Assembly (NCBI RefSeq): GCF_001941975.2
Contig: NZ_CP146991.1
Location: 3,345,001-3,409,000 of the forward strand
Direction of reading: 5' to 3'
DNA from: Sporomusa sphaeroides DSM 2875
Lineage (GTDB): Bacteria > Bacillota > Negativicutes > Sporomusales > Sporomusaceae
DNA length: 64,000 nucleotides
A program made the translations under genes and the position numbers. Within the stretch, counting starts at the first letter, position 1. Each line of letters opens with the position of its first letter. The notes below the pieces were generated by a model that was not told where the DNA came from, made no database searches, and saw only the letters and a list, made by a program, of their open reading frames with translations. Below are positions 1 through 64,000 of this stretch, one piece after another.

Positions 1-470
1 TTTAAAGTGCTCATGTTTTCACTGCCAAAGCCTTTGGGAGCCAGGGTAATTTTTAATTTGTCACCAGGAACAATGCTGGTATGCAGTACTGCAGGAGTGT
101 TATTCCCGGTATTCTTACGGTTAAACAGCGGTTCCATAACCACTGATTTGCGCAGATAGCCTTCGGTATAGCCTTTGGCTACCCCGGCGTTAACGGCATC
201 TTCTAAATTGCCGCCGGTAATATGGACATCCTGGCCAATCTCCATGAAAATTACCGTCATGCCGGTATCCTGGCAAATAGGCATTTGCTCGTCACGGGCA
301 ATACAGGCATTTTCTACTAACTGGCCAAGAATGGCTTTGCCCAGGGGTGATTCTTCTCTTTCCTGGCCAGCCTCCAAAGCGGCGCGGATATCATCTGTCA
401 AATAATAGTTGGCATCAACAGCCAGTTTAGCTACAGCGGCTGTGATTTGAGAAGCTTCAATTGTACGCAT
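1..470 (-). CDS. Fumarate hydratase class I alpha-type subunit, probable mesaconase (partial)
   Basis: N-terminal part only; the gene runs off the left edge. The translation has the class I (4Fe-4S) fumarase alpha signature PICQDTGM, whose Cys binds the cluster, and the later GFGSENMS motif. Two adjacent ATG codons precede it; an AAGGAGG ribosome site favours the second, at 470 (473 is the alternative). It is the last visible gene of the glutamate mutase/methylaspartase/citrate-lyase-like operon, 67 bp after citC. Class I fumarases hydrate fumarate, and some homologues hydrate mesaconate to citramalate. That second activity is what the operon needs, so mesaconase is inferred from context. The beta subunit would lie outside the window. 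Confidence 0.9.
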   Translation of the reverse strand, partial: MRTIEASQITAAVAKLAVDANYYLTDDIRAALEAGQEREESPLGKAILGQLVENACIARDEQMPICQDTGMTVIFMEIGQDVHITGGNLEDAVNAGVAKGYTEGYLRKSVVMEPLFNRKNTGNNTPAVLHTSIVPGDKLKITLAPKGFGSENMSTL

Positions 471-537
471 CATATCCTCCTTTTTAACGGTTACGCGTAA
501 CTCGTTGTACGATTCGAATCGGTTTAAGACGGTTACA

Positions 538-1584
538 TTAATGCCGTGAATGACTGGCTTTAATGCGGGCAATGACAGGCTGAGCCTCCGGTGACAGCAA
601 ATACTGATAGGTTGTTGCCGGCACCAGTTCTTTGATGGCAGGCCAATTTTCCTGGCGCACGAGTTCTCGCACGCGCGAGGCACTGATGGGCTCACTGCCG
701 CTCATAATCCGGGGCATAACAGTAAGACTGATTCCATATTGCGGCAATAGGTCAGCCAAAGCTTCGTTATAACTGGAAGTTGTCGCACAATATGGCTCAT
801 CACCGACATACCGCCTGTCAACACCAAGTGCCGGCGCAATGTAGCGGGCAAATACCGTGGCATCCAGACGGGTCTGAGCTTGAAAAGCAGCCTCCCCCCG
901 GGTAAAGTAAGCGGGAAAGGTCGCCGCTGAAATAATATATTTTCCGGCAGGCAATACCAGAATATTATCAAATTCGGCCAAACCTTCCTGTACCAGGCGC
1001 AAGCGTACTTCAAAAGGAAACAAAGACCGCTCTTCACTGACAACCAGCACAACAACTGCCTTATTATCTGCGGCTGCCTTGGAAATTACCGCTTTGTGCC
1101 CCAGGGTAAACGGGTTGCAGTTAACAACAAGCGCCGCTCGGGGACCTGCAGGCAGGCTTTCAGCCTTTTTAGCTATTTCCCGGCAATATTCCTCAATCGA
1201 ACCTAAGCCTGCTTCCAGCAGCACGGCGTGCGGTTCGGCGCGGGCTATTTCTTTAAAACCTAATCCGGCGAACATCGGAGCGGCAGTAGGTTTGGTGTAA
1301 ATAAAATAATGATATATGCCGCGCTGTCTGGCCTGCTGCATGAGCTGGCTTACCACATTGGCGGTTAGCCCTTCTCCCTGCAGCCGGGGTGAAACAGCAA
1401 TATTTCGCAGCACTTCACCTGCCAGCGAGCCGGTGGCAACCATCTCCTCATTCTGAAAAAAGGCTACCGTATATTCAACAGCACCGTCAAAAGTGAGGTC
1501 AAAGTCTGCCAAAAAGGCACGGACAGCCTCCACTTCCCGGGTACTGTCAAGGTTAATTTCCCGCATATCATAGTTACCCCACAT
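538..1584 (-). CDS. citC: [Citrate (pro-3S)-lyase] ligase-type protein CitC
   Basis: 348 residues from the ATG at 1584, behind AAGGAGG; an in-frame GTG lies 6 bp upstream and another ATG at 1566. Residues about 10-125 resemble a GNAT domain. The nucleotidyltransferase motif NPFTLGHK is at 157-164 and a C-terminal SASRVR at 301-306. The family acetylates the thiol of the phosphoribosyl-dephospho-CoA arm on the lyase acyl carrier (CitD) with acetate and ATP, which switches on citrate or citramalate lyase. It lies 293 bp downstream of citF, the gap being filled by repeats, so it may be less tightly coupled to citDEF than usual. No citG or citX for arm synthesis is in the window. Confidence 0.93.
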   Translation of the reverse strand: MWGNYDMREINLDSTREVEAVRAFLADFDLTFDGAVEYTVAFFQNEEMVATGSLAGEVLRNIAVSPRLQGEGLTANVVSQLMQQARQRGIYHYFIYTKPTAAPMFAGLGFKEIARAEPHAVLLEAGLGSIEEYCREIAKKAESLPAGPRAALVVNCNPFTLGHKAVISKAAADNKAVVVLVVSEERSLFPFEVRLRLVQEGLAEFDNILVLPAGKYIISAATFPAYFTRGEAAFQAQTRLDATVFARYIAPALGVDRRYVGDEPYCATTSSYNEALADLLPQYGISLTVMPRIMSGSEPISASRVRELVRQENWPAIKELVPATTYQYLLSPEAQPVIARIKASHSRH

Positions 1585-1617
1585 ACACACACACCCCTCC
1601 TTAAAACACCGGCGCCA

Positions 1618-1780
1618 TAGTACCTTATCGCACCTAATTCTTTGGATTATATAGCAGTCTTTTTCCGCCCTGCGTTGTTGTCGTCGCCTTACATATGTCC
1701 GATATGCGCGGCTCCTCCGCCTAGCAGGGCGAAAAAATCCTTGCCATCTAATCTCAAATTTTAGATGCGACAAGGTACTA
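1618..1780. repeat. MITE-like palindromic element, copy 1
   Basis: 163 bp bounded by inverted ends TAGTACCTT...AAGGTACTA, with an inner inverted repeat (CTTTTTCCGCCCTGC against GCAGGGCGAAAAA). A second copy of exactly the same length and about 90% identity is at 28118-28280. It encodes nothing and lies between citF and citC inside the operon. TA at both ends could be the target duplication. A non-autonomous miniature transposable element is inferred; no matching transposase is in the window. Confidence 0.85.
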
Positions 1781-1789
1781 CATGAAAAA

Positions 1790-1862
1790 CCGAGATTGCC
1801 ACGCTGGCACTCGCAATGACGGTAAGTCACTTGCCAGGAGGCAGCCGGAGCAATCTCAGGTT
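1790..1862. repeat. Short palindromic repeat with GAGATTGC / GCAATCTC ends
   Basis: Inverted arms at 1792-1799 and 1850-1857, just after the MITE-like element. An arm of the same sequence bounds the 6843-6930 palindrome. It fits a small interspersed REP-like repeat; no coding capacity. Confidence 0.4.
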
Positions 1863-1877
1863 ATGGTCAACATAGTA

Positions 1878-3425
1878 CTAGCCTACTTGTTTTACAACAT
1901 CAATTACCGTACCGTCACGGTACTCAACTACAGCAACAATTTTGTCCTGAGTGGAGATGCTTTCCGGTACACCGGCAATTTTTTCAGCCAGTTCTTTTAA
2001 TTCTTCCACAGTTTTAAGCGGTAAACCTGCCGCTTTAAACTGCTCGTACAAATCGGTACGGCGGGGATTAACCGCAACACCGCGTTCGGTAACCAGCACG
2101 TCGACGGTTTCGCCGGGTGTGGTTGCTGTCAGCACCCTGTCCATGATGATCGGCAGGCGACCGCGCAGCAAATTGGCAACAATAATGGTTACTTTAGCAC
2201 CGGCGGCAGCATCGCTGTGTCCACCGGAACCGCCCATAACCACACCGTCAGAACCTGTTACAACATTGACGTTAAAATTGGTATCAATCTCAGTAGCACC
2301 CAATACTACAGCATCCAATTTGTTTACGGCTGCCCCCTGGTTGAACGGGCTGGCATAAAAGTCGGCCCCCACTTCCAAGTGATTGGGATTGGCTGCCAGA
2401 GAGCGTACGGCTTCCAAATCAAACCCTTGCACGTCAATAAGCTTCTTAAATAAGCCGCACTCCAGCATTTCTACCATATAGCCGGTGATTCCGCCTAAGG
2501 CAAAACTGCCGGTGACATTGGCTTCTTCCATCATTTGGCGCACATAGTAAGCAGCAGCCAGTGATGCTCCGCCCGCTCCGGTCTGAAAAGAAAAACCGTC
2601 TTTAATAAGTCCGGCGGCTTTGATGACTTTCGCGGTAGTTTCGGCAATTTTAAGTCCCACCGGGTCGCGGGTTATCTTGGTTGTGCCGGACACTATCCCT
2701 TTGGGGTCACCAATTGAGTCTACTTTAACCACATAATCCACCCGGGTTTGCGGGATGGAGATAGGAGACAGCGGATAAGGCATCAGGTTGTCGGTAATGG
2801 CCACCACATGATCAGCGAATTGCGCGTCAGGCATGGCATAGCCCAGTGAGCCGCAAGCCGCAGGACCTTCGATGCCATTCAGGTTGCCGTAGTCGTCAGC
2901 CGCCGGGGCGGCAATAAAGGCTACGTCAATTTTGAGCTGGCCGCATTCAATGGCGCGGCCCCGGCCGCCATGGGTTCTAAGTACAACCGGACGGGGAAAC
3001 TCACCGCGTGATACGGCCTGGGCTACCGGACCGGACATGTAGTTGGTATCCAGTCCTGTAACCACACCGGTTTTAACATGTTCAAGAATTGGCGCATGCA
3101 CCGGGAAAACAGAGCTTAACGCAACGGTCAGATCTTTAATTCCCAGCTTGGCAGCCACTGCCAGCACCATATTTACAACACCGTCACCATTTCTGAGGTG
3201 ATGGTGAAAAGACAAGGTCATACCGTCGGTAACCGGGATACGTTTAAACACGGTTTCCAAATCATCTGCCAGTTTTTGCTCACCAGGCAGAATCCGTTTC
3301 ACTTTAGGTGCCCGGCGCTCCATATCAGGCCTGGTGGCAAAAGCGCCGGCAAAAGGCCGTACCTTGCCATACCCCTCAATATATTCAGGCAGTTCGCGGC
3401 CGATGGCATTTTTCAGTTGATTCAT
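1878..3425 (-). CDS. citF: Citrate lyase alpha-type subunit CitF (probable citramalate lyase CoA-transferase subunit)
   Basis: 515 residues, full length for the CitF family (about 505-520), with the glycine-rich segments expected of this CoA-transferase fold (for example VMGGSGGHSDAAAGAK). The alpha subunit exchanges the acetyl group on the acyl carrier for citrate or citramalate, forming the acyl-ACP that the beta subunit cleaves. Its start overlaps the citE stop at 3425, as in other cit operons, pointing to translational coupling. Because it follows glutamate mutase and methylaspartase genes and no citrate transporter or oxaloacetate decarboxylase is seen, (S)-citramalate is the more likely substrate. 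That is inference; sequence alone does not separate the two. Confidence 0.95.
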   Translation of the reverse strand: MNQLKNAIGRELPEYIEGYGKVRPFAGAFATRPDMERRAPKVKRILPGEQKLADDLETVFKRIPVTDGMTLSFHHHLRNGDGVVNMVLAVAAKLGIKDLTVALSSVFPVHAPILEHVKTGVVTGLDTNYMSGPVAQAVSRGEFPRPVVLRTHGGRGRAIECGQLKIDVAFIAAPAADDYGNLNGIEGPAACGSLGYAMPDAQFADHVVAITDNLMPYPLSPISIPQTRVDYVVKVDSIGDPKGIVSGTTKITRDPVGLKIAETTAKVIKAAGLIKDGFSFQTGAGGASLAAAYYVRQMMEEANVTGSFALGGITGYMVEMLECGLFKKLIDVQGFDLEAVRSLAANPNHLEVGADFYASPFNQGAAVNKLDAVVLGATEIDTNFNVNVVTGSDGVVMGGSGGHSDAAAGAKVTIIVANLLRGRLPIIMDRVLTATTPGETVDVLVTERGVAVNPRRTDLYEQFKAAGLPLKTVEELKELAEKIAGVPESISTQDKIVAVVEYRDGTVIDVVKQVG

Positions 3426-4297
3426 TATACGCCCTCCTTTGCCAGGCCCAGCAAACGGGCTAAATACAGGATACGTTCCGCTCTGGCAACAATGGGCGCA
3501 TCCACCATTTTGCCGTCAAGCGAAGCTACGCCTGAGCCTTCGGCTTCAGCTTTGCGGATGGATTTTATCACCCGCTGTGCCCAGTCAATATCCTTGTCAG
3601 TAGGATTAAACACTTTGTGGATGTCGTCAATTTGCCGCGGATTTATGGCTAATTTGCCTTTGAACCCAAGCTGTTTGGCGAGTTCAGTATCCTCAAGCAG
3701 ACCTTCCCGGTCATTTACATCGGTAAACGGGGTATCGATCGATTGAATGCCGGCAGCAGCGGCACTATTGACCACAATGCTCCTGGCACTGAAAATTTCG
3801 GTTCCTTCTTTGGTACGTTTGGCACCAAGGGCGGCGGTATAGTCTTCCGCGCCAAAAGCCAGCGCCACTACCCGCGCATCTGCTTTGGCAATGCGATAAG
3901 CTTCGGCAATACCGGCAGGAGTTTCCAACAGAGCAATCAGCTTAACCGGGGGTTGTCCCGGCTGTTCGGCAGCTGCTGCCATACGAACCACTTCAATAAT
4001 ATCTTCCGGTTTTTCCACTTTGGGAACAAGCAGCGCATCCGGGCGGCAAGGCACAATTGCCTTGATGTCTTCTGCGGCAAAGGTATCAAGGGGATTGATG
4101 CGCACTACTTTTTCACTTGTGGCATAATCCACGGTTTGTAATGCTTGGGCAACCAGCAGACGGGCAGCGTCTTTTTCCTGAGGCGCTACTGCATCCTCCA
4201 GGTCGAGAATCAGGGCATCGGCCCCGAATACGCCGCCGTTTTGCAGCATGCCAGGATTGTTGCCTGGCATAAAGAGCATAGTCCGGCGCAAATCCAT
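3425..4297 (-). CDS. citE: Citrate lyase beta-type subunit CitE (probable citramalyl-ACP lyase)
   Basis: 290 residues, the usual CitE length. HpcH/HpaI-type TIM barrel with LRRTMLFMPGNNPGM at the N-terminus, DALILDLEDAV (metal-binding acid region) and FGAEDYTAALG. It performs the aldol-type cleavage of citryl- or citramalyl-ACP to acetyl-ACP plus oxaloacetate or pyruvate. It is tightly packed, sharing one base with citD upstream and three with citF downstream. In this operon cleavage to pyruvate (citramalate lyase) would close the methylaspartate pathway. Confidence 0.95.
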   Translation of the reverse strand: MDLRRTMLFMPGNNPGMLQNGGVFGADALILDLEDAVAPQEKDAARLLVAQALQTVDYATSEKVVRINPLDTFAAEDIKAIVPCRPDALLVPKVEKPEDIIEVVRMAAAAEQPGQPPVKLIALLETPAGIAEAYRIAKADARVVALAFGAEDYTAALGAKRTKEGTEIFSARSIVVNSAAAAGIQSIDTPFTDVNDREGLLEDTELAKQLGFKGKLAINPRQIDDIHKVFNPTDKDIDWAQRVIKSIRKAEAEGSGVASLDGKMVDAPIVARAERILYLARLLGLAKEGV

Positions 4298-4587
4298 TAT
4301 ATCATCTCCTTTTGGAGAATAATGCCGGCCCGGCTCAGAGCCGTAAGGGTACGGGCCTGAATTGTGCAGTCAAGTGCCCCTCTGTCAACGGCTTTAATAT
4401 ATACATCGGTAACATTTTGCCTGGCAGCTACGGCGGCAATAGCTTGCTTGATCGCCTGACCGTACTGGGTCAAAACGTTGCTCTCAAGCTCAATAACGAC
4501 ACCGCTGCCTTTACTGCCCGGCGCAACTGTTATCATAATATCATTCGATTCTAAAGTACCGGCTTGCGCCGGTTTGAGTGCATTCAT
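4297..4587 (-). CDS. citD: Citrate lyase acyl carrier protein CitD
   Basis: 96 residues. The N-terminal GTLESNDIMI places a serine at position 14, the residue that carries the phosphoribosyl-dephospho-CoA arm in characterised CitD proteins. Acts as the swinging-arm acyl carrier (gamma subunit) of the lyase. Starts 19 bp after the P-loop/SAD gene behind AGGAGG, and ends on the citE start. Confidence 0.95.
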   Translation of the reverse strand: MNALKPAQAGTLESNDIMITVAPGSKGSGVVIELESNVLTQYGQAIKQAIAAVAARQNVTDVYIKAVDRGALDCTIQARTLTALSRAGIILQKEMI

Positions 4588-4606
4588 ACTAACCTCCTGA
4601 AAACCT

Positions 4607-5548
4607 CTAGCAATTGATGGTATTTAAAAGTGTAAAGCCATCAAGGGTGTCAGACCTCGGTCCAACAAGACCGATAATGAGATAGGTACGCGTTTTAGGG
4701 TCATATTTATATTCCGGCACAAGCCGGAAATTCTCAATATCTTCAGTATTGCGCACATGGGTGCGCGGTCCTGAACACGACCAGGACAAATCGCCAATCT
4801 TAATATGGCCTTCATCACAGTAGCTTATAGCTATTCCTTCATCAATCAGCTTCTTAACCTTAGCTTCAACTTCTTTAATATCGGCAGATAGCTCCAGCGG
4901 ATATTCAAGGACAAAACCGTGATGGACATCACGATGGCTAAATTCCAGAATAGCGCCATACTCTTCCACCAGAATGCGGTTGGTAAGGTCTTCCGCCGTG
5001 TGTGCCATCTTACGGAACTGCAAAGTTTTGACAACAACGTCGCGTATTTCCTGCGGCACCGGCCCGAACACCGTCGGCCTTACAACAATAACCTCGCCGC
5101 CAACGCCGATGAGTACATCGGCGTTGGTTTTGAGCATAGGATACAAAAGATCAAAATGTTCGACGATAACCCGTTTATTATGAGCCAGCGCCAGGGTAAC
5201 AGCTTCAACTAATTCGTGTATTTGCGTAAACGCCAGTTCAAACCGGATATCCACATGATAGGTATGGCTTGAAAAAAAGCCTCTGTCGATATTTTTGAGC
5301 AGCGGCAGTGGTCTGATATTTACGCCGTCGTCATCATTGGTAAGCTCAAGACCGGGAAACATGCCCTTGACCAAGGATGATTTGCCTGCGCCGGCATCAC
5401 CGATAATACCGATAAGCCGGTCAAGCGGCGATAAATACCGTTCACTTAATTGCTGTCCCAAAGCGTACATCCGGTTGCGTCCACGCGGCGCAAAATAACT
5501 GGAATACATCAGTTGATTGCCGTAACCTGGCATCATGGCAGACTTCAT
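4607..5548 (-). CDS. P-loop protein fused to an alanyl-tRNA-synthetase-type SAD domain
   Basis: 313 residues. A Walker A motif GDAGAGKS lies at 50-57. The C-terminal part resembles the second additional (editing) domain of alanyl-tRNA synthetase: MAHTAEDL around 182-188 corresponds to the HxxxH metal motif with the second His changed to Asp, and CSGPRTHVRNTEDI at 258-271 resembles the synthetase's CGGTHVxNTxEI, with Cys258 and His264. Nothing else of a synthetase is present. It sits 18 bp after mal and 19 bp before citD, so it is a true operon member. No function can be assigned; nucleotide-dependent maturation or regulation of a pathway enzyme is a guess from the P-loop and position. Coding quality and ribosome site (GGGGGAGCTCGTTT) are normal. 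Confidence 0.85.
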   Translation of the reverse strand: MKSAMMPGYGNQLMYSSYFAPRGRNRMYALGQQLSERYLSPLDRLIGIIGDAGAGKSSLVKGMFPGLELTNDDDGVNIRPLPLLKNIDRGFFSSHTYHVDIRFELAFTQIHELVEAVTLALAHNKRVIVEHFDLLYPMLKTNADVLIGVGGEVIVVRPTVFGPVPQEIRDVVVKTLQFRKMAHTAEDLTNRILVEEYGAILEFSHRDVHHGFVLEYPLELSADIKEVEAKVKKLIDEGIAISYCDEGHIKIGDLSWSCSGPRTHVRNTEDIENFRLVPEYKYDPKTRTYLIIGLVGPRSDTLDGFTLLNTINC

Positions 5549-5566
5549 AAACGAGCTCCCCCTTTA

Positions 5567-6811
5567 TTACTTACGGGCGTTACGTACTGCTAAAATACGT
5601 TGCATTTCATTATAAACTATCATATAACCTTCGTCTACACCCATGCCAGGTTTAGCCAGAATTTGTACAGGCTTGGTAGCCATAGCAGCGTGGACGCATA
5701 CTTCGGCTGAACGGTTAGTTTCGTTGCAGGTGCCGCCTTGATAAGCGCCAACCCCTTTTTCATGGCAGTACAGTACAGCTTCGATGGTGTTGTTGATGCC
5801 GCCAAGGTCAGGAGTTTTGATTTGCAGCATGTCACCGGCGCCTTTATCGGCAAAGTCTTTGATGTCTTGCAGTGTGTTGCACCATTCGTCGGCAACAATT
5901 TCAACATTGATTTTTTCTTCATGCAGACGGGAAGTAATTTGGGCAAGTACTTCAATTTGTCTTTCACGCTCTTCCACGTCAACAGGACCTTCAATGCGGA
6001 GTTTTAAAGGAGCTGCGGTTTTTTCCAGTTCACGCATATAGCTTACGATGCGCTCAACATCGTTGTTGAAAGCCTGGCCGATAGTTCCATACACGTCAAT
6101 ATGCAATACCGGCTGGTACTCGCCAGTGGTTTTGAGCTGGGCTACACGGTCTCTCAGCCAAGCAACATATTTAACCAGCAGTTCGCCGTTTTCGCCCAGT
6201 TTTTCTTTAACATTATTGATAAGACCGTGCGGCAGTACTTCAGCGGCTTTAATAATCATTTTGTCAACATTGTTATAGCGGTCGTCGCCGGACTGGGTGA
6301 AGATAGCAATGGCTTTGTCGCTGACGGTAGTATTGTATTCTTCGGCAACCACTTCGCACATGAGTTGTTTTTTTGCTTTGGCAACACCGTCAAGGATGGC
6401 CTGGGTTACGCCATAACGCAGGGCGGTATGAATCCGCTTGCCACTCTCGTCGTTCAGGCTGTCAATTTCTTCGGCAAGCGTTCTGAAAGAGGAAAGCTCA
6501 CGGCCAACCAGACGGGGCTTAATCATTTTTTCAATAACAGGAATGAAGTCGTCGGCCAGGAACAGCGGGTCGCGTCCGCCTGCACCGCTGTATTGAACGG
6601 CTGCGCAATCGCCGTAAGCAATTTGTCCGTCTTCAAGAACAAGCATTACCGATACCGCTTCGCCGGCTTGGCGAACTGATTTAAAACCTTCGGTAATAGG
6701 TTCTCCGATGTAAGTGAAACCGTCATGGCCAGCGCCGGCTTTGATCGCCCGCTGATCGTCAAAGTAAAAACCGGTACGGCCTTTGGAGCATACTACGTCA
6801 ACTATTTTCAT
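5567..6811 (-). CDS. mal: Methylaspartate ammonia-lyase
   Basis: 414 residues, matching the family length of about 413. Catalyses (2S,3S)-3-methylaspartate -> mesaconate + NH3 as a Mg-dependent enolase-superfamily enzyme. The expected catalytic bases are present, each offset by one from the Clostridium tetanomorphum numbering: His195 in LPHGLI and Lys332 in LQIKTPDLGG. Metal ligands are Asp239 (LHIDV), Glu274 (RIEGP) and Asp308 (VADEW). It follows glmE after a 165-bp gap that holds a palindrome. Cytosolic; step two of the methylaspartate pathway. Confidence 0.97.
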   Translation of the reverse strand: MKIVDVVCSKGRTGFYFDDQRAIKAGAGHDGFTYIGEPITEGFKSVRQAGEAVSVMLVLEDGQIAYGDCAAVQYSGAGGRDPLFLADDFIPVIEKMIKPRLVGRELSSFRTLAEEIDSLNDESGKRIHTALRYGVTQAILDGVAKAKKQLMCEVVAEEYNTTVSDKAIAIFTQSGDDRYNNVDKMIIKAAEVLPHGLINNVKEKLGENGELLVKYVAWLRDRVAQLKTTGEYQPVLHIDVYGTIGQAFNNDVERIVSYMRELEKTAAPLKLRIEGPVDVEERERQIEVLAQITSRLHEEKINVEIVADEWCNTLQDIKDFADKGAGDMLQIKTPDLGGINNTIEAVLYCHEKGVGAYQGGTCNETNRSAEVCVHAAMATKPVQILAKPGMGVDEGYMIVYNEMQRILAVRNARK

Positions 6812-6842
6812 GATAAAATCTCTCCTTATTTTTAAAAATGTA

Positions 6843-6930
6843 GGGGTGAGATTGCTTTGCCTTTGCTTGACAACAGATGAGATTGGTACCCTCCTGTAGC
6901 TATTGCAATATTGCGCAGCAATCTCACCCC
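6843..6930. repeat. 14-bp inverted repeat in the glmE-mal gap
   Basis: Perfect arms GGGGTGAGATTGCT (6843-6856) and AGCAATCTCACCCC (6917-6930), 60 bp apart. The core GAGATTGC/GCAATCTC is shared with the repeat at 1790-1862. Being inside the operon it would form a long stem in the mRNA. It could be a REP-like repeat or an mRNA-stability element. Confidence 0.5.
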
Positions 6931-6976
6931 CCGTTTTTTCTTAATTTACGATTTGGACGGCGTTCTTATATCCGGA

Positions 6977-8425
6977 TTACGGACGGCCTACCAGACGGCC
7001 TTTGGAGATGGCATAGATATCATCAATTACCATCTGGAAGCTTGCCGCACGGCCTTCTGCCTTGGCACGCTCAGCAATTTTGTCCTGGTGGAAAGCAACA
7101 ATATCAGGCGTGAACGGCAGGTTGCCAACGTCAAACAGGCGAACAGCGCCATTATTGTCGCGGGCAGGCAGGATTTTGTTCAGGCTGAATTTGCTTGGTG
7201 CAAACGGTACGTCAAGTACACCGGCTTCAAAAGCGCGTACAGTACCGATAGCATAGTCGCCGCCGCCCAATTCAAATACTTTGTCAAGAATGCAGCGAGT
7301 TTCGGCTTTAATCATGTTAATTTCAAGCTCCAGTTCGCGGGTCTGTGGGAATACCTGATCTTTGAGCATGTTGATCATTTGCTTGGTAGTCCTCAGGCCC
7401 ATAGCGTTGGCTTCTTTGGTCGGAATGCCGAGCGCTTCGTGCGGAGTCTTAACAATAACCTTCGTGGCTTTGGACAGAGCCGCAGCCGCAGCACCCCAGG
7501 AAATTACAGCGAAGGCTTTCGCTTCATCCTGCGGGAATCCGCCCATCCATTGATGGAAAACAGTGGTAAGAACCATATCCTGATAGCCATGTTTGGCCAT
7601 GTATTCTTCGCCCAGCTCTTCCAATGCTCTGATGGCAGCAATATCCTGCACCAGGTTACCGCACTGGCCATAGCCCAGGGTAATATTTTTTACACCCTGC
7701 TCGGCAGCCAGGATACCTTCAATTACAGCAACCGCATGGGAAATGCTTGGCGGTACCAAGGTACCTGTCAACGGTCCGAACGGCTCGCGGTTAATTTCGA
7801 TACCGTGCTCAGCATACAGACCGGTCAGACGGTCGCAATACTGCCAGTCAAAAATGGTTTTTTCCAGAGAAACGCTTTTTGCGTACGGGATATTGTAGGA
7901 AATACCGCCGCCCTCGTAAGAGGTGTAACCGGCAGCCATGGTAATTTCTGCTAACAGTCTGGCATCAGGAGTGCCATGACGAACCTGAAGCGCTCCGTCT
8001 ACGCTTTCCACTACGCGGCGAACGCCTTCTACACCATGGTTAACAGCCGGGAAGCCATTCAAAAGTGAACGACCGGCCTTGAGGCTTTCTTCGATGCCGT
8101 TTTGGGCTTCTTTGTATTGGTTTTGACGAGTGTAGCTGTCAATAGTCGAAGGCAGAAGATCAGCTTCCCCTTCTGTTCTAAGGAAGTTCAAGAGGTTGAT
8201 ATGCTCATCAATCAGAGCAACACCGGCACGCGGCTGAGTAAGGGTTTCCCCGTTTTTCTTAGCTTTTACCAACAGCTTGGCAAAATGACGCTTGGCCGGA
8301 ATAGTTTCCTGATATTTTACGCCTTCTTCAAAATTTACACCTTCACCAGTTGGCCAGGTTTTGAGAACTTCTGCGCGAATGGCATTAAATTCGTCAAGCG
8401 ACCACTTTTTATTCTTAAGTTCCAT
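6977..8425 (-). CDS. glmE: Glutamate mutase epsilon (E) subunit
   Basis: 482 residues, the normal size for MutE/GlmE. It is the glutamate-binding TIM-barrel subunit of coenzyme-B12-dependent glutamate mutase, which interconverts L-glutamate and (2S,3S)-3-methylaspartate. Recognisable segments include [18 protein letters not shown] (roughly 160-180) and [18 protein letters not shown]. It is 23 bp downstream of glmL, and its partner GlmS is two genes upstream. A long open frame antisense to this gene is a shadow. Confidence 0.97.
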
Positions 8426-8448
8426 GCTAAGTAGCCTCCTCTAATCAT

Positions 8449-9831
8449 TTATTTCGTTACGATATACTTTTTCATCATCCGTACAGCAACCTGCGGGTAT
8501 TCTTCTCCCAACAGGCCCATTGCGGACATGATATATTCTTTGTCAATAGGGAACCGGGCTTCTTTCGGTTTGAGCACCAGCGGATCGGCTTCATCAAACA
8601 ATATGCCTTTTAAAATTTCTTCCGGCTCGGGATTGTTGACAATAACCCCGCCTGTGCCAATTACTGCCGTCACTTTTGTCAAATCCTTGCCATGCTGGAC
8701 AAACGAGCTGCCCATTGGCGTAAAGTAGGTGATTAAGTGTCCGACATGCCTGTCCGCCCCCAGCCGCACACAGGCTTTGCCCATGGCAATTTCAATCCTG
8801 GCCTCGGCTTCGGTTTGCGGCAGGTGATCAATATCAGCTTCCACTTTTAACACATAGGCCGCAGCTTCTGCTTCGGTAACTCCGGCAAATTCGGCAATCA
8901 ACTCAGCTCCGGCTGCCTTTAACAGCGCTCCGGCACTGTAGCGCATACCCAGGTCGCCTTCGACCGTGCGCTTGCCAAACGGTTCAGCCAAACCTTTTAA
9001 GTTTACCCCGCCGACCGTCGGGTCGCCTTTGGCAATGGAATAGACATCAGTAGTTGCCCCGCCGATATCAACAACCATCAAATCACCCAGACCAGGCTCC
9101 TTGCCCGCTCCCTGACTTAAGAGCTCAGCGGCTCTAAGCACGGCAGCCGGTGTCGGCATTACCATACGGTCAACCATTTTATTGGCCCGGTTCAAGCCTT
9201 TTGCTTCGGTTATCCGCTTCAAAAAGATATCCCGGATCACGGCGCGGGCGGGCTCAATATTGAGTTCATCCAGCTTTGGCATAACATTTTCGGTAGGACG
9301 CACTACAGAAAGCTTTTCTGATAGAATTTTGACCACCGCCGGGGCTACCGATTTGTTGCCTGCCACGACAACAGGCACATCCAGCCCCAGTTCAGCGAGC
9401 ATCCTGGCATTATGCAAAATTACTTTTTGATTTCCGCCGTCGGTGCCGCCGGCCAAGAGAATGATGTCCGGCTTAAGTCCGGCAATTTCTTCAATCTCAT
9501 ATTCATTCAGTTCATGAGTAAATACCTTCAGCACCTTGGCACCGGCTCCCAAGGCAGCCCGTTTGGCTGCTTCAGCAGTCATCTCAGGCACCAGGCCGAC
9601 AGCTATCATTTTAAGCCCGCCGGCAGCGCTTGAGCAGGCAAGCACCTTCTCAAACTCCAGCTTGCCAGTCTTGGCAGTGAGTGCGGCTAATGCTTGATTC
9701 AAACCGTCCATGATATCTGTCTCGACAGTAGTAATACCTCTGGCAGTACCTAACACTTGCTCCTGTTCAACGTCTACTGCTGTAATTTTGGTATATGTAC
9801 TGCCAAAATCGATAAGCAAAACGTTATTCAA
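8449..9831 (-). CDS. glmL: Glutamate mutase accessory/reactivating ATPase GlmL
   Basis: 460 residues, ASKHA-fold protein of the MutL/GlmL family: N-terminal LLIDFGSTYTK phosphate-binding loop, LLAGGTDGGN and MVVDIGGATTDVYS. GlmL lies between glmS and glmE in glutamate mutase operons and is thought to be an ATP-dependent reactivase exchanging damaged cobalamin. Here it lies 16 bp after glmS and 23 bp before glmE. Intact, with no odd features. Confidence 0.95.
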   Translation of the reverse strand: MNNVLLIDFGSTYTKITAVDVEQEQVLGTARGITTVETDIMDGLNQALAALTAKTGKLEFEKVLACSSAAGGLKMIAVGLVPEMTAEAAKRAALGAGAKVLKVFTHELNEYEIEEIAGLKPDIILLAGGTDGGNQKVILHNARMLAELGLDVPVVVAGNKSVAPAVVKILSEKLSVVRPTENVMPKLDELNIEPARAVIRDIFLKRITEAKGLNRANKMVDRMVMPTPAAVLRAAELLSQGAGKEPGLGDLMVVDIGGATTDVYSIAKGDPTVGGVNLKGLAEPFGKRTVEGDLGMRYSAGALLKAAGAELIAEFAGVTEAEAAAYVLKVEADIDHLPQTEAEARIEIAMGKACVRLGADRHVGHLITYFTPMGSSFVQHGKDLTKVTAVIGTGGVIVNNPEPEEILKGILFDEADPLVLKPKEARFPIDKEYIMSAMGLLGEEYPQVAVRMMKKYIVTK

Positions 9832-9847
9832 AGCAAAGACCCCTTTA

Positions 9848-10264
9848 TTATTTCAAGTCCTCTTTCAAATCGGCAAGCACTTGCTCAGGCAGTGTGCCTG
9901 GCGCATATACTTTGTCATAGCCCATAGCAAGGAACTTTTTCTCAACTTCAGTAAAATCAGATTTACCAACAACCAGGTTACCGCCAACATACAGCAGAAT
10001 GTCTTCAATGCCGGCTTCACGGCAACGGTCTCTTAAACCACGGCAGTCAATTTCGCCGTGTCCATAAAGCGAAGCCACCAAAATTGCCTTGGCATCGGTT
10101 TCGATTGCCGCATTAACAAATTCTTCCTGAGGCACCAGCACCCCCAGGTTAATTACTTCATAACCGGCCGCTGTGAGAGCATGGTTGAGGATTTTGTTGC
10201 CGACTGCATGGCAGTCAGCGCCAATTACGCCTAAAATAACCTTTTCCTTGTTTGTCATCTCCAC
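9848..10264 (-). CDS. glmS: Glutamate mutase sigma (S) subunit, cobalamin-binding
   Basis: 138 residues, the usual size for MutS/GlmS. It has the base-off/His-on cobalamin motif DxHxxG as DCHAVG at 17-22, followed by SLYGHGE and YVGGNLVVG, which line the nucleotide-tail pocket. With GlmE it forms glutamate mutase. Its start overlaps the last base of the upstream GntR-type regulator gene (10264), so the regulator and enzyme genes are one transcript. An alternative start is the ATG at 10258. Confidence 0.96.
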
Positions 10265-11241
10265 TACTCCTTTGCTTTATCAGTCTCTGCTACCAACCGG
10301 CCGATGACCTGTTGGAGCGATCCCTGGTCTATTTCGTAGTAAAAAGTGATGATATCCTGTGTTTCTGCAGCTGCCTGGCGTACCATTTGCTTCATCGACT
10401 CGGCGGCAATAATGACCTTATACCCGGCTATACATTGCCTAACCTGCTCCCGTTCAGTCCCGGTACAGGCTTTCAGCCCAATACCGTTACAGCCAATCTT
10501 GGTCAGGAGACGATCAAGCGCATCCACAAATTCCTGTGTTTTAGCAACAACAGCCACCTCAGTACCAGGCTGCAGTCGGGCCAGCTTAATGACCGCTTCG
10601 AGATTGGGTACAGAAGCCACAGCCAGCAACTTGGCAGTATTGCCGAGCACCCCCGCAACAACCGACTGGTGTTCCGCCGTCGTGATCACCAGATCACAGG
10701 CGGCAAGAAATTCAACCTTTACCACACCGGCTAAGAGGTCTGACAGCACTACCGGTTCAAATTGCGCATGCGCCGTTTGACTGAGCTGAGCGATGAACTG
10801 TTCCACATATTCCAGGGTACAATCCACAACAGCCACCCTGAGCTGCCTGGTTGACAGTTCGCGTTCTTTGGCCCGGATGGCGGTAATGTTGGCAAACTGT
10901 TCCACAGTAAACCCCAGTTCAACCACCTGTACCATTGCCGCGTCAATAATTTTGAGCGCCCGTTCAATCCGGCTGCCTGCGACATCCGCGCCAGCCGCCG
11001 TTATATCTCCAGCCTGTCCGCGGACAAAAGTACCGCGTCCCTGCCGGGCCTCAAGAACTCCTTCAAGCAAAAGTTCCTTATAGGCAACACTGACGGTATT
11101 GCGGCTAATGCCCAGTTCTTCGGCCAAACTGCGTTCTGTCGGCAGCTTATCGCCTTTTTGGTAATAGCCTGTCTTGATTTTGTCCAAGATGTACGCTTTT
11201 ACCTGCAAATAAATAGGTATGCCAAGTTTTTGCACAATCAT
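10264..11241 (-). CDS. GntR-family regulator of the methylaspartate operon
   Basis: 325 residues. N-terminal winged helix (about 8-75, [21 protein letters not shown]... [31 protein letters not shown]) of GntR type, followed by a C-terminal domain of about 230 residues that I do not recognise as FadR, HutC or aminotransferase-like. It is the first gene of the glutamate fermentation operon and overlaps glmS by one base. Upstream there is a promoter and a palindrome (ATTGGATTAATCCAAT) placed to act as its operator, so autoregulated control of the operon by glutamate or a pathway intermediate is inferred. Confidence 0.9.
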
Positions 11242-11256
11242 AATATCATCATCCCA

Positions 11257-11287
11257 CCAAATTGGACCATTGGATTAATCCAATTTG
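11257..11287. promoter_or_regulatory. Operator for the GntR regulator
   Basis: Perfect 16-bp palindrome ATTGGATTAATCCAAT (11269-11284), flanked on the left by a further CCAAATTGG half-site. It lies 28 bp upstream of the regulator start and just downstream of the predicted transcription start, where a bound repressor would block elongation or initiation. Inferred from symmetry and position. Confidence 0.6.
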
Positions 11288-11300
11288 AATTTCTAAAGCT

Positions 11301-11329
11301 ATTATCTCATACCATTTGCGAAAAAGCAA
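11301..11329 (-). promoter_or_regulatory. Predicted sigma-A promoter of the glutamate fermentation operon
   Basis: Reading leftward: TTGCTT (11329-11324), 17-bp spacer, GATAAT (11306-11301). Points into the GntR gene with the operator palindrome immediately downstream. Confidence 0.55.
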
Positions 11330-11498
11330 GAAAATTCTACAAAAAAATACTGTATTCATTAAACTTTTTTTATCTGCTTTTCACCTCTGAAAATAGTGTT
11401 TCCTGGCTATGTATTTTTAGCCGTCCGCCAGGTCTTATGTTGGGCACGCAAAACATATATATCTTGTCAGGACAAAACAAAGAGGGGTTATAACAAAA

Positions 11499-11526
11499 CT
11501 TGGGGCACGCCTAAGCGTGCCCCAAG
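11499..11526 (-). terminator. Terminator after ykvI copy 1
   Basis: Stem CTTGGGGCACGC / GCGTGCCCCAAG with a 4-nt loop, followed in the leftward direction by TTTTGTT. The same kind of hairpin in similar flanking sequence ends the larA gene at 20697-20716. Confidence 0.7.
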
Positions 11527-11611
11527 TACAAATCATGCATCAGCAACCCTATATTGTTGTCTTTTATTCTAACCTACTGATATATATGGCATTTCGACTT
11601 CTGCCTTACTT

Positions 11612-12823
11612 TTATAGTGCTTCTTCGTCAATTCCCATTTCTTTGCGCTTTCTGGCATTGTTCCTGATTTTGATGGTACCGACAATGATTTCCGGAATAA
11701 GTACGAAGAATAAGCCGATATAACCAACCGAGCCGTAACCTTTTACGACAATATTGGTCAGGCCAAAAATCGATATGCCTGTACAGATTGCAATCGTGAC
11801 AAACGAAACAAAAATTCTGCGCACCCGGAGGCTTTCAAACATACCTTCAGGCTTTATCACCGATTCAAACCGGGCAACGGCAGCAAAGGTCAGCGCTACC
11901 CCGCTGCCCAGCAAGGCAACGAACAGAATGAGGCTATACAGCACCTTCAGCCAGTCTATGCCCAGATGGGTAGTGACATAGTATACCGGCAGCGTCTGTT
12001 TCACAGAACCGGGCGCAAAACCAAGCAGCATGAGACAGACAAGCAACAGAAAGACGCCATTGAACAATGTGCCGAAGAACATGAACCAGTTGCATTCCTT
12101 GGTGGTCTTAATATTTTGCGCCGCCGACAGCATCGGCATCGCCGTGAACGATTGGAACCCGACATAAATAAGCATCAGCCAAACGGCTTCTCCAAAACCG
12201 GTGCCAAAGGTTTCCTTGGTAGCGATAAAATTCTGCCATTGGAGCGCGCCGGCCTCAATACCCAGATAGGCAAGCAGGCCAAGGGTGGGGATCAGGAAAT
12301 AAGTCTTGAAGTTCAAGGCCTTAATAATCAAACCGCCGCCGAAGATCGTCAACAGCAAGGTGATGAAACCCACTGACGTAATACCGATACCATAATTAAG
12401 TCCCATGGTACTCTGGAGCAGGGAGCCCGCACCCGCTATCGCCGTGCTTACGGCACAGGCGATCAGCATAAGGTTCCCGAATTCAAATATAATTCCAAAC
12501 TGCTTTTCGTACGGGTGATAGAGAACATTGGCATAGGCTTTATAGTTGTATGCCTTGTGATCTTTGGCTAACACAAGGGCATTCCGGTGGCCCCAGCCTA
12601 AAAGAATCATAGCGATTATTGGTAGAAAAACGGAATACCAGCCAAATTTAACATAAAAGTTGACTTCCTGGTTGCCGGTGGCAAACCCCCCGCCACAGTG
12701 GGTGGCAAACCAGACCGCCCCCATGGAAAGTCCGATTCCCCACCCCATTGACATCGGTTTTTTCCTGCCTGGTTCTGCATTTCCCGGGCCGGTCATCTGC
12801 TGCCCGTTATTGATATTACTCAT
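11612..12823 (-). CDS. YkvI-family membrane transporter, copy 1
   Basis: 403 residues with about ten hydrophobic helices; belongs to the YkvI-type group distantly related to APC-fold amino acid carriers. A conserved GGGFATGNQE lies in the first helix region, with NIVVKGYGSVGYIG near the C-terminus. Nearly identical along its whole length to the protein at 22092-23303, down to the last residues RKRKEMGIDEEAL. Substrate unknown; an amino acid or organic acid used in fermentation is plausible from context. It stands alone here, behind a promoter almost identical to the one driving the vor-ykvI-larA operon, and looks like the surviving gene of a duplicated operon. Start is set by GGAGG 7 bp before the ATG. 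Confidence 0.85.
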   Translation of the reverse strand: MSNINNGQQMTGPGNAEPGRKKPMSMGWGIGLSMGAVWFATHCGGGFATGNQEVNFYVKFGWYSVFLPIIAMILLGWGHRNALVLAKDHKAYNYKAYANVLYHPYEKQFGIIFEFGNLMLIACAVSTAIAGAGSLLQSTMGLNYGIGITSVGFITLLLTIFGGGLIIKALNFKTYFLIPTLGLLAYLGIEAGALQWQNFIATKETFGTGFGEAVWLMLIYVGFQSFTAMPMLSAAQNIKTTKECNWFMFFGTLFNGVFLLLVCLMLLGFAPGSVKQTLPVYYVTTHLGIDWLKVLYSLILFVALLGSGVALTFAAVARFESVIKPEGMFESLRVRRIFVSFVTIAICTGISIFGLTNIVVKGYGSVGYIGLFFVLIPEIIVGTIKIRNNARKRKEMGIDEEAL

Positions 12824-12924
12824 CCTCTCGCCTCCAATGTATGTAGTTCACCGCCGCCTTTAATGGCCTAAAAATAATAAAGTTCGTTGTTGGCATACTC
12901 TTCCTTTCTTGATATGATATTACC

Positions 12925-12953
12925 ATCATACTATTGTGTAAATAACCTGTCAA
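12925..12953 (-). promoter_or_regulatory. Promoter of ykvI copy 1
   Basis: Leftward TTGACA (12953-12948), 17-bp spacer, TATGAT (12930-12925). The boxes and most flanking bases match the promoter at 26089-26117. Confidence 0.75.
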
Positions 12954-13025
12954 TCGCGAAAGATATTATGGCATCGGTGTTACCCTTATCCTGTCCTAGC
13001 AGAAAGTTATACTTGCTGTCAGGAC

Positions 13026-13050
13026 AAAAAAAACCGCCGTAAAGGCGAGA
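13026..13050 (-). terminator. Orphan leftward terminator, copy of the yfcE terminator
   Basis: CTCGCC-TTTAC-GGCG stem followed leftward by TTTTTTTT. No minus-strand gene precedes it. It is a copy of the hairpin at 26213-26237, followed by one copy of the recurring TGTCCTGACAGC motif. Confidence 0.55.
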
Positions 13051-13118
13051 TTCATAATTCCATAATTATGAATCTGAAAAAAATTGAATCTTTGAACTGA
13101 AAACTTTTACCTGTCGAG

Positions 13119-13147
13119 TTGAAAAATATTTCAAATTCATGTAATAT
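13119..13147 (+). promoter_or_regulatory. Promoter and possible operator of the FadR-type gene
   Basis: TTGAAA (13119-13124), 17-bp spacer, TAATAT (13142-13147). The -35 box is one arm of TTGAAA-AATA-TTTCAA, a small dyad that may be the regulator's own binding site. Confidence 0.5.
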
Positions 13148-13182
13148 AAATAAGATATCCTAGATTTACCGGAGGATCAACT

Positions 13183-13896
13183 ATGGCTCAAATTAAAAAA
13201 GTCAAATTATCTGATACAGTAGTCGAAGAAGTTTTAAAGGCTCTTGAAAACGGCCGGTTTAAGCCTGGGGAAAAAATCCCGTCAGAAAGTGTTTTGACAA
13301 AAGAATTTGGTGTCAGCCGGACGACCTTGCGAGAAGCATTTCAAAAACTTGAATTATTGGGCAAAATGTCTATTCGCCAAGGTGACGGAACCTATGTAAA
13401 CGATGGTCCGCCACCTACTATATATAACCATATCAACTCTGCCTTCATATTCGGCAATACCGATATGACCAAGCTTTTGGAAGCCAGAGAATGTTTAGAG
13501 ATGTATGCGATAAAATTAGTTGCCAACCGTGCTACCGCCGAGGATGTTGCCAGACTCTATGAGAGTATTAGCTCAGAAAAAGATAACTTGACTCCCCAAA
13601 ATTTCCCAAAACAGGATTTCTTATTTCATCAGTTGCTTATTGAATTAAGTGACAACCCAATTCTTTTGGGTTTCTGGACTTCCATCATGTCTCTGATTAA
13701 GGAAGAACAAACCCGCATAGCCAATATACCGGGTGTGCCGGAGCAAGCATGGGAAACCCACAAACAGATTATTAAAGCCATTGAAAAAAACGATGCCAAG
13801 AAAGCCCAAGCTTGCATGCAGCAACATTTATCCTTATTGCCGGGAATTGTTTTATCAGATGTTTCTCACAGAAAAAGCCGGGAAAATAACAAATAG
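13183..13896 (+). CDS. FadR-subfamily GntR transcriptional regulator
   Basis: 237 residues. GntR winged helix at about 10-75 (EKIPSESVLTKEFGVSRTTLREAFQKL) and an all-helical FCD effector domain from about 95 to 225. FCD regulators usually bind small carboxylates such as lactate, glycolate or pyruvate at a metal site. It is the only plus-strand gene in this part and faces the buk-ptb-mcp-glcFD-larA genes, so a role as sensor for 2-hydroxyacid use is inferred from neighbours. Start is set by CGGAGG 8 bp before ATG. A strong hairpin terminator follows. Confidence 0.88.
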   Translation: MAQIKKVKLSDTVVEEVLKALENGRFKPGEKIPSESVLTKEFGVSRTTLREAFQKLELLGKMSIRQGDGTYVNDGPPPTIYNHINSAFIFGNTDMTKLLEARECLEMYAIKLVANRATAEDVARLYESISSEKDNLTPQNFPKQDFLFHQLLIELSDNPILLGFWTSIMSLIKEEQTRIANIPGVPEQAWETHKQIIKAIEKNDAKKAQACMQQHLSLLPGIVLSDVSHRKSRENNK

Positions 13897-13906
13897 GTTC
13901 TACGGA

Positions 13907-13957
13907 ACCATACCAATAAAAATAGCCCCTTCCAGGGGCTATTTTTATTGGTATGGT
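13907..13957. terminator. Strong bidirectional terminator between the FadR-type gene and buk
   Basis: Near-perfect stem of about 23 bp from ACCATACCAATAAAAATAGC through CCCTTCCAGGGG and back, with A- and T-rich stretches inside the stem on both strands. Sits between convergent genes. Confidence 0.85.
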
Positions 13958-14022
13958 GAGTCAAGACTCCCGCCGCTACAGGCGGTGTCAGTTCAGGTGG
14001 AGTCGACTCTCCACCTGAACCC
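13958..14022. repeat. Hairpin pair related to the structured repeat family
   Basis: On the minus strand it reads GTTCAGGTGGAG / CTCCACCTGAAC followed by a CCGCC...GGCGGGAGTCTT hairpin, resembling the first and second hairpins of the repeats at 54144-54265 and 59715-59854 but without the joining outer stem. It lies just downstream of buk. Confidence 0.45.
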
Positions 14023-14050
14023 ACGATGTTTCAGCAAAGCTGGAACAAGT

Positions 14051-15127
14051 TCACTGGTATACTTTGGCCTGCTCCTCACCGCTAAGCACTCGCAGCGCCC
14101 CCTCCGCCAAAGCAATCATTTCATTTTCTCCCGGAACAACCTTAATATCGGCGATGAATTGTACCCGGTCTGTAATCAGTTTGACAAGCAGCTGATCATA
14201 TGCAAGGCCACCGGTCAGAACAATAGAATCCACCCGGCCGGCCACTGCGGCCGAACCTGCCGCAATCTCTTTGGCAATCTGATAAGCCATGGCTTCATAA
14301 ACAAGTTTTGCTTTGGCATTACCTGCTGCAATCATTCTTCCCACTTCCCTGCCGTCATTGGTGCCCAAATAACCTACTAATCCCCCTTGGCCGACAAGCA
14401 ACTTCCTGACTTCACTCATTGAATACTTCCCGGAAAAGCACAATTCAATCAAGTAGCCGGTAGAAATACCACCTGCCCGTTCCGGGGAGAATGGCCCCTC
14501 TCCGCAAAGGGCGTTATTGACATCAACGACTTTTCCTCCCGTATGGACACCGACAGATATACCACCGCCCATATGGGCAATAATTAGATTAACTTCATTA
14601 TACGGTTTTCCCAACTCCCTGGAGATTTTACGGGCAACCGCCTTCTGGTTCAACGCATGAAAGATACTTATCCTGTCATAAGCGGGAAGACCGGATATTT
14701 TCGCAATGTCGGCAAGTTCATCAACCACCACCGGATCAACAATGAACGCAGGAATAGCCAGAGTATCCGCGATTTCCTTCGCAATGATTCCACCCAGGTT
14801 CGAAGCATGCTCCCCCCTGTGGGCAAGACGCAGATCTTTGATCATGGTTTCGTTAACCGCATATGTGCCGCCTTCAATGGGTTTTAACAAGCCGCCCCGC
14901 CCCACTACGGCATCCAGGATATCAATAGCTATGTTGTTTTCAGCCAATAGTGTAAGTATCCCATTTTTTCTAAACTGGTATTGTCCAATCACAGTTGTAA
15001 ATGCTGCCAGTTCCGCATTCGAATATCTGACTACCTCTTCATACAGCAACTGTTCATTGTCATAGACCGCCACTTTGGTCGACGTTGATCCTGGATTGAT
15101 TGCTAATATTCTAAACTTATCCTTCAT
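14051..15127 (-). CDS. buk: Butyrate kinase
   Basis: 358 residues from ATG 15127 (GGAGGAAAAAAGCT ribosome site); an upstream in-frame start would lie well inside ptb. ASKHA acetate/butyrate kinase family: AINPGSTSTKVAVY at the N-terminus, HMGGGISVGVH, and a C-terminal glycine-rich ILTGG-type loop (SIVLTGGLAY). Converts butyryl phosphate + ADP to butyrate + ATP, the energy-yielding last step of butyrate formation. Overlaps ptb upstream by 11 bp, so the two are translated together. A branched-chain acyl substrate is also possible, given the nearby 2-oxoacid oxidoreductase genes. Confidence 0.95.
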   Translation of the reverse strand: MKDKFRILAINPGSTSTKVAVYDNEQLLYEEVVRYSNAELAAFTTVIGQYQFRKNGILTLLAENNIAIDILDAVVGRGGLLKPIEGGTYAVNETMIKDLRLAHRGEHASNLGGIIAKEIADTLAIPAFIVDPVVVDELADIAKISGLPAYDRISIFHALNQKAVARKISRELGKPYNEVNLIIAHMGGGISVGVHTGGKVVDVNNALCGEGPFSPERAGGISTGYLIELCFSGKYSMSEVRKLLVGQGGLVGYLGTNDGREVGRMIAAGNAKAKLVYEAMAYQIAKEIAAGSAAVAGRVDSIVLTGGLAYDQLLVKLITDRVQFIADIKVVPGENEMIALAEGALRVLSGEEQAKVYQ

Positions 15128-16046
15128 AGCTTTTTTCCTCCTCACTTTTACTTGCCATTAAAACACCGATTGCTATGGAGTTGAGCTTTACAATATCGGA
15201 ATCGGCCCGTGATGTCAAAACAATCGGGGCTTTAGCTCCCACGATGATTCCCGCTATTTGGCCTCTTGCAAAAAACACGATGGATTTATACAATACATTT
15301 CCCGCTTCGATAAACGGCATTAGCAGAATGTCGGCATTACCTGCCACCGGCTGGGTAATGCCCTTATGTTTAGCGGCCTCTGGTGATACTGCATTATCCA
15401 AGGCAAGCGGTCCTGCGACAAGGCAGCCTGTTAGTTCGCCGGCTTGGTTCATTTTTACCAATGCCTCGGCCTCCAGGGTAGCCTTCATCTTGGTATTCAC
15501 TTTTTCTACCGCGCAGATACAAGCTACTTTGGGATTATCATTGCCAAGTGCATTAGCAACTTGTACTGCATTTTGGATGATCTGCTTTTTTACCGCTACA
15601 TCTGGTTCAATATTCATGGCCGCATCGGTAATATAAAACAATCTGTCATAGCCGGTCACACCGGCTACCGCCACATGAGACAGTACGTTTTCCGTCCTAA
15701 GCCCGAATTCTTTATCAAGTACAGCCTTTAGTATTACGGCAGTATCTACCAGTCCTTTCATAACTATTTGCGCTTCTCCCTGTGCAACCAGTCGTACCGC
15801 CGTTCTACAGGCTTCAATACTGTTTTTTTGGTCAATGATTTTGAACTTATCTATAGCAATATGGTTGTCTTGCGCGATCTGCCGGATTTCAGTCTCATTG
15901 CCGACTAATATGGCGGCAGCTATCCCTAATTCCCGGGCACTATTGACTGCCAGCAGCACTTCACAGTCCTGGGCAACTGCCACAGCAATGGTTTTAGGCC
16001 CTTTCAGCTGAGAAATCTTTACAATTTCTTCGAACCTTGTTATCAT
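15117..16046 (-). CDS. ptb: Phosphate butyryltransferase
   Basis: 309 residues of the phosphate acetyl/butyryltransferase family: KGLVDTAVILKAVLDKEFGLR and the C-terminal AKAPIVLTSRADSDIVKLNSIA signature. Converts butyryl-CoA + Pi to butyryl phosphate + CoA, the substrate of Buk. Starts 27 bp after the chemoreceptor gene and overlaps buk. Because vor-type oxidoreductases make branched acyl-CoAs, Ptb-Buk could also conserve energy from isobutyryl- or isovaleryl-CoA (inference). Confidence 0.95.
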   Translation of the reverse strand: MITRFEEIVKISQLKGPKTIAVAVAQDCEVLLAVNSARELGIAAAILVGNETEIRQIAQDNHIAIDKFKIIDQKNSIEACRTAVRLVAQGEAQIVMKGLVDTAVILKAVLDKEFGLRTENVLSHVAVAGVTGYDRLFYITDAAMNIEPDVAVKKQIIQNAVQVANALGNDNPKVACICAVEKVNTKMKATLEAEALVKMNQAGELTGCLVAGPLALDNAVSPEAAKHKGITQPVAGNADILLMPFIEAGNVLYKSIVFFARGQIAGIIVGAKAPIVLTSRADSDIVKLNSIAIGVLMASKSEEEKSYEG

Positions 16047-16073
16047 GCACTACCTCCTCCAGCTAAAATAGGA

Positions 16074-17807
16074 TCAACTAATTTGGAACTTATTTATCGT
16101 TGTCTGGAAACTCTGAGCCAGCTTGGCCAGGCTCTGGCTGGAAGCGGCAATTTCCTCGATGGCAGCCGAGTGTTCTTCGGTAGCTGCCGTTACTTTTTGG
16201 GCTTGTCCAACTGCCGTTTTACTGCAATCGTCGACATGTTCCACAGAGGCTACCACTTGTTCACTGCTATTTGCCAGTTGCTCTATGGCAACAGAAATAT
16301 CCTGCACTTGTTCAGATACTTGTGTTACCAGTGTTGCTATTTCACTGAACGCATACCCGGCCATAGTTACAGCCTCTGTTCCCACCTTAACCTCCCGGGT
16401 ACCTTCACTCATTGCAACCACTGCTTTATTGGTATCCTCCCGAATTTCAAAAATCAAAGTGGCGATTTGCTTTGCTGCTTGCTGAGATTGTTCCGCAAGA
16501 TTTCTCACTTCTTCCGCTACCACCGCGAAGCCTCTTCCCTGCTCTCCCGCTCTGGCAGCCTCAATCGCAGCATTAAGCGCCAGTAAGTTTGTCTGCCCGG
16601 AAATGCCTGATATTGTATCAACAATCTGGCCAATTTCCTGGGAGCGTTCACCCAGTTTCGTGATAACCTGGGCAGAATGGTTTACAGTCTGTTCAATATA
16701 AGTCATTTGATTGACAGCTTTCACCACAGAGGCATTACCTTCTTGGGTTTTATCGGCGGCCTTGCATGAGATTTTCGATACATGGCTGCTATTAGCAGCC
16801 ACTTCGGTGATACTGACTGACATCTTTTCAATTACAGTGGTTGCAGCATCGATTTCGTTCATTTGTTTTTCTACACCCTGGGCAATATCATTAATTGATC
16901 CGGCCACCTGGGTTGCCGCCTGAGCTGAGTGTTCAGCGCTGGCAGTCAATTGCTGGGAAGCTGCCGCCAACTGCTCTGAGGATTGAGCCATCATTACCAC
17001 CATATTGCTAATGCCTTTGGCCATTGCGTTAATAGCACTGCTAATCTCACCAAATTCATCAGGTCTGTCAGCAGCGATAGCTAACCTTAGATCGCCTGTC
17101 GCATAGCGTTTTGTTGAATCAAGAATGGAATGTAAGGATTTTTTTATATAGCCGGGAATGGTGATTGTCAAAAATCCGGCAATAAGCATAGTTACAGTAC
17201 CAATGACGGCAGAAATCATGATAATCTTTTGTATAATTTCCCGGATAACCGCCAGGCGGGATTTAACAATTTGCGTATTTTCCTCAGCTAACATGTGACT
17301 GCCTTTCATAATCCCTTCAGCAAAAGGTACATATTTTTTTCCGATTTCAACAGACTGGATTTGTAATGCTTTAGCCTGTTCCAAATTACCGGCTTTCTGT
17401 TCGGCCATTTGCTCCCGGATAATTGTCACAAATTCACTTTCTGTCCCCTTTGTATATATAGTAGTGTCGCTTATCAGTTTTTCTACTACAGGCTGTTCTG
17501 CCGCATCAGTTACTGCCATAATCTGTTTTTCTATTTCAATGGCATTATTTAACTTTTTACTAAAGTTATCTAACATTTTTTCATTGCCATACGCAACAAA
17601 ACCCCGTGCCTCACCAATCGCCCCGGTAAATTCATTTTCTACTTTTAATGATAAGGTCAACCTAGTGGTAGCCCTCTCTAATTCTATTACCTGATCCCGG
17701 ATGCCGTTAACGGAGTAATAGGAAATTATGCTTAATACTATAATTGAGAACATCATTGCCATAAAGCCAAGCGTAATTTTTGTACCTACTTTCATATTGC
17801 GCCCCAT
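16074..17807 (-). CDS. Methyl-accepting chemotaxis protein
   Basis: 577 residues. TM1 at about 12-32, periplasmic four-helix-bundle sensor (about 33-190), TM2 at about 193-217, HAMP at about 218-270, and a long coiled-coil signalling domain with the conserved hairpin tip ([20 protein letters not shown]). It is upstream of ptb-buk and 155 bp downstream of glcF, so it may sense a hydroxyacid or fatty acid handled by these genes. Start is either ATG 17807 or ATG 17795; both ribosome sites are modest. Confidence 0.93.
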
Positions 17808-17890
17808 AAAGTTCTGTTCAGCCCCCTTGAATTTCTCATGTTTTTACTATGAGTCTTAGCCTGAGGTCTCCAGTGACCGGCATATTGCCC

Positions 17891-17925
17891 GGCGGCTGCC
17901 TGCTTTACGGAAAATAGCAGCCGCC
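17891..17925. terminator. Hairpin between glcF and the chemoreceptor gene
   Basis: GGCGGCTGC / GCAGCCGCC stem with a 17-nt loop. No clear T-run on either strand, so it may be an mRNA-processing or stability element instead of a full terminator. Confidence 0.4.
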
Positions 17926-17962
17926 AGGCGGCCAGGTAATGTAATTTTGGGTGTTTCCTGAT

Positions 17963-19267
17963 TTATGGCTGCTTGAATTGCAGGCATTTCCCCGCTTCAT
18001 ATGCCTTGTCGAGCAATTGCACAACATGAAGGCATTCTTGATTTCTTCCATTTTGAACCAGTCCGTCAACAATATGCATTCGGCAGGAACCACAGCTGGT
18101 TACAACCGTATCGGCAGCCGTTGAAGCAATATCGGCAATTTTGCGATCATTGATTTTTCGGGAAACATCATAGTGCGCCAAACTGAAGGAGCCGCCCGCC
18201 CCGCAGCAGCGGGCCGGTTCTTTCATTTCGACGAATTTCACTCCCGGGATGGCAGCGACAATGGCACGCGGCTGAGCAGTCACTTCAATTCCCCTGGCCA
18301 TATGGCAGGGATCATGCATAGTTACCGTGGCAGGTACCGGTCCCAAAGTATCTTGCCGGAATCGCAAGACATCAACCAAAAACTCACTGATTTCATAGGT
18401 CTTAGCAGCCAGGTTCCTGGCCTGCCGCTGTAAGTCCGGCTCATCATGGAACAGTTCCGGATACTCGATTTTAAAGGCTTCCGCGCAAGAGCCGCAGGCG
18501 GCAACAATATAATCAGCATTGACGCGTTCAAAAGTTTCAACATTGTGTTTGGCAAAAACTTTAGCCAGTTCAACGTCACCGGACATATACACCGGCGTAC
18601 CGCAGCAGTGTTGTTTCGCCGGTATGGTGATTGCCACATTATTGGCTTTCAGTACATTGATTACTGCCTGACCGATATCGGTGTATACATAGTTAATGGT
18701 GCAGCCAGTAAAAAATGCCACTTTCATCCGTGGTTTAGCTGCATTAATATGTTCAGGAAATTGGCTGCGCAGCGGCGTGGCCGCAAAGGGAGCTAACACT
18801 CGCCGCCGGTCAAGTCCGGGCATCGGAAAGCGGGCAACAACAGCCATTCGTCCGGGCAGTTTTTTCATTTGCAGCGGACCGAACAGGCCGGCCATGCGCA
18901 GAGCGAAATCAAACAGCGTCCGGTTAGCAAGCAATGCAAACACTTGTTTTTTTATCGGGTTCAGACCTCTGGCTTTAACCGCTGCCTGGCGTCCGCGCAA
19001 GATAAGTTCGTCAGCTTTGACACCACAGGGACATTTAACAGCACATGCCTTGCAGGACACACACATAGCCATCCGCTGATCAAAGCCTGCGGAAATTTCG
19101 GCATTACCGTTGATTACAGCCTCCATAAGCGACAGCTTACCCCGGGCCACCGCCGCTTCTGTCTGAATTTCTTTATAGATGGGACATACTTCCATGCAAT
19201 TGCCGCATTTCATACAGTTAGCAAGAGCATCTTCAATGTCTGTCAGCAGCTTTTTATCCTCTTTCAT
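17963..19267 (-). CDS. glcF: GlcF-type iron-sulfur subunit of a 2-hydroxyacid dehydrogenase
   Basis: 434 residues. Two 4Fe-4S ferredoxin motifs near the N-terminus (CMKCGNCMEVCP and CVSCKACAVKCP), then two CCG domains (CCGTPVYMSGD and CCGAGGSFSL) typical of heterodisulfide reductase-, glycolate oxidase- and lactate dehydrogenase-type subunits. Passes electrons from the flavoprotein GlcD to an acceptor. Starts 3 bp after glcD ends, so the pair is co-translated. Substrate is not decided by sequence: D-lactate, glycolate or 2-hydroxyglutarate are possible. Confidence 0.9.
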   Translation of the reverse strand: MKEDKKLLTDIEDALANCMKCGNCMEVCPIYKEIQTEAAVARGKLSLMEAVINGNAEISAGFDQRMAMCVSCKACAVKCPCGVKADELILRGRQAAVKARGLNPIKKQVFALLANRTLFDFALRMAGLFGPLQMKKLPGRMAVVARFPMPGLDRRRVLAPFAATPLRSQFPEHINAAKPRMKVAFFTGCTINYVYTDIGQAVINVLKANNVAITIPAKQHCCGTPVYMSGDVELAKVFAKHNVETFERVNADYIVAACGSCAEAFKIEYPELFHDEPDLQRQARNLAAKTYEISEFLVDVLRFRQDTLGPVPATVTMHDPCHMARGIEVTAQPRAIVAAIPGVKFVEMKEPARCCGAGGSFSLAHYDVSRKINDRKIADIASTAADTVVTSCGSCRMHIVDGLVQNGRNQECLHVVQLLDKAYEAGKCLQFKQP

Positions 19268-19270
19268 ACC

Positions 19271-20653
19271 TTAACACTCCCCGACTAGTTTTCCAGGATT
19301 GAGGATGCAGTTAGGATCTAACGCCTTTTTAATAGCGCGCATGGTTTTCATACCGACCTCGCCGAATTGGTCCTCCATATACTTCAATTTTCCCAGCCCG
19401 ATTCCATGCTCACCGCTAAGAGTACCCCCAAGCCTGATGGCAGTGGTAAAGATTTCATCCATTGCTTTATAGACCCGTTCCATTTCCTCTTTGTCGCGCA
19501 GATCGCAGACGATGGTAGGATGCAGGTTGCCGTCGCCTGCATGGCCGAAGGTGCCGATTGTGACTTTATGTTTTGCGGCTGCCTGATTTACCGCCCGGAT
19601 CATTTCCGGTACCTTACTGCGTGGAACAGTTGCGTCTTCGGTAAACGTAGTGGGCCTGAGTTTTGCCAGGGCCGGCAGGGCCGCACGCCGGGCTGCCCAT
19701 ATTTTGTCACGCTCGGCAGCGTCTTTCGCTACCTGGATTTGATCGGCATGGTTGGCTTTGAGCACTTCCACCACTTTGGCGGCTTCTTTTTCCACTACTT
19801 CGGGAATACCGTCAACCTCAATAAGCAGCACGGCCTCGGCTTCTGTCGGCAGCCCCACTTTGGCGTAATCTTCTACCGTTCGTATGGTTGCGTTATCCAG
19901 TATTTCCAGGGTAGCGGGAATGATTTTGCCGGCAATGATTGCGGCAATAGAGTTGCCGGCATTGTCTAAGTTCGAGAATATGGCCATCATGGATTTTTTT
20001 GCTTCCGGGGCGGGCACCAATTTGACAATGATTTTGGTTATAACCCCCAAGGTGCCTTCCGAACCGGTAAATAGCTTGGTTAGGTCATAGCCGGCTACGT
20101 CTTTCACATTCTTGCCACTGGTTTGTAAGATACTGCCGTCGGCAAGCACAACTTCCAAACCCATTACATAGTGTTTGGAAACACCATATTTAAGGCCGCG
20201 CAAGCCGCCGGCGTTCTCCGCTACCGTGCCGCCAAGGGTTGCTGTGGCTACGGTACCGGGGTCAGGCGGATAGATCAGCCCAAACTGCTCGACCGCTTTG
20301 TTAAGAGCGGCAACAATAACTCCCGGCTCGGCGGTGGCAACAAGATTCGCCTCATCGATTTCAAGGATTTTATCAAAACGGGTCATCTGAAGGACAATCC
20401 CGCCTTTTGTCGGTACAGTACCGGCACTCAGATTGGTGCCTGAACCGCGAGGGTAAACGGGTATCTTTTCCGTATTGGCCAGCGCTAATACCTGGGAAAC
20501 TTCATTTGTATTTGCAGGAGACACGACGGCATCCGGCATATGTGAAAAACCAGGAGTCGCATCATAGGCATAGCAGAGAAGATCTTCTTTATCGGTTAGA
20601 ACATACGCTGTTCCTACTATCCTTCTTAATTCATTTAACAAACAGCTCTCCAT
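19271..20653 (-). CDS. glcD: FAD-linked 2-hydroxyacid dehydrogenase, GlcD type
   Basis: 460 residues from ATG 20653. PP-loop FAD-binding domain (YPRGSGTNLSAGTVP, PPDPGTVATATLGGTVAENAGG) and C-terminal FAD-oxidase domain ending in GTLSGEHGIGLGKLKYM, the conserved active-site His segment. Oxidises a D-2-hydroxyacid such as D-lactate to the 2-oxoacid. The larA gene upstream could supply the D-isomer from the L-isomer, giving a racemase-dehydrogenase module, although a terminator separates the two genes. A GlcD-Etf complex (electron-confurcating lactate dehydrogenase) is not suggested here, as no etf genes are present. Confidence 0.9.
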   Translation of the reverse strand: MESCLLNELRRIVGTAYVLTDKEDLLCYAYDATPGFSHMPDAVVSPANTNEVSQVLALANTEKIPVYPRGSGTNLSAGTVPTKGGIVLQMTRFDKILEIDEANLVATAEPGVIVAALNKAVEQFGLIYPPDPGTVATATLGGTVAENAGGLRGLKYGVSKHYVMGLEVVLADGSILQTSGKNVKDVAGYDLTKLFTGSEGTLGVITKIIVKLVPAPEAKKSMMAIFSNLDNAGNSIAAIIAGKIIPATLEILDNATIRTVEDYAKVGLPTEAEAVLLIEVDGIPEVVEKEAAKVVEVLKANHADQIQVAKDAAERDKIWAARRAALPALAKLRPTTFTEDATVPRSKVPEMIRAVNQAAAKHKVTIGTFGHAGDGNLHPTIVCDLRDKEEMERVYKAMDEIFTTAIRLGGTLSGEHGIGLGKLKYMEDQFGEVGMKTMRAIKKALDPNCILNPGKLVGEC

Positions 20654-20696
20654 ACTTTTTTCACTTCTTTCTTTTATTTTAGTGTTATAGAAAAGC

Positions 20697-20716
20697 GGAC
20701 ACGCCCAAGCGTGTCC
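20697..20716 (-). terminator. Terminator of the vor-ykvI-larA operon
   Basis: GGACACGC / GCGTGTCC with loop CCAA; leftward the hairpin is followed by GCTTTTCTAT. Its flanks resemble those of the ykvI copy 1 terminator. Confidence 0.6.
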
Positions 20717-20759
20717 CAAATACAAGTGGTGTATTAAAAAACTATACTTATTGTTGTTT

Positions 20760-22055
20760 TCACCTAACTACAGGTACTGTATTTGCTGCCGCAGTCATTA
20801 CCGTAATTGTGTAATCTTCCCGTCCAAGCTTTTCTTGCGCTATTGCCAGCGCTTCTGCCGCAGTTGCCGCCGGAATCATGCCGGCTTTCCGGATAAACCC
20901 GGCATTCTCCTGTTTGGTCACAATGATCAGCGATATTTGGCGAGCTATATCGAGCAGCCTGTAAGCCAAAAATCCGGGGATGGTAAAGTTGGCCCGCAGA
21001 GCCATCTCATGCTCTAACATTGTCGGATAGTTAAACCAATTACTAAATTCGGCCGGCTCCATAATATCCGGCAATTCCATGAAACAAATTACAACACCTC
21101 CCGGCTTAGTCGCCATATAGGCATTGTCGATTGTTTTCACGCCCTGATATAGATTGATATCCTTGGGAAAACCGCCTGCACTGGAAACAACCAAATCAGC
21201 TTGCGCCGTAACGGGAACTCCGTAGATATCATCTACCATCTTAGTTCCTGCCAGCCAGGCCTCATGCCAGTGTCCGGCCACAAACCTGGCAAACTGATTC
21301 TCCGGTGTAAATACGGCATTCAGCAAAAAGTCCGGTTTAGCCAGAGCCGCCTGCTCAATCATATCCTCATTCATTTCATTGCCTTCCAGCTTACCGGAAA
21401 TACAGTTCGGATTAAGACCTTTGCCCACTTCTTTATTCATACAAAACAGATGATTACCCTGAATTGTCTTAAAACCGCTAATACCAGGCAAAATGGCTTT
21501 GCGTCCGCCGCCGAAACCGGCCATTAAATGGTGAACAATGCCACCGGTCAAAATCACCTTGTCGGCCTCGGCAACGCTTCTATTGATATAGCAATCAACC
21601 CCGTTTTTGGTCTTACCGGTGTATACAAGCTGATCTTGATTATGGCAGTCGTGGTTAGCAACGGCGACCCGCTTGCAGACCTTATCGCCACACAATATGA
21701 CAAACTCTTCTTCCGTATTCAAACGGTGGGCGCCGGGAGCAATGACAATAAATATGTTTTGGTCGGGAATGCCGGCATCGTTCAATTCATCTAATAAAAC
21801 CGGCAGAAATTGATCAAATTTTACCCAGGCGCGGGTTATGTCACTAACTACTATGGCAACCTTGTCGCCAGGCTCTACCACTTCCTTAAGCGGCGGCGTT
21901 CCGATTGGATTACGGAGTGCCTCACGCACGGCTGAGGGTATATCGGCAATTGCCGGACATGGCTTGCCCACAACATTATTAATGATCTTTGCTTCCGGCA
22001 GGGCTACCGCTATCTTGCCATTGCCGTAACCAAACTCAAATACGGATTCACGCAT
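20760..22055 (-). CDS. larA: LarA-type nickel-dependent lactate/2-hydroxyacid racemase
   Basis: 431 residues. All four key residues of characterised LarA (His108, His174, Lys184, His200) are present with a uniform +2 offset: His110 in PGAHR, His176 in GGIVHH, Lys186 in GFGGGRKAILPG (the lysine that carries the nickel pincer cofactor) and His202 in QGNH. The protein therefore should be an active 2-hydroxyacid racemase. The cofactor-making genes larB, larC and larE are not in the window. Last gene of the vor-ykvI-larA operon, 36 bp after ykvI copy 2, and followed by glcDF. Substrate could be lactate or a longer 2-hydroxyacid. Confidence 0.9.
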   Translation of the reverse strand: MRESVFEFGYGNGKIAVALPEAKIINNVVGKPCPAIADIPSAVREALRNPIGTPPLKEVVEPGDKVAIVVSDITRAWVKFDQFLPVLLDELNDAGIPDQNIFIVIAPGAHRLNTEEEFVILCGDKVCKRVAVANHDCHNQDQLVYTGKTKNGVDCYINRSVAEADKVILTGGIVHHLMAGFGGGRKAILPGISGFKTIQGNHLFCMNKEVGKGLNPNCISGKLEGNEMNEDMIEQAALAKPDFLLNAVFTPENQFARFVAGHWHEAWLAGTKMVDDIYGVPVTAQADLVVSSAGGFPKDINLYQGVKTIDNAYMATKPGGVVICFMELPDIMEPAEFSNWFNYPTMLEHEMALRANFTIPGFLAYRLLDIARQISLIIVTKQENAGFIRKAGMIPAATAAEALAIAQEKLGREDYTITVMTAAANTVPVVR

Positions 22056-22091
22056 ACTATCCCTCCTATTTTTCGTCTTCTGCCTTGCCTT

Positions 22092-23303
22092 TTACAGCGC
22101 TTCTTCGTCAATGCCCATTTCTTTGCGCTTTCTGGCGTTATTCCTGATCTTGATGGTACCGACGATAAGCTCTGGGATAATTACGAAGAACAGGCCGATA
22201 TAACCAACCGAGCCATAACCTTTTACAACAATATTGGTCAGGCCGAAAATCGATATACCGGTACAGATAGCGATGGTGATAAACGAAACAAAAACTCTTC
22301 GCATCTGGAGGCTTGCAAACATGCCGGCAGGCTTTATCACTGATTCAAACCGGGCAACGGCGGCAAAGGTCAGCGCTACCCCACTGCCTAAGAGAGCCAC
22401 GAACAAAATGACGCTGTACAGCACCTTCAGCCAGTCTATACCCAATTGAGTAGTAACATAATATACCGGCAAGGTCTGTTTCAGAGAACCGGGCGCAAAC
22501 CCCAACAGCATGATGCAGACAAGCAGCAAAAATACGCCGTTGAACAGGGTGCCAAAGACCATGAACCAGTTGCATTCCTTGGTGCTCTTAATACCTTGCG
22601 CTGCCGACAGCATGGGCATAATGGTAAAGGACTGGAACCCGATATAGATCAGCATAAGCCAAAAGGCTTCCCCGAAGCTGGTCCCGAAACTTTCCTGGGT
22701 AGCAAGAAAATTCTTCCATTGGAGCGCACCGGACTCAATGCCCAGATAGGCTAAAAGACCGAGAGTGGGAACCAGGAAATACGCCTTAAAGTTTAAGGCC
22801 TTAATAACCAGTTGGCCGCCGAAGATGGTTAAGACTAAGGTGACAAATCCTACCGCCGTGATACCGATACCGTAATTAAGTCCAATGGTGCTCTGGAGCA
22901 GGGAACCTGCGCCCGCTATCGCCGTACTCACAGCACAGGCAATCAGCATAAGATTCCCGAACTCAAATACAAGACCAAAATATTTTTCATAGGGATGAAA
23001 CAGAACATCGGCATAGGCTTTATAGTTGTACGCCTTATGATCCTTGGCCAATACGAGGGCATTCCGGTGACACCAGCCCAGAATAATCATCGCAAATATT
23101 GGCAGGATAATCGAATACCAGCCAAACCTGACATAAAAATTAACTTCCTGGTTGCCTGTGGCAAATCCCCCGCCGCAATGAGTGGCAAACCAGGCCGCTC
23201 CCATGGAAAGCCCGACTCCCCACCCCATTGTCATCGGTTTTCTCCCGCCTGGCTCTGCACTTGGCAAACCGGTCAGTTGCTGCCCTTTATTGATATTACT
23301 CAT
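22092..23303 (-). CDS. YkvI-family membrane transporter, copy 2
   Basis: 403 residues from ATG 23303 (GGAGG 7 bp upstream; a GTG at 23309 is too close to that site). Same length and nearly the same sequence as copy 1 at 11612-12823; most differences are conservative (for example LLLTIF against LVLTIF). Multi-spanning inner-membrane protein with the GGGFATGNQE segment. It is flanked by vor genes 79 bp upstream and larA 36 bp downstream and looks like part of the same operon. It may import the amino or hydroxy acid whose 2-oxoacid product feeds the oxidoreductase (inference). Confidence 0.86.
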   Translation of the reverse strand: MSNINKGQQLTGLPSAEPGGRKPMTMGWGVGLSMGAAWFATHCGGGFATGNQEVNFYVRFGWYSIILPIFAMIILGWCHRNALVLAKDHKAYNYKAYADVLFHPYEKYFGLVFEFGNLMLIACAVSTAIAGAGSLLQSTIGLNYGIGITAVGFVTLVLTIFGGQLVIKALNFKAYFLVPTLGLLAYLGIESGALQWKNFLATQESFGTSFGEAFWLMLIYIGFQSFTIMPMLSAAQGIKSTKECNWFMVFGTLFNGVFLLLVCIMLLGFAPGSLKQTLPVYYVTTQLGIDWLKVLYSVILFVALLGSGVALTFAAVARFESVIKPAGMFASLQMRRVFVSFITIAICTGISIFGLTNIVVKGYGSVGYIGLFFVIIPELIVGTIKIRNNARKRKEMGIDEEAL

Positions 23304-23382
23304 CGTCACGCCTCCAATGTATATATTTCACCTGGAAGAACGCAGACTTACTACCCCTTATTAAGTTACAACTGAAAAATAG

Positions 23383-23934
23383 CTACTGCTTGGTTTTAAG
23401 CTGCATCACATAATCATACCCTTTGGTTAGCGCCGCTTGATTTGCCGGTATCATTCCGGGCTTCGCGGCAAATTTCTTGGCAAAAGCATCCATAAGAGAT
23501 TCTTTGGCTACCACAGCGGTAGCAGCCAGCAATGCCCCTAATGCCACCATATTGATCATCTTGATGTTACCTAACTCATTAGCAATTTCATTGATGGGTA
23601 CAAGGTAGCTCTTGATATCCTGGCGCTCCACCTCCTTACTGACAAGAGAACTATTAATAATCATCGCTCCATCAACCGCCATGGCTGACTCGAACTTATC
23701 CAGTGACGGCAAGTTCATGATTACGGCAGTTGCCGGCTTGGTAACAATCGGCGCCCCCACAGACCCGTCGGTAATGATGACAGAGCAGTTAGCGGTGCCG
23801 CCGCGCATCTCAGGACCGTAAGACGGCATCCATGATACATTCTTGTTTTCAAGCATTCCCGCATAGGTCAACAATTGTCCCATAACCATAACCCCTTGAC
23901 CGCCAAAGCCTGACATGACAATTTCGTGTCTCAT
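23383..23934 (-). CDS. 2-Oxoacid:ferredoxin oxidoreductase gamma subunit, operon 1
   Basis: 183 residues, family length. Typical gamma-domain start MSGFGGQGVMVMGQLLTYAGM and the MPSYGPEMRGGTANCSVII segment. With the alpha, beta and ferredoxin-like subunits it forms a CoA-dependent 2-oxoacid:ferredoxin oxidoreductase (Vor/Kor type). Last of four subunit genes in the order delta-alpha-beta-gamma; its start overlaps the beta stop by 4 bp. Confidence 0.92.
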   Translation of the reverse strand: MRHEIVMSGFGGQGVMVMGQLLTYAGMLENKNVSWMPSYGPEMRGGTANCSVIITDGSVGAPIVTKPATAVIMNLPSLDKFESAMAVDGAMIINSSLVSKEVERQDIKSYLVPINEIANELGNIKMINMVALGALLAATAVVAKESLMDAFAKKFAAKPGMIPANQAALTKGYDYVMQLKTKQ

Positions 23935-24683
23935 TGTTTCACCTCCTCAATATTTTTATAAACGCCAAGCGGGAATTGCGGCAGCATGTTTTCTTTTAAC
24001 CAGGTTTTGGCCTCTACCGGCGTCTTGCCCCAATTTGTCGGGCAGGTAGCCAATACTTCCACTAAGGCAAAACCTTCACCGCGAATCTGAACTTCGAAAG
24101 CGGTTTTAATGGCTTTTTTGGCCTTAGTCATATTAGCCGGATCATTAACCGAAACACGGGCTATATATTTAGCTCCGTCCAGGGTTGCCAAAAGTTCGGA
24201 TAAACGGATAGGCGACCCCGCCACTGCCAGCTGGCGTCCGTAAGGAGAGGTTGCGGTTACTTGGTTTACCAAGGTTGTCGGCGCCATTTGGCCTCCGGTC
24301 ATACCATAAATGGCGTTGTTTACAAATATTGTTGTTATCTTTTCACCCCGCGCAGCGGCATGCACTACTTCCGCCATACCAATGGCGGCGATGTCTCCGT
24401 CTCCCTGGTATGTAAACACTACATTTTCCGGATGCACACGCTTAATACCGGTAGCCACCGCCGGAGCACGGCCATGTGCTGCCTGTTGGGAATCTATGTT
24501 AAAATATTGATCTGCCAGTACAGAACAACCAACAGGTACAACACCGATCGTCTTTTTTTGTATCCCCAGCTCATCAATCACTTCTGCAACTAAACGATGA
24601 ATAATACCATGCTGACAACCCGGACAGTAGTGTGTCGATACATCCAGCAGCGATTGCGGTCTAGCAAACAACTTCTCCGCCAT
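23931..24683 (-). CDS. 2-Oxoacid:ferredoxin oxidoreductase beta (TPP-binding) subunit, operon 1
   Basis: 250 residues. THYCPGCQHGI near the N-terminus and the thiamine diphosphate/Mg motif GDGDIAAIG ... NNAIYGMTGGQ. It binds TPP and carries out oxidative decarboxylation of the 2-oxoacid with the alpha subunit. 2 bp after the alpha gene. Closely similar to the beta subunits at 45292 and 52292. Confidence 0.93.
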   Translation of the reverse strand: MAEKLFARPQSLLDVSTHYCPGCQHGIIHRLVAEVIDELGIQKKTIGVVPVGCSVLADQYFNIDSQQAAHGRAPAVATGIKRVHPENVVFTYQGDGDIAAIGMAEVVHAAARGEKITTIFVNNAIYGMTGGQMAPTTLVNQVTATSPYGRQLAVAGSPIRLSELLATLDGAKYIARVSVNDPANMTKAKKAIKTAFEVQIRGEGFALVEVLATCPTNWGKTPVEAKTWLKENMLPQFPLGVYKNIEEVKQ

Positions 24684-24685
24684 TG

Positions 24686-25753
24686 TTATTTGCCCCCTTT
24701 TGTTTCAAATATTTCCACTATTTGTTGGTAAACATCCTGCGGGCTCATCATCATACCGCCGGTGCGGCCATAAAAGTGAACCGGCCTGGAGCATCGGATA
24801 GCCAGGCTAACATCTTCAACCATCTGCCCGGCACTAAGCTCTATTGTTAAAACAGCAGCCGCTTTATCAACCGCCTTTAACAACGCCGCCTTCGGAAAAG
24901 GCCACAAGGTAATCGGCCGGAACAGACCCACTTTATAGCCCTGTGCTCTTGCCATTTCCATCGCTGAATACGCAACACGCGACGATATTCCATAAGCCAC
25001 CAGCACTAACTCGGCATCTTCGGTGAAGGTTTCTTCCCAGCGCACTTCCTGTTCCTGAAGCAGTGCGTATTTTTTTTGCAGCGCGTCGTTTACCGCTTCC
25101 AATGCCTCAGGGTTAAGACGAAGCGTATCTATTATATTAGGTTTGTCCCGCTCACCCATGCCGGTTGTCGCCCACGGCTTTTCCACCGGGATTACCGGCA
25201 GATTATGAAAATCAACAGGTTCCATCATTTGACCAAGAGCACCGTCGCCTAAAAGCATTACCGGATTTCGATATTGATCGGCAAGGTTAAACGCGAGCAC
25301 AGTCAATTCTGCCATTTCCTGAACACTGTTTGGTGCAACCACAATACAGTGATAATCACCATGACCGCCGCCTTTAGTCGCCTGAAAGTAGTCTGCCTGA
25401 CCAGGCTGTATGCCGCCAAGACCCGGGCCGCCTCGCATGATGTTTACAATTACGCAGGGTAATTCACCGGCAGCAATATAGGAAATACCTTCTTGCTTAA
25501 GGCTTACGCCCGGGCTTGAAGAAGAAGTCATTACTCTCGCGCCGGCACCTGCTGCACCATAAACCATATTAATGGCAGCTACTTCACTTTCCGCCTGGAG
25601 AAATACACCGTTTACCTGCGGCAAGCGTTTAGCCATGTATTCGATTAGCTCAGACTGCGGGGTGATAGGATAACCAAAATAATACCTGCAACCGGCAATA
25701 ACAGCGGCCTCACCGATAGCTTCGTTACCTTTCATCAATACCTTCTCTGCCAT
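24686..25753 (-). CDS. vorB: 2-Oxoacid:ferredoxin oxidoreductase alpha subunit (VorB-like), operon 1
   Basis: 355 residues from ATG 25753 behind GGAGTGGAGAA. Signature MKGNEAIGEAAVIAGCRYYFGYPITPQSE and the SSSSPGVSLKQEGISYIAAGELP loop. The pattern is that of VorB (3-methyl-2-oxobutanoate:ferredoxin oxidoreductase) and KorA. The branched-chain preference is inferred from the family name, not measured. Oxidises a 2-oxoacid to acyl-CoA + CO2 and reduces ferredoxin. One of three such alpha genes in 30 kb. Confidence 0.9.
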   Translation of the reverse strand: MAEKVLMKGNEAIGEAAVIAGCRYYFGYPITPQSELIEYMAKRLPQVNGVFLQAESEVAAINMVYGAAGAGARVMTSSSSPGVSLKQEGISYIAAGELPCVIVNIMRGGPGLGGIQPGQADYFQATKGGGHGDYHCIVVAPNSVQEMAELTVLAFNLADQYRNPVMLLGDGALGQMMEPVDFHNLPVIPVEKPWATTGMGERDKPNIIDTLRLNPEALEAVNDALQKKYALLQEQEVRWEETFTEDAELVLVAYGISSRVAYSAMEMARAQGYKVGLFRPITLWPFPKAALLKAVDKAAAVLTIELSAGQMVEDVSLAIRCSRPVHFYGRTGGMMMSPQDVYQQIVEIFETKGGK

Positions 25754-25767
25754 TTCTCCACTCCCAT

Positions 25768-25971
25768 TCATTCGTAGATTTCGATTACTACATCCGGACA
25801 AGCCTTGGCACACAAGGCGCAACCCACACATTCGTCAGCATCAGGGCAAGTTGCGGGATGATAGCCCTTAGCATTAAAATCAGGAGACATTACAATAATG
25901 TTTTTTGGGCACACATCCAAACATAACTCGCAACCTTTACATTTTTCCTCACGAAAAGTTGGTTTTGGCAT
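25768..25971 (-). CDS. 2-Oxoacid:ferredoxin oxidoreductase delta (2x 4Fe-4S ferredoxin-like) subunit, operon 1
   Basis: 67 residues with two CxxCxxCxxxCP clusters (CKGCELCLDVCP and CVGCALCAKACP). Electron-exit subunit. First gene of operon 1, 14 bp before the alpha gene, and ends in the normal VVIEIYE. Confidence 0.92.
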   Translation of the reverse strand: MPKPTFREEKCKGCELCLDVCPKNIIVMSPDFNAKGYHPATCPDADECVGCALCAKACPDVVIEIYE

Positions 25972-26088
25972 ACTTTCCCCTCCTTAAAAATTGACTAAGC
26001 TTGCCAAACATGAATTCCACATTCCTTCTTTCAGCCTGGTCTTTGTCAATAATGAACAGGCAACGTATTACCTTAATATCATATTATC

Positions 26089-26117
26089 ATCATACCATTG
26101 AGTAAATAATCTGTCAA
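26089..26117 (-). promoter_or_regulatory. Promoter of the vor-ykvI-larA operon
   Basis: Leftward TTGACA (26117-26112), 17-bp spacer, TATGAT (26094-26089). About 50 bp around it is nearly the same as the promoter of ykvI copy 1. Confidence 0.75.
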
Positions 26118-26212
26118 TTGCGAAAGATATTATGATATTATTTATTTTCTTTTACATTTCAAAAAACAGTGCTCTCACGCACTATTTTAGCCTTCTCGCA
26201 AAACAAAAATAA

Positions 26213-26237
26213 GAAAAACCCCGCCGTAAAGGCGAGG
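26213..26237 (-). terminator. Terminator of the rph-rdgB-yfcE operon
   Basis: CCTCGCC-TTTAC-GGCGGGG followed leftward by TTTTTCTT, starting at the yfcE stop codon. Confidence 0.85.
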
Positions 26238-26720
26238 TTATAATTCCATAATATGTTCTTCAATTACACCATTTTCCTGAATATGCAAGATTCCGTAGCC
26301 CGGCCTGGAACCGCCCCGGGGCGCTCCCGGGCTGCCCGGATTAAACAGCAGCCGTCCGTCATGCCAGCCGCTATAGGGAACATGCGTATGACCGAAAACC
26401 ACGATATCAGCGCCATATTGGGCCCCCCACCAGACAAGCTCCTGCATGCCATACTTCACATTATAGCGGTGGCCATGGGTCAGCCAAATAGTTTTACCGG
26501 CCAATTCCGCATAGGCATCCACAGGCACAGCCGTCGTCCTGTCACAGTTTCCCGCCACCACCGTTACCGGCAAGCCGGTCAGTTCTGCCAGTTTCCAGCC
26601 ATCCTGAAAGTAGTCGCCGGCATGGAGCCAATGATCAACCGGACCGGCGGCGGCAATTACCTGCCGGAGTGCGGCTATATCGCCATGGGTGTCACTGATA
26701 ACGCCGATTCTCATGTTCAA
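26238..26720 (-). CDS. YfcE/MJ0936-family metallophosphoesterase
   Basis: 160 residues. Calcineurin-like motifs: GVISDTHGD, HAGDY, VVAGNCDR, LTHGHRYN and FGHTHVP. Phosphodiesterase of unknown physiological substrate. Overlaps rdgB by 29 bp. The rph-rdgB-yfcE order is a long-conserved Firmicute arrangement (rph-ysnA-ysnB in Bacillus). Start ATG 26720 or 26714. Confidence 0.93.
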   Translation of the reverse strand: MNMRIGVISDTHGDIAALRQVIAAAGPVDHWLHAGDYFQDGWKLAELTGLPVTVVAGNCDRTTAVPVDAYAELAGKTIWLTHGHRYNVKYGMQELVWWGAQYGADIVVFGHTHVPYSGWHDGRLLFNPGSPGAPRGGSRPGYGILHIQENGVIEEHIMEL

Positions 26721-27318
26721 GCGCCGCCAGTTGCTTCACTAATGCTTGTATCGCGCGGCCGCGATGGCTGATATTGTTTTTTTCCGCTGATGACATTTCT
26801 GCCAGTGTGCGGCCAAACTCCGGCACCAAAAACAGCGGATCATAACCAAAACCCTTACCCCCGCGCGGCTTGGAGAGAATAACCCCGTCCACTGTCCCTT
26901 CCGCGGTGAGCAGCACTTGCTCCGGCTTAGCCAGAGCAAGCACACAACGAAATCTTGCCTGCCGTTTTTCATCAGGTACACCAATTAAATGGGCCAATAA
27001 CTTTTTGTTATTATCTTCATCACCGGCGTGTTCGCCCGCATATCTGGCCGAATACACGCCCGGCGCTCCCTGCAGATAATCCACCTCTAACCCGGAGTCA
27101 TCGGCCAGGCAAAGCTTGCCTGTCAGCCGCGCGTAAAAGCTGGCTTTAGCGCAGGCGTTCTCGGCAAAGGTCACACCCTCTTCCGGTGCTTCCGGATAGC
27201 TCCCCAGGTCGGCCAATGAACTAACCTTATAGGGCAGTTCGCGTAACGCCTCTTTAAATTCGGCAATTTTGCCGGCATTTTTGGAGGCGACAATAATTTC
27301 AATCATGCTTTCCTGCAC
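26692..27318 (-). CDS. rdgB: XTP/dITP diphosphatase (RdgB/HAM1 family)
   Basis: 208 residues. IIVASKNAGKIAEF at the N-terminus, LADDSGLEVDYL and GFGYDPLFLVPEFGRTLAEM are the family motifs. Hydrolyses non-canonical purine nucleoside triphosphates to monophosphates, keeping inosine and xanthine out of DNA. Start is either GTG 27318, with GGGAGG 8 bp upstream inside the rph end, or ATG 27306. Lies 3 bp after rph. Confidence 0.95.
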   Translation of the reverse strand: MQESMIEIIVASKNAGKIAEFKEALRELPYKVSSLADLGSYPEAPEEGVTFAENACAKASFYARLTGKLCLADDSGLEVDYLQGAPGVYSARYAGEHAGDEDNNKKLLAHLIGVPDEKRQARFRCVLALAKPEQVLLTAEGTVDGVILSKPRGGKGFGYDPLFLVPEFGRTLAEMSSAEKNNISHRGRAIQALVKQLAALEHENRRYQ

Positions 27319-27321
27319 CGT

Positions 27322-28065
27322 TTATCCCTCCCGGCCTACTTTCCATGCCAACTGGCCCAGTGTTTCTTTTTGGATGTCCAGCAGAATGTCAATCCCCTGA
27401 CTGCCCACTGCAATCATTTCATTTAGCTGTGTTTGGCTAAAGGTTCCTTTTTCACCGGTTCCCTGCACTTCAACAAATTCACCGCTGCCGGTCATGACCA
27501 GATTCATGTCAACAACAGCCATGGAGTCTTCACTATAACATAAATCAAGATAAACTCCCTCAGGCATGACGCCGACACTCACGGCCGCCAAAAAGTCCTT
27601 GACCGGAAAGGGCTTCTGACTATCGCCCCAAATGCGGCTTACCGCATCAACCAGAGCTACAAACGAACCGGTAATGGCGGCTGTCCGGGTTCCGCCGTCA
27701 GCCTGCACCACATCACAGTCCAGCCAGATGGTCTTTTCCCCTAAGGCTTTAAGGTCAATAACACTGCGCAACGCCCGGCCAATCAACCGCTGAATTTCGT
27801 GAGTGCGGCCGCTTTGCTTGCCTCTGGCAGCTTCCCGGACATTGCGGCTCTGGGTGGAACGCGGCAACAGGGAATATTCGGCACTCACCCAGCCTTCGCC
27901 TGACCCTTTCAAAAATGGCGGAACCTTTTCTTCAATAGTAGCCGCACAAATCACCTTGGTGTCGCCAAACTCAATAAGCACCGATCCTTCGGCATATTTT
28001 AAATAATTGCGGGTAATTTTTATTTTTCTGAGTTCGCTGTTTGTGCGTCCGTCTGCTCTGGCCAT
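27322..28065 (-). CDS. rph: Ribonuclease PH
   Basis: 247 residues. [43 protein letters not shown] and [18 protein letters not shown] are the RNase PH signatures. Phosphorolytic 3'-exoribonuclease that trims tRNA precursors. Good ribosome site (GGAGGGCTTTTC). A MITE-like element lies 53 bp upstream, so the native link to upstream genes may be altered. Confidence 0.96.
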
Positions 28066-28117
28066 GAAAAGCCCTCCTAAAAAATATTAAAATATCGAAG
28101 ATTGGATTACAGTTGTT

Positions 28118-28280
28118 TAGTACCTTGCGTCACCTAACTATTTGGATTATATAGCAGTCTTTTTCCACCCTGCGTCGTTGTCGTCGCCTTACATATGTCC
28201 GATATGCGCGGCTCCTCCGCCTAGCAGGGCGAAAAAATCCTTACTATCTACTCTCAAATGTTAAGTGCCGCAAGGTACTA
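28118..28280. repeat. MITE-like palindromic element, copy 2
   Basis: 163 bp, ends TAGTACCTTGCG...CGCAAGGTACTA, same orientation as copy 1 (1618-1780). The inner part around ACATATGTCCGATATGCGCG is unchanged between copies, and the end stem differs by paired changes (ATCGC/GCGAC in copy 1, GCG/CGC in copy 2). It overlaps the 3' end of the deacetylase gene and supplies its last codons and stop. Confidence 0.88.
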
Positions 28281-29586
28281 GTATATCCTCCTGCTTATCC
28301 TGGATAAAGCAGCAGTCATGCCGCCCCGCTTGCCGCGCCTTATGTACCGCATCACGCGCCTGTGCACGGCAGGCCGGGCAGCTGTTGCGGGGGATAATGG
28401 CGGCAAATGCTGATTTCATCCCGAACGGGTAGCCCTGTGCCTGGGTGTCAATGAGCTGATAGCCATGACACCGGGGGCAAAGCCGCACCGTTTCCGTTTG
28501 CCGTTCCTGAATACCGCTGTCATCATAATAGATGTTCCGGCGTTGCTGCCACCAGCCTCCGGCCTTGGCGACGGCTTCGCGGCGCAACCTGTCCCGCCCC
28601 TGCCAAATGTCCTGCCACTCGGCTACCAGTTTGGCAATATAGTTGGTGGTTGCCACCGACTGGCGCGGGCACCGGGCATTATCCGGTTCAATTACCCGGC
28701 TATAGTCCAGACCTGCCATCGCCAAAATGATGCCGGTATTAACATAAGGCAGCGCGTCTTCAATCGAATAGCCGCCTTCCAGCACCGCAATATCGGCCTT
28801 CAGCTTTTCCGCCAGGCGGGCATACCCCTGGGCTGTCACCGCCATATTGGCGAGTGGATCACTATAATGATTATCCTGCCCGGCTGAGTTAATAATCATG
28901 TCCGGCCTGAAATCCTCCAGCATCGGCAGCACCAGCCGGTCAAGCACCTCATGCAGCCCCGCGTCGGTGGTGCCTGGCGGCAGCGGAATATTAACCGTAG
29001 AGCAGAAGGCTCCCGGACTGCCCAGCTCACTCATGGCGCCGGTTCCCGGATACAGGGTGCGTCCATCCTGGTGAAAGGAAATAAACAGCGTGTCCGGATC
29101 ATGATAAAAAATATCCTGGGTGCCGTCGCCATGATGGACATCGGTATCGACAATGGCGATGCGCTGCACCCCATAATGGCGGCGCAAATATTCCACCATA
29201 ACGGCCTCAATATTAATGGTGCAAAAACCCCGTGTACCATGCACTACCCTCATGGCATGGTGTCCCGGCGGCCGCACCAGGGCAAAGGCATTGGTCACCT
29301 CACGGCGCATCACGGCTTGGGCCGCGGCAATGGCGCCACCGGCGGAAAGCAGATGGGCATCGGTAATCAGGGATTCAATATTGGGCACACCGATGTGAAC
29401 CCGCTCAATATCGGCCAGTCCGGCAAGCTGCGGCCGGTATTCTTTGATAGCCGGCAAATCCAGCAGTCCTTCTTCCACAATTTGATCCCGGGTATAGAGC
29501 AGGCGTTCTTCCCGTTCCGGGTGAGTGGGGGTTATCGCCCAATCAAACGCCGGAAAAAATACTAATCCCAGCGATGCAGCCTTCAT
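28261..29586 (-). CDS. Histone deacetylase-family hydrolase with C-terminal zinc-ribbon-like tail
   Basis: 441 residues. Class II-like HDAC/acetylpolyamine amidohydrolase fold at about 5-310: RPPGHHAM, DTDVHHGDGTQD (zinc ligands Asp and His), INSAGQDNHYSDPL and EGGYS. The usual family length is about 300-375, so the tail of about 100 residues is an addition; it contains CPRC and CPAC pairs resembling a zinc ribbon. The last codons and TAA lie inside a MITE-like element, so the original C-terminus has probably been changed. The ATG overlaps the end of the oxoprolinase-like gene. Substrate unknown; deacylation of a small acylated amine or a protein is possible. Confidence 0.87.
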   Translation of the reverse strand: MKAASLGLVFFPAFDWAITPTHPEREERLLYTRDQIVEEGLLDLPAIKEYRPQLAGLADIERVHIGVPNIESLITDAHLLSAGGAIAAAQAVMRREVTNAFALVRPPGHHAMRVVHGTRGFCTINIEAVMVEYLRRHYGVQRIAIVDTDVHHGDGTQDIFYHDPDTLFISFHQDGRTLYPGTGAMSELGSPGAFCSTVNIPLPPGTTDAGLHEVLDRLVLPMLEDFRPDMIINSAGQDNHYSDPLANMAVTAQGYARLAEKLKADIAVLEGGYSIEDALPYVNTGIILAMAGLDYSRVIEPDNARCPRQSVATTNYIAKLVAEWQDIWQGRDRLRREAVAKAGGWWQQRRNIYYDDSGIQERQTETVRLCPRCHGYQLIDTQAQGYPFGMKSAFAAIIPRNSCPACRAQARDAVHKARQAGRHDCCFIQDKQEDILVPCGT

Positions 29587-31271
29587 AGTTCCGCCTCCCG
29601 CATTTGTACCGGCATCAACACACCAGGCTTGATCTGCAGCTTGCAGGTCATAATTTTCCCGATGGTGTTAAAACCGCGGATTAGGTTGAATTCTTCTTCG
29701 TACAGGCGTTCACTGCAGTCGGCGGCTTCCGCCATTCCTCCGGCCGCCGCCCGCTCTGCCAGATGAGTACCGGCGGCAGTCCAGGCATCCTGTAAGGTAA
29801 AGCGCCGTTTAGCAAACTCCTGGATAACGCCTAATTCCGGTACTGTATAAAAACCCTGCGCCGTATCGGCCCTGAGCGTAATTTCGGTTGTCGGCCTGGC
29901 AGCAGCGGCACCGACAGCATTGGCTACCATATGTCCCGGCGGTATCTGCCAGGGCAGTTCCAGCTGCTTGGCCACCAGCGGCGCAAGCCCGCTGGCCGCA
30001 CCACCTACCCCAATCAGCAATTCCGGTTTAAACGGCCGGCCTGCCACCAGTTCTTCCACCTTGTACACCGGTCTTGCCGCCTGTTCTGCCAGCATATCCT
30101 GCACTGCCTGACATACGGTGGCGGCGGCCAGCCGCAGCGTTTCCCAGGCAGCCTCTGCCGCTGTCTGCGTAGCCTCAGCAACCCTTTCCATCGCCTGCCT
30201 GGCCAGCCCGATGTCGCCATAGTCAATTAACCCGGCAACCCTAAGCGCGTCCGTCACGGCAGGCGCTAAGCCGCCATTGGCCATAGCCGGGCCGCAGCGC
30301 ATCGGGCCAACAGCCAGCAGGCCGTTTTCCCGGCGCACATAGCTGTCGCCGCCGATCCCCACCGAGCGCAGACAAAAAGAACGAACCGCCGTAGGATAAT
30401 CCTTCACCCTGGCTCCGTCCGGGGCAAATAACGGCATACCATGTTGCCATAAAGCAATATCGGTGGTGGTACCGCCCATATCCAGCGAGATGGCCGGTTC
30501 CACCGGCTTGGTCAAAGCCATAATCCCCAGCACGCTGGCTGCCGGTCCGGTAAAGATGGCCTCAACCGGCGTTGATTTGGCTGTCGTCAGCGGCAGCGTG
30601 CCGCCGTCAGCTTTGAGTATATATACCGGCGCAATAATATCCCGTTCAGCCAGAGCCGCTTCTATGGCTTGGGCAAAACGGCTGAAGATGCGCCAAACAG
30701 CCGAGTTATAGTAGGCTGAATTAATGCGCCGCAGGTAATTGAGCGAACCGGAGACTTGGGTGCCAAGTGTGATATGCTTGGGCTGCAGATACTTATTAAC
30801 CCAATCGGTTACCAGCTGCTCCTGCCGGGGATTACGCACCGCAAATTTGGCGGCTACGGCTGCCACCTCATGGTCCTCAAGCTTACGGCAAACGGCCGCC
30901 ACTTCTGCTTCTGCCGGACAGGCCTGTTCCCGCCCGCGATGGTCGGTATAACCTGACAAAAAGTGAGGTTCGCCGGGTATCAGCCCGGTTACATTCAGCC
31001 CCGGACCCGGCAGCAGGAATAGAGCTACTTTGTCGGTTTTCCCTTCCACCAGCGCATTGGTTACAATGGTTGTCGAAAGGGCAGCCCGCCGGATTTTTTT
31101 AGCATCAACCCCTGTAAGCACCTTGTCGATAACGGTAACAACCCCGTTTAGCAGCGACTGCCGGGTGGTGGGAGTCTTGGCCGCAGCCACAACCTGGCCG
31201 TCGGCAATAAGTACCGCATCGGTAAAGGTTCCGCCAACATCAATTCCCAATAACATGCCCTTCGCCTCCAA
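29583..31271 (-). CDS. Hydantoinase/oxoprolinase (HyuA)-like protein
   Basis: 562 residues. N-terminal GIDVGGTFTDAVLI and a central ISLDMGGTTTDIAL phosphate-binding pair, the ASKHA-type ATPase features of the HyuA/acetone carboxylase beta/5-oxoprolinase superfamily. Shorter than ATP-dependent hydantoinases (about 690). These proteins couple ATP hydrolysis to opening of an amide ring or activation of a small ketone. No HyuB partner is present; its neighbours are an HgdC-like activase and a deacetylase, so the substrate is open. 37 bp after the activase gene. Confidence 0.85.
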   Translation of the reverse strand: MEAKGMLLGIDVGGTFTDAVLIADGQVVAAAKTPTTRQSLLNGVVTVIDKVLTGVDAKKIRRAALSTTIVTNALVEGKTDKVALFLLPGPGLNVTGLIPGEPHFLSGYTDHRGREQACPAEAEVAAVCRKLEDHEVAAVAAKFAVRNPRQEQLVTDWVNKYLQPKHITLGTQVSGSLNYLRRINSAYYNSAVWRIFSRFAQAIEAALAERDIIAPVYILKADGGTLPLTTAKSTPVEAIFTGPAASVLGIMALTKPVEPAISLDMGGTTTDIALWQHGMPLFAPDGARVKDYPTAVRSFCLRSVGIGGDSYVRRENGLLAVGPMRCGPAMANGGLAPAVTDALRVAGLIDYGDIGLARQAMERVAEATQTAAEAAWETLRLAAATVCQAVQDMLAEQAARPVYKVEELVAGRPFKPELLIGVGGAASGLAPLVAKQLELPWQIPPGHMVANAVGAAAARPTTEITLRADTAQGFYTVPELGVIQEFAKRRFTLQDAWTAAGTHLAERAAAGGMAEAADCSERLYEEEFNLIRGFNTIGKIMTCKLQIKPGVLMPVQMREAEL

Positions 31272-31308
31272 ACAAAACCGGCTGTACCCGGCACTAAAAC
31301 TCTGTCAG

Positions 31309-32073
31309 TTATTTATCTGCTTTATATACGGCACAGCCAATCGCCCCATTGAGCTGGGGATGCTCGGGGACAATAACCTCTGCCCCCATTTCCCGGGTAA
31401 TAAATGTCTTGATGGCACTGCCCAACGCCACACCGCCGGTAAATACGATTTTATCGCTTTTGAGCGCACTCAGCATGGGTTTAATCCGTTTATAAATACT
31501 ATAGTTGACCCCGGCTGCCAGTTCAGCCGTAGTATACCCTTCCACCATTCGCCCGATGAGTTCCGATTCCCCGAAAATAGCGCAGGTAGCGCTAAGCTCT
31601 ACCGGATTTTCACTGTAATCGGCCAATTCTGCCAGCGAAATGTCCAGCACAGCTGCCATATTTTCCAGATAGCGTCCGGTACTGGCCGCACATTTGTCAT
31701 TGGTTTGAAAATCCACCATCCGGCCTTTGCGGACTTTGATGACTTTGCTGTCCTGTCCGCCTAAATCCAAAAGCGTAAAGTCTGTCAGTCCGGTCTGATA
31801 GCTTGCGCCCAGCATATGGGCCTTCAGCTCGGGAATAATGGTTGCGCCGACAATAGCAATGGTATTGCGGCCATAACCGGTGGCCGTCAGGCTGGTCACC
31901 GCCGGCAACCCCAGCGCCCCGAAGTCCACCGCCAGGCCCTTGTCTGTCCGCTGGCCATACTCCCGGTAAAACCTGGCTGTCTCATATACATTGGCGGCGG
32001 CAAGCTGTTTGGTGCCGGGATTCATAATGACCAGCTTCACACTACGGCTGCCCAGATCGATACCACATTGCAT
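31309..32073 (-). CDS. 2-Hydroxyacyl-CoA dehydratase/BCR-type activase (HgdC-like)
   Basis: 254 residues. ASKHA nucleotide-binding motifs GIDLGSRSVKLVI and LLDLGGQDSKVI, and the two cluster cysteines Cys128 (NDKCAASTGRYLE) and Cys164 (ATCAIFGESE), at positions expected for HgdC. The homodimer holds one 4Fe-4S cluster and uses ATP hydrolysis to push a low-potential electron into its partner. The partner is most likely the HgdB-like protein encoded 32 bp upstream. Confidence 0.92.
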   Translation of the reverse strand: MQCGIDLGSRSVKLVIMNPGTKQLAAANVYETARFYREYGQRTDKGLAVDFGALGLPAVTSLTATGYGRNTIAIVGATIIPELKAHMLGASYQTGLTDFTLLDLGGQDSKVIKVRKGRMVDFQTNDKCAASTGRYLENMAAVLDISLAELADYSENPVELSATCAIFGESELIGRMVEGYTTAELAAGVNYSIYKRIKPMLSALKSDKIVFTGGVALGSAIKTFITREMGAEVIVPEHPQLNGAIGCAVYKADK

Positions 32074-32105
32074 AAGCTTTGCCTCCTTCTAGTAGTCTGC
32101 CAAGA

Positions 32106-33098
32106 CTAACGCAGCATCTCCAGAAAGCTGTCAATCCGCAGCCTGGTTCTGGCATCTATTTTTCCGGGTTTATCCCCTTCAATGGTCAGAATCGGTATGT
32201 CCAGTTTCTCGCGTAAAATAATGTCCTCAATCTGGCGAAAACAGAAGCTTTGCACATAATGGACAATACCGTCCAGATTGCGCCTTTCTATCTCGGCCTC
32301 AATATCCTTAATCCGGCCAAATACACCGTACGGATAGGTATAAAGCCGGTACTGCTCAACAATATCGTCGGTAACAAACGGCATAGCAAACTGCCGCTGC
32401 ACTTCATTGTACACCACCCGGGCCCCCATAGTCTCCAAATAGGGGTATAAATCAGGAAAAATCGGCGGCACACCGATAAAGCCCAACCGGAGATCATCGG
32501 TATATTCGGCGGCACTCGCCGTCTTGGTCAGGAAAGCATCCACATCTGCCTCAAAAGCAGTCAGATCACTATTAAAATCACTGCAGCTTACCTGGTACAA
32601 ATGGTTATGGAAACCGCTAACCGTGTTTTCCTCCCAGGTTAGCCGGTCAATCTCAGCTACTTTCAGGCGCAGCTTATCTAACTGGCGTTTGACGGCAGCT
32701 ACCGCCTCCCAGTCGGTTCCCAGGGCGCCCATTAGCTTTTCCATTTGCAATTTCAATAAATCATAATCCCGGTCATACGGATAGGCAAAGGGAATGGTCT
32801 CAACCCCTGCCAGCTCATAGGTTTCCATCAATGCGTGAGTATTGCTGCAGTCGCCCTGGGTAACGGCAATGACCTTATCAATACCGTCACCGGTATTACC
32901 ATCCCGATTAACCACAATGGAATACAAGCCCTTGATCCAGCCGCAAATATTGCGGGGATACCCGGCCTCTTCGGCAGCTTCCACAAATTTTCCGGCTTCC
33001 GGGCTGGTAATAAATATATTGTTAAGGTCAACAGGGATATGCCCTGCCGCCAGAATAATTTCAACCGGCACAGTTGTTGTGATGCCGATGCGGGTCAT
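32106..33098 (-). CDS. HgdB/BcrC-like iron-sulfur protein (2-hydroxyacyl-CoA dehydratase family)
   Basis: 330 residues from ATG 33098. Family features include ITTTVPVEIILAAGHIPVDL at the N-terminus and cysteines Cys52 (NICGW), Cys84 (QGDCSN) and Cys286 (SFCFRQIED), at the spacing of the three cluster ligands of HgdB/BcrC subunits. Only one such subunit is encoded, whereas true dehydratases have two (HgdA and HgdB). A homodimer resembling the double-cubane cluster proteins is therefore possible; that is inference. It should accept electrons from the activase encoded next to it. A 15-bp-stem hairpin lies just upstream. Confidence 0.85.
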   Translation of the reverse strand: MTRIGITTTVPVEIILAAGHIPVDLNNIFITSPEAGKFVEAAEEAGYPRNICGWIKGLYSIVVNRDGNTGDGIDKVIAVTQGDCSNTHALMETYELAGVETIPFAYPYDRDYDLLKLQMEKLMGALGTDWEAVAAVKRQLDKLRLKVAEIDRLTWEENTVSGFHNHLYQVSCSDFNSDLTAFEADVDAFLTKTASAAEYTDDLRLGFIGVPPIFPDLYPYLETMGARVVYNEVQRQFAMPFVTDDIVEQYRLYTYPYGVFGRIKDIEAEIERRNLDGIVHYVQSFCFRQIEDIILREKLDIPILTIEGDKPGKIDARTRLRIDSFLEMLR

Positions 33099-33120
33099 AG
33101 TTATCTCGCCTCCAGACATG

Positions 33121-33153
33121 TAAGACAGAGGATAGCCTCTATCCTCTGTCTTA
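33121..33153. other. Perfect 15-bp stem hairpin before the HgdB-like gene
   Basis: TAAGACAGAGGATAG / CTATCCTCTGTCTTA with a 3-nt loop, between the CofE-like stop and the HgdB-like ribosome site. No T-run follows leftward, so an mRNA-processing or stability stem is more likely than a terminator. Confidence 0.6.
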
Positions 33154-33164
33154 TGGAAAGAATA

Positions 33165-33836
33165 TTATTGCGCGGCAGCTTTTTGGGCAACCAAACCATA
33201 GTTTTTAATAATAACAATCGGCGTTTTCTGACTAGCATTACCAAACGGGTTATCTATGAGAATCCGCGCCAGTTCGGCAGGGTCAAGCCCTTGCGTCACT
33301 CCCAGCACGGCCGCCCGCTTGAGGTCATTGACATCAGCCACCGCGGCACCATGGCACCCCAGCCGCTGTTTTATGGCTTCCGCCACCCCATGGGGGTCGG
33401 CTGGCCCGTACACCAGGTGCTTATCAAAAGGCGGCATCGTGCCGGTAACATCGTCAATCAGCGCTGTCTGCCCACCAGCCAGCTGGTAAAACAAACCGTT
33501 TTTCCCCACCAGTTTGCCAAGCATGCCAATGAACATCGACCAGGCTATCCGCCAGCTGCCTTCTGCATTCATGGCACTCTGCATGCCATAGGAGCTGGAT
33601 AAACTGCCTTCCTGCGGCACAAAGCGGCAAAGCACCCTGGCCAATAAGGACAGCGTCATCTCCTCCGGCCGCACAATTCGCCCCTGGGTAATGGCGACAA
33701 CACTTTCAGCCACAGTTACCACATCATGGGGACCAATATCCTCTTTGGCATATTTTTCAATAATATCAACAATATCATCTTTATCGGTAAGTATCCGGGT
33801 AGGCACCGGTTGTAGCGCTAGCGCCTGCTCAGTCAT
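33165..33836 (-). CDS. CofE-like coenzyme F420:L-glutamate ligase-family protein
   Basis: 223 residues. Segments [39 protein letters not shown] and a C-terminal [23 protein letters not shown] region fit the CofE-type gamma-glutamyl ligase fold. Bacteria of this kind do not normally make F420, and no cofC, cofD or cofG/H is seen, so a different amide-ligating or nucleotide-binding role is likely. 11 bp after the membrane-protein gene. Confidence 0.7.
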
Positions 33837-33847
33837 ATGTATTCCCC

Positions 33848-34390
33848 CTATCTGGCTGCAGCCTGTTCGCCGGCAGCAAGAGCCCTATGTATTTCGTCGG
33901 CCGTCATAACCAGCCGCTCTTTGTTTATATACCATGGACCGCGGGCAACCACCTGATAGACAATGTCAATAGGCATGTCTACCATATCGGCAAGTGCAGC
34001 CTTGATATCGCCTGATTTTGCCGTAAATTTCACCGTCAAAATAATCGAGCCGCCGGTATTCTTAAGAACAATGTAGGCTTCCCAGTAACCGTCACTCCGG
34101 TTAGCCTTGTCCAGCGTCAGCCGGGAATCAACCTCCACGGCGTCAAACTGTTCACAGGGCAACAAGTGCCGGGGATATACGTCCATTAAGGTACCGCCCT
34201 GGGTTCCATTATTGACAAAGGGAATCTGGCTCACAAAAGTTGCCGTATCCTCGGTGATGCCGGTCAGGCTGAAAGCGGTACGCTGGTCAACCACGAATTT
34301 GAAATTAGCATCCCCCTGGTTAGCGATAAACAGCCATATGCCAACCACCGCGCCTACCACAATAAGTAATAAAATAGCTAGAAACTCCAC
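33848..34390 (-). CDS. Single-pass membrane protein of unknown function
   Basis: 180 residues from a GTG at 34390, placed 8 bp after GGAGG; an upstream ATG would put that ribosome site inside the gene. One N-terminal transmembrane helix ([20 protein letters not shown]), then a soluble domain of about 150 residues with strand-rich stretches. No recognised motif. First gene of the block ending with the deacetylase and directly after murI. Confidence 0.7.
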
Positions 34391-34444
34391 ACTACTGCCT
34401 CCGTATCCGGGTATCATCGGACAGAAACCCTATAATTTAAACTT

Positions 34445-35266
34445 CTATCTATAATCCAATAAATTAACCAATTCAAACCTGAGAGAGAGTTCCTCCGCCC
34501 AGGGAAATTCAATAGCACCGGCGACAAACTGCTCAGCCCGCGGCAAATCGGCGGAAAAGCACAGCCGCACCCGTCCTTGCGCCCGCGTGGTAAGCTTGTC
34601 ATGATGGGCAAGTGTAGTACGCGCCTCGGCAGCCGTTTCTCTGGCCGGGTCAATAAGCACCACATCCGGACCCATAACCTGCCTGATCACCGGAATAATA
34701 AACGGATAATGGGTACAACCCAGTATCAAGGCGTCAATCGCGGCTTCCTTGAGTGGCAGCAGATAATCGGTAACCGCACTTTCCAGCTCAGGCCCAAAAA
34801 GCTTTCCCTGTTCGATAAGGGGTACAAGCCGGGGACAGGCCTGAACCGCAACCGTTGCCGCCGGTTCTTCGGCTTTAATTGCCTGGACATGTTTACCACT
34901 GGCAATGGTAGCCGCTGTAGCCATAACGCCAATGCGCTTGTTGCGGCTGGCAGCCAGTGCCGCCCGGGCACCATAGTTTACTCCTGTCAATAAAAAGGGG
35001 ACTTTGGTACCTGCTTGTTCAAAACCAATTGCTTTCATGGTATTGCAGGCAATAATCGCCAGCTTGACTTGCTGTGCAGAAAAGAAAGGTAGGATTTCAT
35101 GCAAGAATCGTAAAATTTCCGCAGGCGGCCGTGAGCCATATGGAGTCCGGGCAGTATCGCCAAAATAGATAACATCTTCTCCCGGCAATAAGTTAAGCAC
35201 TTCCCGGAGAACGGTAAGCCCACCCAGGCCGGAATCAAAAATCCCGATTGGCGCACTATCTCCCAT
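34445..35266 (-). CDS. murI: Glutamate racemase
   Basis: 273 residues. IGIFDSGLGGLTVLREV at the N-terminus and the two catalytic cysteines in IACNTM and LGCTHYP. Makes D-glutamate for peptidoglycan. In many Firmicutes racE/murI lies just before rph (racE-gerM-rph-ysnAB); here a six-gene block lies between them. Confidence 0.96.
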   Translation of the reverse strand: MGDSAPIGIFDSGLGGLTVLREVLNLLPGEDVIYFGDTARTPYGSRPPAEILRFLHEILPFFSAQQVKLAIIACNTMKAIGFEQAGTKVPFLLTGVNYGARAALAASRNKRIGVMATAATIASGKHVQAIKAEEPAATVAVQACPRLVPLIEQGKLFGPELESAVTDYLLPLKEAAIDALILGCTHYPFIIPVIRQVMGPDVVLIDPARETAAEARTTLAHHDKLTTRAQGRVRLCFSADLPRAEQFVAGAIEFPWAEELSLRFELVNLLDYR

Positions 35267-35339
35267 GACGCCACCTCCTATCTACTTAGTCTTTCTTGGC
35301 GCCATATATAATATGCAGGCAAAGGGTACACGAACAGGT

Positions 35340-35741
35340 TTACGGGAAAGGCGTACTGAGTTTGGCAAAATACTTGTCCGGCAAACGGATAATCCGGCCT
35401 TGTCTGTCCGTAAAGGCGTTTTGGGTACGCCCGGTAGCCAGCAGCAGGCCGTCATGCTCTCTCAGCACCCGGTAAGTAAAAATCATTTTTACTTTTGATA
35501 CTTCAGCCAAAACAGCTTCGATAAGAATACAGTCATCAAATTTAGCCGAAGCCCGGTATTTGCACGCCACATCGGTAATCGGAAAAACAATATCCTCATC
35601 CAGCATATCGGTAAGCAAAATGCCAATCTGCCGCAGATACTCCACTCTGGCCATTTCAAACCAGCGAAAGTAATTGGAGTGGTGTACCACTCCCATCAAA
35701 TCGGTTTCAACAAATCTTACTTTATCCCGTACGGTAATCAT
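35340..35741 (-). CDS. Hot-dog fold acyl-CoA thioesterase (YbgC/4HBT family)
   Basis: 133 residues from ATG 35741 (GGCAGGAT 9 bp upstream). VRFVETDLMGVVHHSNYFRWFEMARVEYLR carries the family's active-site Asp-x-x-Gly-x-x-x-His pattern. Hydrolyses acyl-CoA, often short-chain or 4-hydroxybenzoyl-CoA. 73 bp upstream of murI. Confidence 0.9.
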   Translation of the reverse strand: MITVRDKVRFVETDLMGVVHHSNYFRWFEMARVEYLRQIGILLTDMLDEDIVFPITDVACKYRASAKFDDCILIEAVLAEVSKVKMIFTYRVLREHDGLLLATGRTQNAFTDRQGRIIRLPDKYFAKLSTPFP

Positions 35742-35796
35742 ACGCACATATCCTGCCTTATTTATTGATAAAAAGCTATACTTGCTGTTAGGATAA

Positions 35797-35815
35797 GAAA
35801 AAAAGCACGCTATCA
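35797..35815 (-). terminator. Leftward hairpin and T-run upstream of the thioesterase gene
   Basis: Leftward GCATGCT-GAT-AGCGTGC followed by TTTTTTTC and one copy of the recurring TCCTAACAGCAAGTATA motif. No minus-strand gene lies directly upstream, so its role is unclear. Confidence 0.5.
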
Positions 35816-35943
35816 GCATGCTGGTAGAAGAATTTATGTATTTATTGTACTCTTGATTGGACATTTTTGTCAATGCCAGATTGCGCTGCCGGGGGCAAAC
35901 TCCCTCTAGCGGTAACGTAAATTTAACCTTACAATAAAATTAA

Positions 35944-35958
35944 TGAGAATAATTCTCA
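35944..35958. promoter_or_regulatory. Fur-like box 1
   Basis: Perfect palindrome TGAGAATAATTCTCA, 19 bp upstream of the -35 box of the DUF2325 gene. It resembles Fur-family (Fur/PerR/Zur) operators, which have a GATAATnATTATC core. Confidence 0.65.
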
Positions 35959-35976
35959 AATTTTCCATACATGCTA

Positions 35977-36005
35977 TTGACGTGACGTATCATTCACTTT
36001 ATAAT
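35977..36005 (+). promoter_or_regulatory. Promoter of the DUF2325 gene
   Basis: TTGACG (35977-35982), 17-bp spacer, TATAAT (36000-36005); near-consensus sigma-A promoter lying between two Fur-like boxes. Confidence 0.75.
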
Positions 36006-36010
36006 TTAAT

Positions 36011-36025
36011 TGAGAATAATTTTCA
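36011..36025. promoter_or_regulatory. Fur-like box 2
   Basis: TGAGAATAATTTTCA, one mismatch from box 1, over the predicted transcription start. A metal-loaded repressor here would block the promoter directly. Confidence 0.6.
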
Positions 36026-36042
36026 TTTAAGGGGTGGCAATC

Positions 36043-36324
36043 ATGTCCGTATTTATCGTAGGTGCTGACGACTTAGGCAATATTCCCGCCAATCTCCTGA
36101 AAGCAGGCGTTAAATCAATGAAGCACTTCAAAGGACGCAAACGGGTGTCTGAAGATATTCAGATACCGGCAGACACTGATTTAGTATTAGTCTTTACCGA
36201 TTACTTATCTCATAATATTGCCGAACTGGTAAAACGCAAAGCCAAGGAAGCAACACTGCCTGTAGTATTTTCCAAGCGCTCATGGAGTCATCTTCAGGAA
36301 AAACTCCAGCCCTTCATGCAATGA
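36043..36324 (+). CDS. DUF2325 domain protein, probably metal-regulated
   Basis: 93 residues from ATG 36043. MSVFIVGADDLGNIPANLL, then a Rossmann-like pattern ending in KRSWSHLQEKL; DUF2325 proteins are small and uncharacterised. It stands alone, with a strong promoter framed by two Fur-like boxes, so induction on iron (or other metal) shortage is inferred. A 22-bp-stem hairpin follows. Confidence 0.85.
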   Translation: MSVFIVGADDLGNIPANLLKAGVKSMKHFKGRKRVSEDIQIPADTDLVLVFTDYLSHNIAELVKRKAKEATLPVVFSKRSWSHLQEKLQPFMQ

Positions 36325-36331
36325 GCGAGCC

Positions 36332-36381
36332 AAATAGTTAAGCCTGGATAAATAGTATGATTTATCCAGGCTTAACTATTT
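36332..36381. terminator. Terminator after the DUF2325 gene
   Basis: Perfect 22-bp stem AAATAGTTAAGCCTGGATAA(AT) with a 6-nt loop; AT-rich base of the stem in both directions. Confidence 0.75.
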
Positions 36382-36452
36382 GCCGCTTTAGGTAGGACTA
36401 AGAAAATGCTGAAGCGCGCAAAACATGTATACATCCTGTTGGACAGAAAGAA

Positions 36453-36472
36453 CCTCCTGCAATTGCAGGAGG
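36453..36472 (-). terminator. Leftward hairpin downstream of the 40-residue membrane peptide gene
   Basis: CCTCCTGCAATTGCAGGAGG followed leftward by TTCTTTCTGTCC, which belongs to the recurring post-hairpin motif. Probably ends the transcript of the small ORF at 36610-36732. Confidence 0.5.
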
Positions 36473-36609
36473 CCATAAAAGAAATGTATGTCAAAGAAAG
36501 AAGAAGAGGGAATGGCATTGCTGCCTTTCTTGGTTTAAGTTTATATCAATTACTGTTATTTGTCAATAATGATTATCCAAAATATTTCAGTGTCTTAGCC
36601 ATTGACAGC

Positions 36610-36732
36610 TTATGCCAGCAACACTGCCAGATAAACGATACCGGCAAAAACCATCAGGCTCCCTCTTAGCGGCCATACCCGTGCTTCCGGTTTGCCGGCC
36701 TGCTGTTTTGTTGAGTTTTGAGCTAGTAACAT
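36610..36732 (-). CDS. Small single-helix membrane peptide (40 residues)
   Basis: ATG at 36732 behind AAGGATG (9 bp). The N-terminal half is polar (NSTKQQAGKPEARVWPL) and the C-terminal half is one hydrophobic helix (SLMVFAGIVYLAVLLA). No homologue recognised; it resembles the many short membrane peptides that assist or regulate larger membrane proteins. A hairpin 138 bp downstream on the same strand could terminate it. Confidence 0.5.
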   Translation of the reverse strand: MLLAQNSTKQQAGKPEARVWPLRGSLMVFAGIVYLAVLLA

Positions 36733-36874
36733 CAATCTCACATCCTTGTCTCAATTAAATATAATTACTAATTAATATTGATTGTATTTTACCATAATTT
36801 ATGCTGCATTACAAGCCTGTACAAAAAAATACCCGGCAACATCAAGTCACCAGGACAGGCAAGCAGCGGAAATA

Positions 36875-37144
36875 TTATGGTTTTTTCTTATTGGCCGCAG
36901 GTGCGACATGGGAAAACATCCTTATAACCCAGAGAAGTATAATGGCTCCGGCAGTACTTGCAATGATGGCTCCGATGGTGCCATATGTGGTTATTCCCAA
37001 GAAGCCGAATAGATATCCGCCAATAAAAGAACCGACGACGCCTGTTGCCAGGTCGCCCCAGAGCCCAAATCCCCCGCCGCGTGAAATCATCCCGGCCAGC
37101 CAGCCGGAAATCAAGCCAATGGCCAAAAACCAAATCAATTGCAT
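36875..37144 (-). CDS. GlsB/YeaQ/YmgE-family stress-response membrane protein
   Basis: 89 residues, three hydrophobic helices with the family's glycine pattern: IGLISGWLAGMISRGGGFGLWGDLATGVVGSFIGGYLFG. Small general-stress membrane proteins of unknown mechanism. Stands alone; ribosome site AAGGAGT 7 bp before ATG. Confidence 0.92.
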   Translation of the reverse strand: MQLIWFLAIGLISGWLAGMISRGGGFGLWGDLATGVVGSFIGGYLFGFLGITTYGTIGAIIASTAGAIILLWVIRMFSHVAPAANKKKP

Positions 37145-37370
37145 GATTGTTTACTCCTTTCGTGCAATAATGATTGTTTGCTTTCTATCGTTCCCTTTTT
37201 GTTTCCGCGCTATGCATAATTTACTTTGCAGCCTGCTGCTGCATAGCCGCCTGATGTAAGGCAGCGCCTATCCGGCTGATGTGAAAGGGTTTTACCGGCC
37301 TTCGTATAGAGTCATGGCTATTTGCCATAATATCTATGACTCTATCATGGTGTTTAAGGAGGAACGGCTC

Positions 37371-37826
37371 ATGAATAAGGATAAACCGCTGCTGGCCGCG
37401 ATAATTGGGGGACTATCGACTATCTCAGCCGAAATTATTTCCCGTATTATGCTTGCTCTCGGTATTGGCCAGTATAGTATTTATCTGCTGGACAGCCTGA
37501 TCTTAACTATGAACAGGCCGAATTTTTTCCTGGGCCTTTATATTAATTTCGTGATCGGCGGACTGGTAGGACTCATATTTTATTATCTTATTAAATGTAT
37601 TGGGCAGGCTAACCTAATAGTAAAAGGTGCCTTTGTGGGAATGCTTGCCACAACAATAGCGGAAATGATTTTTTCATCAGTCATTGAAGGGACCCATATC
37701 CCGCTCAGGCCCATTGGCGACTATTATCTCCATATAGTTGGATCTGCCGGTTTTGGTCTGACGATGGGTATTGCTTTTAAAGCTTACATATTCTTTAAAG
37801 ATACTGCCGGCAGCAGCTCAAATTAG
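37371..37826 (+). CDS. Four-helix membrane protein of unknown function
   Basis: 151 residues from ATG 37371, with AAGGAGG 7 bp upstream (an in-frame start at 37281 would be too far from it). Four hydrophobic stretches (about 8-28, 45-70, 84-105, 120-145). N-terminal KPLLAAIIGGLSTISAEIISRIML resembles some uncharacterised Firmicute membrane proteins, but I cannot name a family. Followed by two hairpins. Confidence 0.75.
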   Translation: MNKDKPLLAAIIGGLSTISAEIISRIMLALGIGQYSIYLLDSLILTMNRPNFFLGLYINFVIGGLVGLIFYYLIKCIGQANLIVKGAFVGMLATTIAEMIFSSVIEGTHIPLRPIGDYYLHIVGSAGFGLTMGIAFKAYIFFKDTAGSSSN

Positions 37827-37881
37827 CCGGTATCCTCCCTTAAGAATCGGTCAGATCATCATGCAGTCTGAATGAAATAAT

Positions 37882-37924
37882 AACAACATTGGCACCTGTA
37901 CCGAAAGCAGGCGCCAATGTTGTT
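37882..37924 (+). terminator. Hairpin 56 bp after the four-helix membrane protein gene
   Basis: AACAACATTGGC / GCCAATGTTGTT with a 19-nt loop. First of two stems between convergent genes. Confidence 0.55.
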
Positions 37925-37933
37925 GAAAGTCCG

Positions 37934-37959
37934 AGCAGCCCCGCAGAAGCGGGGCTGCT
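37934..37959. terminator. Bidirectional terminator between convergent genes
   Basis: AGCAGCCCCGC-AGAA-GCGGGGCTGCT, followed rightward by TATTTAGGCTTTT; also ends the BASS transporter gene. Confidence 0.7.
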
Positions 37960-37962
37960 TAT

Positions 37963-38922
37963 TTAGGCTTTTACACCGGTTGGAACTTCCGGTTCGTCTT
38001 CATCTTTTGCTCCCCAGTAGCCGGCCAGCAATGACCCGGTAAAGTTATGCCAGACACTAAAGATGGCTCCGGGAATGGCAGCTATCGGGTCCAGGTGGGC
38101 AACGGCCAACGCCACAGCCAGGCCGGAGTTTTCCATACCGATCTCAAAACAAATTGCTTTTGATTTCTTATGATTAATTCCCACAGCACGTGACGCACCA
38201 TACCCCAGACCCAAGCCCAGCGCATTATGCAAGGCAACCGCCACAAAGGCAATGCCGGCAACTACGGCAAGCTTGGCTGCGCTTAGTGCAACCACGATGG
38301 AAATAATCGCAATAATGGACAGGACGGAAACCAAGGGGATGACCTTGGCAATACGGTCAACAAAATCGGAAGCAAAGCCGCGGATTAAAATGCCTAAGGT
38401 TACGGGAAAAAGGACGATGATCAGGATATCGAGAAGCAATGCCTTGGCATCAATGGGAATAAGCGACCCTGCCAGGAATAAGAAGATATAGGGTGTCAGA
38501 ATCGGAGCCAGAATGGTATTGATACTGGAAACGGTTACCGACAGCGCCGTATCACCTTTGGCAATAAAGGTCATTACGTTGGAGGCCGTTCCACTCGGAC
38601 ACGCGCCTACCAGAATCAGGCCTGCGGCAAGAGCCGGCGGCAAATCCAGGAGCTTGGCGACGCCAAATGCCACACCAGGCATAATAAGGCAACGCAGAAA
38701 AACACCATAAAGTACATCTTTAGGACGCGTAAATACTAATCTGAAGTCATCCAGACTCATGGTAAGCCCCATACCCAGCATGATCAAGCCCAGCAGATAT
38801 GGTATAAATTTGCCGAAGGGCTTAAACGGCTCAGGCGAGAAAAAAGCGATGCCGGCAAAAATCACAACCCAGAGAGGGAACAGCTTGGTAATAAATTTAA
38901 CAATTTTTTCAAATGTATTCAA
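37963..38922 (-). CDS. Bile acid:sodium symporter (BASS)-family transporter
   Basis: 319 residues, about ten helices. GMGLTMSLDDFRLVFTRPKDVLYG and GACPSGTASNVMTFIAKGD are the BASS family's conserved regions (sodium-site crossing). Bacterial members include PanS, which carries ketopantoate, and transporters of 2-oxoacids. It is 15 bp downstream of ilvD, whose products are branched 2-oxoacids, so transport of a related 2-oxoacid is the leading idea (inference). Confidence 0.9.
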   Translation of the reverse strand: MNTFEKIVKFITKLFPLWVVIFAGIAFFSPEPFKPFGKFIPYLLGLIMLGMGLTMSLDDFRLVFTRPKDVLYGVFLRCLIMPGVAFGVAKLLDLPPALAAGLILVGACPSGTASNVMTFIAKGDTALSVTVSSINTILAPILTPYIFLFLAGSLIPIDAKALLLDILIIVLFPVTLGILIRGFASDFVDRIAKVIPLVSVLSIIAIISIVVALSAAKLAVVAGIAFVAVALHNALGLGLGYGASRAVGINHKKSKAICFEIGMENSGLAVALAVAHLDPIAAIPGAIFSVWHNFTGSLLAGYWGAKDEDEPEVPTGVKA

Positions 38923-38937
38923 GTAACTTCCTCCTTC

Positions 38938-40590
38938 TTATTTCAGAACAGCGCCCTTGCTGCCGGAGGTAACCAGCTTGGCATAACGAGCCAGGTAACC
39001 GGTGGTAACTTTAGGCTGCGGCGCAACCCAGGCCGCTTTACGCCGGCTCATTTCCTCATCAGAGATATTGACATTCAGTTTCCTTGCCGGAATATCAATG
39101 CTGATAAGGTCGCCGTCCTGCAATAAGCCGATAGGTCCGCCTTCCGCAGCTTCCGGCGAAATATGTCCGATGCAAGCCCCTTGTGTTGCCCCGCTGAAAC
39201 GGCCATCGGTGAGCAGAGCCACCCTCAGGCCCATGCCGGTGATAACCGCCGTCGGATTGAGCATTTCCTTCATGCCGGGACCACCCTTAGGCCCTTCATA
39301 GCGAATAACAACTACATTGCCATCTTTAATCTGCCTGCCGACAATAGCTTCGATGGCCTCATCCTCAGAATTGAAGACACGGGCAGTACCTTCGAATACA
39401 AGCATGTCCTCAGCAACGGCACTTTCCTTAACAACTGCGCCATCCGGTGCCAGATTGCCGTATAATATGGCAATTCCCCCCTTGTTGCGGTATGGATTAT
39501 CCACTGTCCGGATAACTTCCGCCCGCTTAATCGCCGCTGTTTCCAGCCGGTCGGCAACAGTACCCTCTACCGTCTTAGCGTCACAATGGATAATCCCGCG
39601 TTTTGCGAGTTCTTTCATAACTGCCGCCATACCGCCGGCCTCATTCAGGTCCTGAATGTGATAAGTGCCGCCAGGGCTAAGTTTAGTGATGTAAGGCGTC
39701 TTGGCACTCATTTCTTCAAACAAAGTCAGGGGCAGTTCTACCCCTGCTTCATGAGCGATAGCGGTAAGATGCAGTACCGTATTGGAGGAACCGCCAATGC
39801 CCATATCAACGGCTATCGCGTTTTCAAAGGCTTGACGGGTCAGAATGTCACGGGGTTTGAGATCTTGGTTCACCAGGTCAACAATTAATGAACCGGCCCG
39901 TTTTGCCATCATGGTCCTGACGCCATATTGCACTGCAGGTATTGTACCGTTGCCAGGTAAAGCCATCCCCAGGACCTCAGTCATACAGTTCATGGTGTTG
40001 GCGGTAAACATCCCGGAACAGGAGCCACAGCCCGGACAGGCCGATTTCTCCATTTCATCAAGCTCCTGGGCGCTTATTTTACCGGCTTCAAACTTGCCTG
40101 CCGCTTCAAACATGGTGCTGACACTAATATCACGGCCCTCATACCGTCCGGCCATCATCGGCCCGCCGCTCATCACGATCGCCGGGATATTCAGCCTGGC
40201 AGCAGCCATCAGCATGCCTGGTACGATCTTGTCACAGTTAGGCACAAGCACTAAGCCGTCGAAGCCGTGTCCGATAGCCATAGCTTCAATAGAATCGGCA
40301 ATTAATTCACGGCTTGGCAGCGGATATTTCATACCATCATGCCCCATGGCAATGCCGTCACAAATTCCAATGGCCGGAAATTCAACAGCCATGCCGCCTC
40401 CGGCTGCAACCCCAAGTTTAACGGCTTCGGCAACTTTTCTAAGATGAATATGTCCGGGGATTATTTCATTAAAAGCATTTACGATACCAATCATCGGCTT
40501 GTTTAGTTCCTCAGGCGTATATCCCATGGCATAAAACAAAGAACGGTGTGCGGCCCGAGTTGAACCCTTTTTCGCAATATCACTTCTCAC
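38938..40590 (-). CDS. ilvD: Dihydroxy-acid dehydratase
   Basis: 550 residues from GTG 40590 (GTG AGA AGT GAT; AAGGAG 11 bp upstream), matching the family's usual MRSDIxKKG start. NCDKIVPGM and [18 protein letters not shown] provide the Fe-S ligand cysteines. Dehydrates 2,3-dihydroxyisovalerate and 2,3-dihydroxy-3-methylvalerate to the 2-oxoacids of valine and isoleucine synthesis. No T-box or other leader structure is seen upstream. Followed at 15 bp by the BASS transporter. Confidence 0.96.
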
Positions 40591-40769
40591 TCTTTGATCA
40601 CTCCTTGTATTAATTTGTATTTTTATTATAATCAAATTTTTCATACTATTCTTTGAGAATGTTTCTTTTGTTTTTTAAAATCTTGTTCAAATATGGCTGC
40701 TTACCTGTAAATCATTGATAATGTATGAGATTCTTTTAAAATTTTACGGTATTTCTGTTTTTCGCAAAA

Positions 40770-40807
40770 AAATAAACAGGTAATGGCATTTCACCACCTG
40801 TTTATTT
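40770..40807 (-). terminator. Terminator of the response regulator gene
   Basis: Leftward AAATAAACAGGT / ACCTGTTTATTT, then TTTTGCG; the stem begins at the response regulator stop codon. Confidence 0.8.
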
Positions 40808-41539
40808 CTGCTTTTTTAAATAGGTTTTACGGAATTGCAGAGGGGTTATATCCATGTGATGTTTAAAGCAGGTGGCAAAATAAGCCGCATCATTAAATCC
40901 AACCCTGCCGGCAATTTCAGTTATTGTCAAATCAGTATCGCGCAGCAGTTTTTCCGCTGCCAGCAGTCGAACCTCCTGAATATAGTCAACCAGCGACTTT
41001 CCCGTATACTGCTTAAACATTTTGCTTAAATGCGACGGACTGACAAATACGGCTGCCGCAATATCCTTTAACTGTATGGGTGACTCTATGTTTTTTTCTA
41101 CAAAATGTTCAACAGCCTCTACCAAAGATGCCTTTTTGGTATCGTCGGCTTTCGTCGCGGCGAAAGCCTGCTCGGCGGCGCGTGTAATGAGATTGGCAAT
41201 TTCATTCGGACGAACCGGCTTTAACAAGTAGTCGGTTACACCGGCCCGAAAAGCCGTTCTGGCATATTCAAAATCGTTATACGCGGAAATAATGATAATC
41301 CGGGTGTTTTTATTCTCCTCAATAATTTGCTCAGCCACCCGCAGGCCGTCACAGCCGGGCATGCGAATGTCCAAAAGAACCAGTTCGGGATGATATTGCT
41401 GCGCAAGGTGAATGGCATCCACGCCGTTATCGGTTTCAAACACCTGCGCTACCGGCAGCTTTTCTTTATCAATAACACTTTTAACAAAGGTCCGCACCAT
41501 TTGTTCGTCATCGGCTACTAACAGTTTAATTTCCCGCAT
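40802..41539 (-). CDS. AraC-type response regulator
   Basis: 245 residues. Receiver domain 1-120 with phospho-acceptor Asp57 (LVLLDIRMPG) and conserved acidic pair DDE at 10-12; AraC-type double helix-turn-helix at about 145-243 (DIAAAVFVSPSHLSKMFKQYTGKSLVDYI). YesN-like. Overlaps the kinase gene by 14 bp. Probably activates the CoA-transferase and/or vor operon 2 genes just upstream. Confidence 0.92.
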   Translation of the reverse strand: MREIKLLVADDEQMVRTFVKSVIDKEKLPVAQVFETDNGVDAIHLAQQYHPELVLLDIRMPGCDGLRVAEQIIEENKNTRIIIISAYNDFEYARTAFRAGVTDYLLKPVRPNEIANLITRAAEQAFAATKADDTKKASLVEAVEHFVEKNIESPIQLKDIAAAVFVSPSHLSKMFKQYTGKSLVDYIQEVRLLAAEKLLRDTDLTITEIAGRVGFNDAAYFATCFKHHMDITPLQFRKTYLKKQK

Positions 41540-43118
41540 GATGAGTATCTCCTGTTTTAGGAAATGACAGGCTTACGGTTGTACCTGCCTGAGGTTTGCT
41601 CTTGATTTCAAAGGTATAATTATTATTAAAATAATACTGCAGACGGTTTTTAACCGAGCTTAAGCCTATGTTATTGCACCCATGAGGTGAATCTTTTTTG
41701 TTTTCGGGATCAAAGCCGATGCCGTCATCCTGGATCGTACAATGGATATAGTTTTCTACCGCACCGATTGTTATTTTAATATTGCCCTGCCTGACTTCGC
41801 CCTCAAAGCCGTGAATAATTGCGTTCTCAGCCAGAGGTTGCAACAGCATGCTGGGGATTAGGAAGTTTTCAAGAGCTTCCTGTACATCCAGATCAATTGT
41901 CAAGCGATCACCAAAACGGGATAGTTGAATCTGCAGATAGCTGTTCAGGATTTTTAACTCCTCCGATAGTGGAACCAGTTGTTCATTCTTTTTCAGCGTA
42001 TAACGCAGCAAATCAGATAAGTTCCATACAAGATTGGCGACTCGTTCCGCCCCGTCGACATACGCCATTTGCGCAATGGTATTAAGCGTGTTGAATAAAA
42101 AGTGCGGCTGTATCTGAGATTGCAATAGCTTTAAGTCCGCCTCCCGCAGGGCTTTTTCCAGCTTTGCTTTGGCTATTTGCTCTTCAATGATGGACATTTT
42201 ACTGCTGTCTAATTCTTTTTGACGCTTTGCCGAAGCTACCATGTCGGTTATGCAGCTGGCTACAGTACGCATAGCTTCTGCCGACAAATATAATCTGTTT
42301 TTCAGTTCCAGCCGTATTTGAGAATATAGCCGCAACAGTTGTTCCTCCGGTATATGGAACCTGCCGGAGAGATATTTCATATTTTTCCTGGTAATGCCTT
42401 CATCGACTTTTCTCAAAAATACCTGTCCGCAGATAATGTAGCCAAAAACCTGATTGCCGCTGTATATGGGGATAATAATACTCATAATATCATTACAGCA
42501 TTTGAACAAATAAGGCTTATCAAAGCAATCGATTTGCCGGCAAGCCTCTTGAATTTTGCTGGTGCAGTAGTTGGGTGAGCTGTTGTCGCTTAGCAGCTGG
42601 CAAAATTCAGGATAATTCCTGGTCCGCATGATAAGCTCGCCGTTGTTATCAAGAATTGACAGCCCCATGCCAATGACATCGGAAAACTTGCTCAGAATAT
42701 CACCAAGCGCCTGATAGTCAATAAAGGCTTTAATATCTGCCCCGTCGCCGTTCAGCGGGACCGCTGCCGGTGCTTTCATGGGAACCTGAAACCCCGCCGG
42801 TGTATAGACAATAAATAATTTGAGCTCTTCAGAACCTGTATTGATAATCTGATGTTGGGAATGTGGGGGAACATGATGTATATCACGCGGATATATATCA
42901 TGTTCCCTGGTCCCAATCCTTTGCTTGCCGCTGCCGGAAATTACATAAATGACCTGCTCATTATTAGAATGGACATGCAGTTCCTCAACAGTATAAGGAT
43001 TGAAGGTTACAATACCGGCACATAGCCGCCCTCTCTCCAGGTTACTGGGATCCACATACCACAACGTTGTCCCCCAGTCAAAATATTGAATTTTTCCTCC
43101 GGAATCAAATTGTGTCAT
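41526..43118 (-). CDS. Cupin-PocR-sensor histidine kinase (LytS/YesM type)
   Basis: 530 residues from ATG 43118 (AGGAGCAAGAAT). No transmembrane helix. Cupin domain at about 30-110 (ELHVHSNNEQVIYVISGSG ... HHVPPHSQHQIINTG, with several metal-binding His), PocR ligand-binding domain at about 125-290 with many cysteines (YCTSKIQEACRQIDCF, KCC, ICGQVF), coiled coil at about 300-335, His_kinase dimerisation segment with His339 in QIQPHFLFNTLN, and HATPase with Asn432 (ENAIIHG) and DDGIGF. A cytosolic two-domain sensor of a small metabolite is inferred. Partner is the AraC-type regulator. Confidence 0.9.
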   Translation of the reverse strand: MTQFDSGGKIQYFDWGTTLWYVDPSNLERGRLCAGIVTFNPYTVEELHVHSNNEQVIYVISGSGKQRIGTREHDIYPRDIHHVPPHSQHQIINTGSEELKLFIVYTPAGFQVPMKAPAAVPLNGDGADIKAFIDYQALGDILSKFSDVIGMGLSILDNNGELIMRTRNYPEFCQLLSDNSSPNYCTSKIQEACRQIDCFDKPYLFKCCNDIMSIIIPIYSGNQVFGYIICGQVFLRKVDEGITRKNMKYLSGRFHIPEEQLLRLYSQIRLELKNRLYLSAEAMRTVASCITDMVASAKRQKELDSSKMSIIEEQIAKAKLEKALREADLKLLQSQIQPHFLFNTLNTIAQMAYVDGAERVANLVWNLSDLLRYTLKKNEQLVPLSEELKILNSYLQIQLSRFGDRLTIDLDVQEALENFLIPSMLLQPLAENAIIHGFEGEVRQGNIKITIGAVENYIHCTIQDDGIGFDPENKKDSPHGCNNIGLSSVKNRLQYYFNNNYTFEIKSKPQAGTTVSLSFPKTGDTHHAGN

Positions 43119-43241
43119 ATTCTTGCTCCTAACCCGCAATGCAGGCAGTATTCATTAACTATTATTGTTACTATACTTTACACAACATTCCTCTGACATT
43201 CAATACTAAGCCTGACAATTCATCAAATACATACCGGCCGG

Positions 43242-44585
43242 CTAACCTCTTTTGTTTGATTGCCGCCAGATGCCCAGCTTTTCGGCGCCCTTAATCAATT
43301 CCTCACAGAATGCCGGATGGGCGATGCTGATAATGCGTTCTGCCCGCTCCCAGGTAGAACGCCCTGCCAGATCGGCAATTCCCCATTCGGTTACCAGATA
43401 ATGCGCCTGGGTACGGGGGTTTGTAACCACCGCACACTCGGGCAGATGGGGCTGTATCCGGGAGTGCATTTGCCCGGTTCGCTTATCGGTGAAGGTAGAA
43501 GTAAAACAGATAAAGCTTTTTCCTCCCTTTGACAGATACCCGCCGGTTAAAAAATCAAGTTGGCCGCCGGTACCGCTAATTTGACGGCTTCCCGAGGTTT
43601 CTGACGTGACTTGGCCAAACAGGTCCACTTCGATACAGTTGTTAATGGTTACAAGATTATCATTTTGGGCCATCGTATGAGGATCATTCGCATAATCGAT
43701 AGGCATAGACGCCAAGGTGGGGTTGGCATTAACCCAGTCATACAGTTCCCGGCTGCCGGCGCAAAAAGAAAATATGCCCTTGCCGGTGTCAATATTTTTG
43801 GCCAAATTTGTTATTTTGCCAGCCTTAGCCATGGTCATAAATGCATCCACCAGCATCTCGGTATGCATGCCCAGGTTTTTCAAATCCGACTCGGCGATCA
43901 TTGTCCCCACCGCATTGGGAAGTGCGCCAACACCTAACTGAATAGTTGCGCCATCCTGAATGTTATCCAGAATAATCGCTGCAATTTTTTTATCTACGGC
44001 GGAAACAGCTGCCGGGGCAATTACAGGCAGTTCCGGGTTGTCGCCTTCAACAATAAAATCAACCGCACTGATGTGTATGCAGTTCTCCCTGCCGCCGGCA
44101 ACAACAGGAAGCCGCTCGTTTATTTCCAAAATAACAATTTTCGCTTTTTCGGCAATGGCTTTGGAAGCAGAGTTGGTTAAAGAAAAACTAAAATTTCCCT
44201 GTGCATCCATTGGCGCGACGGTAAACATAGCCACATCCACTTCCAGACTTTTTCGGTAGAACAGCGGCATGTTCCGGTAAATCATCGGGATATAATGACA
44301 TAACCCCTGATCACTCAGCTTTCTTTCATAGCCGCTCAGATGCCAGCTATTATAACAAAAATGTTCCCGCTCAGGATCTACCTCAACAATATGTAACGGT
44401 TGCAGGGCAAGTCCTCCCCGCACCTTAACGTCTTTCAATCCGTCTTTGCGGGCGGCCAGCGCTTTATCCAGCGTGACCGGCTGCGCCAAACCGAAATTGT
44501 AGTCAACCCAGTCGCCGGCTTTCACGACACTTACAGCCTGCCCGGCAGAAACCAGCTTTGCCCGGTATTGCTCCATTAATCCCAT
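43242..44585 (-). CDS. Butyryl-CoA:acetate CoA-transferase-type enzyme
   Basis: 447 residues, the length of the But/4-hydroxybutyrate CoA-transferase group. The catalytic glutamate of this family should be Glu243 in MHTEMLVDAFM, and the CoA-site loop GVGALPNAVG (219-226) precedes it. Moves CoA between butyryl-CoA (or another short or branched acyl-CoA) and acetate, an alternative to Ptb-Buk. Propionyl-CoA or isobutyryl-CoA are possible substrates too. It lies between vor operon 2 and the cupin-PocR kinase, all on one strand, which suggests a use in releasing the acid made by the oxidoreductase. Confidence 0.88.
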   Translation of the reverse strand: MGLMEQYRAKLVSAGQAVSVVKAGDWVDYNFGLAQPVTLDKALAARKDGLKDVKVRGGLALQPLHIVEVDPEREHFCYNSWHLSGYERKLSDQGLCHYIPMIYRNMPLFYRKSLEVDVAMFTVAPMDAQGNFSFSLTNSASKAIAEKAKIVILEINERLPVVAGGRENCIHISAVDFIVEGDNPELPVIAPAAVSAVDKKIAAIILDNIQDGATIQLGVGALPNAVGTMIAESDLKNLGMHTEMLVDAFMTMAKAGKITNLAKNIDTGKGIFSFCAGSRELYDWVNANPTLASMPIDYANDPHTMAQNDNLVTINNCIEVDLFGQVTSETSGSRQISGTGGQLDFLTGGYLSKGGKSFICFTSTFTDKRTGQMHSRIQPHLPECAVVTNPRTQAHYLVTEWGIADLAGRSTWERAERIISIAHPAFCEELIKGAEKLGIWRQSNKRG

Positions 44586-44671
44586 AATTACTTCACTCCT
44601 TGTATGATTGGCTTAGCCGCTGTTACAGCCAGGACATAGGATTCTCCTGACCGGCAAGGCTGACAAAGGTA

Positions 44672-44725
44672 ATAAAAAGCGGAGAGCCGGTTGGATCTGT
44701 ACATCCAAACTCAAGTCCTCCGCTT
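44672..44725 (-). terminator. Terminator of vor operon 2
   Basis: Leftward AAGCGGAG ... TTGGAT/ATCCAA ... CTCCGCTT then TTTATT. Separates the gamma subunit from the CoA-transferase gene. Confidence 0.7.
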
Positions 44726-44741
44726 CTTCCATGGTCACTGA

Positions 44742-45290
44742 CTAGTTGGCAGCTTGCTTGGCCACACATTGCGCGCCACGGGTGGCGGCATCCATATTGG
44801 CTTCTGCTACTCCTGGTTTACTGCCAAACTGTTTTTCTAAAACCTTTTGCAGAAAACTTTTATCAACAATCTCAGTTGCGCCAGCCAAAGCTCCGAGCGC
44901 AATCATATTGAGAAAACGAATATTACCGCACTCAGTCGCAATCTCATTCATCGGCACATAATATACCTGAATATCCGTACGGGTGGACTGCCGCTCTATC
45001 AGGGAACTGTTAATGATCAGGACCCCTCCCGGCCGGACAGCTGCCTCGAATTTATCCAGGGACGGTGCATTCATCACAACCAGCGCCGTTGGTTTGGTCA
45101 CAATAGGGGAACCTATTTCCCCGTCAGCGATAATCGTCGAACACGACGCAGTTCCGCCGCGCATTTCCGGACCATATGCCGGAAACCAGGATACTTCTTT
45201 GCCGGCAAGCATTCCTGCATAAGCCAGCAAACGTCCGGCCAGCAATACGCCCTGGCCTCCAAAACCAGCAAATGTTACTTCATGCATCAT
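44742..45290 (-). CDS. 2-Oxoacid:ferredoxin oxidoreductase gamma subunit, operon 2
   Basis: 182 residues; TFAGFGGQGVLLAGRLLAYAGM and FPAYGPEMRGGTASCSTII. Same role as the gamma subunits at 23383 and 51741. The beta gene ends 1 bp upstream. Confidence 0.92.
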   Translation of the reverse strand: MMHEVTFAGFGGQGVLLAGRLLAYAGMLAGKEVSWFPAYGPEMRGGTASCSTIIADGEIGSPIVTKPTALVVMNAPSLDKFEAAVRPGGVLIINSSLIERQSTRTDIQVYYVPMNEIATECGNIRFLNMIALGALAGATEIVDKSFLQKVLEKQFGSKPGVAEANMDAATRGAQCVAKQAAN

Positions 45291-45291
45291 G

Positions 45292-46038
45292 TCAGCAATT
45301 CTCCTTATCTTTAATGATCCCCAGCGGGAATACCTGCGTCATGGTCTCATCAACAAATGCATTTGCTTTTACCGGCGTCATCCCCCAGTTCGTCGGACAG
45401 GTGGCCAGAACTTCCACCATAGTAAAGCCATCGCCCCGCAGCTGCCGTGTAAAAGCCTCTTTGATGGCGGCTTTCGCCTTAGTAAGATGAGCCGGGGTAT
45501 TAACGGCTACCCGGGCTAGATACTTGGCCCCATCCAGGGTGGCCAGCATTTCCGAAACCCGCATCGGCGACCCTGCTTCCTCAACTTTCCTGCCGAACGG
45601 CGAGGTGGCTGTAGTTTGCCCCTCTAAGGTAGTCGGTGCCATTTGACCGCCAGTCATTCCATAAATGATATTATTTACGAATATTGTGGTAAACTTTTCT
45701 CCGCGCAAAGCGGCATGCACAATTTCAGCACAGCCGATAGCAGCCAGGTCTCCGTCCCCCTGATAAGTAAATACCACCGCATCGGGATGGACCCGCTTCA
45801 CGGCGGAAGCGATAGCCGGCGCCCGTCCGTGCGCTGCCTGAACCGCATCCATATTAAAATACTGATGCGCATTTACCGAACAGCCTACCGGCTCTACCAG
45901 AATCGCTTTATCCAGCACACCCAGTTCGGTGATTACTTCTGCCACAAGTCTGTGCACAATTCCGTGATGACAGCCGGGACAGTAATGGGTCGGAGTATCC
46001 AGGAGGCCTTCGGTTATGGCAAATATTTTTTCCTCCAT
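45292..46038 (-). CDS. 2-Oxoacid:ferredoxin oxidoreductase beta (TPP-binding) subunit, operon 2
   Basis: 248 residues; THYCPGCHHGI and GDGDLAAIG ... NNIIYGMTGGQ TPP/Mg motif. 1 bp after the alpha gene, with ribosome site GGAGGAAACTAGG. Confidence 0.93.
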   Translation of the reverse strand: MEEKIFAITEGLLDTPTHYCPGCHHGIVHRLVAEVITELGVLDKAILVEPVGCSVNAHQYFNMDAVQAAHGRAPAIASAVKRVHPDAVVFTYQGDGDLAAIGCAEIVHAALRGEKFTTIFVNNIIYGMTGGQMAPTTLEGQTTATSPFGRKVEEAGSPMRVSEMLATLDGAKYLARVAVNTPAHLTKAKAAIKEAFTRQLRGDGFTMVEVLATCPTNWGMTPVKANAFVDETMTQVFPLGIIKDKENC

Positions 46039-46039
46039 C

Positions 46040-47107
46040 CTAGTTTCCTCCTTTGTTCATAATCTGCACGATTTGGTCGTATATTTCATCCACAGTGGGG
46101 ATGTTGCCCCCTGTTCTCCCATGGAAGTGAACCGGTTTTTGGCGGCGGGTAACCCGTTCCACATCTTCGATCATTTGCCCGGAGCTTAATTCAACAACCA
46201 GAAAGGCCTGGGTATTTTTCGCCGTTAGCTGAAATAACGCCTCTTCAGGAAACGGGAAGAGGGTAATCGGACGAAACAGCCCAACCCGCAACCCCTTTGC
46301 CCGCGCTTGCATTACCGCCGATCTGGCAAGCCGGGCACTAATCCCATAGGCCACAAGAATAAGCTCGGCATCTTCTGTATATAACTCTTCATAACGAACT
46401 TCCTGTTGCTCCAGCAACTTATATTTGCGCTGCAGCGAGCGGTTATGCTCCTCCAGGGTGTCCTGATCAAAGCATAAGGTTTTTACTACATTGGGTTCCA
46501 CTCTTCCCCTGCGGCCGGTAACGGCCCATTGCTTCTCCGGCTTGGCCTGCAGGCTGACTTCCAGGCTGACCGCTTCCATCATTTGACCCAGAGCGCCATC
46601 TGCCAGCAATAAGGCCGGGATACGGTACTTATCGGCCAGCTCAAAGCCAAGTATGGTCAGATCAAACATTTCCTGGACACTATTGGGCGCCAGGACCAGC
46701 AGGCGATAGTCGCCATGGCCGCCGCCTTTTGTCGCTTGAAAGTAATCTGCCTGACCGGGCTGGATGGTCCCCAGTCCGGGGCCGCCCCGCTGCACATTTA
46801 CCAAAAGGCAGGGTAGTTCGGCTGCCGCAATGTAGGATATGCCTTCCTGCTTCAAACTAAATCCCGGACTGGAAGACGAGGTCATTGACCTGACACCGCA
46901 CGCCGCGGCTCCATAAACCATGTTGACAGCGGCCACTTCGCTTTCCGCCTGAAGGTATACCCCGCCGCGCTGCGGCAATTGTTTGGCCATATATTCAGGA
47001 ATCTCGCTTTGCGGCGTAATAGGATAGCCGAAATAGTACAGACAGCCTGCACGGATTGCCGCCTCGCCGATGGCCTCATTGCCCTTCATTAAGACTCTTT
47101 CACTCAT
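46040..47107 (-). CDS. vorB: 2-Oxoacid:ferredoxin oxidoreductase alpha subunit (VorB-like), operon 2
   Basis: 355 residues; LMKGNEAIGEAAIRAGCLYYFGYPITPQSE and SSSSPGFSLKQEGISYIAAAELP. Closer to the operon 3 copy (both EIPEYMAKQLP/EIPEVMAKKLP and IQPGQADYFQATKGGG with VQRGGPGLGT) than to operon 1 (MRGGPGLGG). Start is set by AGGAGG 6 bp before ATG. Confidence 0.9.
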   Translation of the reverse strand: MSERVLMKGNEAIGEAAIRAGCLYYFGYPITPQSEIPEYMAKQLPQRGGVYLQAESEVAAVNMVYGAAACGVRSMTSSSSPGFSLKQEGISYIAAAELPCLLVNVQRGGPGLGTIQPGQADYFQATKGGGHGDYRLLVLAPNSVQEMFDLTILGFELADKYRIPALLLADGALGQMMEAVSLEVSLQAKPEKQWAVTGRRGRVEPNVVKTLCFDQDTLEEHNRSLQRKYKLLEQQEVRYEELYTEDAELILVAYGISARLARSAVMQARAKGLRVGLFRPITLFPFPEEALFQLTAKNTQAFLVVELSSGQMIEDVERVTRRQKPVHFHGRTGGNIPTVDEIYDQIVQIMNKGGN

Positions 47108-47118
47108 TACACTACCTC

Positions 47119-47325
47119 CTAGTCCTTAAAGATTTCAATTACCGTGTCAGGGCACATCCTGGCACAAATAGCACACCCGATACAGTCATCATCATTCAGG
47201 CAATGTGCGGCAAGATAGCCCTTGCTATTAAAAACCGCACTTAATTCTAAAATTTTCTTGGGACAAACAGATACACACAATTCGCAGGCCTTGCATTTTT
47301 GAGAGTTGAACACCGGCCTTGGCAT
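47119..47325 (-). CDS. 2-Oxoacid:ferredoxin oxidoreductase delta (ferredoxin-like) subunit, operon 2
   Basis: 68 residues with CKACELCVSVCP and CIGCAICARMCP clusters, ending VIEIFKD. 11 bp before the alpha gene; divergent from the LysR-type gene at 47656. Confidence 0.92.
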   Translation of the reverse strand: MPRPVFNSQKCKACELCVSVCPKKILELSAVFNSKGYLAAHCLNDDDCIGCAICARMCPDTVIEIFKD

Positions 47326-47655
47326 AATCTATCGCCTCGCTTTCCTTTAGGATTTGTTGTTGGATTTTTCTTAACTTTCTGTTTTGATTGTAGCACCATT
47401 TAAAACGAATAAAAAATATCTGTTTTGTCTGGATACCATACCTTTTAAGTTTGTTTATTTTACATAAAAAAGCCAGGATTCCTATCTGAAATCCTGGCTT
47501 TTTTATGGTTCATACGTTTAGCAGCTTGAATGTAACAGGGGTTATACGGTAAGCTAATACTATACCCTGCAACAGCAGCTAAATTGCAGCGGCAATACAT
47601 TCTATACTACTGCCGTGCACTGTTTTATTCTTTTCTGGGTAAAGGGGAGGTTATC
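47326..47655. other. Divergent promoter region between vor operon 2 and the LysR gene
   Basis: 330 bp without a gene. Contains a strong terminator-like hairpin in the middle (47464-47506). A possible leftward -10 box TACAAT lies near 47390; I find no convincing -35 box for either gene, which would fit LysR-type activation. Confidence 0.5.
47464..47506. terminator. Bidirectional terminator-like hairpin inside a divergent promoter region
   Basis: ATAAAAAAGCCAGGATT / AATCCTGGCTTTTTTAT with a 9-nt loop. T-runs on both strands. Since both flanking genes start away from it, it can only end transcripts entering from either promoter in reverse, or act as an insulator or leader element. Confidence 0.7.
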
Positions 47656-48549
47656 ATGGATATACGTCAACTGCGCTATTTTCTGGCGATAGCTAAGGAA
47701 GAACAAGTTACGCGTGCCGCGAGAACACTTAATATGGAGCAGCCCCCGCTAAGCCGGCAGCTAAAACTGATGGAGGAGGAGCTTGGTGTAAAATTGTTCG
47801 ACCGTGTAGGCAGAGAGTTATTTTTAACTAAGGCCGGGACGGTTTTTGAAAAAAGGGCCAAAGCTCTGGTTCAGCAGCTGGAGGAAACTGTACTTGAGAT
47901 AAAAGAGATCGAACAGGGAATTCGCGGCACCCTATCCATCGGCTCTACCTTTTCTTGCATATCGCTGCTGCCTATTCCCATCAAGAAATTCCGTGACGAA
48001 TACCCGGAAGTTACCTTTACCATCCTGGAGGGAGATCAATATATCCTTGGCGAATGGATTCAAAGCCGTGTTATCGAACTGGGGATTACCCGATTGCCCC
48101 TGGAATCAAATTACGAGGCCGATACATATTCGACTCTCCCCATAAAATCAGACCCGTTTGTGCTGGTGCTGCCGAAACAATGGGACTTGAGTAAATCCAG
48201 ACAGTCAATCAGCATCAAAGACCTGGCTGATATGCCGCTCTTATCTTTAAAAAGCGACAAAGTAACGAAATTACATGAAAAAATAGTTTACGAATGCAGG
48301 CAGTTTGGCTTTGAACCCACAATTGTCTGCGAATGTCCCAGTGTTGCCATCCTCATTTCGCTGGTTGTCGCCGGCATCGGCGCAACCATCCTGCCAAAAT
48401 CGGTAATGAGCTCTTTTCCACTGTTGGAAATCGAAATGATGGACATTGACGACACCGGCTTTCAATATGAAGTCGGGGTTGTCTGGCTGCAGAACCGGTA
48501 TCTGTCTAAAAGTGCCCGCCACTTCATTAAACTCTTGCAATTTTCGTAA
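47656..48549 (+). CDS. LysR-family transcriptional regulator
   Basis: 297 residues from ATG 47656 (GGGGAGG 7 bp upstream). N-terminal winged helix MDIRQLRYFLAIAKEEQVTRAARTL... PPLSRQLKLMEEELGVKLF, and a periplasmic-binding-like effector domain from about 90 onward (TLSIGSTFSCISLLP). Divergent from vor operon 2, its probable target. Confidence 0.93.
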   Translation: MDIRQLRYFLAIAKEEQVTRAARTLNMEQPPLSRQLKLMEEELGVKLFDRVGRELFLTKAGTVFEKRAKALVQQLEETVLEIKEIEQGIRGTLSIGSTFSCISLLPIPIKKFRDEYPEVTFTILEGDQYILGEWIQSRVIELGITRLPLESNYEADTYSTLPIKSDPFVLVLPKQWDLSKSRQSISIKDLADMPLLSLKSDKVTKLHEKIVYECRQFGFEPTIVCECPSVAILISLVVAGIGATILPKSVMSSFPLLEIEMMDIDDTGFQYEVGVVWLQNRYLSKSARHFIKLLQFS

Positions 48550-48612
48550 TGACGATTTGGAAATTATGAGGAAAAAGGCAAAACAAAAACCGCCCCATGA
48601 GGCGGCCTATGG

Positions 48613-48618
48613 TATAAT
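48613..48618 (+). promoter_or_regulatory. -10 box before the 29-residue ORF
   Basis: TATAAT in GGTATAATATG; no good -35 box 17 bp upstream. A GGACGGG/CCCGTCC hairpin follows at 48626-48646, in the predicted leader. Confidence 0.4.
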
Positions 48619-48671
48619 ATGTAAAGGACGGGTTTGCGGCCCGTCCTAAACTGAATACGGGAGGTGAAACC

Positions 48672-48761
48672 ATGCACTTGAAGATTTCCGATTTCGAGAT
48701 CACAATCTCAAGTGAATTCGCGCTAATAATCTTCTGGATTATGAAGCAACTAAGCGGCTAA
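48672..48761 (+). CDS. 29-residue small ORF inside an RNA-like inverted repeat
   Basis: ATG behind GGGAGGTGAAACC, an excellent ribosome site. The product has a polar N-terminal half (HLKISDFEITISS) and a hydrophobic C-terminal half (FALIIFWIM). The ribosome site segment GAATACGGGAGGT (48653-48665) is nearly complementary to ACCTCCGGTATTC (48761-48773) directly after the stop, so the mRNA can fold to hide its own start. A hairpin at 48778-48804 follows. The layout resembles small membrane-active toxin or leader-peptide genes; no family is recognised. Confidence 0.55.
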   Translation: MHLKISDFEITISSEFALIIFWIMKQLSG

Positions 48762-48777
48762 CCTCCGGTATTCACCG

Positions 48778-48804
48778 ACCACTCTTGTTGCGAGCAAGGG
48801 TGGT
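48778..48804 (+). terminator. Hairpin after the 29-residue ORF
   Basis: ACCACTCTTG-TTGCGAG-CAAGGGTGGT, then TTATTATGTTTC. Confidence 0.55.
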
Positions 48805-48854
48805 TATTATGTTTCTATGACTATTATAACCTATTTATGACAGGATTACTACAA

Positions 48855-48897
48855 AAACTAATCATTATGGCTATCTGTTAATCATAATGATTAGTTT
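48855..48897. terminator. Hairpin downstream of the 48929-49315 gene
   Basis: AAACTAATCATTATG / CATAATGATTAGTTT with a 13-nt loop, between convergent transcripts. Confidence 0.6.
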
Positions 48898-48928
48898 GCG
48901 TGTAAAAAGCGCCTTTCATCTCAATAAT

Positions 48929-49315
48929 TTAACGGAGGAACCGAATAGTTAAATCCGGCAAATAATGCACTAATGTAGAAAACACCTCTGATTTGAATCT
49001 CTCATCCTTAAGCATGGCTTCGAGAGCGCTACGCTCAACGGTCATATACGGTTTAACAACTCCTAATAGGGGATGGTGAATTTCGGATTCTAAAACACCG
49101 CTCTTTACCTCAGCAATGTCTATGCCATTTGTGATAAAAGTATACGTCCCGGCGACTGCACCATTTTCAGTAACCTGCATCCCCACCATGTTTCTCCGTC
49201 CGGCAAATACTCGTTCCATCATTGTAAACATGGTCGGATGGTTTTCCCTGAAACTCTTAATCACCTCGCGCCTAAAATTCACTAAATCATTTTGGACTAA
49301 AGTATCTAAACTCAT
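48929..49315 (-). CDS. Conserved-looking protein of unknown function, possibly SCP2-like
   Basis: 128 residues from ATG 49315 (GGAGGGAAT; another ATG directly before at 49318). FITNGIDIAEVKSGVLESEIHHPLLGVVKPYMTVERSALEAML suggests a small alpha/beta lipid-binding (sterol carrier protein 2-like) fold, but this is weak. No membrane helix or signal peptide. Divergent from the DUF5652 gene. Confidence 0.7.
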   Translation of the reverse strand: MSLDTLVQNDLVNFRREVIKSFRENHPTMFTMMERVFAGRRNMVGMQVTENGAVAGTYTFITNGIDIAEVKSGVLESEIHHPLLGVVKPYMTVERSALEAMLKDERFKSEVFSTLVHYLPDLTIRFLR

Positions 49316-49419
49316 CATATTCCCTCCAATTCGTTTATACGAGTTTATAGTTTCCTTTTTGGCTAAAAACATCCTCATTTTAGTATAATATATTAAATTA
49401 AACATAAAGGAGATTTTTT

Positions 49420-49623
49420 ATGGATAGCATATTGTCCACACTCCAATATAACCCCTGGCTGCTTGCTTTAATTACTGTATGGAGTATAACCTGGAAGGCT
49501 ATAGCTACCTGGCATGCCGCCCGTAATAGTCAATTAGGCTGGTTTATTGCACTATTCATTATTAATACTATTGGCGTGCTGGAAATTATCTATCTTGTCT
49601 TCTTTTCGAAAAGAAAACGTTAA
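49420..49623 (+). CDS. DUF5652-like two-helix membrane protein
   Basis: 67 residues. Two hydrophobic helices with TWKAIATWHAARNSQLGWFIALFIINTIGVLEIIYL between and within them, matching DUF5652 proteins. AAGGAGATTTTTT ribosome site. No known function. Confidence 0.8.
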   Translation: MDSILSTLQYNPWLLALITVWSITWKAIATWHAARNSQLGWFIALFIINTIGVLEIIYLVFFSKRKR

Positions 49624-49681
49624 TAAAGAGATACTACAAACTTCTATATGTACGTTGCTACCCACCCTCAATAATGCTACA

Positions 49682-50062
49682 ATGAGAATACACGAAAGGA
49701 CGGTGATCAACACGGAGGAATTGCTAAAACAGATTATCGCTCGACTTGACCGCATGGAAGAAGGTCAACAACAAACTAATACACGCCTTGATCGTATAGA
49801 GTCCGATTTGACCGACCTAAAAACCTCTTTCAGCAACATCGAAGGTCAGCAGCGCGAAAACACTGACTATATCAAAGCCCTGCTGCACCGAACTGAAGAA
49901 TTAAATGCCCAAACTCACAGCATCGGTCATGGACTGAATGTCTTGACCGGCAAAGCGGCTACCAAAGAGGACGTTGCCGATCTGTCTGCCCAGTTCCGAG
50001 TATTGAATGACCGGCTGTTTAGGCAGGAAGTCGAAGTAGACAAATTAAAAGCAGTAAAGTAG
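49682..50062 (+). CDS. Coiled-coil protein of unknown function
   Basis: 126 residues from ATG 49682; GTG 49703 is an alternative. Heptad-rich throughout: LLKQIIARLDRMEEGQQQTN, TRLDRIESDLTDLKTSFSNI, ending NDRLFRQEVEVDKLKAVK. No membrane helix. Resembles the small predicted coiled-coil proteins common in clostridia. Followed by a good terminator. Confidence 0.72.
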   Translation: MRIHERTVINTEELLKQIIARLDRMEEGQQQTNTRLDRIESDLTDLKTSFSNIEGQQRENTDYIKALLHRTEELNAQTHSIGHGLNVLTGKAATKEDVADLSAQFRVLNDRLFRQEVEVDKLKAVK

Positions 50063-50067
50063 TCTTT

Positions 50068-50093
50068 CCGGCCATGCGCCGGTTATTTTTTTG
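50068..50093 (+). terminator. Terminator of the coiled-coil gene
   Basis: CCGGC-CATGC-GCCGG followed by TTATTTTTTT. Confidence 0.85.
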
Positions 50094-50182
50094 CCTTGTA
50101 GGCGGGATAATTATTTCTGACTCCTGAAGTATATTTCTACTTAACAAAATATGATATTACCCCACGGATTACCCCATAAACA

Positions 50183-50223
50183 AAAATCAGGCATTTGCAC
50201 TATATCTGCAAATGCCTGATTTT
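50183..50223. terminator. Terminator downstream of tRNA-Arg
   Basis: AAAATCAGGCATTTGCA / TGCAAATGCCTGATTTT with a 7-nt loop; works in the tRNA direction (leftward, ending in TTTTTG). Confidence 0.85.
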
Positions 50224-50228
50224 CCTTA

Positions 50229-50303
50229 TGGTGCGCCCGGCAGGAATCGAACCTGCGCTCCCGGCTCCGGAGGCCGGTGCTCTATCCCCTGAGCTACGGG
50301 CGC
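50229..50303 (-). tRNA. tRNA-Arg (anticodon CCG)
   Basis: 75 nt with encoded CCA. Acceptor stem GCGCCCG/CGGGCGC, D-arm TAGCTCAGGGGATAGAGCA, anticodon stem CCGGC/GCCGG around loop CTCCGGA (anticodon CCG, reading CGG), T-arm CAGGTTCGATTCCTG. Confidence 0.97.
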
Positions 50304-50330
50304 GTTATCGTGACTTCAGCCACGAATAAG

Positions 50331-50360
50331 ATTATAACACACCAACGGCGCTCTGTCCAA
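50331..50360 (-). promoter_or_regulatory. Promoter of tRNA-Arg
   Basis: Leftward TTGGAC (50360-50355), 18-bp spacer, TATAAT (50336-50331), 28 bp before the tRNA. Confidence 0.65.
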
Positions 50361-50418
50361 TCTATTTATTATATTTTTTTCTTGCATTTTTTTACAGCCA
50401 CTACTGATCACCTACTGA

Positions 50419-50805
50419 TCACTTAGTATCAGCAGGAGTCTGGCAATAAGGGCATACCCGCCATTCACGGTTAAGCTCCTGGCCGCACGAAGTGCAAGCA
50501 GGCTTTAATGAAAAACCGCAATACGGACACATTTTAAAATCGTCTTTTACCCGGCGGGCGCACATGGGGCATTTGATGGTTTCTTCCACCGGCACTGCCT
50601 CAACATCGATCACTTCTTCAATCCGTTTGGGCGGTACCGGCTGTTTTCTGCCAAGCAGCAGGTATAGCGGTAAAAATATATACAGCGCCGCTAAGGTGCC
50701 GACAGACCATAACAGAGCGGTAGTCAAATCATGGCCGCGGCCTCTGGCGTCATTATATACCCAATAGGCAGCAATTGCACCAATTAACAAACTTAATGTC
50801 ATCAT
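50419..50805 (-). CDS. Membrane-anchored double zinc-ribbon protein
   Basis: 128 residues from ATG 50805. N-terminal hydrophobic segments (LSLLIGAIAAYWVYNDARGRG and TTALLWSVGTLAALYIFLPLYLLLG), then two CxxC-type zinc ribbons (CPMCARRVKDDFKMCPYCG and CTSCGQELNREWRVCPYC). Function unknown. Confidence 0.85.
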   Translation of the reverse strand: MMTLSLLIGAIAAYWVYNDARGRGHDLTTALLWSVGTLAALYIFLPLYLLLGRKQPVPPKRIEEVIDVEAVPVEETIKCPMCARRVKDDFKMCPYCGFSLKPACTSCGQELNREWRVCPYCQTPADTK

Positions 50806-50914
50806 AAAACAGTTCCCCCTTAACCGGCATATGTACAATTATAGCATGTCCCAGCCAGGGGGTAAAGAAAACACGGCTTGCACCAGGTTTACAGCAAAGC
50901 GCAAGCCGCTATTG

Positions 50915-51634
50915 TTACACTGTGGGTCCTGTTTGCCAGGGATATTGTGTATACGGATGTAACAGGAAAATGTTATGTTCTGTACGTATCTTGTTACCTT
51001 GCCACCGCCACAGACATTCGGGTACCACTACCGAATGAATGGGCAGCCTTAAGCGTTTCGACACAGCCTCTGTTAACTCAATACCTTGTTGAATATGATG
51101 ATGGGCTGTGTCATTACCCAGATTGGTGTTGCTGATTAGACTGGATATTTTAAGTCCGCATGCATTTTCAATCCGGTGATATACTTCCACTACGCCTTCA
51201 ACCGTACTGGTATAAGGACGTAATGCGTTTATCACCAGCATAGCCTGATATGGGCTATCTGCAATCTTCTCAAAAAATTGTCCCAGTACGATGGCAGAAT
51301 CTCCTCCGCCAACATCCATTACCACTCGGTAATCCTTCTGACAGAATACTTTATTTAAATCCTGAGGAAGTACAGGCAGCTCCGCGTTGGTTAGCCTTTG
51401 ATCTGCTGCTATAACCTCTACTCCCCGCTGTTCCAGTAAGGCCCTATGCTCACGGCTATGGAAGTAGGGCTTTGCAATATCCATATCAACAAGTGCTGTC
51501 TTGTAGCCCAGCTTCTTTATTTTTACCGCATAATTTATTGCCAGCTCCGTTTTCCCGCTGCCATACTCGCCAAGAAATATCTTTACTTTAGGACCACTGT
51601 TATAAAATATACTCTTGTCACTTCTATCTTCCAT
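50915..51634 (-). CDS. P-loop ATPase (MinD/CobQ-like), vor-associated
   Basis: 239 residues. Walker A GEYGSGKTE at about 22-30, ALVDMDIAKPYF (switch I-like Asp), VVMDVGGGDSAIV (Walker B-like) and an NTN segment (SNTNLGN) of SIMIBI ATPases. Lies 106 bp after vor operon 3 on the same strand. Possibly a metal- or cofactor-insertion factor for the oxidoreductase; that is inference. Confidence 0.8.
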   Translation of the reverse strand: MEDRSDKSIFYNSGPKVKIFLGEYGSGKTELAINYAVKIKKLGYKTALVDMDIAKPYFHSREHRALLEQRGVEVIAADQRLTNAELPVLPQDLNKVFCQKDYRVVMDVGGGDSAIVLGQFFEKIADSPYQAMLVINALRPYTSTVEGVVEVYHRIENACGLKISSLISNTNLGNDTAHHHIQQGIELTEAVSKRLRLPIHSVVVPECLWRWQGNKIRTEHNIFLLHPYTQYPWQTGPTV

Positions 51635-51661
51635 CCGGGTTCACCACCTTATCTTATTAAT

Positions 51662-51701
51662 ATAGGCAGGGAAACAGTCTGAGTCATGTTTTCCTGCCTA
51701 T
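51662..51701. terminator. Hairpin between vor operon 3 and the P-loop ATPase gene
   Basis: ATAGGCAGGGAAAC against GTTTTCCTGCCTAT; no long T-run, so partial termination is likely. Confidence 0.5.
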
Positions 51702-51740
51702 AACTATTGCACAGCAACTTATTAATTGCTATATTTTAAA

Positions 51741-52292
51741 CTACTTGGAATTTTTGCTGTCATGTACAAACTGTACGCCGCGCATAACTGCCTGCATGTT
51801 AGGTTCAACCACTTCCGGTTTTTTGGCAAAATTTTTAGCAAGCGTCTTTCTGACTTCTTCAAGGGGAACCATGTCTGTCGCACCAATCAATGCCCCTAAG
51901 GCAACCATATTGGCATAGCGGGCATTGCCGACTTCCAGGGCAAGTTCGTTTAGCGGCACGCAATAAGCGGTTACATCATCCCGTGAAGCGGAAACCTCAA
52001 TCAGGGATTTATTGATTATTACCACTCCGCCGGCTTGAACGGTTGGCTCAAATTTTTCCAGCGAAGGCTGATTCATTGCAACCAAAACCGTTGGCTGCGA
52101 TACAACCGGTGAGGCAACTTCAGCATCTGAAATAATCACCGAACAGGATGCAGTGCCGCCGCGCATTTCCGGACCATAGGCAGGCATCCAGGATACTTGC
52201 TTGTCAGCCAGCATACCGGCATAAGTTACCAGACGTCCAATGAGTAATACTCCCTGCCCGCCAAAGCCAGCACAAATTATTTCATGTGTCAT
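51741..52292 (-). CDS. 2-Oxoacid:ferredoxin oxidoreductase gamma subunit, operon 3
   Basis: 183 residues; CAGFGGQGVLLIGRLVTYAGM and MPAYGPEMRGGTASCSVII. Starts on the last base of the beta gene. Confidence 0.92.
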   Translation of the reverse strand: MTHEIICAGFGGQGVLLIGRLVTYAGMLADKQVSWMPAYGPEMRGGTASCSVIISDAEVASPVVSQPTVLVAMNQPSLEKFEPTVQAGGVVIINKSLIEVSASRDDVTAYCVPLNELALEVGNARYANMVALGALIGATDMVPLEEVRKTLAKNFAKKPEVVEPNMQAVMRGVQFVHDSKNSK

Positions 52293-53041
52293 TATTGTTT
52301 TCCCTCCGAATTCTTAAAAACTCCCAGGGGGTAGTAGGGCATCATGCTTTCTTCAACAAATTTATTTGATTTGAGCGGACTCATCCCCCAGTTCGTCGGA
52401 CAAGTAGACAACACTTCTACAAAGGAAAATCCTTCACCACGAATTTGTCTGGTAAAAGCTTCTTTAATTGCCGCTTTGGCTTTGTTAACATTTGCCGGTG
52501 TGTTTACCGCAACCCGCGCGATATACTGTGGTGCTTCCAGTGTGGCCAGCATTTCCGATACCCTCATCGGTTTACCGGTTAACTCCTGCTTGCGCCCATA
52601 AGGTGAAGTTGCCGTAACCTGACCCACAAGCGTCGTGGGAGCCATCTGCCCGCCGGTCATACCATAAATAGCATTATTGATAAATATTGCGGTAAAATTT
52701 TCACCACGCATGGCAGCATGAACGATCTCCGCACAGCCAATGGCCGCCAGGTCACCATCTCCCTGATAGGTAAATACCACCGCCTCAGGCTTCACCCGCT
52801 TAACCGCAGTAGCCACCGCCGGCGCCCGCCCATGTGCAGCTTGAATGGCGTCAAAATTAAAATAGTTATGAGCAAGAACAGAGCACCCTACCGGATCAAC
52901 CAGTATTGTCTTTTCAAGAACATCCAGTTCCTCAATTACTTCCGCAATCAGCCTGTGAACAATGCCGTGATGACAGCCAGGACAATAATGAGTTGGTGTT
53001 TCTTTTAGTCCCTTAGTAATGGCAAACAGTTTTTCCTGCAT
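52292..53041 (-). CDS. 2-Oxoacid:ferredoxin oxidoreductase beta (TPP-binding) subunit, operon 3
   Basis: 249 residues from ATG 53041, placed after GGAGGAAAGTAGG; a longer upstream frame overlaps the alpha gene. THYCPGCHHGI and GDGDLAAIG ... NNAIYGMTGGQ motifs. Confidence 0.92.
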   Translation of the reverse strand: MQEKLFAITKGLKETPTHYCPGCHHGIVHRLIAEVIEELDVLEKTILVDPVGCSVLAHNYFNFDAIQAAHGRAPAVATAVKRVKPEAVVFTYQGDGDLAAIGCAEIVHAAMRGENFTAIFINNAIYGMTGGQMAPTTLVGQVTATSPYGRKQELTGKPMRVSEMLATLEAPQYIARVAVNTPANVNKAKAAIKEAFTRQIRGEGFSFVEVLSTCPTNWGMSPLKSNKFVEESMMPYYPLGVFKNSEGKQ

Positions 53042-53042
53042 C

Positions 53043-54107
53043 CTACTTTCCTCCTTCAGCGACAATCTTCAATATTTCTTGATACAGTTCATCGGTGGTT
53101 GGCATATTGCCGCCTGTACGACCATAGAAATGCACGGGTTTCTGGCACCGTATAGCCAGTTCAACGTCTTCAATCATCTGCCCGGTACTAAGCTCAGTCA
53201 CCAAAAAGGCTTTTGCTGTTTGAGCTACCCGCAAGAGCTCAGCCGAAGGGAACGGCCAAAGCGTAATGGGTCTTACCAGTCCAACTTTATATCCCTGCGC
53301 ACGGGCCTTGTCTACAGCCGACTTGGCAATCCGTGACGTAATACCATAGGCTACAAGCACCAGTTCAGCATCATCTGTATAAAACTCTTCACAGCGAGTT
53401 TCCTGCTGTTTGACGGCAGCATATTTTGCCTGCAAATCCCGGTTGGTTTGCTCTGATGCATCGTTATCAAATGACAAGGTGTTGATAACATTAGTGTCTT
53501 TTCTACCATTACGGCCAGTAATGGCCCAGGGCTTTTCCACTTGCAGCGCGGGTTTTACTTCTGTAGAAACGGCCTCCATCATTTGTCCCAGTGCACCATC
53601 TGCCAGAATAAGTACCGGAATCCGGTATTTATCGGCCAAATCAAACCCTTCAACCGTCAGGTCAAAGATTTCCTGGACGCTATTAGGAGCTAAAACGAGC
53701 AAACGATAGTCGCCATGGCCGCCGCCTTTGGTTGCCTGGAAGTAATCGGCTTGACCCGGTTGAATTGTGCCAAGCCCGGGGCCGCCGCGCTGAACATTCA
53801 CCAATAGGCAAGGCAAACTGGCTGCGGCAATATATGAAATGCCTTCCTGTTTTAAACTGAAGCCCGGACTTGAGGAGGAGGTCATAGCCCGTACCCCGAC
53901 CGCTGCCGCTCCGTAGAGCATGTTGATTGCTGAAATTTCACTTTCGGCCTGCAAATATACGCCGCCAACTGTCGGCAGTTTTTTGGCCATAACTTCAGGA
54001 ATCTCACTTTGCGGTGTTATCGGATACCCGAAGTAATACCGGCAGCCTGCAAGAATTGCAGCTTCGCAGATAGCCTCATTACCCTTCAAAAGGATTTTTT
54101 CACTCAT
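53043..54107 (-). CDS. vorB: 2-Oxoacid:ferredoxin oxidoreductase alpha subunit (VorB-like), operon 3
   Basis: 354 residues; LLKGNEAICEAAILAGCRYYFGYPITPQSE and SSSSPGFSLKQEGISYIAAASLP. Its delta gene is 133 bp upstream instead of the 11-14 bp seen in operons 1 and 2, because a structured repeat lies between them. Confidence 0.9.
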   Translation of the reverse strand: MSEKILLKGNEAICEAAILAGCRYYFGYPITPQSEIPEVMAKKLPTVGGVYLQAESEISAINMLYGAAAVGVRAMTSSSSPGFSLKQEGISYIAAASLPCLLVNVQRGGPGLGTIQPGQADYFQATKGGGHGDYRLLVLAPNSVQEIFDLTVEGFDLADKYRIPVLILADGALGQMMEAVSTEVKPALQVEKPWAITGRNGRKDTNVINTLSFDNDASEQTNRDLQAKYAAVKQQETRCEEFYTDDAELVLVAYGITSRIAKSAVDKARAQGYKVGLVRPITLWPFPSAELLRVAQTAKAFLVTELSTGQMIEDVELAIRCQKPVHFYGRTGGNMPTTDELYQEILKIVAEGGK

Positions 54108-54143
54108 TTATGTCAACTCCTATATGTTTTATTTATAAATGGA

Positions 54144-54265
54144 GACTTGATTCAGATAGGGTTTTAACCCCATCTGAATCCTAGTCGGAATTATCCAGGG
54201 GCTTACTCGCTCTTAACCCCCGCTTATGGAAGCGGGAGTCTTAGAGCGAGTTAGCCATCGGATAA
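54144..54265. repeat. Structured repeat, copy 1 (inside vor operon 3)
   Basis: Hairpin 1 (GATTCAGATaGGG / CCCcATCTGAATC), then outer stem TTATCC...GGCTTACTCGCTCT (54191-) pairing with AGAGCGAGTTAGCC...GGATAA, which encloses hairpin 2 (CCCGCTT-ATGG-AAGCGGG). Copy 2 is at 59715-59854. Differences between copies preserve pairing. It overlaps the last five codons of the delta subunit gene. Confidence 0.85.
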
Positions 54266-54459
54266 ATTTCGATTACAGCGTCAGGACACATTCTGGCGCA
54301 TAACATACAACCGATACAGGCATCGTCGTCATTACAGCGTACAGTACAATATCCCTTCTTGTTGTAACTATCGCTAAGCTCTAAGAGCTTCTTGGGGCAA
54401 GCCTGAATACACATTTCACAGGCTTTGCATTTTTCGGTGTTAAACACAGGTCTAGGCAT
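54241..54459 (-). CDS. 2-Oxoacid:ferredoxin oxidoreductase delta (ferredoxin-like) subunit, operon 3
   Basis: 72 residues; both clusters intact (CKACEMCIQACP and CIGCMLCARMCP). The C-terminus VIEIYPMANSL is 4-5 residues longer than in the two paralogues; MANSL and the stop are encoded by the structured repeat. Confidence 0.9.
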   Translation of the reverse strand: MPRPVFNTEKCKACEMCIQACPKKLLELSDSYNKKGYCTVRCNDDDACIGCMLCARMCPDAVIEIYPMANSL

Positions 54460-54574
54460 AATTATCTCCTTGTATTATAGAGTAGTAGTTATTAGAGCCC
54501 CTCTCCAAGGGCTATATGCTACACTGTAAAGGATGCTGTGGATTGGTTTTATCTCCTACCACCAGATGGTTCAA

Positions 54575-54709
54575 GAGAGGCTCCAACCGCAGCCCTTTGC
54601 AGGTTTGTTAATCAGTTAGATACCGCCAGACGGTTGATGTAGAACAAGGTTACAAGAGCAAAGTGTTCTGTGGGTACAGCATCAAATAATACCGTTGGAG
54701 GTCTTGCTA
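54575..54709 (+). ncRNA. Candidate non-coding RNA (bridge-RNA-like) of the IS110 element
   Basis: 135 bp between the left inverted repeat and the transposase start, with stems ACCG-CCAGA-CGGT and AGAACA...TGTTCT. IS110-family elements encode a bridge RNA in a non-coding end. Structure and location fit; the loops that would pair with target and donor DNA were not identified. Confidence 0.35.
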
Positions 54710-55884
54710 TGATTTGTGTCGGGATTGATGTCGCTAAGGATAAACACGACTGCTTCATCATCAGTTCGGAGGGTAAAGTCCTTGCAAATGTGTTCACCAT
54801 CCAAAACAGCATGGAAGGATTTGGCTACCTGTTGGAAAAAATCCGTGCCTGTTCTTTGCCCCTGGACAAAATAAAGGTAGGGCTTGAGGCTACCGGACAC
54901 TACAGCTACAACATTCTCGGGTTTCTCCTTGACAATGGTCTGGACACCTATGTCATTAACCCCTTGCACACCAATCTTTACCGGAAAAGCCTCACCCTGC
55001 GAAAGACGAAGACTGACCGTGTCGATGCGCGAACAATTGCGGCTATGCTCATGTCTGATGTGGGCCTCAAGCCCTACACAGACACAGCTTACCACAATGA
55101 GGAGCTAAAGTCACTCACCAGATACCGGTTCGACAAGGTGAAGGTACGCGCTAAGCTGAAGTCCTCAATTGCCAGGCTGGTATGCATCCTGTTCCCGGAG
55201 CTGGAAAAGCTGGTATCGTCACTCCATATGGCCTCTGTTTACGCCTTGCTCGATGAGTTCCCGGGGGCTAAGCAGATTGCAGCGGCACATCTGACGCGGC
55301 TCACCCATTTGCTTGCCGAATCCTCCAAAGGCCGTTACGGACGGGACAAAGCCATAGAGATACGTGAAGCCGCCAGGCAATCGATTGGCTCTGTGACGAC
55401 CGCGAAATCACTGGAACTGCGGCATACCATCCGGCTCATCCGTGAACTCGATGCCGAGATTGCGGAAATTGAACAGGTCATCCAACGCATCATGGACAAG
55501 ATGCTTTCGCCTATTACCACGATTCCCGGCATTGGCTACAGGATGGGGGCTATGATTCTGTCTGAGGTGGGTGACTTTTCACGCTTTGATTCCCCTGACA
55601 AGATTTTGGCCTATGCCGGCCTGTCGCCCTCTACCTACCAATCCGGGCAGCTTAAAAATTGCTATGCCCATATGGAGAAGCGCGGCTCCAGATACCTACG
55701 CTATGCCATCTTCAATGCCACAAAATTTGTTTGCCTTTGGGACCCTGTCTTTGCCGCTTACCTCGCCAGGAAACGCGCCGAGGGAAAGCATTACAATGTG
55801 GCCATCTCTCATGCTGCCAAGAAGCTGGTCCGGCTCATTTATGCTCTGGAGAAATCCGGCGAGCCTTATCGTCTGGCAGCCTGA
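54710..55884 (+). CDS. IS110-family transposase (DEDD recombinase)
   Basis: 391 residues from ATG 54710 (TTGGAGG 7 bp upstream). N-terminal RuvC-like DEDD domain: GIDVAKDKHD, VGLEATGHY and KTDRVDARTIA supply acidic residues. C-terminal Transposase_20 domain ITTIPGIGYRMGAMILSEVGDFSRF with AGLSPSTYQSG, which holds the catalytic serine. Frame is intact, so possibly active. Confidence 0.95.
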
Positions 55885-56032
55885 TTCTCTCTCGATAGCC
55901 CGCATGGCGTCCTGTGGACGTCTGTTTTGCTATACCCTTTTTTGAACCATCTGTTTTTTGTCCTCCATCCTCAAATTCGGGCTTGACTTTTAATAGTTAG
56001 TCTCTCTTAATAAAAACAGCTATTTATCCGGC

Positions 56033-56077
56033 GACTTGGCTTCAGACGAGGTTGAAGCCCCGCCTGAAGCTAAAGTC
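56033..56077. repeat. Hairpin related to the structured repeat (hairpin 1 only)
   Basis: GACTTGGCTTCAG ... CTGAAGCTAAAGTC, matching the first hairpin of the copies at 54144 and 59715. Between the IS110 element and the lyase gene. Confidence 0.55.
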
Positions 56078-56101
56078 TGTATTATCAATAACGACAGGAC
56101 C

Positions 56102-57022
56102 TTACCCTTGACAAGCGGCAATTCTAGCCAGATGTCCCATCGGTGGAATCCTTAATTTTTCTTGAATGCAGTGAGCAACCTGCAAGATTTTTTCATAATT
56201 TAGCCCGGTGGCAATATCCATCTTATGCAGCATATTAACCAAGTCCTCGGTAGCAATGTTGCCAGCTGCTCCCGGCGCAAACGGGCATCCCCCCAGGCCA
56301 AATGCCGCTGTTTCAAACCGTGTCACGCCAAGACTGAGTGCAGTGACAACATTTGCAAGTCCCATACCTTGCGTATCGTGTATATGCAAAATAAACGAAA
56401 GCTGTGAGTACTTTTGCGTTAACGGCTTCAGCAAGGCTTCCATTTGCAAAGGAGCCGCCGTACCGATCGTATCTGCCAGCACAATATCGTCCGCTCCGGC
56501 AGCCAATCCTGCTTCAATCAGACTGATAACCTGCCCTGGTTCTACCTTGCCGGCAAAAGGGCAGTCAAATGCGGTCGCCACTGCCAGACGCACCTTGCAA
56601 TCGCCTTTGATTTTACAAACTTCAGTTAATGCGGCAACCGATTGCTCGATAGTTTGCTTGGTGTTTTCCAGGTTGTGTTTCTCACTGGCCGAAATAACGA
56701 AGGTAATTGCGTCAGCACCGGCTTCTATTGCCCGTTGTGCGCCGAATAAATTGGGGGCAAGGGCAATAAAACTAACCTTGCCTGCATGTTTTTCTTTGAC
56801 AGTCTGTAACACTTGAGCGGCATCTGCCATTTGTGGTATCGCTTTGGGATGAACAAAAGATGTTGCCTCAATCCATTTAAAACCGCAACCTACTAATTTA
56901 TCAATAATCTCTATTTTGGTCTCAGCCGGAATGGGTGTTTTTATATTTTGGAATCCGTCTCGCGGACAGACCTCAATGATTTCAACCTCTTGCGGGAGCT
57001 TCAAAATGATCGCCTCTTTCAT
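56102..57022 (-). CDS. HMG-CoA lyase-type 3-hydroxyacyl-CoA lyase
   Basis: 306 residues from ATG 57022 (a GTG at 57043 is an alternative; both have weak ribosome sites). DRE-TIM metallolyase: EVCPRDGFQN, HIHDTQGMG (metal His) and the HMG-CoA lyase signature GGCPFAPGAAGN with its active-site cysteine. Splits 3-hydroxy-3-methylglutaryl-CoA to acetyl-CoA + acetoacetate; relatives cleave citramalyl-CoA. No leucine-degradation genes are near; the partner is a CaiB-type CoA-transferase 12 bp upstream. Activation and cleavage of a free tertiary hydroxyacid is the likely job. Confidence 0.9.
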   Translation of the reverse strand: MKEAIILKLPQEVEIIEVCPRDGFQNIKTPIPAETKIEIIDKLVGCGFKWIEATSFVHPKAIPQMADAAQVLQTVKEKHAGKVSFIALAPNLFGAQRAIEAGADAITFVISASEKHNLENTKQTIEQSVAALTEVCKIKGDCKVRLAVATAFDCPFAGKVEPGQVISLIEAGLAAGADDIVLADTIGTAAPLQMEALLKPLTQKYSQLSFILHIHDTQGMGLANVVTALSLGVTRFETAAFGLGGCPFAPGAAGNIATEDLVNMLHKMDIATGLNYEKILQVAHCIQEKLRIPPMGHLARIAACQG

Positions 57023-57054
57023 CTGTCTCTTATCAATAACCACTTCACAAAACG

Positions 57055-58263
57055 CTAAATTACACCGTTTGTTTTTAATTCAGCCAGCTGCTGTTCATCT
57101 AAATTCAAAAGTTCCTTGTAAACTTCGATATTGTCTTGACCAAGATCTGGTGCAATAGTTCTGACGGTCGCAGGAGTAGCCGACAGTTTAAACGGGGTTC
57201 CTGTAACTTTAACTGTTCCTGCTTTAGGATGCTCTTGCTCAACAAACATTTCCCGGTCGATCGCAATATGCGGATCTACTGCCACTTGACTAATGTCATA
57301 TACCGGTGCGGCCGGTATTCCGGCTGCCAGGCAAGCCTCCACAACCTCGTTAGTCGGCTTGGTCCTTGTCCAATTTTCAATCTGCTCTTTAACTGCAACA
57401 TGGTTTTTCAAACGGTCCCGGATACGCAGGAACTGGGGTAATTCTGCAATTTCCGGTTTTTCAATAACTCCGCACAGTATTTGCCAGAACTTGTCGTTTG
57501 CCGCGCCAATAACACAACTGCCGTCAAGACACTCAAAGGAGTCATACGGATAGGTTGATTCATAGCGATTACCAATCCTTTGGGGAAGATAACCGTCAGC
57601 CAAATACAGCATATTGACATTGCCCATAGCAGATACCCCCGCATCTACCAGCGCCACATCAACCTTTTGGCCGATACCTGTTCTTTGACGATAGTTCAAA
57701 GCTCCCAGTACCCCAATCGCCATAAACAACCCGCCTAATACATCGCCGGTTGCTGTGCCGGTGCGTGTGGGAGGTCCGCCTGGCCAACCGGTAGTGCTCA
57801 TTAATCCACTCATGGCTTGAGCGATAATGTCATAACCCGGGCGCTCCTTATAGCGGCCATAATGACCAAAACCGGAGATACAAGCATAGATAATCCCAGG
57901 ATTGATTTCCTTCAGCACATCATAACCAAGCCCCAGCTTTTCCATAGTGCCTGGCCGATAGTTTTCTGTAACAATATCAGCCTTTTTTACCATTTCTTTA
58001 AACATTTCTTTTGCTTTTGGATCTTTTAGGTTTAAGGTAATACCTCTTTTGTTACGATTATTGGTAATGTAGTAAATGCTTTCTTCATTTTTAAACGGGC
58101 CAAAATGGCGGGTGTCATCACCCTTGACAGGCTCTTCAATCTTGATTACATTTGCTCCCATATCAGCCAACAGCATCGTACTGTAGGGTCCTGCCAAAAC
58201 TCTTGTCAAATCCAGTACCGTTACCCCTTCCAGGGCACCGGGTGTCATTGCATTTGCTAACAT
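57055..58263 (-). CDS. CaiB/BaiF-family (class III) CoA-transferase
   Basis: 402 residues. LEGVTVLDLTRVLAGPYSTMLLADMGANVIKIE at the N-terminus and RPGYDIIAQAMSG with the catalytic Asp of the family. Transfers CoA from a donor such as succinyl-CoA or acetyl-CoA to a free acid. With the HMG-CoA lyase-type gene it would activate 3-hydroxy-3-methylglutarate or citramalate. Part of the MFS-CaiB-lyase operon. Confidence 0.92.
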   Translation of the reverse strand: MLANAMTPGALEGVTVLDLTRVLAGPYSTMLLADMGANVIKIEEPVKGDDTRHFGPFKNEESIYYITNNRNKRGITLNLKDPKAKEMFKEMVKKADIVTENYRPGTMEKLGLGYDVLKEINPGIIYACISGFGHYGRYKERPGYDIIAQAMSGLMSTTGWPGGPPTRTGTATGDVLGGLFMAIGVLGALNYRQRTGIGQKVDVALVDAGVSAMGNVNMLYLADGYLPQRIGNRYESTYPYDSFECLDGSCVIGAANDKFWQILCGVIEKPEIAELPQFLRIRDRLKNHVAVKEQIENWTRTKPTNEVVEACLAAGIPAAPVYDISQVAVDPHIAIDREMFVEQEHPKAGTVKVTGTPFKLSATPATVRTIAPDLGQDNIEVYKELLNLDEQQLAELKTNGVI

Positions 58264-58297
58264 ACGTTTTCCCCCTGATGTGTATAAATTTTATGTT

Positions 58298-59608
58298 CTA
58301 GGTCCGTGCTACCGGATCTTCAACAGGCTCAACAATGGTTGCAACAACAGCCAAACAGATGAATGAACCAATTGCTAAAGCCAAAAATACTGCATCCCAA
58401 TTAAATTTATCTAAAATCATGCCGACAAATAACGGTGCTCCTGCTCCGCCCAATTGTCCGCCAGTATTGACAATACTAAAAGCAACCGGATAGCTTTCTT
58501 TATTTACACGTCCCATCGGATAGGCCATAAAGGCCGAATAGCCCAAAGCAAGCAAGAATCCTGTTGCGAACAGCAATATTGCCAGCAGGGTGGCATCAGC
58601 AGGCGCATTGATCAGTGAATACATCATGATCGTTGTCGACAGAGCGGTGACCATCATCATCGGTTTACGACGCTTGTTTAGAATGTTATCCGAAACCCAG
58701 CCGCCGACAAAATTGCCTGCCACAGTCCCGGCAAAAGGCGCAGATGAAACGAAAGCCGTTTTCATAATCGCAAACTGCTTTACTGTAACCAGATAAGTTG
58801 GCAGCCAGGACATCAGCACACTTACAATTCCCACCATAAAGAAATAACCAATAGCAGCCCCATAGATGTCCCAGCATTTAAATACCTGCGACGAATTTGT
58901 AAGAGGATTGACCTTCTTGGCACGAACAAGCTTATCTACCCACCAGAGCTTGTATTCACGCTTTTTTTCTTCTTTTTGCACTACCGAAGTATCGGCTATA
59001 TATTCGGCCTCAGCTGCCGAAACAAATTTGCTATCAGCCGGCTTATTAGTTACCAATAAGTACCATACAATCGCTAATAGCATTCCAGGCACCATAAATG
59101 CATAAAAAATTTCCCGCCAACCCCAAACTGAAATAATCCAGGCACAAAGCGGCGGCACAATTAGAGGACCAACTTTGGATCCGGCAAGAAAAATACCTGA
59201 TGCTGTACCTTTTTCCTTAGCGGGAAACCAATTATTAATCGCAGTTGTACAGGCAATCGCCACCGGTGCTTCGGCTACCCCCACCCCTACGCGTAAAGCT
59301 TTAAGCGCAAAAGCAGAATTTGCCATACCGATCATCCCTGTAAACAGGGAGGTGAATAACATGCCTACCGAAAACATTGTCCGCATACCAAACTTTTTAA
59401 CCAAGAAACCTGAAGGAATCTGCATAAGCGCATACCCTGCAAAAAACAAGCTGATGATAGCTCCCGCCTCAGTATTACTCATGGCAAACTCTTTCCGGAG
59501 ATAAGGCAAAGCAAAACCAATATTTGCCCTGTCAGCATTTGCTACCGTATAGAGTATAAAAAGCAATGCCATGACAACCCAGCGGTACCCACTTTTTTTC
59601 TCCTTCAT
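58298..59608 (-). CDS. MFS transporter of an organic acid (ACS/hexuronate-type)
   Basis: 436 residues, 12 helices. NADRANIGFALPYLRKEFAMS near the N-terminus and FFAGYALMQIPSGFLVKKFGMRT are the anion:cation symporter (ACS) pattern. First gene of the operon; probably imports the acid that the CoA-transferase activates. Long leader from the sigma-54 promoter includes the structured repeat in antisense. Confidence 0.9.
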   Translation of the reverse strand: MKEKKSGYRWVVMALLFILYTVANADRANIGFALPYLRKEFAMSNTEAGAIISLFFAGYALMQIPSGFLVKKFGMRTMFSVGMLFTSLFTGMIGMANSAFALKALRVGVGVAEAPVAIACTTAINNWFPAKEKGTASGIFLAGSKVGPLIVPPLCAWIISVWGWREIFYAFMVPGMLLAIVWYLLVTNKPADSKFVSAAEAEYIADTSVVQKEEKKREYKLWWVDKLVRAKKVNPLTNSSQVFKCWDIYGAAIGYFFMVGIVSVLMSWLPTYLVTVKQFAIMKTAFVSSAPFAGTVAGNFVGGWVSDNILNKRRKPMMMVTALSTTIMMYSLINAPADATLLAILLFATGFLLALGYSAFMAYPMGRVNKESYPVAFSIVNTGGQLGGAGAPLFVGMILDKFNWDAVFLALAIGSFICLAVVATIVEPVEDPVART

Positions 59609-59714
59609 TTCGAAACCTCCATTTTTTAATCTAGCAGTACAAATATGTTGCAGTACCTTGCAGTATGTCCTACTTTACATTTGTCACTCCTCTCTACCCA
59701 TGCTCCATAAAGTA

Positions 59715-59854
59715 GACTTAGCTTCAGGTGGGGTTTTAACCCTATCTGAAGGTTAGTCGCCCTTATCCAGGGACTTAGTCGCTCGCCTGTGCCCGTAGGG
59801 GTATACTCCCACCTGGAGAGGTGGGAGTCTTAGAGCGAGTTAGTCATCGGATAA
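59715..59854. repeat. Structured repeat, copy 2
   Basis: Hairpin 1 (CTTCAGgTgGGG / CCCtAtCTGAAG), outer stem TTATCC...GACTTAGTCGCTC with GAGCGAGTTAGTC...GGATAA, and hairpin 2 (ACTCCCACCT / AGGTGGGAGT). Same orientation as copy 1. It lies in the transcribed leader of the MFS operon, antisense. Confidence 0.85.
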
Positions 59855-59875
59855 GCTGCAGCTATATCATAATCA

Positions 59876-59892
59876 AGCAAGAATCATGCCAA
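59876..59892 (-). promoter_or_regulatory. Sigma-54 promoter of the MFS-CaiB-lyase operon
   Basis: Leftward TTGGCATGATTCTTGCT: GG at -24 and GC at -12 separated by exactly 10 bp, one mismatch to the consensus. Confidence 0.8.
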
Positions 59893-59936
59893 CTTACAAA
59901 CAGCCTGTTTTAGGCTTTTTTGCGCCAAAAACAACA

Positions 59937-59968
59937 AGAAGAGAAGCTCATTTATGAGCCTCTCTTCT
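59937..59968. terminator. Hairpin between the two sigma-54 promoters
   Basis: AGAAGAG-AAGCTCAT / ATGAGC-CTCTCTTCT stem; T-rich only in the leftward direction. Confidence 0.45.
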
Positions 59969-60077
59969 ATAGTCAAGGCCCACGCATGAGCTTGAGCCTG
60001 ACTTATCTTTTAATCATAATTTTGTATAGTATTAATTTTCTGGCATCCAAACCCCAGCGATTTATAAGTAAAATCAT

Positions 60078-60100
60078 AAAGTCTTCTTAACCAAGACTTT
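60078..60100. promoter_or_regulatory. Possible activator-binding inverted repeat
   Basis: AAAGTCTT-CTTAACC-AAGACTTT. About 190 bp upstream of the operon promoter and just upstream of the regulator promoter; suits an upstream activator site for the former. Confidence 0.4.
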
Positions 60101-60111
60101 ATCTGCCATTG

Positions 60112-60128
60112 TTGGCATGAAAAATGCT
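60112..60128 (+). promoter_or_regulatory. Sigma-54-like promoter of the PrpR-like activator
   Basis: TTGGCATGAAAAATGCT: GG and GC 10 bp apart, two mismatches. 96 bp before the GTG start; suggests the activator controls itself. Confidence 0.6.
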
Positions 60129-60223
60129 TTAATTATTTGTAATGATATAATGATACTAATGCACATAAACAGTATTTTAGATGAAAAGTTGTTATAACTC
60201 ATCGCCGGAAAGAGGGTGTCTGT

Positions 60224-62143
60224 GTGAACCGTATTATTTTCATATCTTCTTATAAAGAATTATCTGCTATGGCACAGTCAGTGGCGAAAGAGCTGGGACT
60301 AACAGTAGAATTCTATGAAGGGTGGCTGGACCAAGCCAGTAAAATCATTGAAAACTTAAGCGGCCCGCCAATTGATATACTTATGAGCCGTGGCGGAACG
60401 GCCAAATTCCTGGCTGAAAAATTTCCCATCCCCGTCATCCCTGTCAATACAGGACCTTATGAAATTTTAGATGCACTAAATGAAGCCAGGCAATTTCGCA
60501 AAAATATTGCGATAACATCGTATGGAGAGCGGTATATAGGGTTGCCACTCATGGAAAAGGTATTAGATATTTCTATTACAGAAGTTATAATTACTGATTT
60601 AAAAACGCTGGAACAGCAAATTGCTTCCCTTGCTTCGGGAAATTACTGCGTTGTTGGGGGAGGGCCCTCGGTTGCCTATGCCCAAAAATTTGGCTTGCCC
60701 AATGTTTTTCTAAAAACCAATCGCGCAACATTGCACTCAGCCTTTCTCGAAGCTGAGAAACTAACTTCACTGCGAAGGGAAGAGATGAGAAAATCACGCC
60801 GCCTGGAAGCTATCCTGAACGCAACCTATGACGGAATTATTGCCGTTGACGCCTGTGGCGCAATTGAAATATTTAACAAGTCAGCAGAAAAGACCCTGAA
60901 TATTCGCGCCGCAGCAGCAATTGGTAAAAACATAGCAGACATTGTTCCGAATTCCAGACTTGACCATGTCCTTCAAACAGGGCAAGCGGAAGCAGGCGAG
61001 CTGCAGGATACCAACAATACCCGCATACTTACTAACCGCGTCCCGGTAAAATACGGTGCAAAAATTGTTGGTGCTGTTGCCACTTTTATGGAGTCTTCGA
61101 AAGTGGTACAAGCTGAGCACAAAATCCGTAAAGAGTTAACCTCCCAGAGCCAATTCAAAGCCAAAGCAACTTTCTCAGATATTATCGGCATATCGAAAAT
61201 ATTGGAGGTAAAAAAGAAAATAGCGAGAAACTTTGCCCAATCACCCTTATCCATAATGCTTTATGGAGCTTCAGGAACAGGCAAAGAACTTTTTGCCCAG
61301 AGTATTCATAACGCCAGCGAACGTGCCCAAAATCCTTTTGTAGCTATTAATTGCGGCGCCTTACCCCCTACCCTCCTGGAAAGTGAGTTATTCGGGTATG
61401 AAGAAGGTGCCTTTACCGGAGCCCGCCGCAAGGGCAAACACGGCTTGTTTGAGCTGGCACATGGCGGAACCATATTTCTCGACGAAATTGATGCTCTTCC
61501 GATCGAAGTGCAAGCACGGCTGCTGCGGGTGCTGCAAGAACGTGAGGTATTACGAATTGGCGGAGAATCGATCATTCCCATAAATATCCGCGTAATAGCA
61601 GCCTCCAATAAAAGCGCTGAAGACTTACTGCAAAAGAATATTATCAGAGAAGATCTTTTTTACCGGCTGAATGTACTTTGGCTTGAACTGCCGACACTGG
61701 CTGAACGCCGTGAAGATATCAAGCATTTATGCGAGCACTTTCTCCCCGAAGAAAACAAGCAGCAATTGCGACCGATAATTGAGAAAATACTACCGTACTT
61801 TGAAAAATATACATGGCCTGGTAATATCCGTGAATTACACAATACCATCCAGCGGTTATCTTTTTTTGTGGAATCCTTCGTAGCAGAAGAGGATATTAAA
61901 GACTTTCTCCGCTTGGTGGCACCAAATATATTGAGAGCAATAGCTACTTCTGCTGAAGATGACAAATCCCAAATCCGCCCTCAAATACAAGATCTTGAGC
62001 ACGAGTTAATTCTGAAAGCCGTCGCCGAACACAAAACCTTACAAGAAGCAGCCAATCATCTGGGAATAGGGAGATCAACCCTCACCCGCAAGCTGAAAAA
62101 AATCCGTGAAAGCCAGCTATCGGATTCTCTTCCAACGCTATAG
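60224..62143 (+). CDS. PrpR-like sigma-54-dependent activator
   Basis: 639 residues, start GTG 60224. PrpR_N sensor domain at about 1-180 (ILMSRGGTAKFLAEKF, VVGGGPSVAYA), PAS domain at about 190-295, AAA+ domain at about 315-545 with Walker A GASGTGKE (348-355) and the sigma-54 contact loop GAFTGA (395-400), and Fis-type helix-turn-helix at about 600-630. PrpR_N domains sense carboxylic acids or their CoA esters. Divergent from the MFS-CaiB-lyase operon, which has a sigma-54 promoter, so it is the obvious activator. Confidence 0.95.
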   Translation: MNRIIFISSYKELSAMAQSVAKELGLTVEFYEGWLDQASKIIENLSGPPIDILMSRGGTAKFLAEKFPIPVIPVNTGPYEILDALNEARQFRKNIAITSYGERYIGLPLMEKVLDISITEVIITDLKTLEQQIASLASGNYCVVGGGPSVAYAQKFGLPNVFLKTNRATLHSAFLEAEKLTSLRREEMRKSRRLEAILNATYDGIIAVDACGAIEIFNKSAEKTLNIRAAAAIGKNIADIVPNSRLDHVLQTGQAEAGELQDTNNTRILTNRVPVKYGAKIVGAVATFMESSKVVQAEHKIRKELTSQSQFKAKATFSDIIGISKILEVKKKIARNFAQSPLSIMLYGASGTGKELFAQSIHNASERAQNPFVAINCGALPPTLLESELFGYEEGAFTGARRKGKHGLFELAHGGTIFLDEIDALPIEVQARLLRVLQEREVLRIGGESIIPINIRVIAASNKSAEDLLQKNIIREDLFYRLNVLWLELPTLAERREDIKHLCEHFLPEENKQQLRPIIEKILPYFEKYTWPGNIRELHNTIQRLSFFVESFVAEEDIKDFLRLVAPNILRAIATSAEDDKSQIRPQIQDLEHELILKAVAEHKTLQEAANHLGIGRSTLTRKLKKIRESQLSDSLPTL

Positions 62144-62189
62144 GTCAATTATAGCCGGTGATGAAACTTATACTTTCTGTTAAGATAAA

Positions 62190-62216
62190 AATACCCGGCC
62201 TATAAGGCCGGGTATT
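62190..62216. terminator. Bidirectional terminator between the activator and the MFS gene
   Basis: AATACCCGGCC-TATAA-GGCCGGGTATT; leftward T-run TTTTATC, then one copy of the recurring CTTAACAGAAAGTATAA motif. Confidence 0.8.
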
Positions 62217-62314
62217 CCTGCTATTTGGTGGTGGATGGTTCGCGGTTCTTTCCTCTGATTTCTTGCCAATAAAGCGGAGCATGGTTTTACTGTCGTTTTG
62301 TCCTTCTATAGGAT

Positions 62315-63646
62315 TTAACTGCTGATTTCATCCAGCGTCCGGCCTTTGGTCTCCTCACCAAACAGCCATACGGCAATCGCCACAGCCAGCATGACGCCGG
62401 TGAACATGGTAAATACTTGTTCCATTCCCTGCTGGCCGGCAATCATGTAACCGACAATAGTCGGTGCCAATATCCCGCCGAACCGGCCGACTGCCGCCGC
62501 CCAGCCTGAGCCAAAGGCCCGTATCCGGGTGGGATACAGTTCCGGGGTATACGTATAGACGACACCCCAGGCGCCGAGATTGAAGAACGACATCAGGCTG
62601 CCCCAGAGAAGCACGACTTCGGCACTGCCGCCTTGACCGAAGAAATAAGCGCTGACCGCACTCATCGCCAAATAGATCGCCAGAGTTGCTTTCCGGCCGA
62701 TACGGTCAACCAGGTAAGCCGCACTAAAATAACCGGGCAATTGCGCCACCGTCATAATTAATACATATTCAAAGGTCTTAATTACCGTATGCCCCTGCTG
62801 AACCATCAGCGACGGCAGCCAGGTAAAAATACCATAATAGGAGTAAACAATGCCAAACCAGATAATCCAGAGCATAATTGTACGTTTGGCAAACCGGGGA
62901 GTCCATAGTTCCTTAAACACCACCTTAGTGCCGGCAGGTTCTACAGTGGTGTTAGACATAGCCGCAGGCTGTACAACTGACTCAACCCCTGCCGACTGTT
63001 CTATTTTGCCGACAATCGCCAGAGCCTCCTGCTGGCGTCCCTTATCCATGAGGAAGCGAATGGATTCAGGCATGGCCAATCTGATAAAAAACACATACAG
63101 CGCCGGCAGCGCACCAATGAAAAAGGCCATCTGCCAGCCGTACCGGGGAATAATAAAGTAAGAGATGAGTGCTGCTGCCAACCAGCCGGCCGCCCAGAAG
63201 CTTTCCAATAAGACAATGAACCGCCCCCGGCTGGCAGGCGGCGAATATTCGGCCATGAGTGTTGCCGCTACCGGCAGTTCTCCCCCCAGACCAAAACCTA
63301 CCAGAAATCTAAAAAAAAGTAAAGATTCATAATTCCAGGCCAGTCCGCACAAGCCGGTAGCTACACTATAAATAACCAAAGTAACCGAAAATACCGTTTT
63401 ACGCCCAAACCGATCGGCCGCCGAACCGGCAAGTACCGCACCGACTGCCATTCCCAGCAGTCCCATGCTGCCGATAAAACCCATTTGCGTGGCAGATAAT
63501 CCCCACTCCTTTGCCAATACAGGCAGCACAAAAGCAATAATGCCTGTATCCATAGCGTCAAATAACCAGCCTAATCCGGTCAAAACCAGCAGCTTATAAT
63601 GAAAGCGACTAACCGGAATCCGCTCTAACCGATGTATTATATCCAT
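62315..63646 (-). CDS. MFS metabolite:proton symporter (NiaP/aromatic-acid type)
   Basis: 443 residues, 12 helices. DAMDTGIIAFVLPVLAKEWGLS, GAVLAGSAADRFGRKTVF and ELYPTRIRAFGSGWAAAVGRFGG are typical of the SP/AAHS branch that includes nicotinate and aromatic acid carriers. Substrate not predicted. Stands alone behind its own promoter. Confidence 0.9.
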   Translation of the reverse strand: MDIIHRLERIPVSRFHYKLLVLTGLGWLFDAMDTGIIAFVLPVLAKEWGLSATQMGFIGSMGLLGMAVGAVLAGSAADRFGRKTVFSVTLVIYSVATGLCGLAWNYESLLFFRFLVGFGLGGELPVAATLMAEYSPPASRGRFIVLLESFWAAGWLAAALISYFIIPRYGWQMAFFIGALPALYVFFIRLAMPESIRFLMDKGRQQEALAIVGKIEQSAGVESVVQPAAMSNTTVEPAGTKVVFKELWTPRFAKRTIMLWIIWFGIVYSYYGIFTWLPSLMVQQGHTVIKTFEYVLIMTVAQLPGYFSAAYLVDRIGRKATLAIYLAMSAVSAYFFGQGGSAEVVLLWGSLMSFFNLGAWGVVYTYTPELYPTRIRAFGSGWAAAVGRFGGILAPTIVGYMIAGQQGMEQVFTMFTGVMLAVAIAVWLFGEETKGRTLDEISS

Positions 63647-63685
63647 ACCAGAACCCCCAATGTCTTTACAACTGTCTTGTCAGCT

Positions 63686-63714
63686 ATTATAGCTCTCTTC
63701 TGCGTGAAAGACAA
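63686..63714 (-). promoter_or_regulatory. Promoter of the second MFS gene
   Basis: Leftward TTGTCT (63714-63709), 17-bp spacer, TATAAT (63691-63686). Confidence 0.65.
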
Positions 63715-63782
63715 CTACTTTTTTAAAAAAACCAATAAATAATCTGCGGCCTACTTAGTGTTAGCAGCAAGGCTAAAAAAAC

Positions 63783-63814
63783 AACGCTGTCAGCTTCCGT
63801 AAACTGACAGCGTT
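63783..63814 (-). terminator. Terminator of the gene entering from the right edge
   Basis: AACGCTGTCAG / CTGACAGCGTT, followed leftward by GTTTTTTTAG. Confidence 0.8.
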
Positions 63815-63829
63815 TCATTATAACCAGAG

Positions 63830-64000
63830 TTAGTACAGCAATATTCCGGTTTTCTTAAGCTCTGCTGCAATTTTTTGCATAATTTCCGTTGATGCGGCTT
63901 CCACTGTATGCAAATGCACACCACCGGTAACAAGAGAAAGCGGTGCAGCCCCGCCTTCTGCTGATTTGTGTAAAAACTCGGCTAAGTCACGCCGGGAAGC
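63830..64000 (-). CDS. Unidentified protein, C-terminal 56 residues (partial)
   Basis: Open to the right window edge. Reads SLVTGGVHLHTVEAASTEIM followed by QKIAAELKKTGILLY and stop. No family recognised; too short to call. Good codon pattern and a terminator 16 bp after the stop support a real gene. Confidence 0.6.
   Translation of the reverse strand, partial: ASRRDLAEFLHKSAEGGAAPLSLVTGGVHLHTVEAASTEIMQKIAAELKKTGILLY

Follow-up and report, generated by a model that had tools for sequence, protein, structure and literature searches.

In the window, i.e. the whole stretch of 64,000 nucleotides that was analysed, murI (34445-35266) and rph (27322-28065) flank six open reading frames on the minus strand, whose order is the one that had been read from the letters alone and that the ORF coordinates and the Pfam and NCBIfam matches confirm. 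The first one below murI (mem, 33848-34417) codes for a protein with an N-terminal hydrophobic stretch, as read by eye, and with no family in the Pfam or NCBIfam profile searches. It is followed by a CofE-like gene (33165-33836; F420 gamma-glutamyl ligase fold; PF01996, 37.5 bits for a cut-off of 25), for which a phmmer search of the PDB gave only matches at E 0.37 or worse and whose predicted model matches CofE (2phn_B) with Z 15.6 over 186 residues. Then come the gene of an HgdB-like subunit (32106-33119; PF06050, 122.6 bits, cut-off 28.4), which we propose as the catalytic subunit of a preQ0 reductase, and that of an HgdC-like ATPase/activase (31309-32073; TIGR00241, 181.8 bits, cut-off 125.4), which would supply the HgdB-like subunit with electrons. 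The last two genes specify a HyuA-like (hydantoinase/oxoprolinase A) ATPase (29583-31271; PF01968, 150.1 bits; PF05378, 92.4 bits) and an HDAC-like (histone-deacetylase-like) amidohydrolase (hdac, 28261-29586; PF00850, 232.3 bits), in which C-terminal CxxC pairs can be seen by eye. The block is as compact as had been claimed: going down from murI through hdac, the gaps between neighbours (-4 to 45 bp) are 27, 11, 45, 32, 37 and -4 bp, and 195 bp separate hdac from rph. Among the block proteins there is no Pfam match to QueF (PF14489) at E 0.001. No description of the six-gene set or of the locus was found in the literature searched.

The HgdB-like subunit and its activase

The HgdB-like open reading frame is given here from the longer ATG, at 33119; the conserved start, common to the homologs, is probably at 33098. 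Counted from 33119, Cys59, Cys91 and Cys293 are invariant in 57/57 aligned sequences (that of the window plus 56 of the best 80 locus sequences). They are the Cys52, Cys84 and Cys286 that the sequence-only reading had singled out, and we take them, from knowledge of the family, to be cluster ligands. The triad also aligns with cysteines in the five paralogs of the same genome that were compared (5/5), to which the protein is 16-20% identical. Cys128 and Cys164 of the activase, which had been picked out as well, are invariant in 29/29 sequences (that of the window plus 28). Sequences having a stop inside the match span (3/80 for HgdB, 3/70 for HgdC) were kept out of these alignments.

The AlphaFold model of the HgdB-like protein (mean pLDDT 89.2) is a single HgdB-type fold with no extra domain. 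Compared to the PDB, it matches 8s02_B with Z 32.0 and the DCCP 7yzm_A with Z 31.9, and matches outside the HgdB family are at Z 6.0 or lower. Membership of the PF06050 superfamily is thus seen in the profile score, in the cysteine triad and in Z values of 30-32 to solved members, and that of the activase in TIGR00241 in its score and its two conserved cysteines. The block holds no second HGD-D gene, further HGD-D matches in the genome being located outside it; the view of a lone subunit is therefore borne out and the protein does not qualify as an HgdAB-type dehydratase. It does not fall into the double-cubane equivalog NF040772 either, with 45.9 bits against a cut-off of 350; four homologs, two of which come from loci with queC/D/E, score 24 to 63 bits. 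Since only three cysteines are invariant, in our judgement too few for a double cubane, the alignment suggests that the protein holds a single [4Fe-4S] cluster.

Complementarity with QueF and links to queuosine genes

As an unbiased test, 398 genomes were drawn from the phylum. HgdB was found in 69 of them and QueF (PF14489) in 111, with an overlap of 0 (Fisher p 1.6e-11, a value that, like all our Fisher p-values, overstates independence because the genomes are related); E. coli and B. subtilis, taken as QueF controls, were positive. QueC was called from matches at E 1e-12 or better, Pfam's own 22-bit cut-off being one that admits PP-loop paralogs. Among the 126 QueC-positive genomes, 62 have HgdB only, 61 have QueF only, none has both and three have neither; two of these three (G212, G513) show weak partial QueC matches and the third (G452) is 63% complete. 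The 123 assigned genomes span 47 families; in four of these, some genomes are of the HgdB kind and others of the QueF kind. Considered the other way round, HgdB is present in 62/65 genomes of the draw that have QueC and lack QueF, versus 7/222 that lack both.

The rest of the pathway was profiled in 80 chosen genomes, 27 non-carriers and 53 carriers, the latter being 48 of the draw's 69 (own genome included) and 5 others. All carriers tested have queA (53/53), 50/53 have queH or queG over cut-off, 46/53 have a QueC match of at least 129 bits and 0/53 have queF over cut-off; with queA in all and queG or queH in 50, preQ0 reduction is therefore the missing step. In the draw, a QueC match accompanies HgdB in 62/69 carriers. 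The seven without QueC need preQ0 salvage if HgdBC acts on preQ0, and a transporter beside hgdBC was seen in only two QueC-less carriers: a queuosine-precursor transporter (PF02592/TIGR00697) with match spans 17 bp apart in L164, and QueT (PF06177) at 52 bp in L153. In four further loci (L149, L150, L151, L152) hgdBC adjoins queC/D/E, and in Ilyobacter polytropus, a member of another phylum (Fusobacteriota), the gene order is hgdB-hgdC-queD-queE-folE-queC, which brings to seven the loci where the pair is physically clustered with queuosine genes. Such clustering is the exception. While six relocated hgdBC copies adjoin queCDE or queuosine-precursor transporters, at least two others (L220, L086) do not: both stretches are long and lie apart from murI and rph, and neither shows a queuosine gene. 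Neither queC, queD, queE nor folE was found above 60 bits in the examined stretch of the 110 loci L039-L148, of which L119-L148 repeat 11 of L039-L118. (Of the regions inspected besides, 20 are mostly lower-scoring HgdB matches of the 398-genome draw and 15 + 5 more were picked by hand.) Rfam scans of 23 loci (7 + 16) gave no preQ1 riboswitch at gathering scores, and a search of positions 26000-37000 of the window at E up to 1 returned only two chance-like miRNA matches.

We consider, with a probability of about 0.88, that HgdB and HgdC form a two-component, ATP-dependent iron-sulfur preQ0-to-preQ1 reductase that would stand in for QueF without being its ortholog. Comparative genomics supports both a place of the pair in the queuosine pathway and its substitution for QueF; the activity of HgdBC, its type of cluster and the use of the free base rather than of tRNA as substrate are what we infer. 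It is the complementarity with QueF that singles out the nitrile preQ0 as the likely substrate: in place of the NADPH-dependent QueF, and on the way to the tRNA base queuosine, HgdBC would convert preQ0 (7-cyano-7-deazaguanine) to preQ1 (7-aminomethyl-7-deazaguanine). By analogy with the protein family, HgdC would draw electrons from ferredoxin or flavodoxin, hydrolyse ATP and hand on low-potential electrons one at a time to a [4Fe-4S] cluster, sensitive to oxygen, that the three cysteines of HgdB carry; the open iron of this cluster could bind the nitrile nitrogen, and a four-electron reduction would proceed stepwise. The idea of an ATP-driven low-potential reductase, already put forward from the sequence, is thus probably right for the HgdB/activase pair. 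Because QueF manages the same reduction with NADPH, ATP-driven chemistry is not thermodynamically required.

It is also conceivable, if rather unlikely, that HgdBC takes the place of QueF at a later step, once the base is in the tRNA: TGT, which in some bacteria accepts preQ0, would put preQ0 into tRNA and HgdBC would reduce the tRNA-bound nitrile, a scheme that the same comparative evidence fits. However, clustering with transporters and synthesis genes of the free base mildly favours the latter, and the HgdB model shows one HgdB-type fold with no added domain; both points are indecisive. We think it much less credible that the HgdB/QueF exclusion is a mere correlation with lifestyle, strict anaerobes having HgdB homologs and other bacteria QueF. 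The E. coli and B. subtilis controls do have QueF, and the named hgdB carriers among the best 80 of 221 relatives belong to genera that we presume to be anaerobic, which was counted for this explanation, but it would account neither for the 62/65 versus 7/222 distribution, nor for que-gene operons in two phyla, nor for losses of hgdBC within Negativicutes, one of them inside a genus.

The hgdBC pair and its four neighbours

The sequence-only reading had treated the six genes as one system, inserted between murI and rph, that would reduce a cyclic amide or a compound like it at the expense of ATP and then carry out a deacylation. The lone HgdB-like protein with its activase, of a kind for which no description was found in the literature searched, stands, but the six-gene pathway does not. 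In 74 of 80 homologous loci (the best 80 of 221 relatives), belonging to many Bacillota lineages, murI and/or rph are present with hgdB in the examined stretch, and it is for this reason that the position looks ancestral for the hgdBC pair; an insertion is not borne out. All six genes occur together in 18 of these best 80 loci, and in most of the 80 hgdBC is found without the other four. Three QueF-positive genomes (G005, G111, G002) have kept murI-mem-cofE-hyuA-hdac-rph with hgdBC gone, and in another QueF-positive genome (G127) hgdC is still open and hgdB is a fossil (tblastn E 3e-10). The genomes G044 and G018 also lack hgdBC and keep mem, cofE, hyuA and hdac. Two loci (L055, L056) keep hgdBC without hyuA and hdac. 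The hgdB/hgdC pair forms a family of orthologs that can be told apart from the rest of the block, and mem, cofE, hyuA and hdac are neighbours with, in all probability, a separate job, outside the proposed preQ0 reductase. A single pathway could appeal to the compactness of the genes and to the 18 complete loci, but the loss of hgdBC with the four genes kept speaks against it, and hgdBC lies beside queuosine genes in the seven loci mentioned above; we give it next to no credit. Of the 98 distinct loci, 10 show no hgdC in a stretch that goes on for at least 2.4 kb downstream. Relatives were found neither in phage records nor, with exact peptide patterns, on IMG/VR contigs.

Hardly more plausible is a role of HgdBC in glutamate or methylaspartate metabolism, e.g. 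serving glutamate mutase or acting on mesaconate. Methylaspartate ammonia-lyase or MutE ends at most 300 bp upstream of hgdB in 18/80 loci and fumarase alpha occurs in 17/80 stretches (best 80 of 221 relatives), and the window carries MutE about 24 kb away. We dropped this candidate on account of the patchy MutE/HgdB co-occurrence in a 200-genome class draw, where several genomes have MutE without HgdB (e.g. G002, G010) and HgdB is also found without MutE (e.g. G049, G074, G009); moreover, it leaves the exclusion of QueF unexplained. That HgdBC is an alternative epoxyqueuosine reductase, as queuosine clustering alone would allow, is just as improbable, being contradicted by the pathway profile, in which 50/53 carriers already have QueG or QueH and none has QueF.

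Significance and closest known systems

QueF is the textbook enzyme for nitrile-to-amine reduction in primary metabolism. HgdBC quite likely represents a second class of such reductases with an evolutionary origin of its own, an ATP-driven [4Fe-4S] enzyme that is spread across Bacillota and at least one member of Fusobacteriota and that would fill the QueF gap in roughly one half of the QueC-positive genomes of the draw. No report of an alternative preQ0 reductase, or of a link of an HgdB-type protein to queuosine, QueF or preQ0, was found in the literature searched. Were the proposal true, ATP-driven Fe-S chemistry would also perform nitrile reduction and a lone HgdB-type reductase would gain a defined natural substrate. 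Metabolic reconstruction would be corrected for the 62 genomes with QueC and HgdB and without QueF, otherwise read as unable to make preQ1, and a nitrile-reducing biocatalyst independent of NADPH, amenable to EPR and crystallography, would become available.

QueF (PF14489) shares with HgdBC the proposed reaction and the position in the pathway, the two being mutually exclusive across the 398 genomes, but its family is unrelated to the HgdB/HgdC pair of Fe-S protein and ATPase; as described in PMC5372742, it depends on NADPH and on a covalent thioimide formed at a cysteine. In fold, the HgdB-like protein resembles DCCP/DCCP-R (6eno, 7yyl, 7yzm; Z 31.2-31.9, about 21% identity), which like it combine a single HgdB-type subunit with an activase. 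DCCP-type proteins reduce small multiple-bond substrates; the low NF040772 score and the presence of only three invariant cysteines, a number that we judge insufficient for a double cubane, set the HgdB-like protein apart. The fold is also common to HadBC (3o3m, 3o3n; Z 30.5-30.6) and to the benzoyl-CoA reductases BzdNO (8s02, Z 32.0) and MbdON (9g87, Z 30.1). With 2-hydroxyacyl-CoA dehydratases and benzoyl-CoA reductases, HgdBC shares the cysteine triad, as seen in the paralogs of the same genome, and the family of the activase. Those are, however, two-subunit enzymes acting on CoA thioesters, whereas here there is one subunit and the proposed substrate is a heterocyclic nitrile without CoA.

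The block and its HgdB family

Six minus-strand genes of the window (28261-34417; genome size 5.0 Mb) lie between murI and rph in the order mem (membrane protein), cofE-like, hgdB-like, hgdC-like (activase), hyuA-like and hdac-like, just as the sequence-only reading had it, and are spaced 11 to 45 bp apart or overlap; no second subunit is encoded inside the block, in agreement with the single-subunit HgdB-like protein described there. Judged by sequence, this HgdB and its homologs form a sharp orthologous family. Among 200 genomes of the class (Negativicutes), 39 carry a homolog, those from the 38 other genomes being 66-85% identical, as do 69 genomes of a 398-genome draw of Bacillota, where all complete copies reached at least 415 bits and the other matches at E 1e-15 were fragments only; the genome of the window encodes five further full-length HGD-D proteins, which have just 16-20% identity to this HgdB. 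In GTDB contigs 221 relatives were found, the nearest named ones being from Sporomusa. The best 80 of the 221 were analysed; they belong to Sporomusa, Pelosinus, Desulfosporosinus, Desulfotomaculum relatives, Pelotomaculum, Heliobacterium, Thermincola and others.

Among these best 80 of 221, murI and/or rph lie near hgdB in 74 loci. Since this neighbourhood recurs across Negativicutes and other lineages, the hgdB-hgdC pair (hgdBC) looks ancestral at the locus, rather than inserted as had been supposed for the block. A common order outside Negativicutes runs murI-hgdB-hgdC-(beta-lactamase-fold protein)-(fumarase alpha, beta)-rph-itpA-yfcE. Nor do the six genes constitute one conserved set: mem, cofE, hgdB and hgdC are kept in all 29 class loci obtained besides the window from the 200-genome search, and hyuA in 28 (a contig end is reached in the remaining one), but only 18 of the best 80 loci hold all six, and 21 hold mem plus cofE. 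Where hgdC was found, its median distance from hgdB is 20 bp, reaching ∼4.6 kb in some loci (L116, L233-L236); it was not seen within at least 2.4 kb downstream of hgdB in 10 of 98 distinct loci (L064, L068, L075, L084, L099, L108, L111, L112, L117, L118), and L227 and L229 likewise showed no hgdC.

Desulfosporosinus is among the lineages in which hgdB is preceded by genes for glutamate mutase and methylaspartate ammonia-lyase; glutamate mutase E (MutE) or the ammonia-lyase is directly upstream in L060, L062, L069, L095, L097, L161 and L168, and in L095, L097 and L168 MutE is present, GlmS and MutL not being seen in the stretch read. The window itself carries an apparent methylaspartate route of glutamate fermentation (538-11241, minus strand), with MutE matching PF06368, the sole gene there tested by model, and GlmS, MutL, methylaspartate ammonia-lyase, citrate/citramalate lyase subunits and a GntR-type regulator recognized by eye.

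HgdB, QueF and the steps of queuosine synthesis

We propose that hgdBC probably encodes an ATP-dependent Fe-S preQ0-to-preQ1 reductase, which would replace QueF in queuosine synthesis. The 398-genome draw provides an unbiased test: QueF was found in 111 genomes, and in none of the 398 together with HgdB. QueC matched in 126 at E 1e-12 or better, a limit stricter than Pfam's 22-bit cut-off and chosen because the latter admits paralogs. These comprise 62 genomes with HgdB only, 61 with QueF only, none with both and three with neither, i.e. G212 and G513, with partial QueC matches of 61-62 bits, and G452, which is 63% complete and shares its genus with a genome carrying HgdB (G429). Without three partial QueC hits (G212, G513, G245), the figures become 61, 61, 0 and 1 of 123. 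HgdB occurs in 62 of 65 genomes having QueC and lacking QueF, versus 7 of 222 lacking both (p-values, calculated as if the genomes were independent, serve as a guide only). A QueC match is also absent from 50 QueF genomes and from 7 of the 69 HgdB carriers. The 123 assigned genomes span 47 families, of which f38, f48, f67 and f165 contain some genomes of each kind. Partial QueC-like matches of 55-62 bits in G212, G245, G313 and G513 have the appearance of a distinct QueC paralog; a full QueC is also present in G313.

The individual steps were followed in a hand-picked panel of 80 genomes, 53 of them carriers and 27 not. All 80 have QueA; a QueC match of at least 129 bits was obtained in 46 of the 53 carriers, QueH in 31 carriers and QueG over cut-off in 19 further ones without QueH, while G203, G231 and G470 have neither over cut-off. 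In profile searches QueF exceeded its cut-off in none of the 53 carriers and in 12 of the 27 non-carriers, among them all 8 of the class; hits of 20-22 bits in seven carriers (cut-off 27.3) were taken for putative GTP cyclohydrolase I paralogs. With QueC, QueA and QueG or QueH present and QueF absent, the known preQ0-to-preQ1 enzyme is therefore the gap in most carriers, which, from their gene content, should be able to make preQ0 and to complete queuosine from preQ1 without a known enzyme between. Excerpts of two papers assign this step to QueF (PMC11130926) or name QueF for it (PMC6593275), with no alternative given in them, and nothing tying queuosine or QueF to HgdB-type names was found in the literature searched, most subscription journals being outside it.

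Loss and relocation of hgdBC

The locus was read in four class genomes with QueF and without HgdB. Three of them (G005, G111, G002) keep ybgC-murI-mem-cofE-hyuA-hdac-rph and have lost hgdBC: where the pair would be, the cofE and hyuA matches are 98 to 195 bp apart, and a search at E below 1 revealed no remnant of hgdB. In the fourth, G127, an open hgdC is preceded by a decayed hgdB (L209, 11198-11347), of which roughly 50 residues from the C-terminal part survive, with a deletion inside them (tblastn E 3e-10); we read it as a fossil of the proposed replacement. The same loss of hgdBC is found in G044 and G018, the QueF test having covered the four genomes above, and one genus holds both G005, with QueF, and a carrier (G024). 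Because the four neighbours persist where hgdBC is lost, hgdBC is one unit and mem-cofE-hyuA-hdac another, and the view of the six genes as a single system has to be abandoned. The four-gene module (window 33165-34417 and 28261-31271) is mainly found in Negativicutes, conserved independently of hgdBC; L055 and L056 keep mem and cofE, hyuA and hdac being absent. The CofE-like model aligns with the F420 gamma-glutamyl ligase CofE (Z 15.6, 186 residues), and a CofE-like homolog of 44% identity is also near hgdB in L068.

Of twenty regions examined, most of them chosen around lower-scoring HgdB homologs, 14 are at murI and/or rph and 6 elsewhere. Four of the latter (L149, L150, L151, L152) have queC, queD and queE downstream of hgdB-hgdC; one of them also contains GTP cyclohydrolase I. 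A plasmid search revealed hgdB-hgdC-queD-queE-folE-queC, with gaps of at most 13 bp, in Ilyobacter polytropus (Fusobacteriota). In the remaining two of the six, hgdBC adjoins a transporter gene: in G231 (L164) one for a queuosine precursor (PF02592; TIGR00697, 190.1 bits) directly upstream, and in G232 (L153) one for QueT (PF06177) directly downstream; profile searches gave only paralog-like QueC hits in these two genomes. Immediately upstream of hgdB-hgdC-queT, two cobalamin riboswitches (Rfam) are found on the opposite strand (L153, 7938-9163). No queuosine gene was seen around hgdBC in two loci away from murI and rph, L086 and L220, the latter from a genome without clear QueC (G241); in L220 the pair has genes of the YjeF and ACPS families around it and is flanked by a YjeF-type NAD(P)HX repair gene on one side and tryptophan synthase genes on the other (6941-13328). 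In the stretches read of L039-L148, queC, queD, queE and folE are absent above 60 bits, and Rfam gave no preQ1 riboswitch near hgdBC in 23 loci.

Proposed chemistry and comparison with known systems

In the reaction we propose, the activase would pass single electrons to HgdB in an ATP-gated manner, and the nitrile of preQ0, bound at the open iron of a cluster, would be reduced by four electrons in all. The substrate is likelier to be free preQ0 than preQ0 in tRNA.

The predicted HgdB model (mean pLDDT 89.2) resembles BzdNO chain B (Z 32.0, rmsd 2.8, 318 aligned), DCCP (Z 31.9, rmsd 2.5, 322 aligned) and HadBC (Z 30.6, rmsd 3.0, 319 aligned). All 29 activase sequences share Cys128 and Cys164, and all 57 HgdB sequences share Cys59, Cys91 and Cys293; a fourth position, Cys179, holds cysteine in 54 of the 57, some relocated copies lacking it. 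HgdB differs from double-cubane proteins in missing the NF040772 cut-off widely, and because three cysteines are invariant and the fourth is not in all copies, the alignment points to a single [4Fe-4S] cluster, with an open iron, in place of a double cubane.
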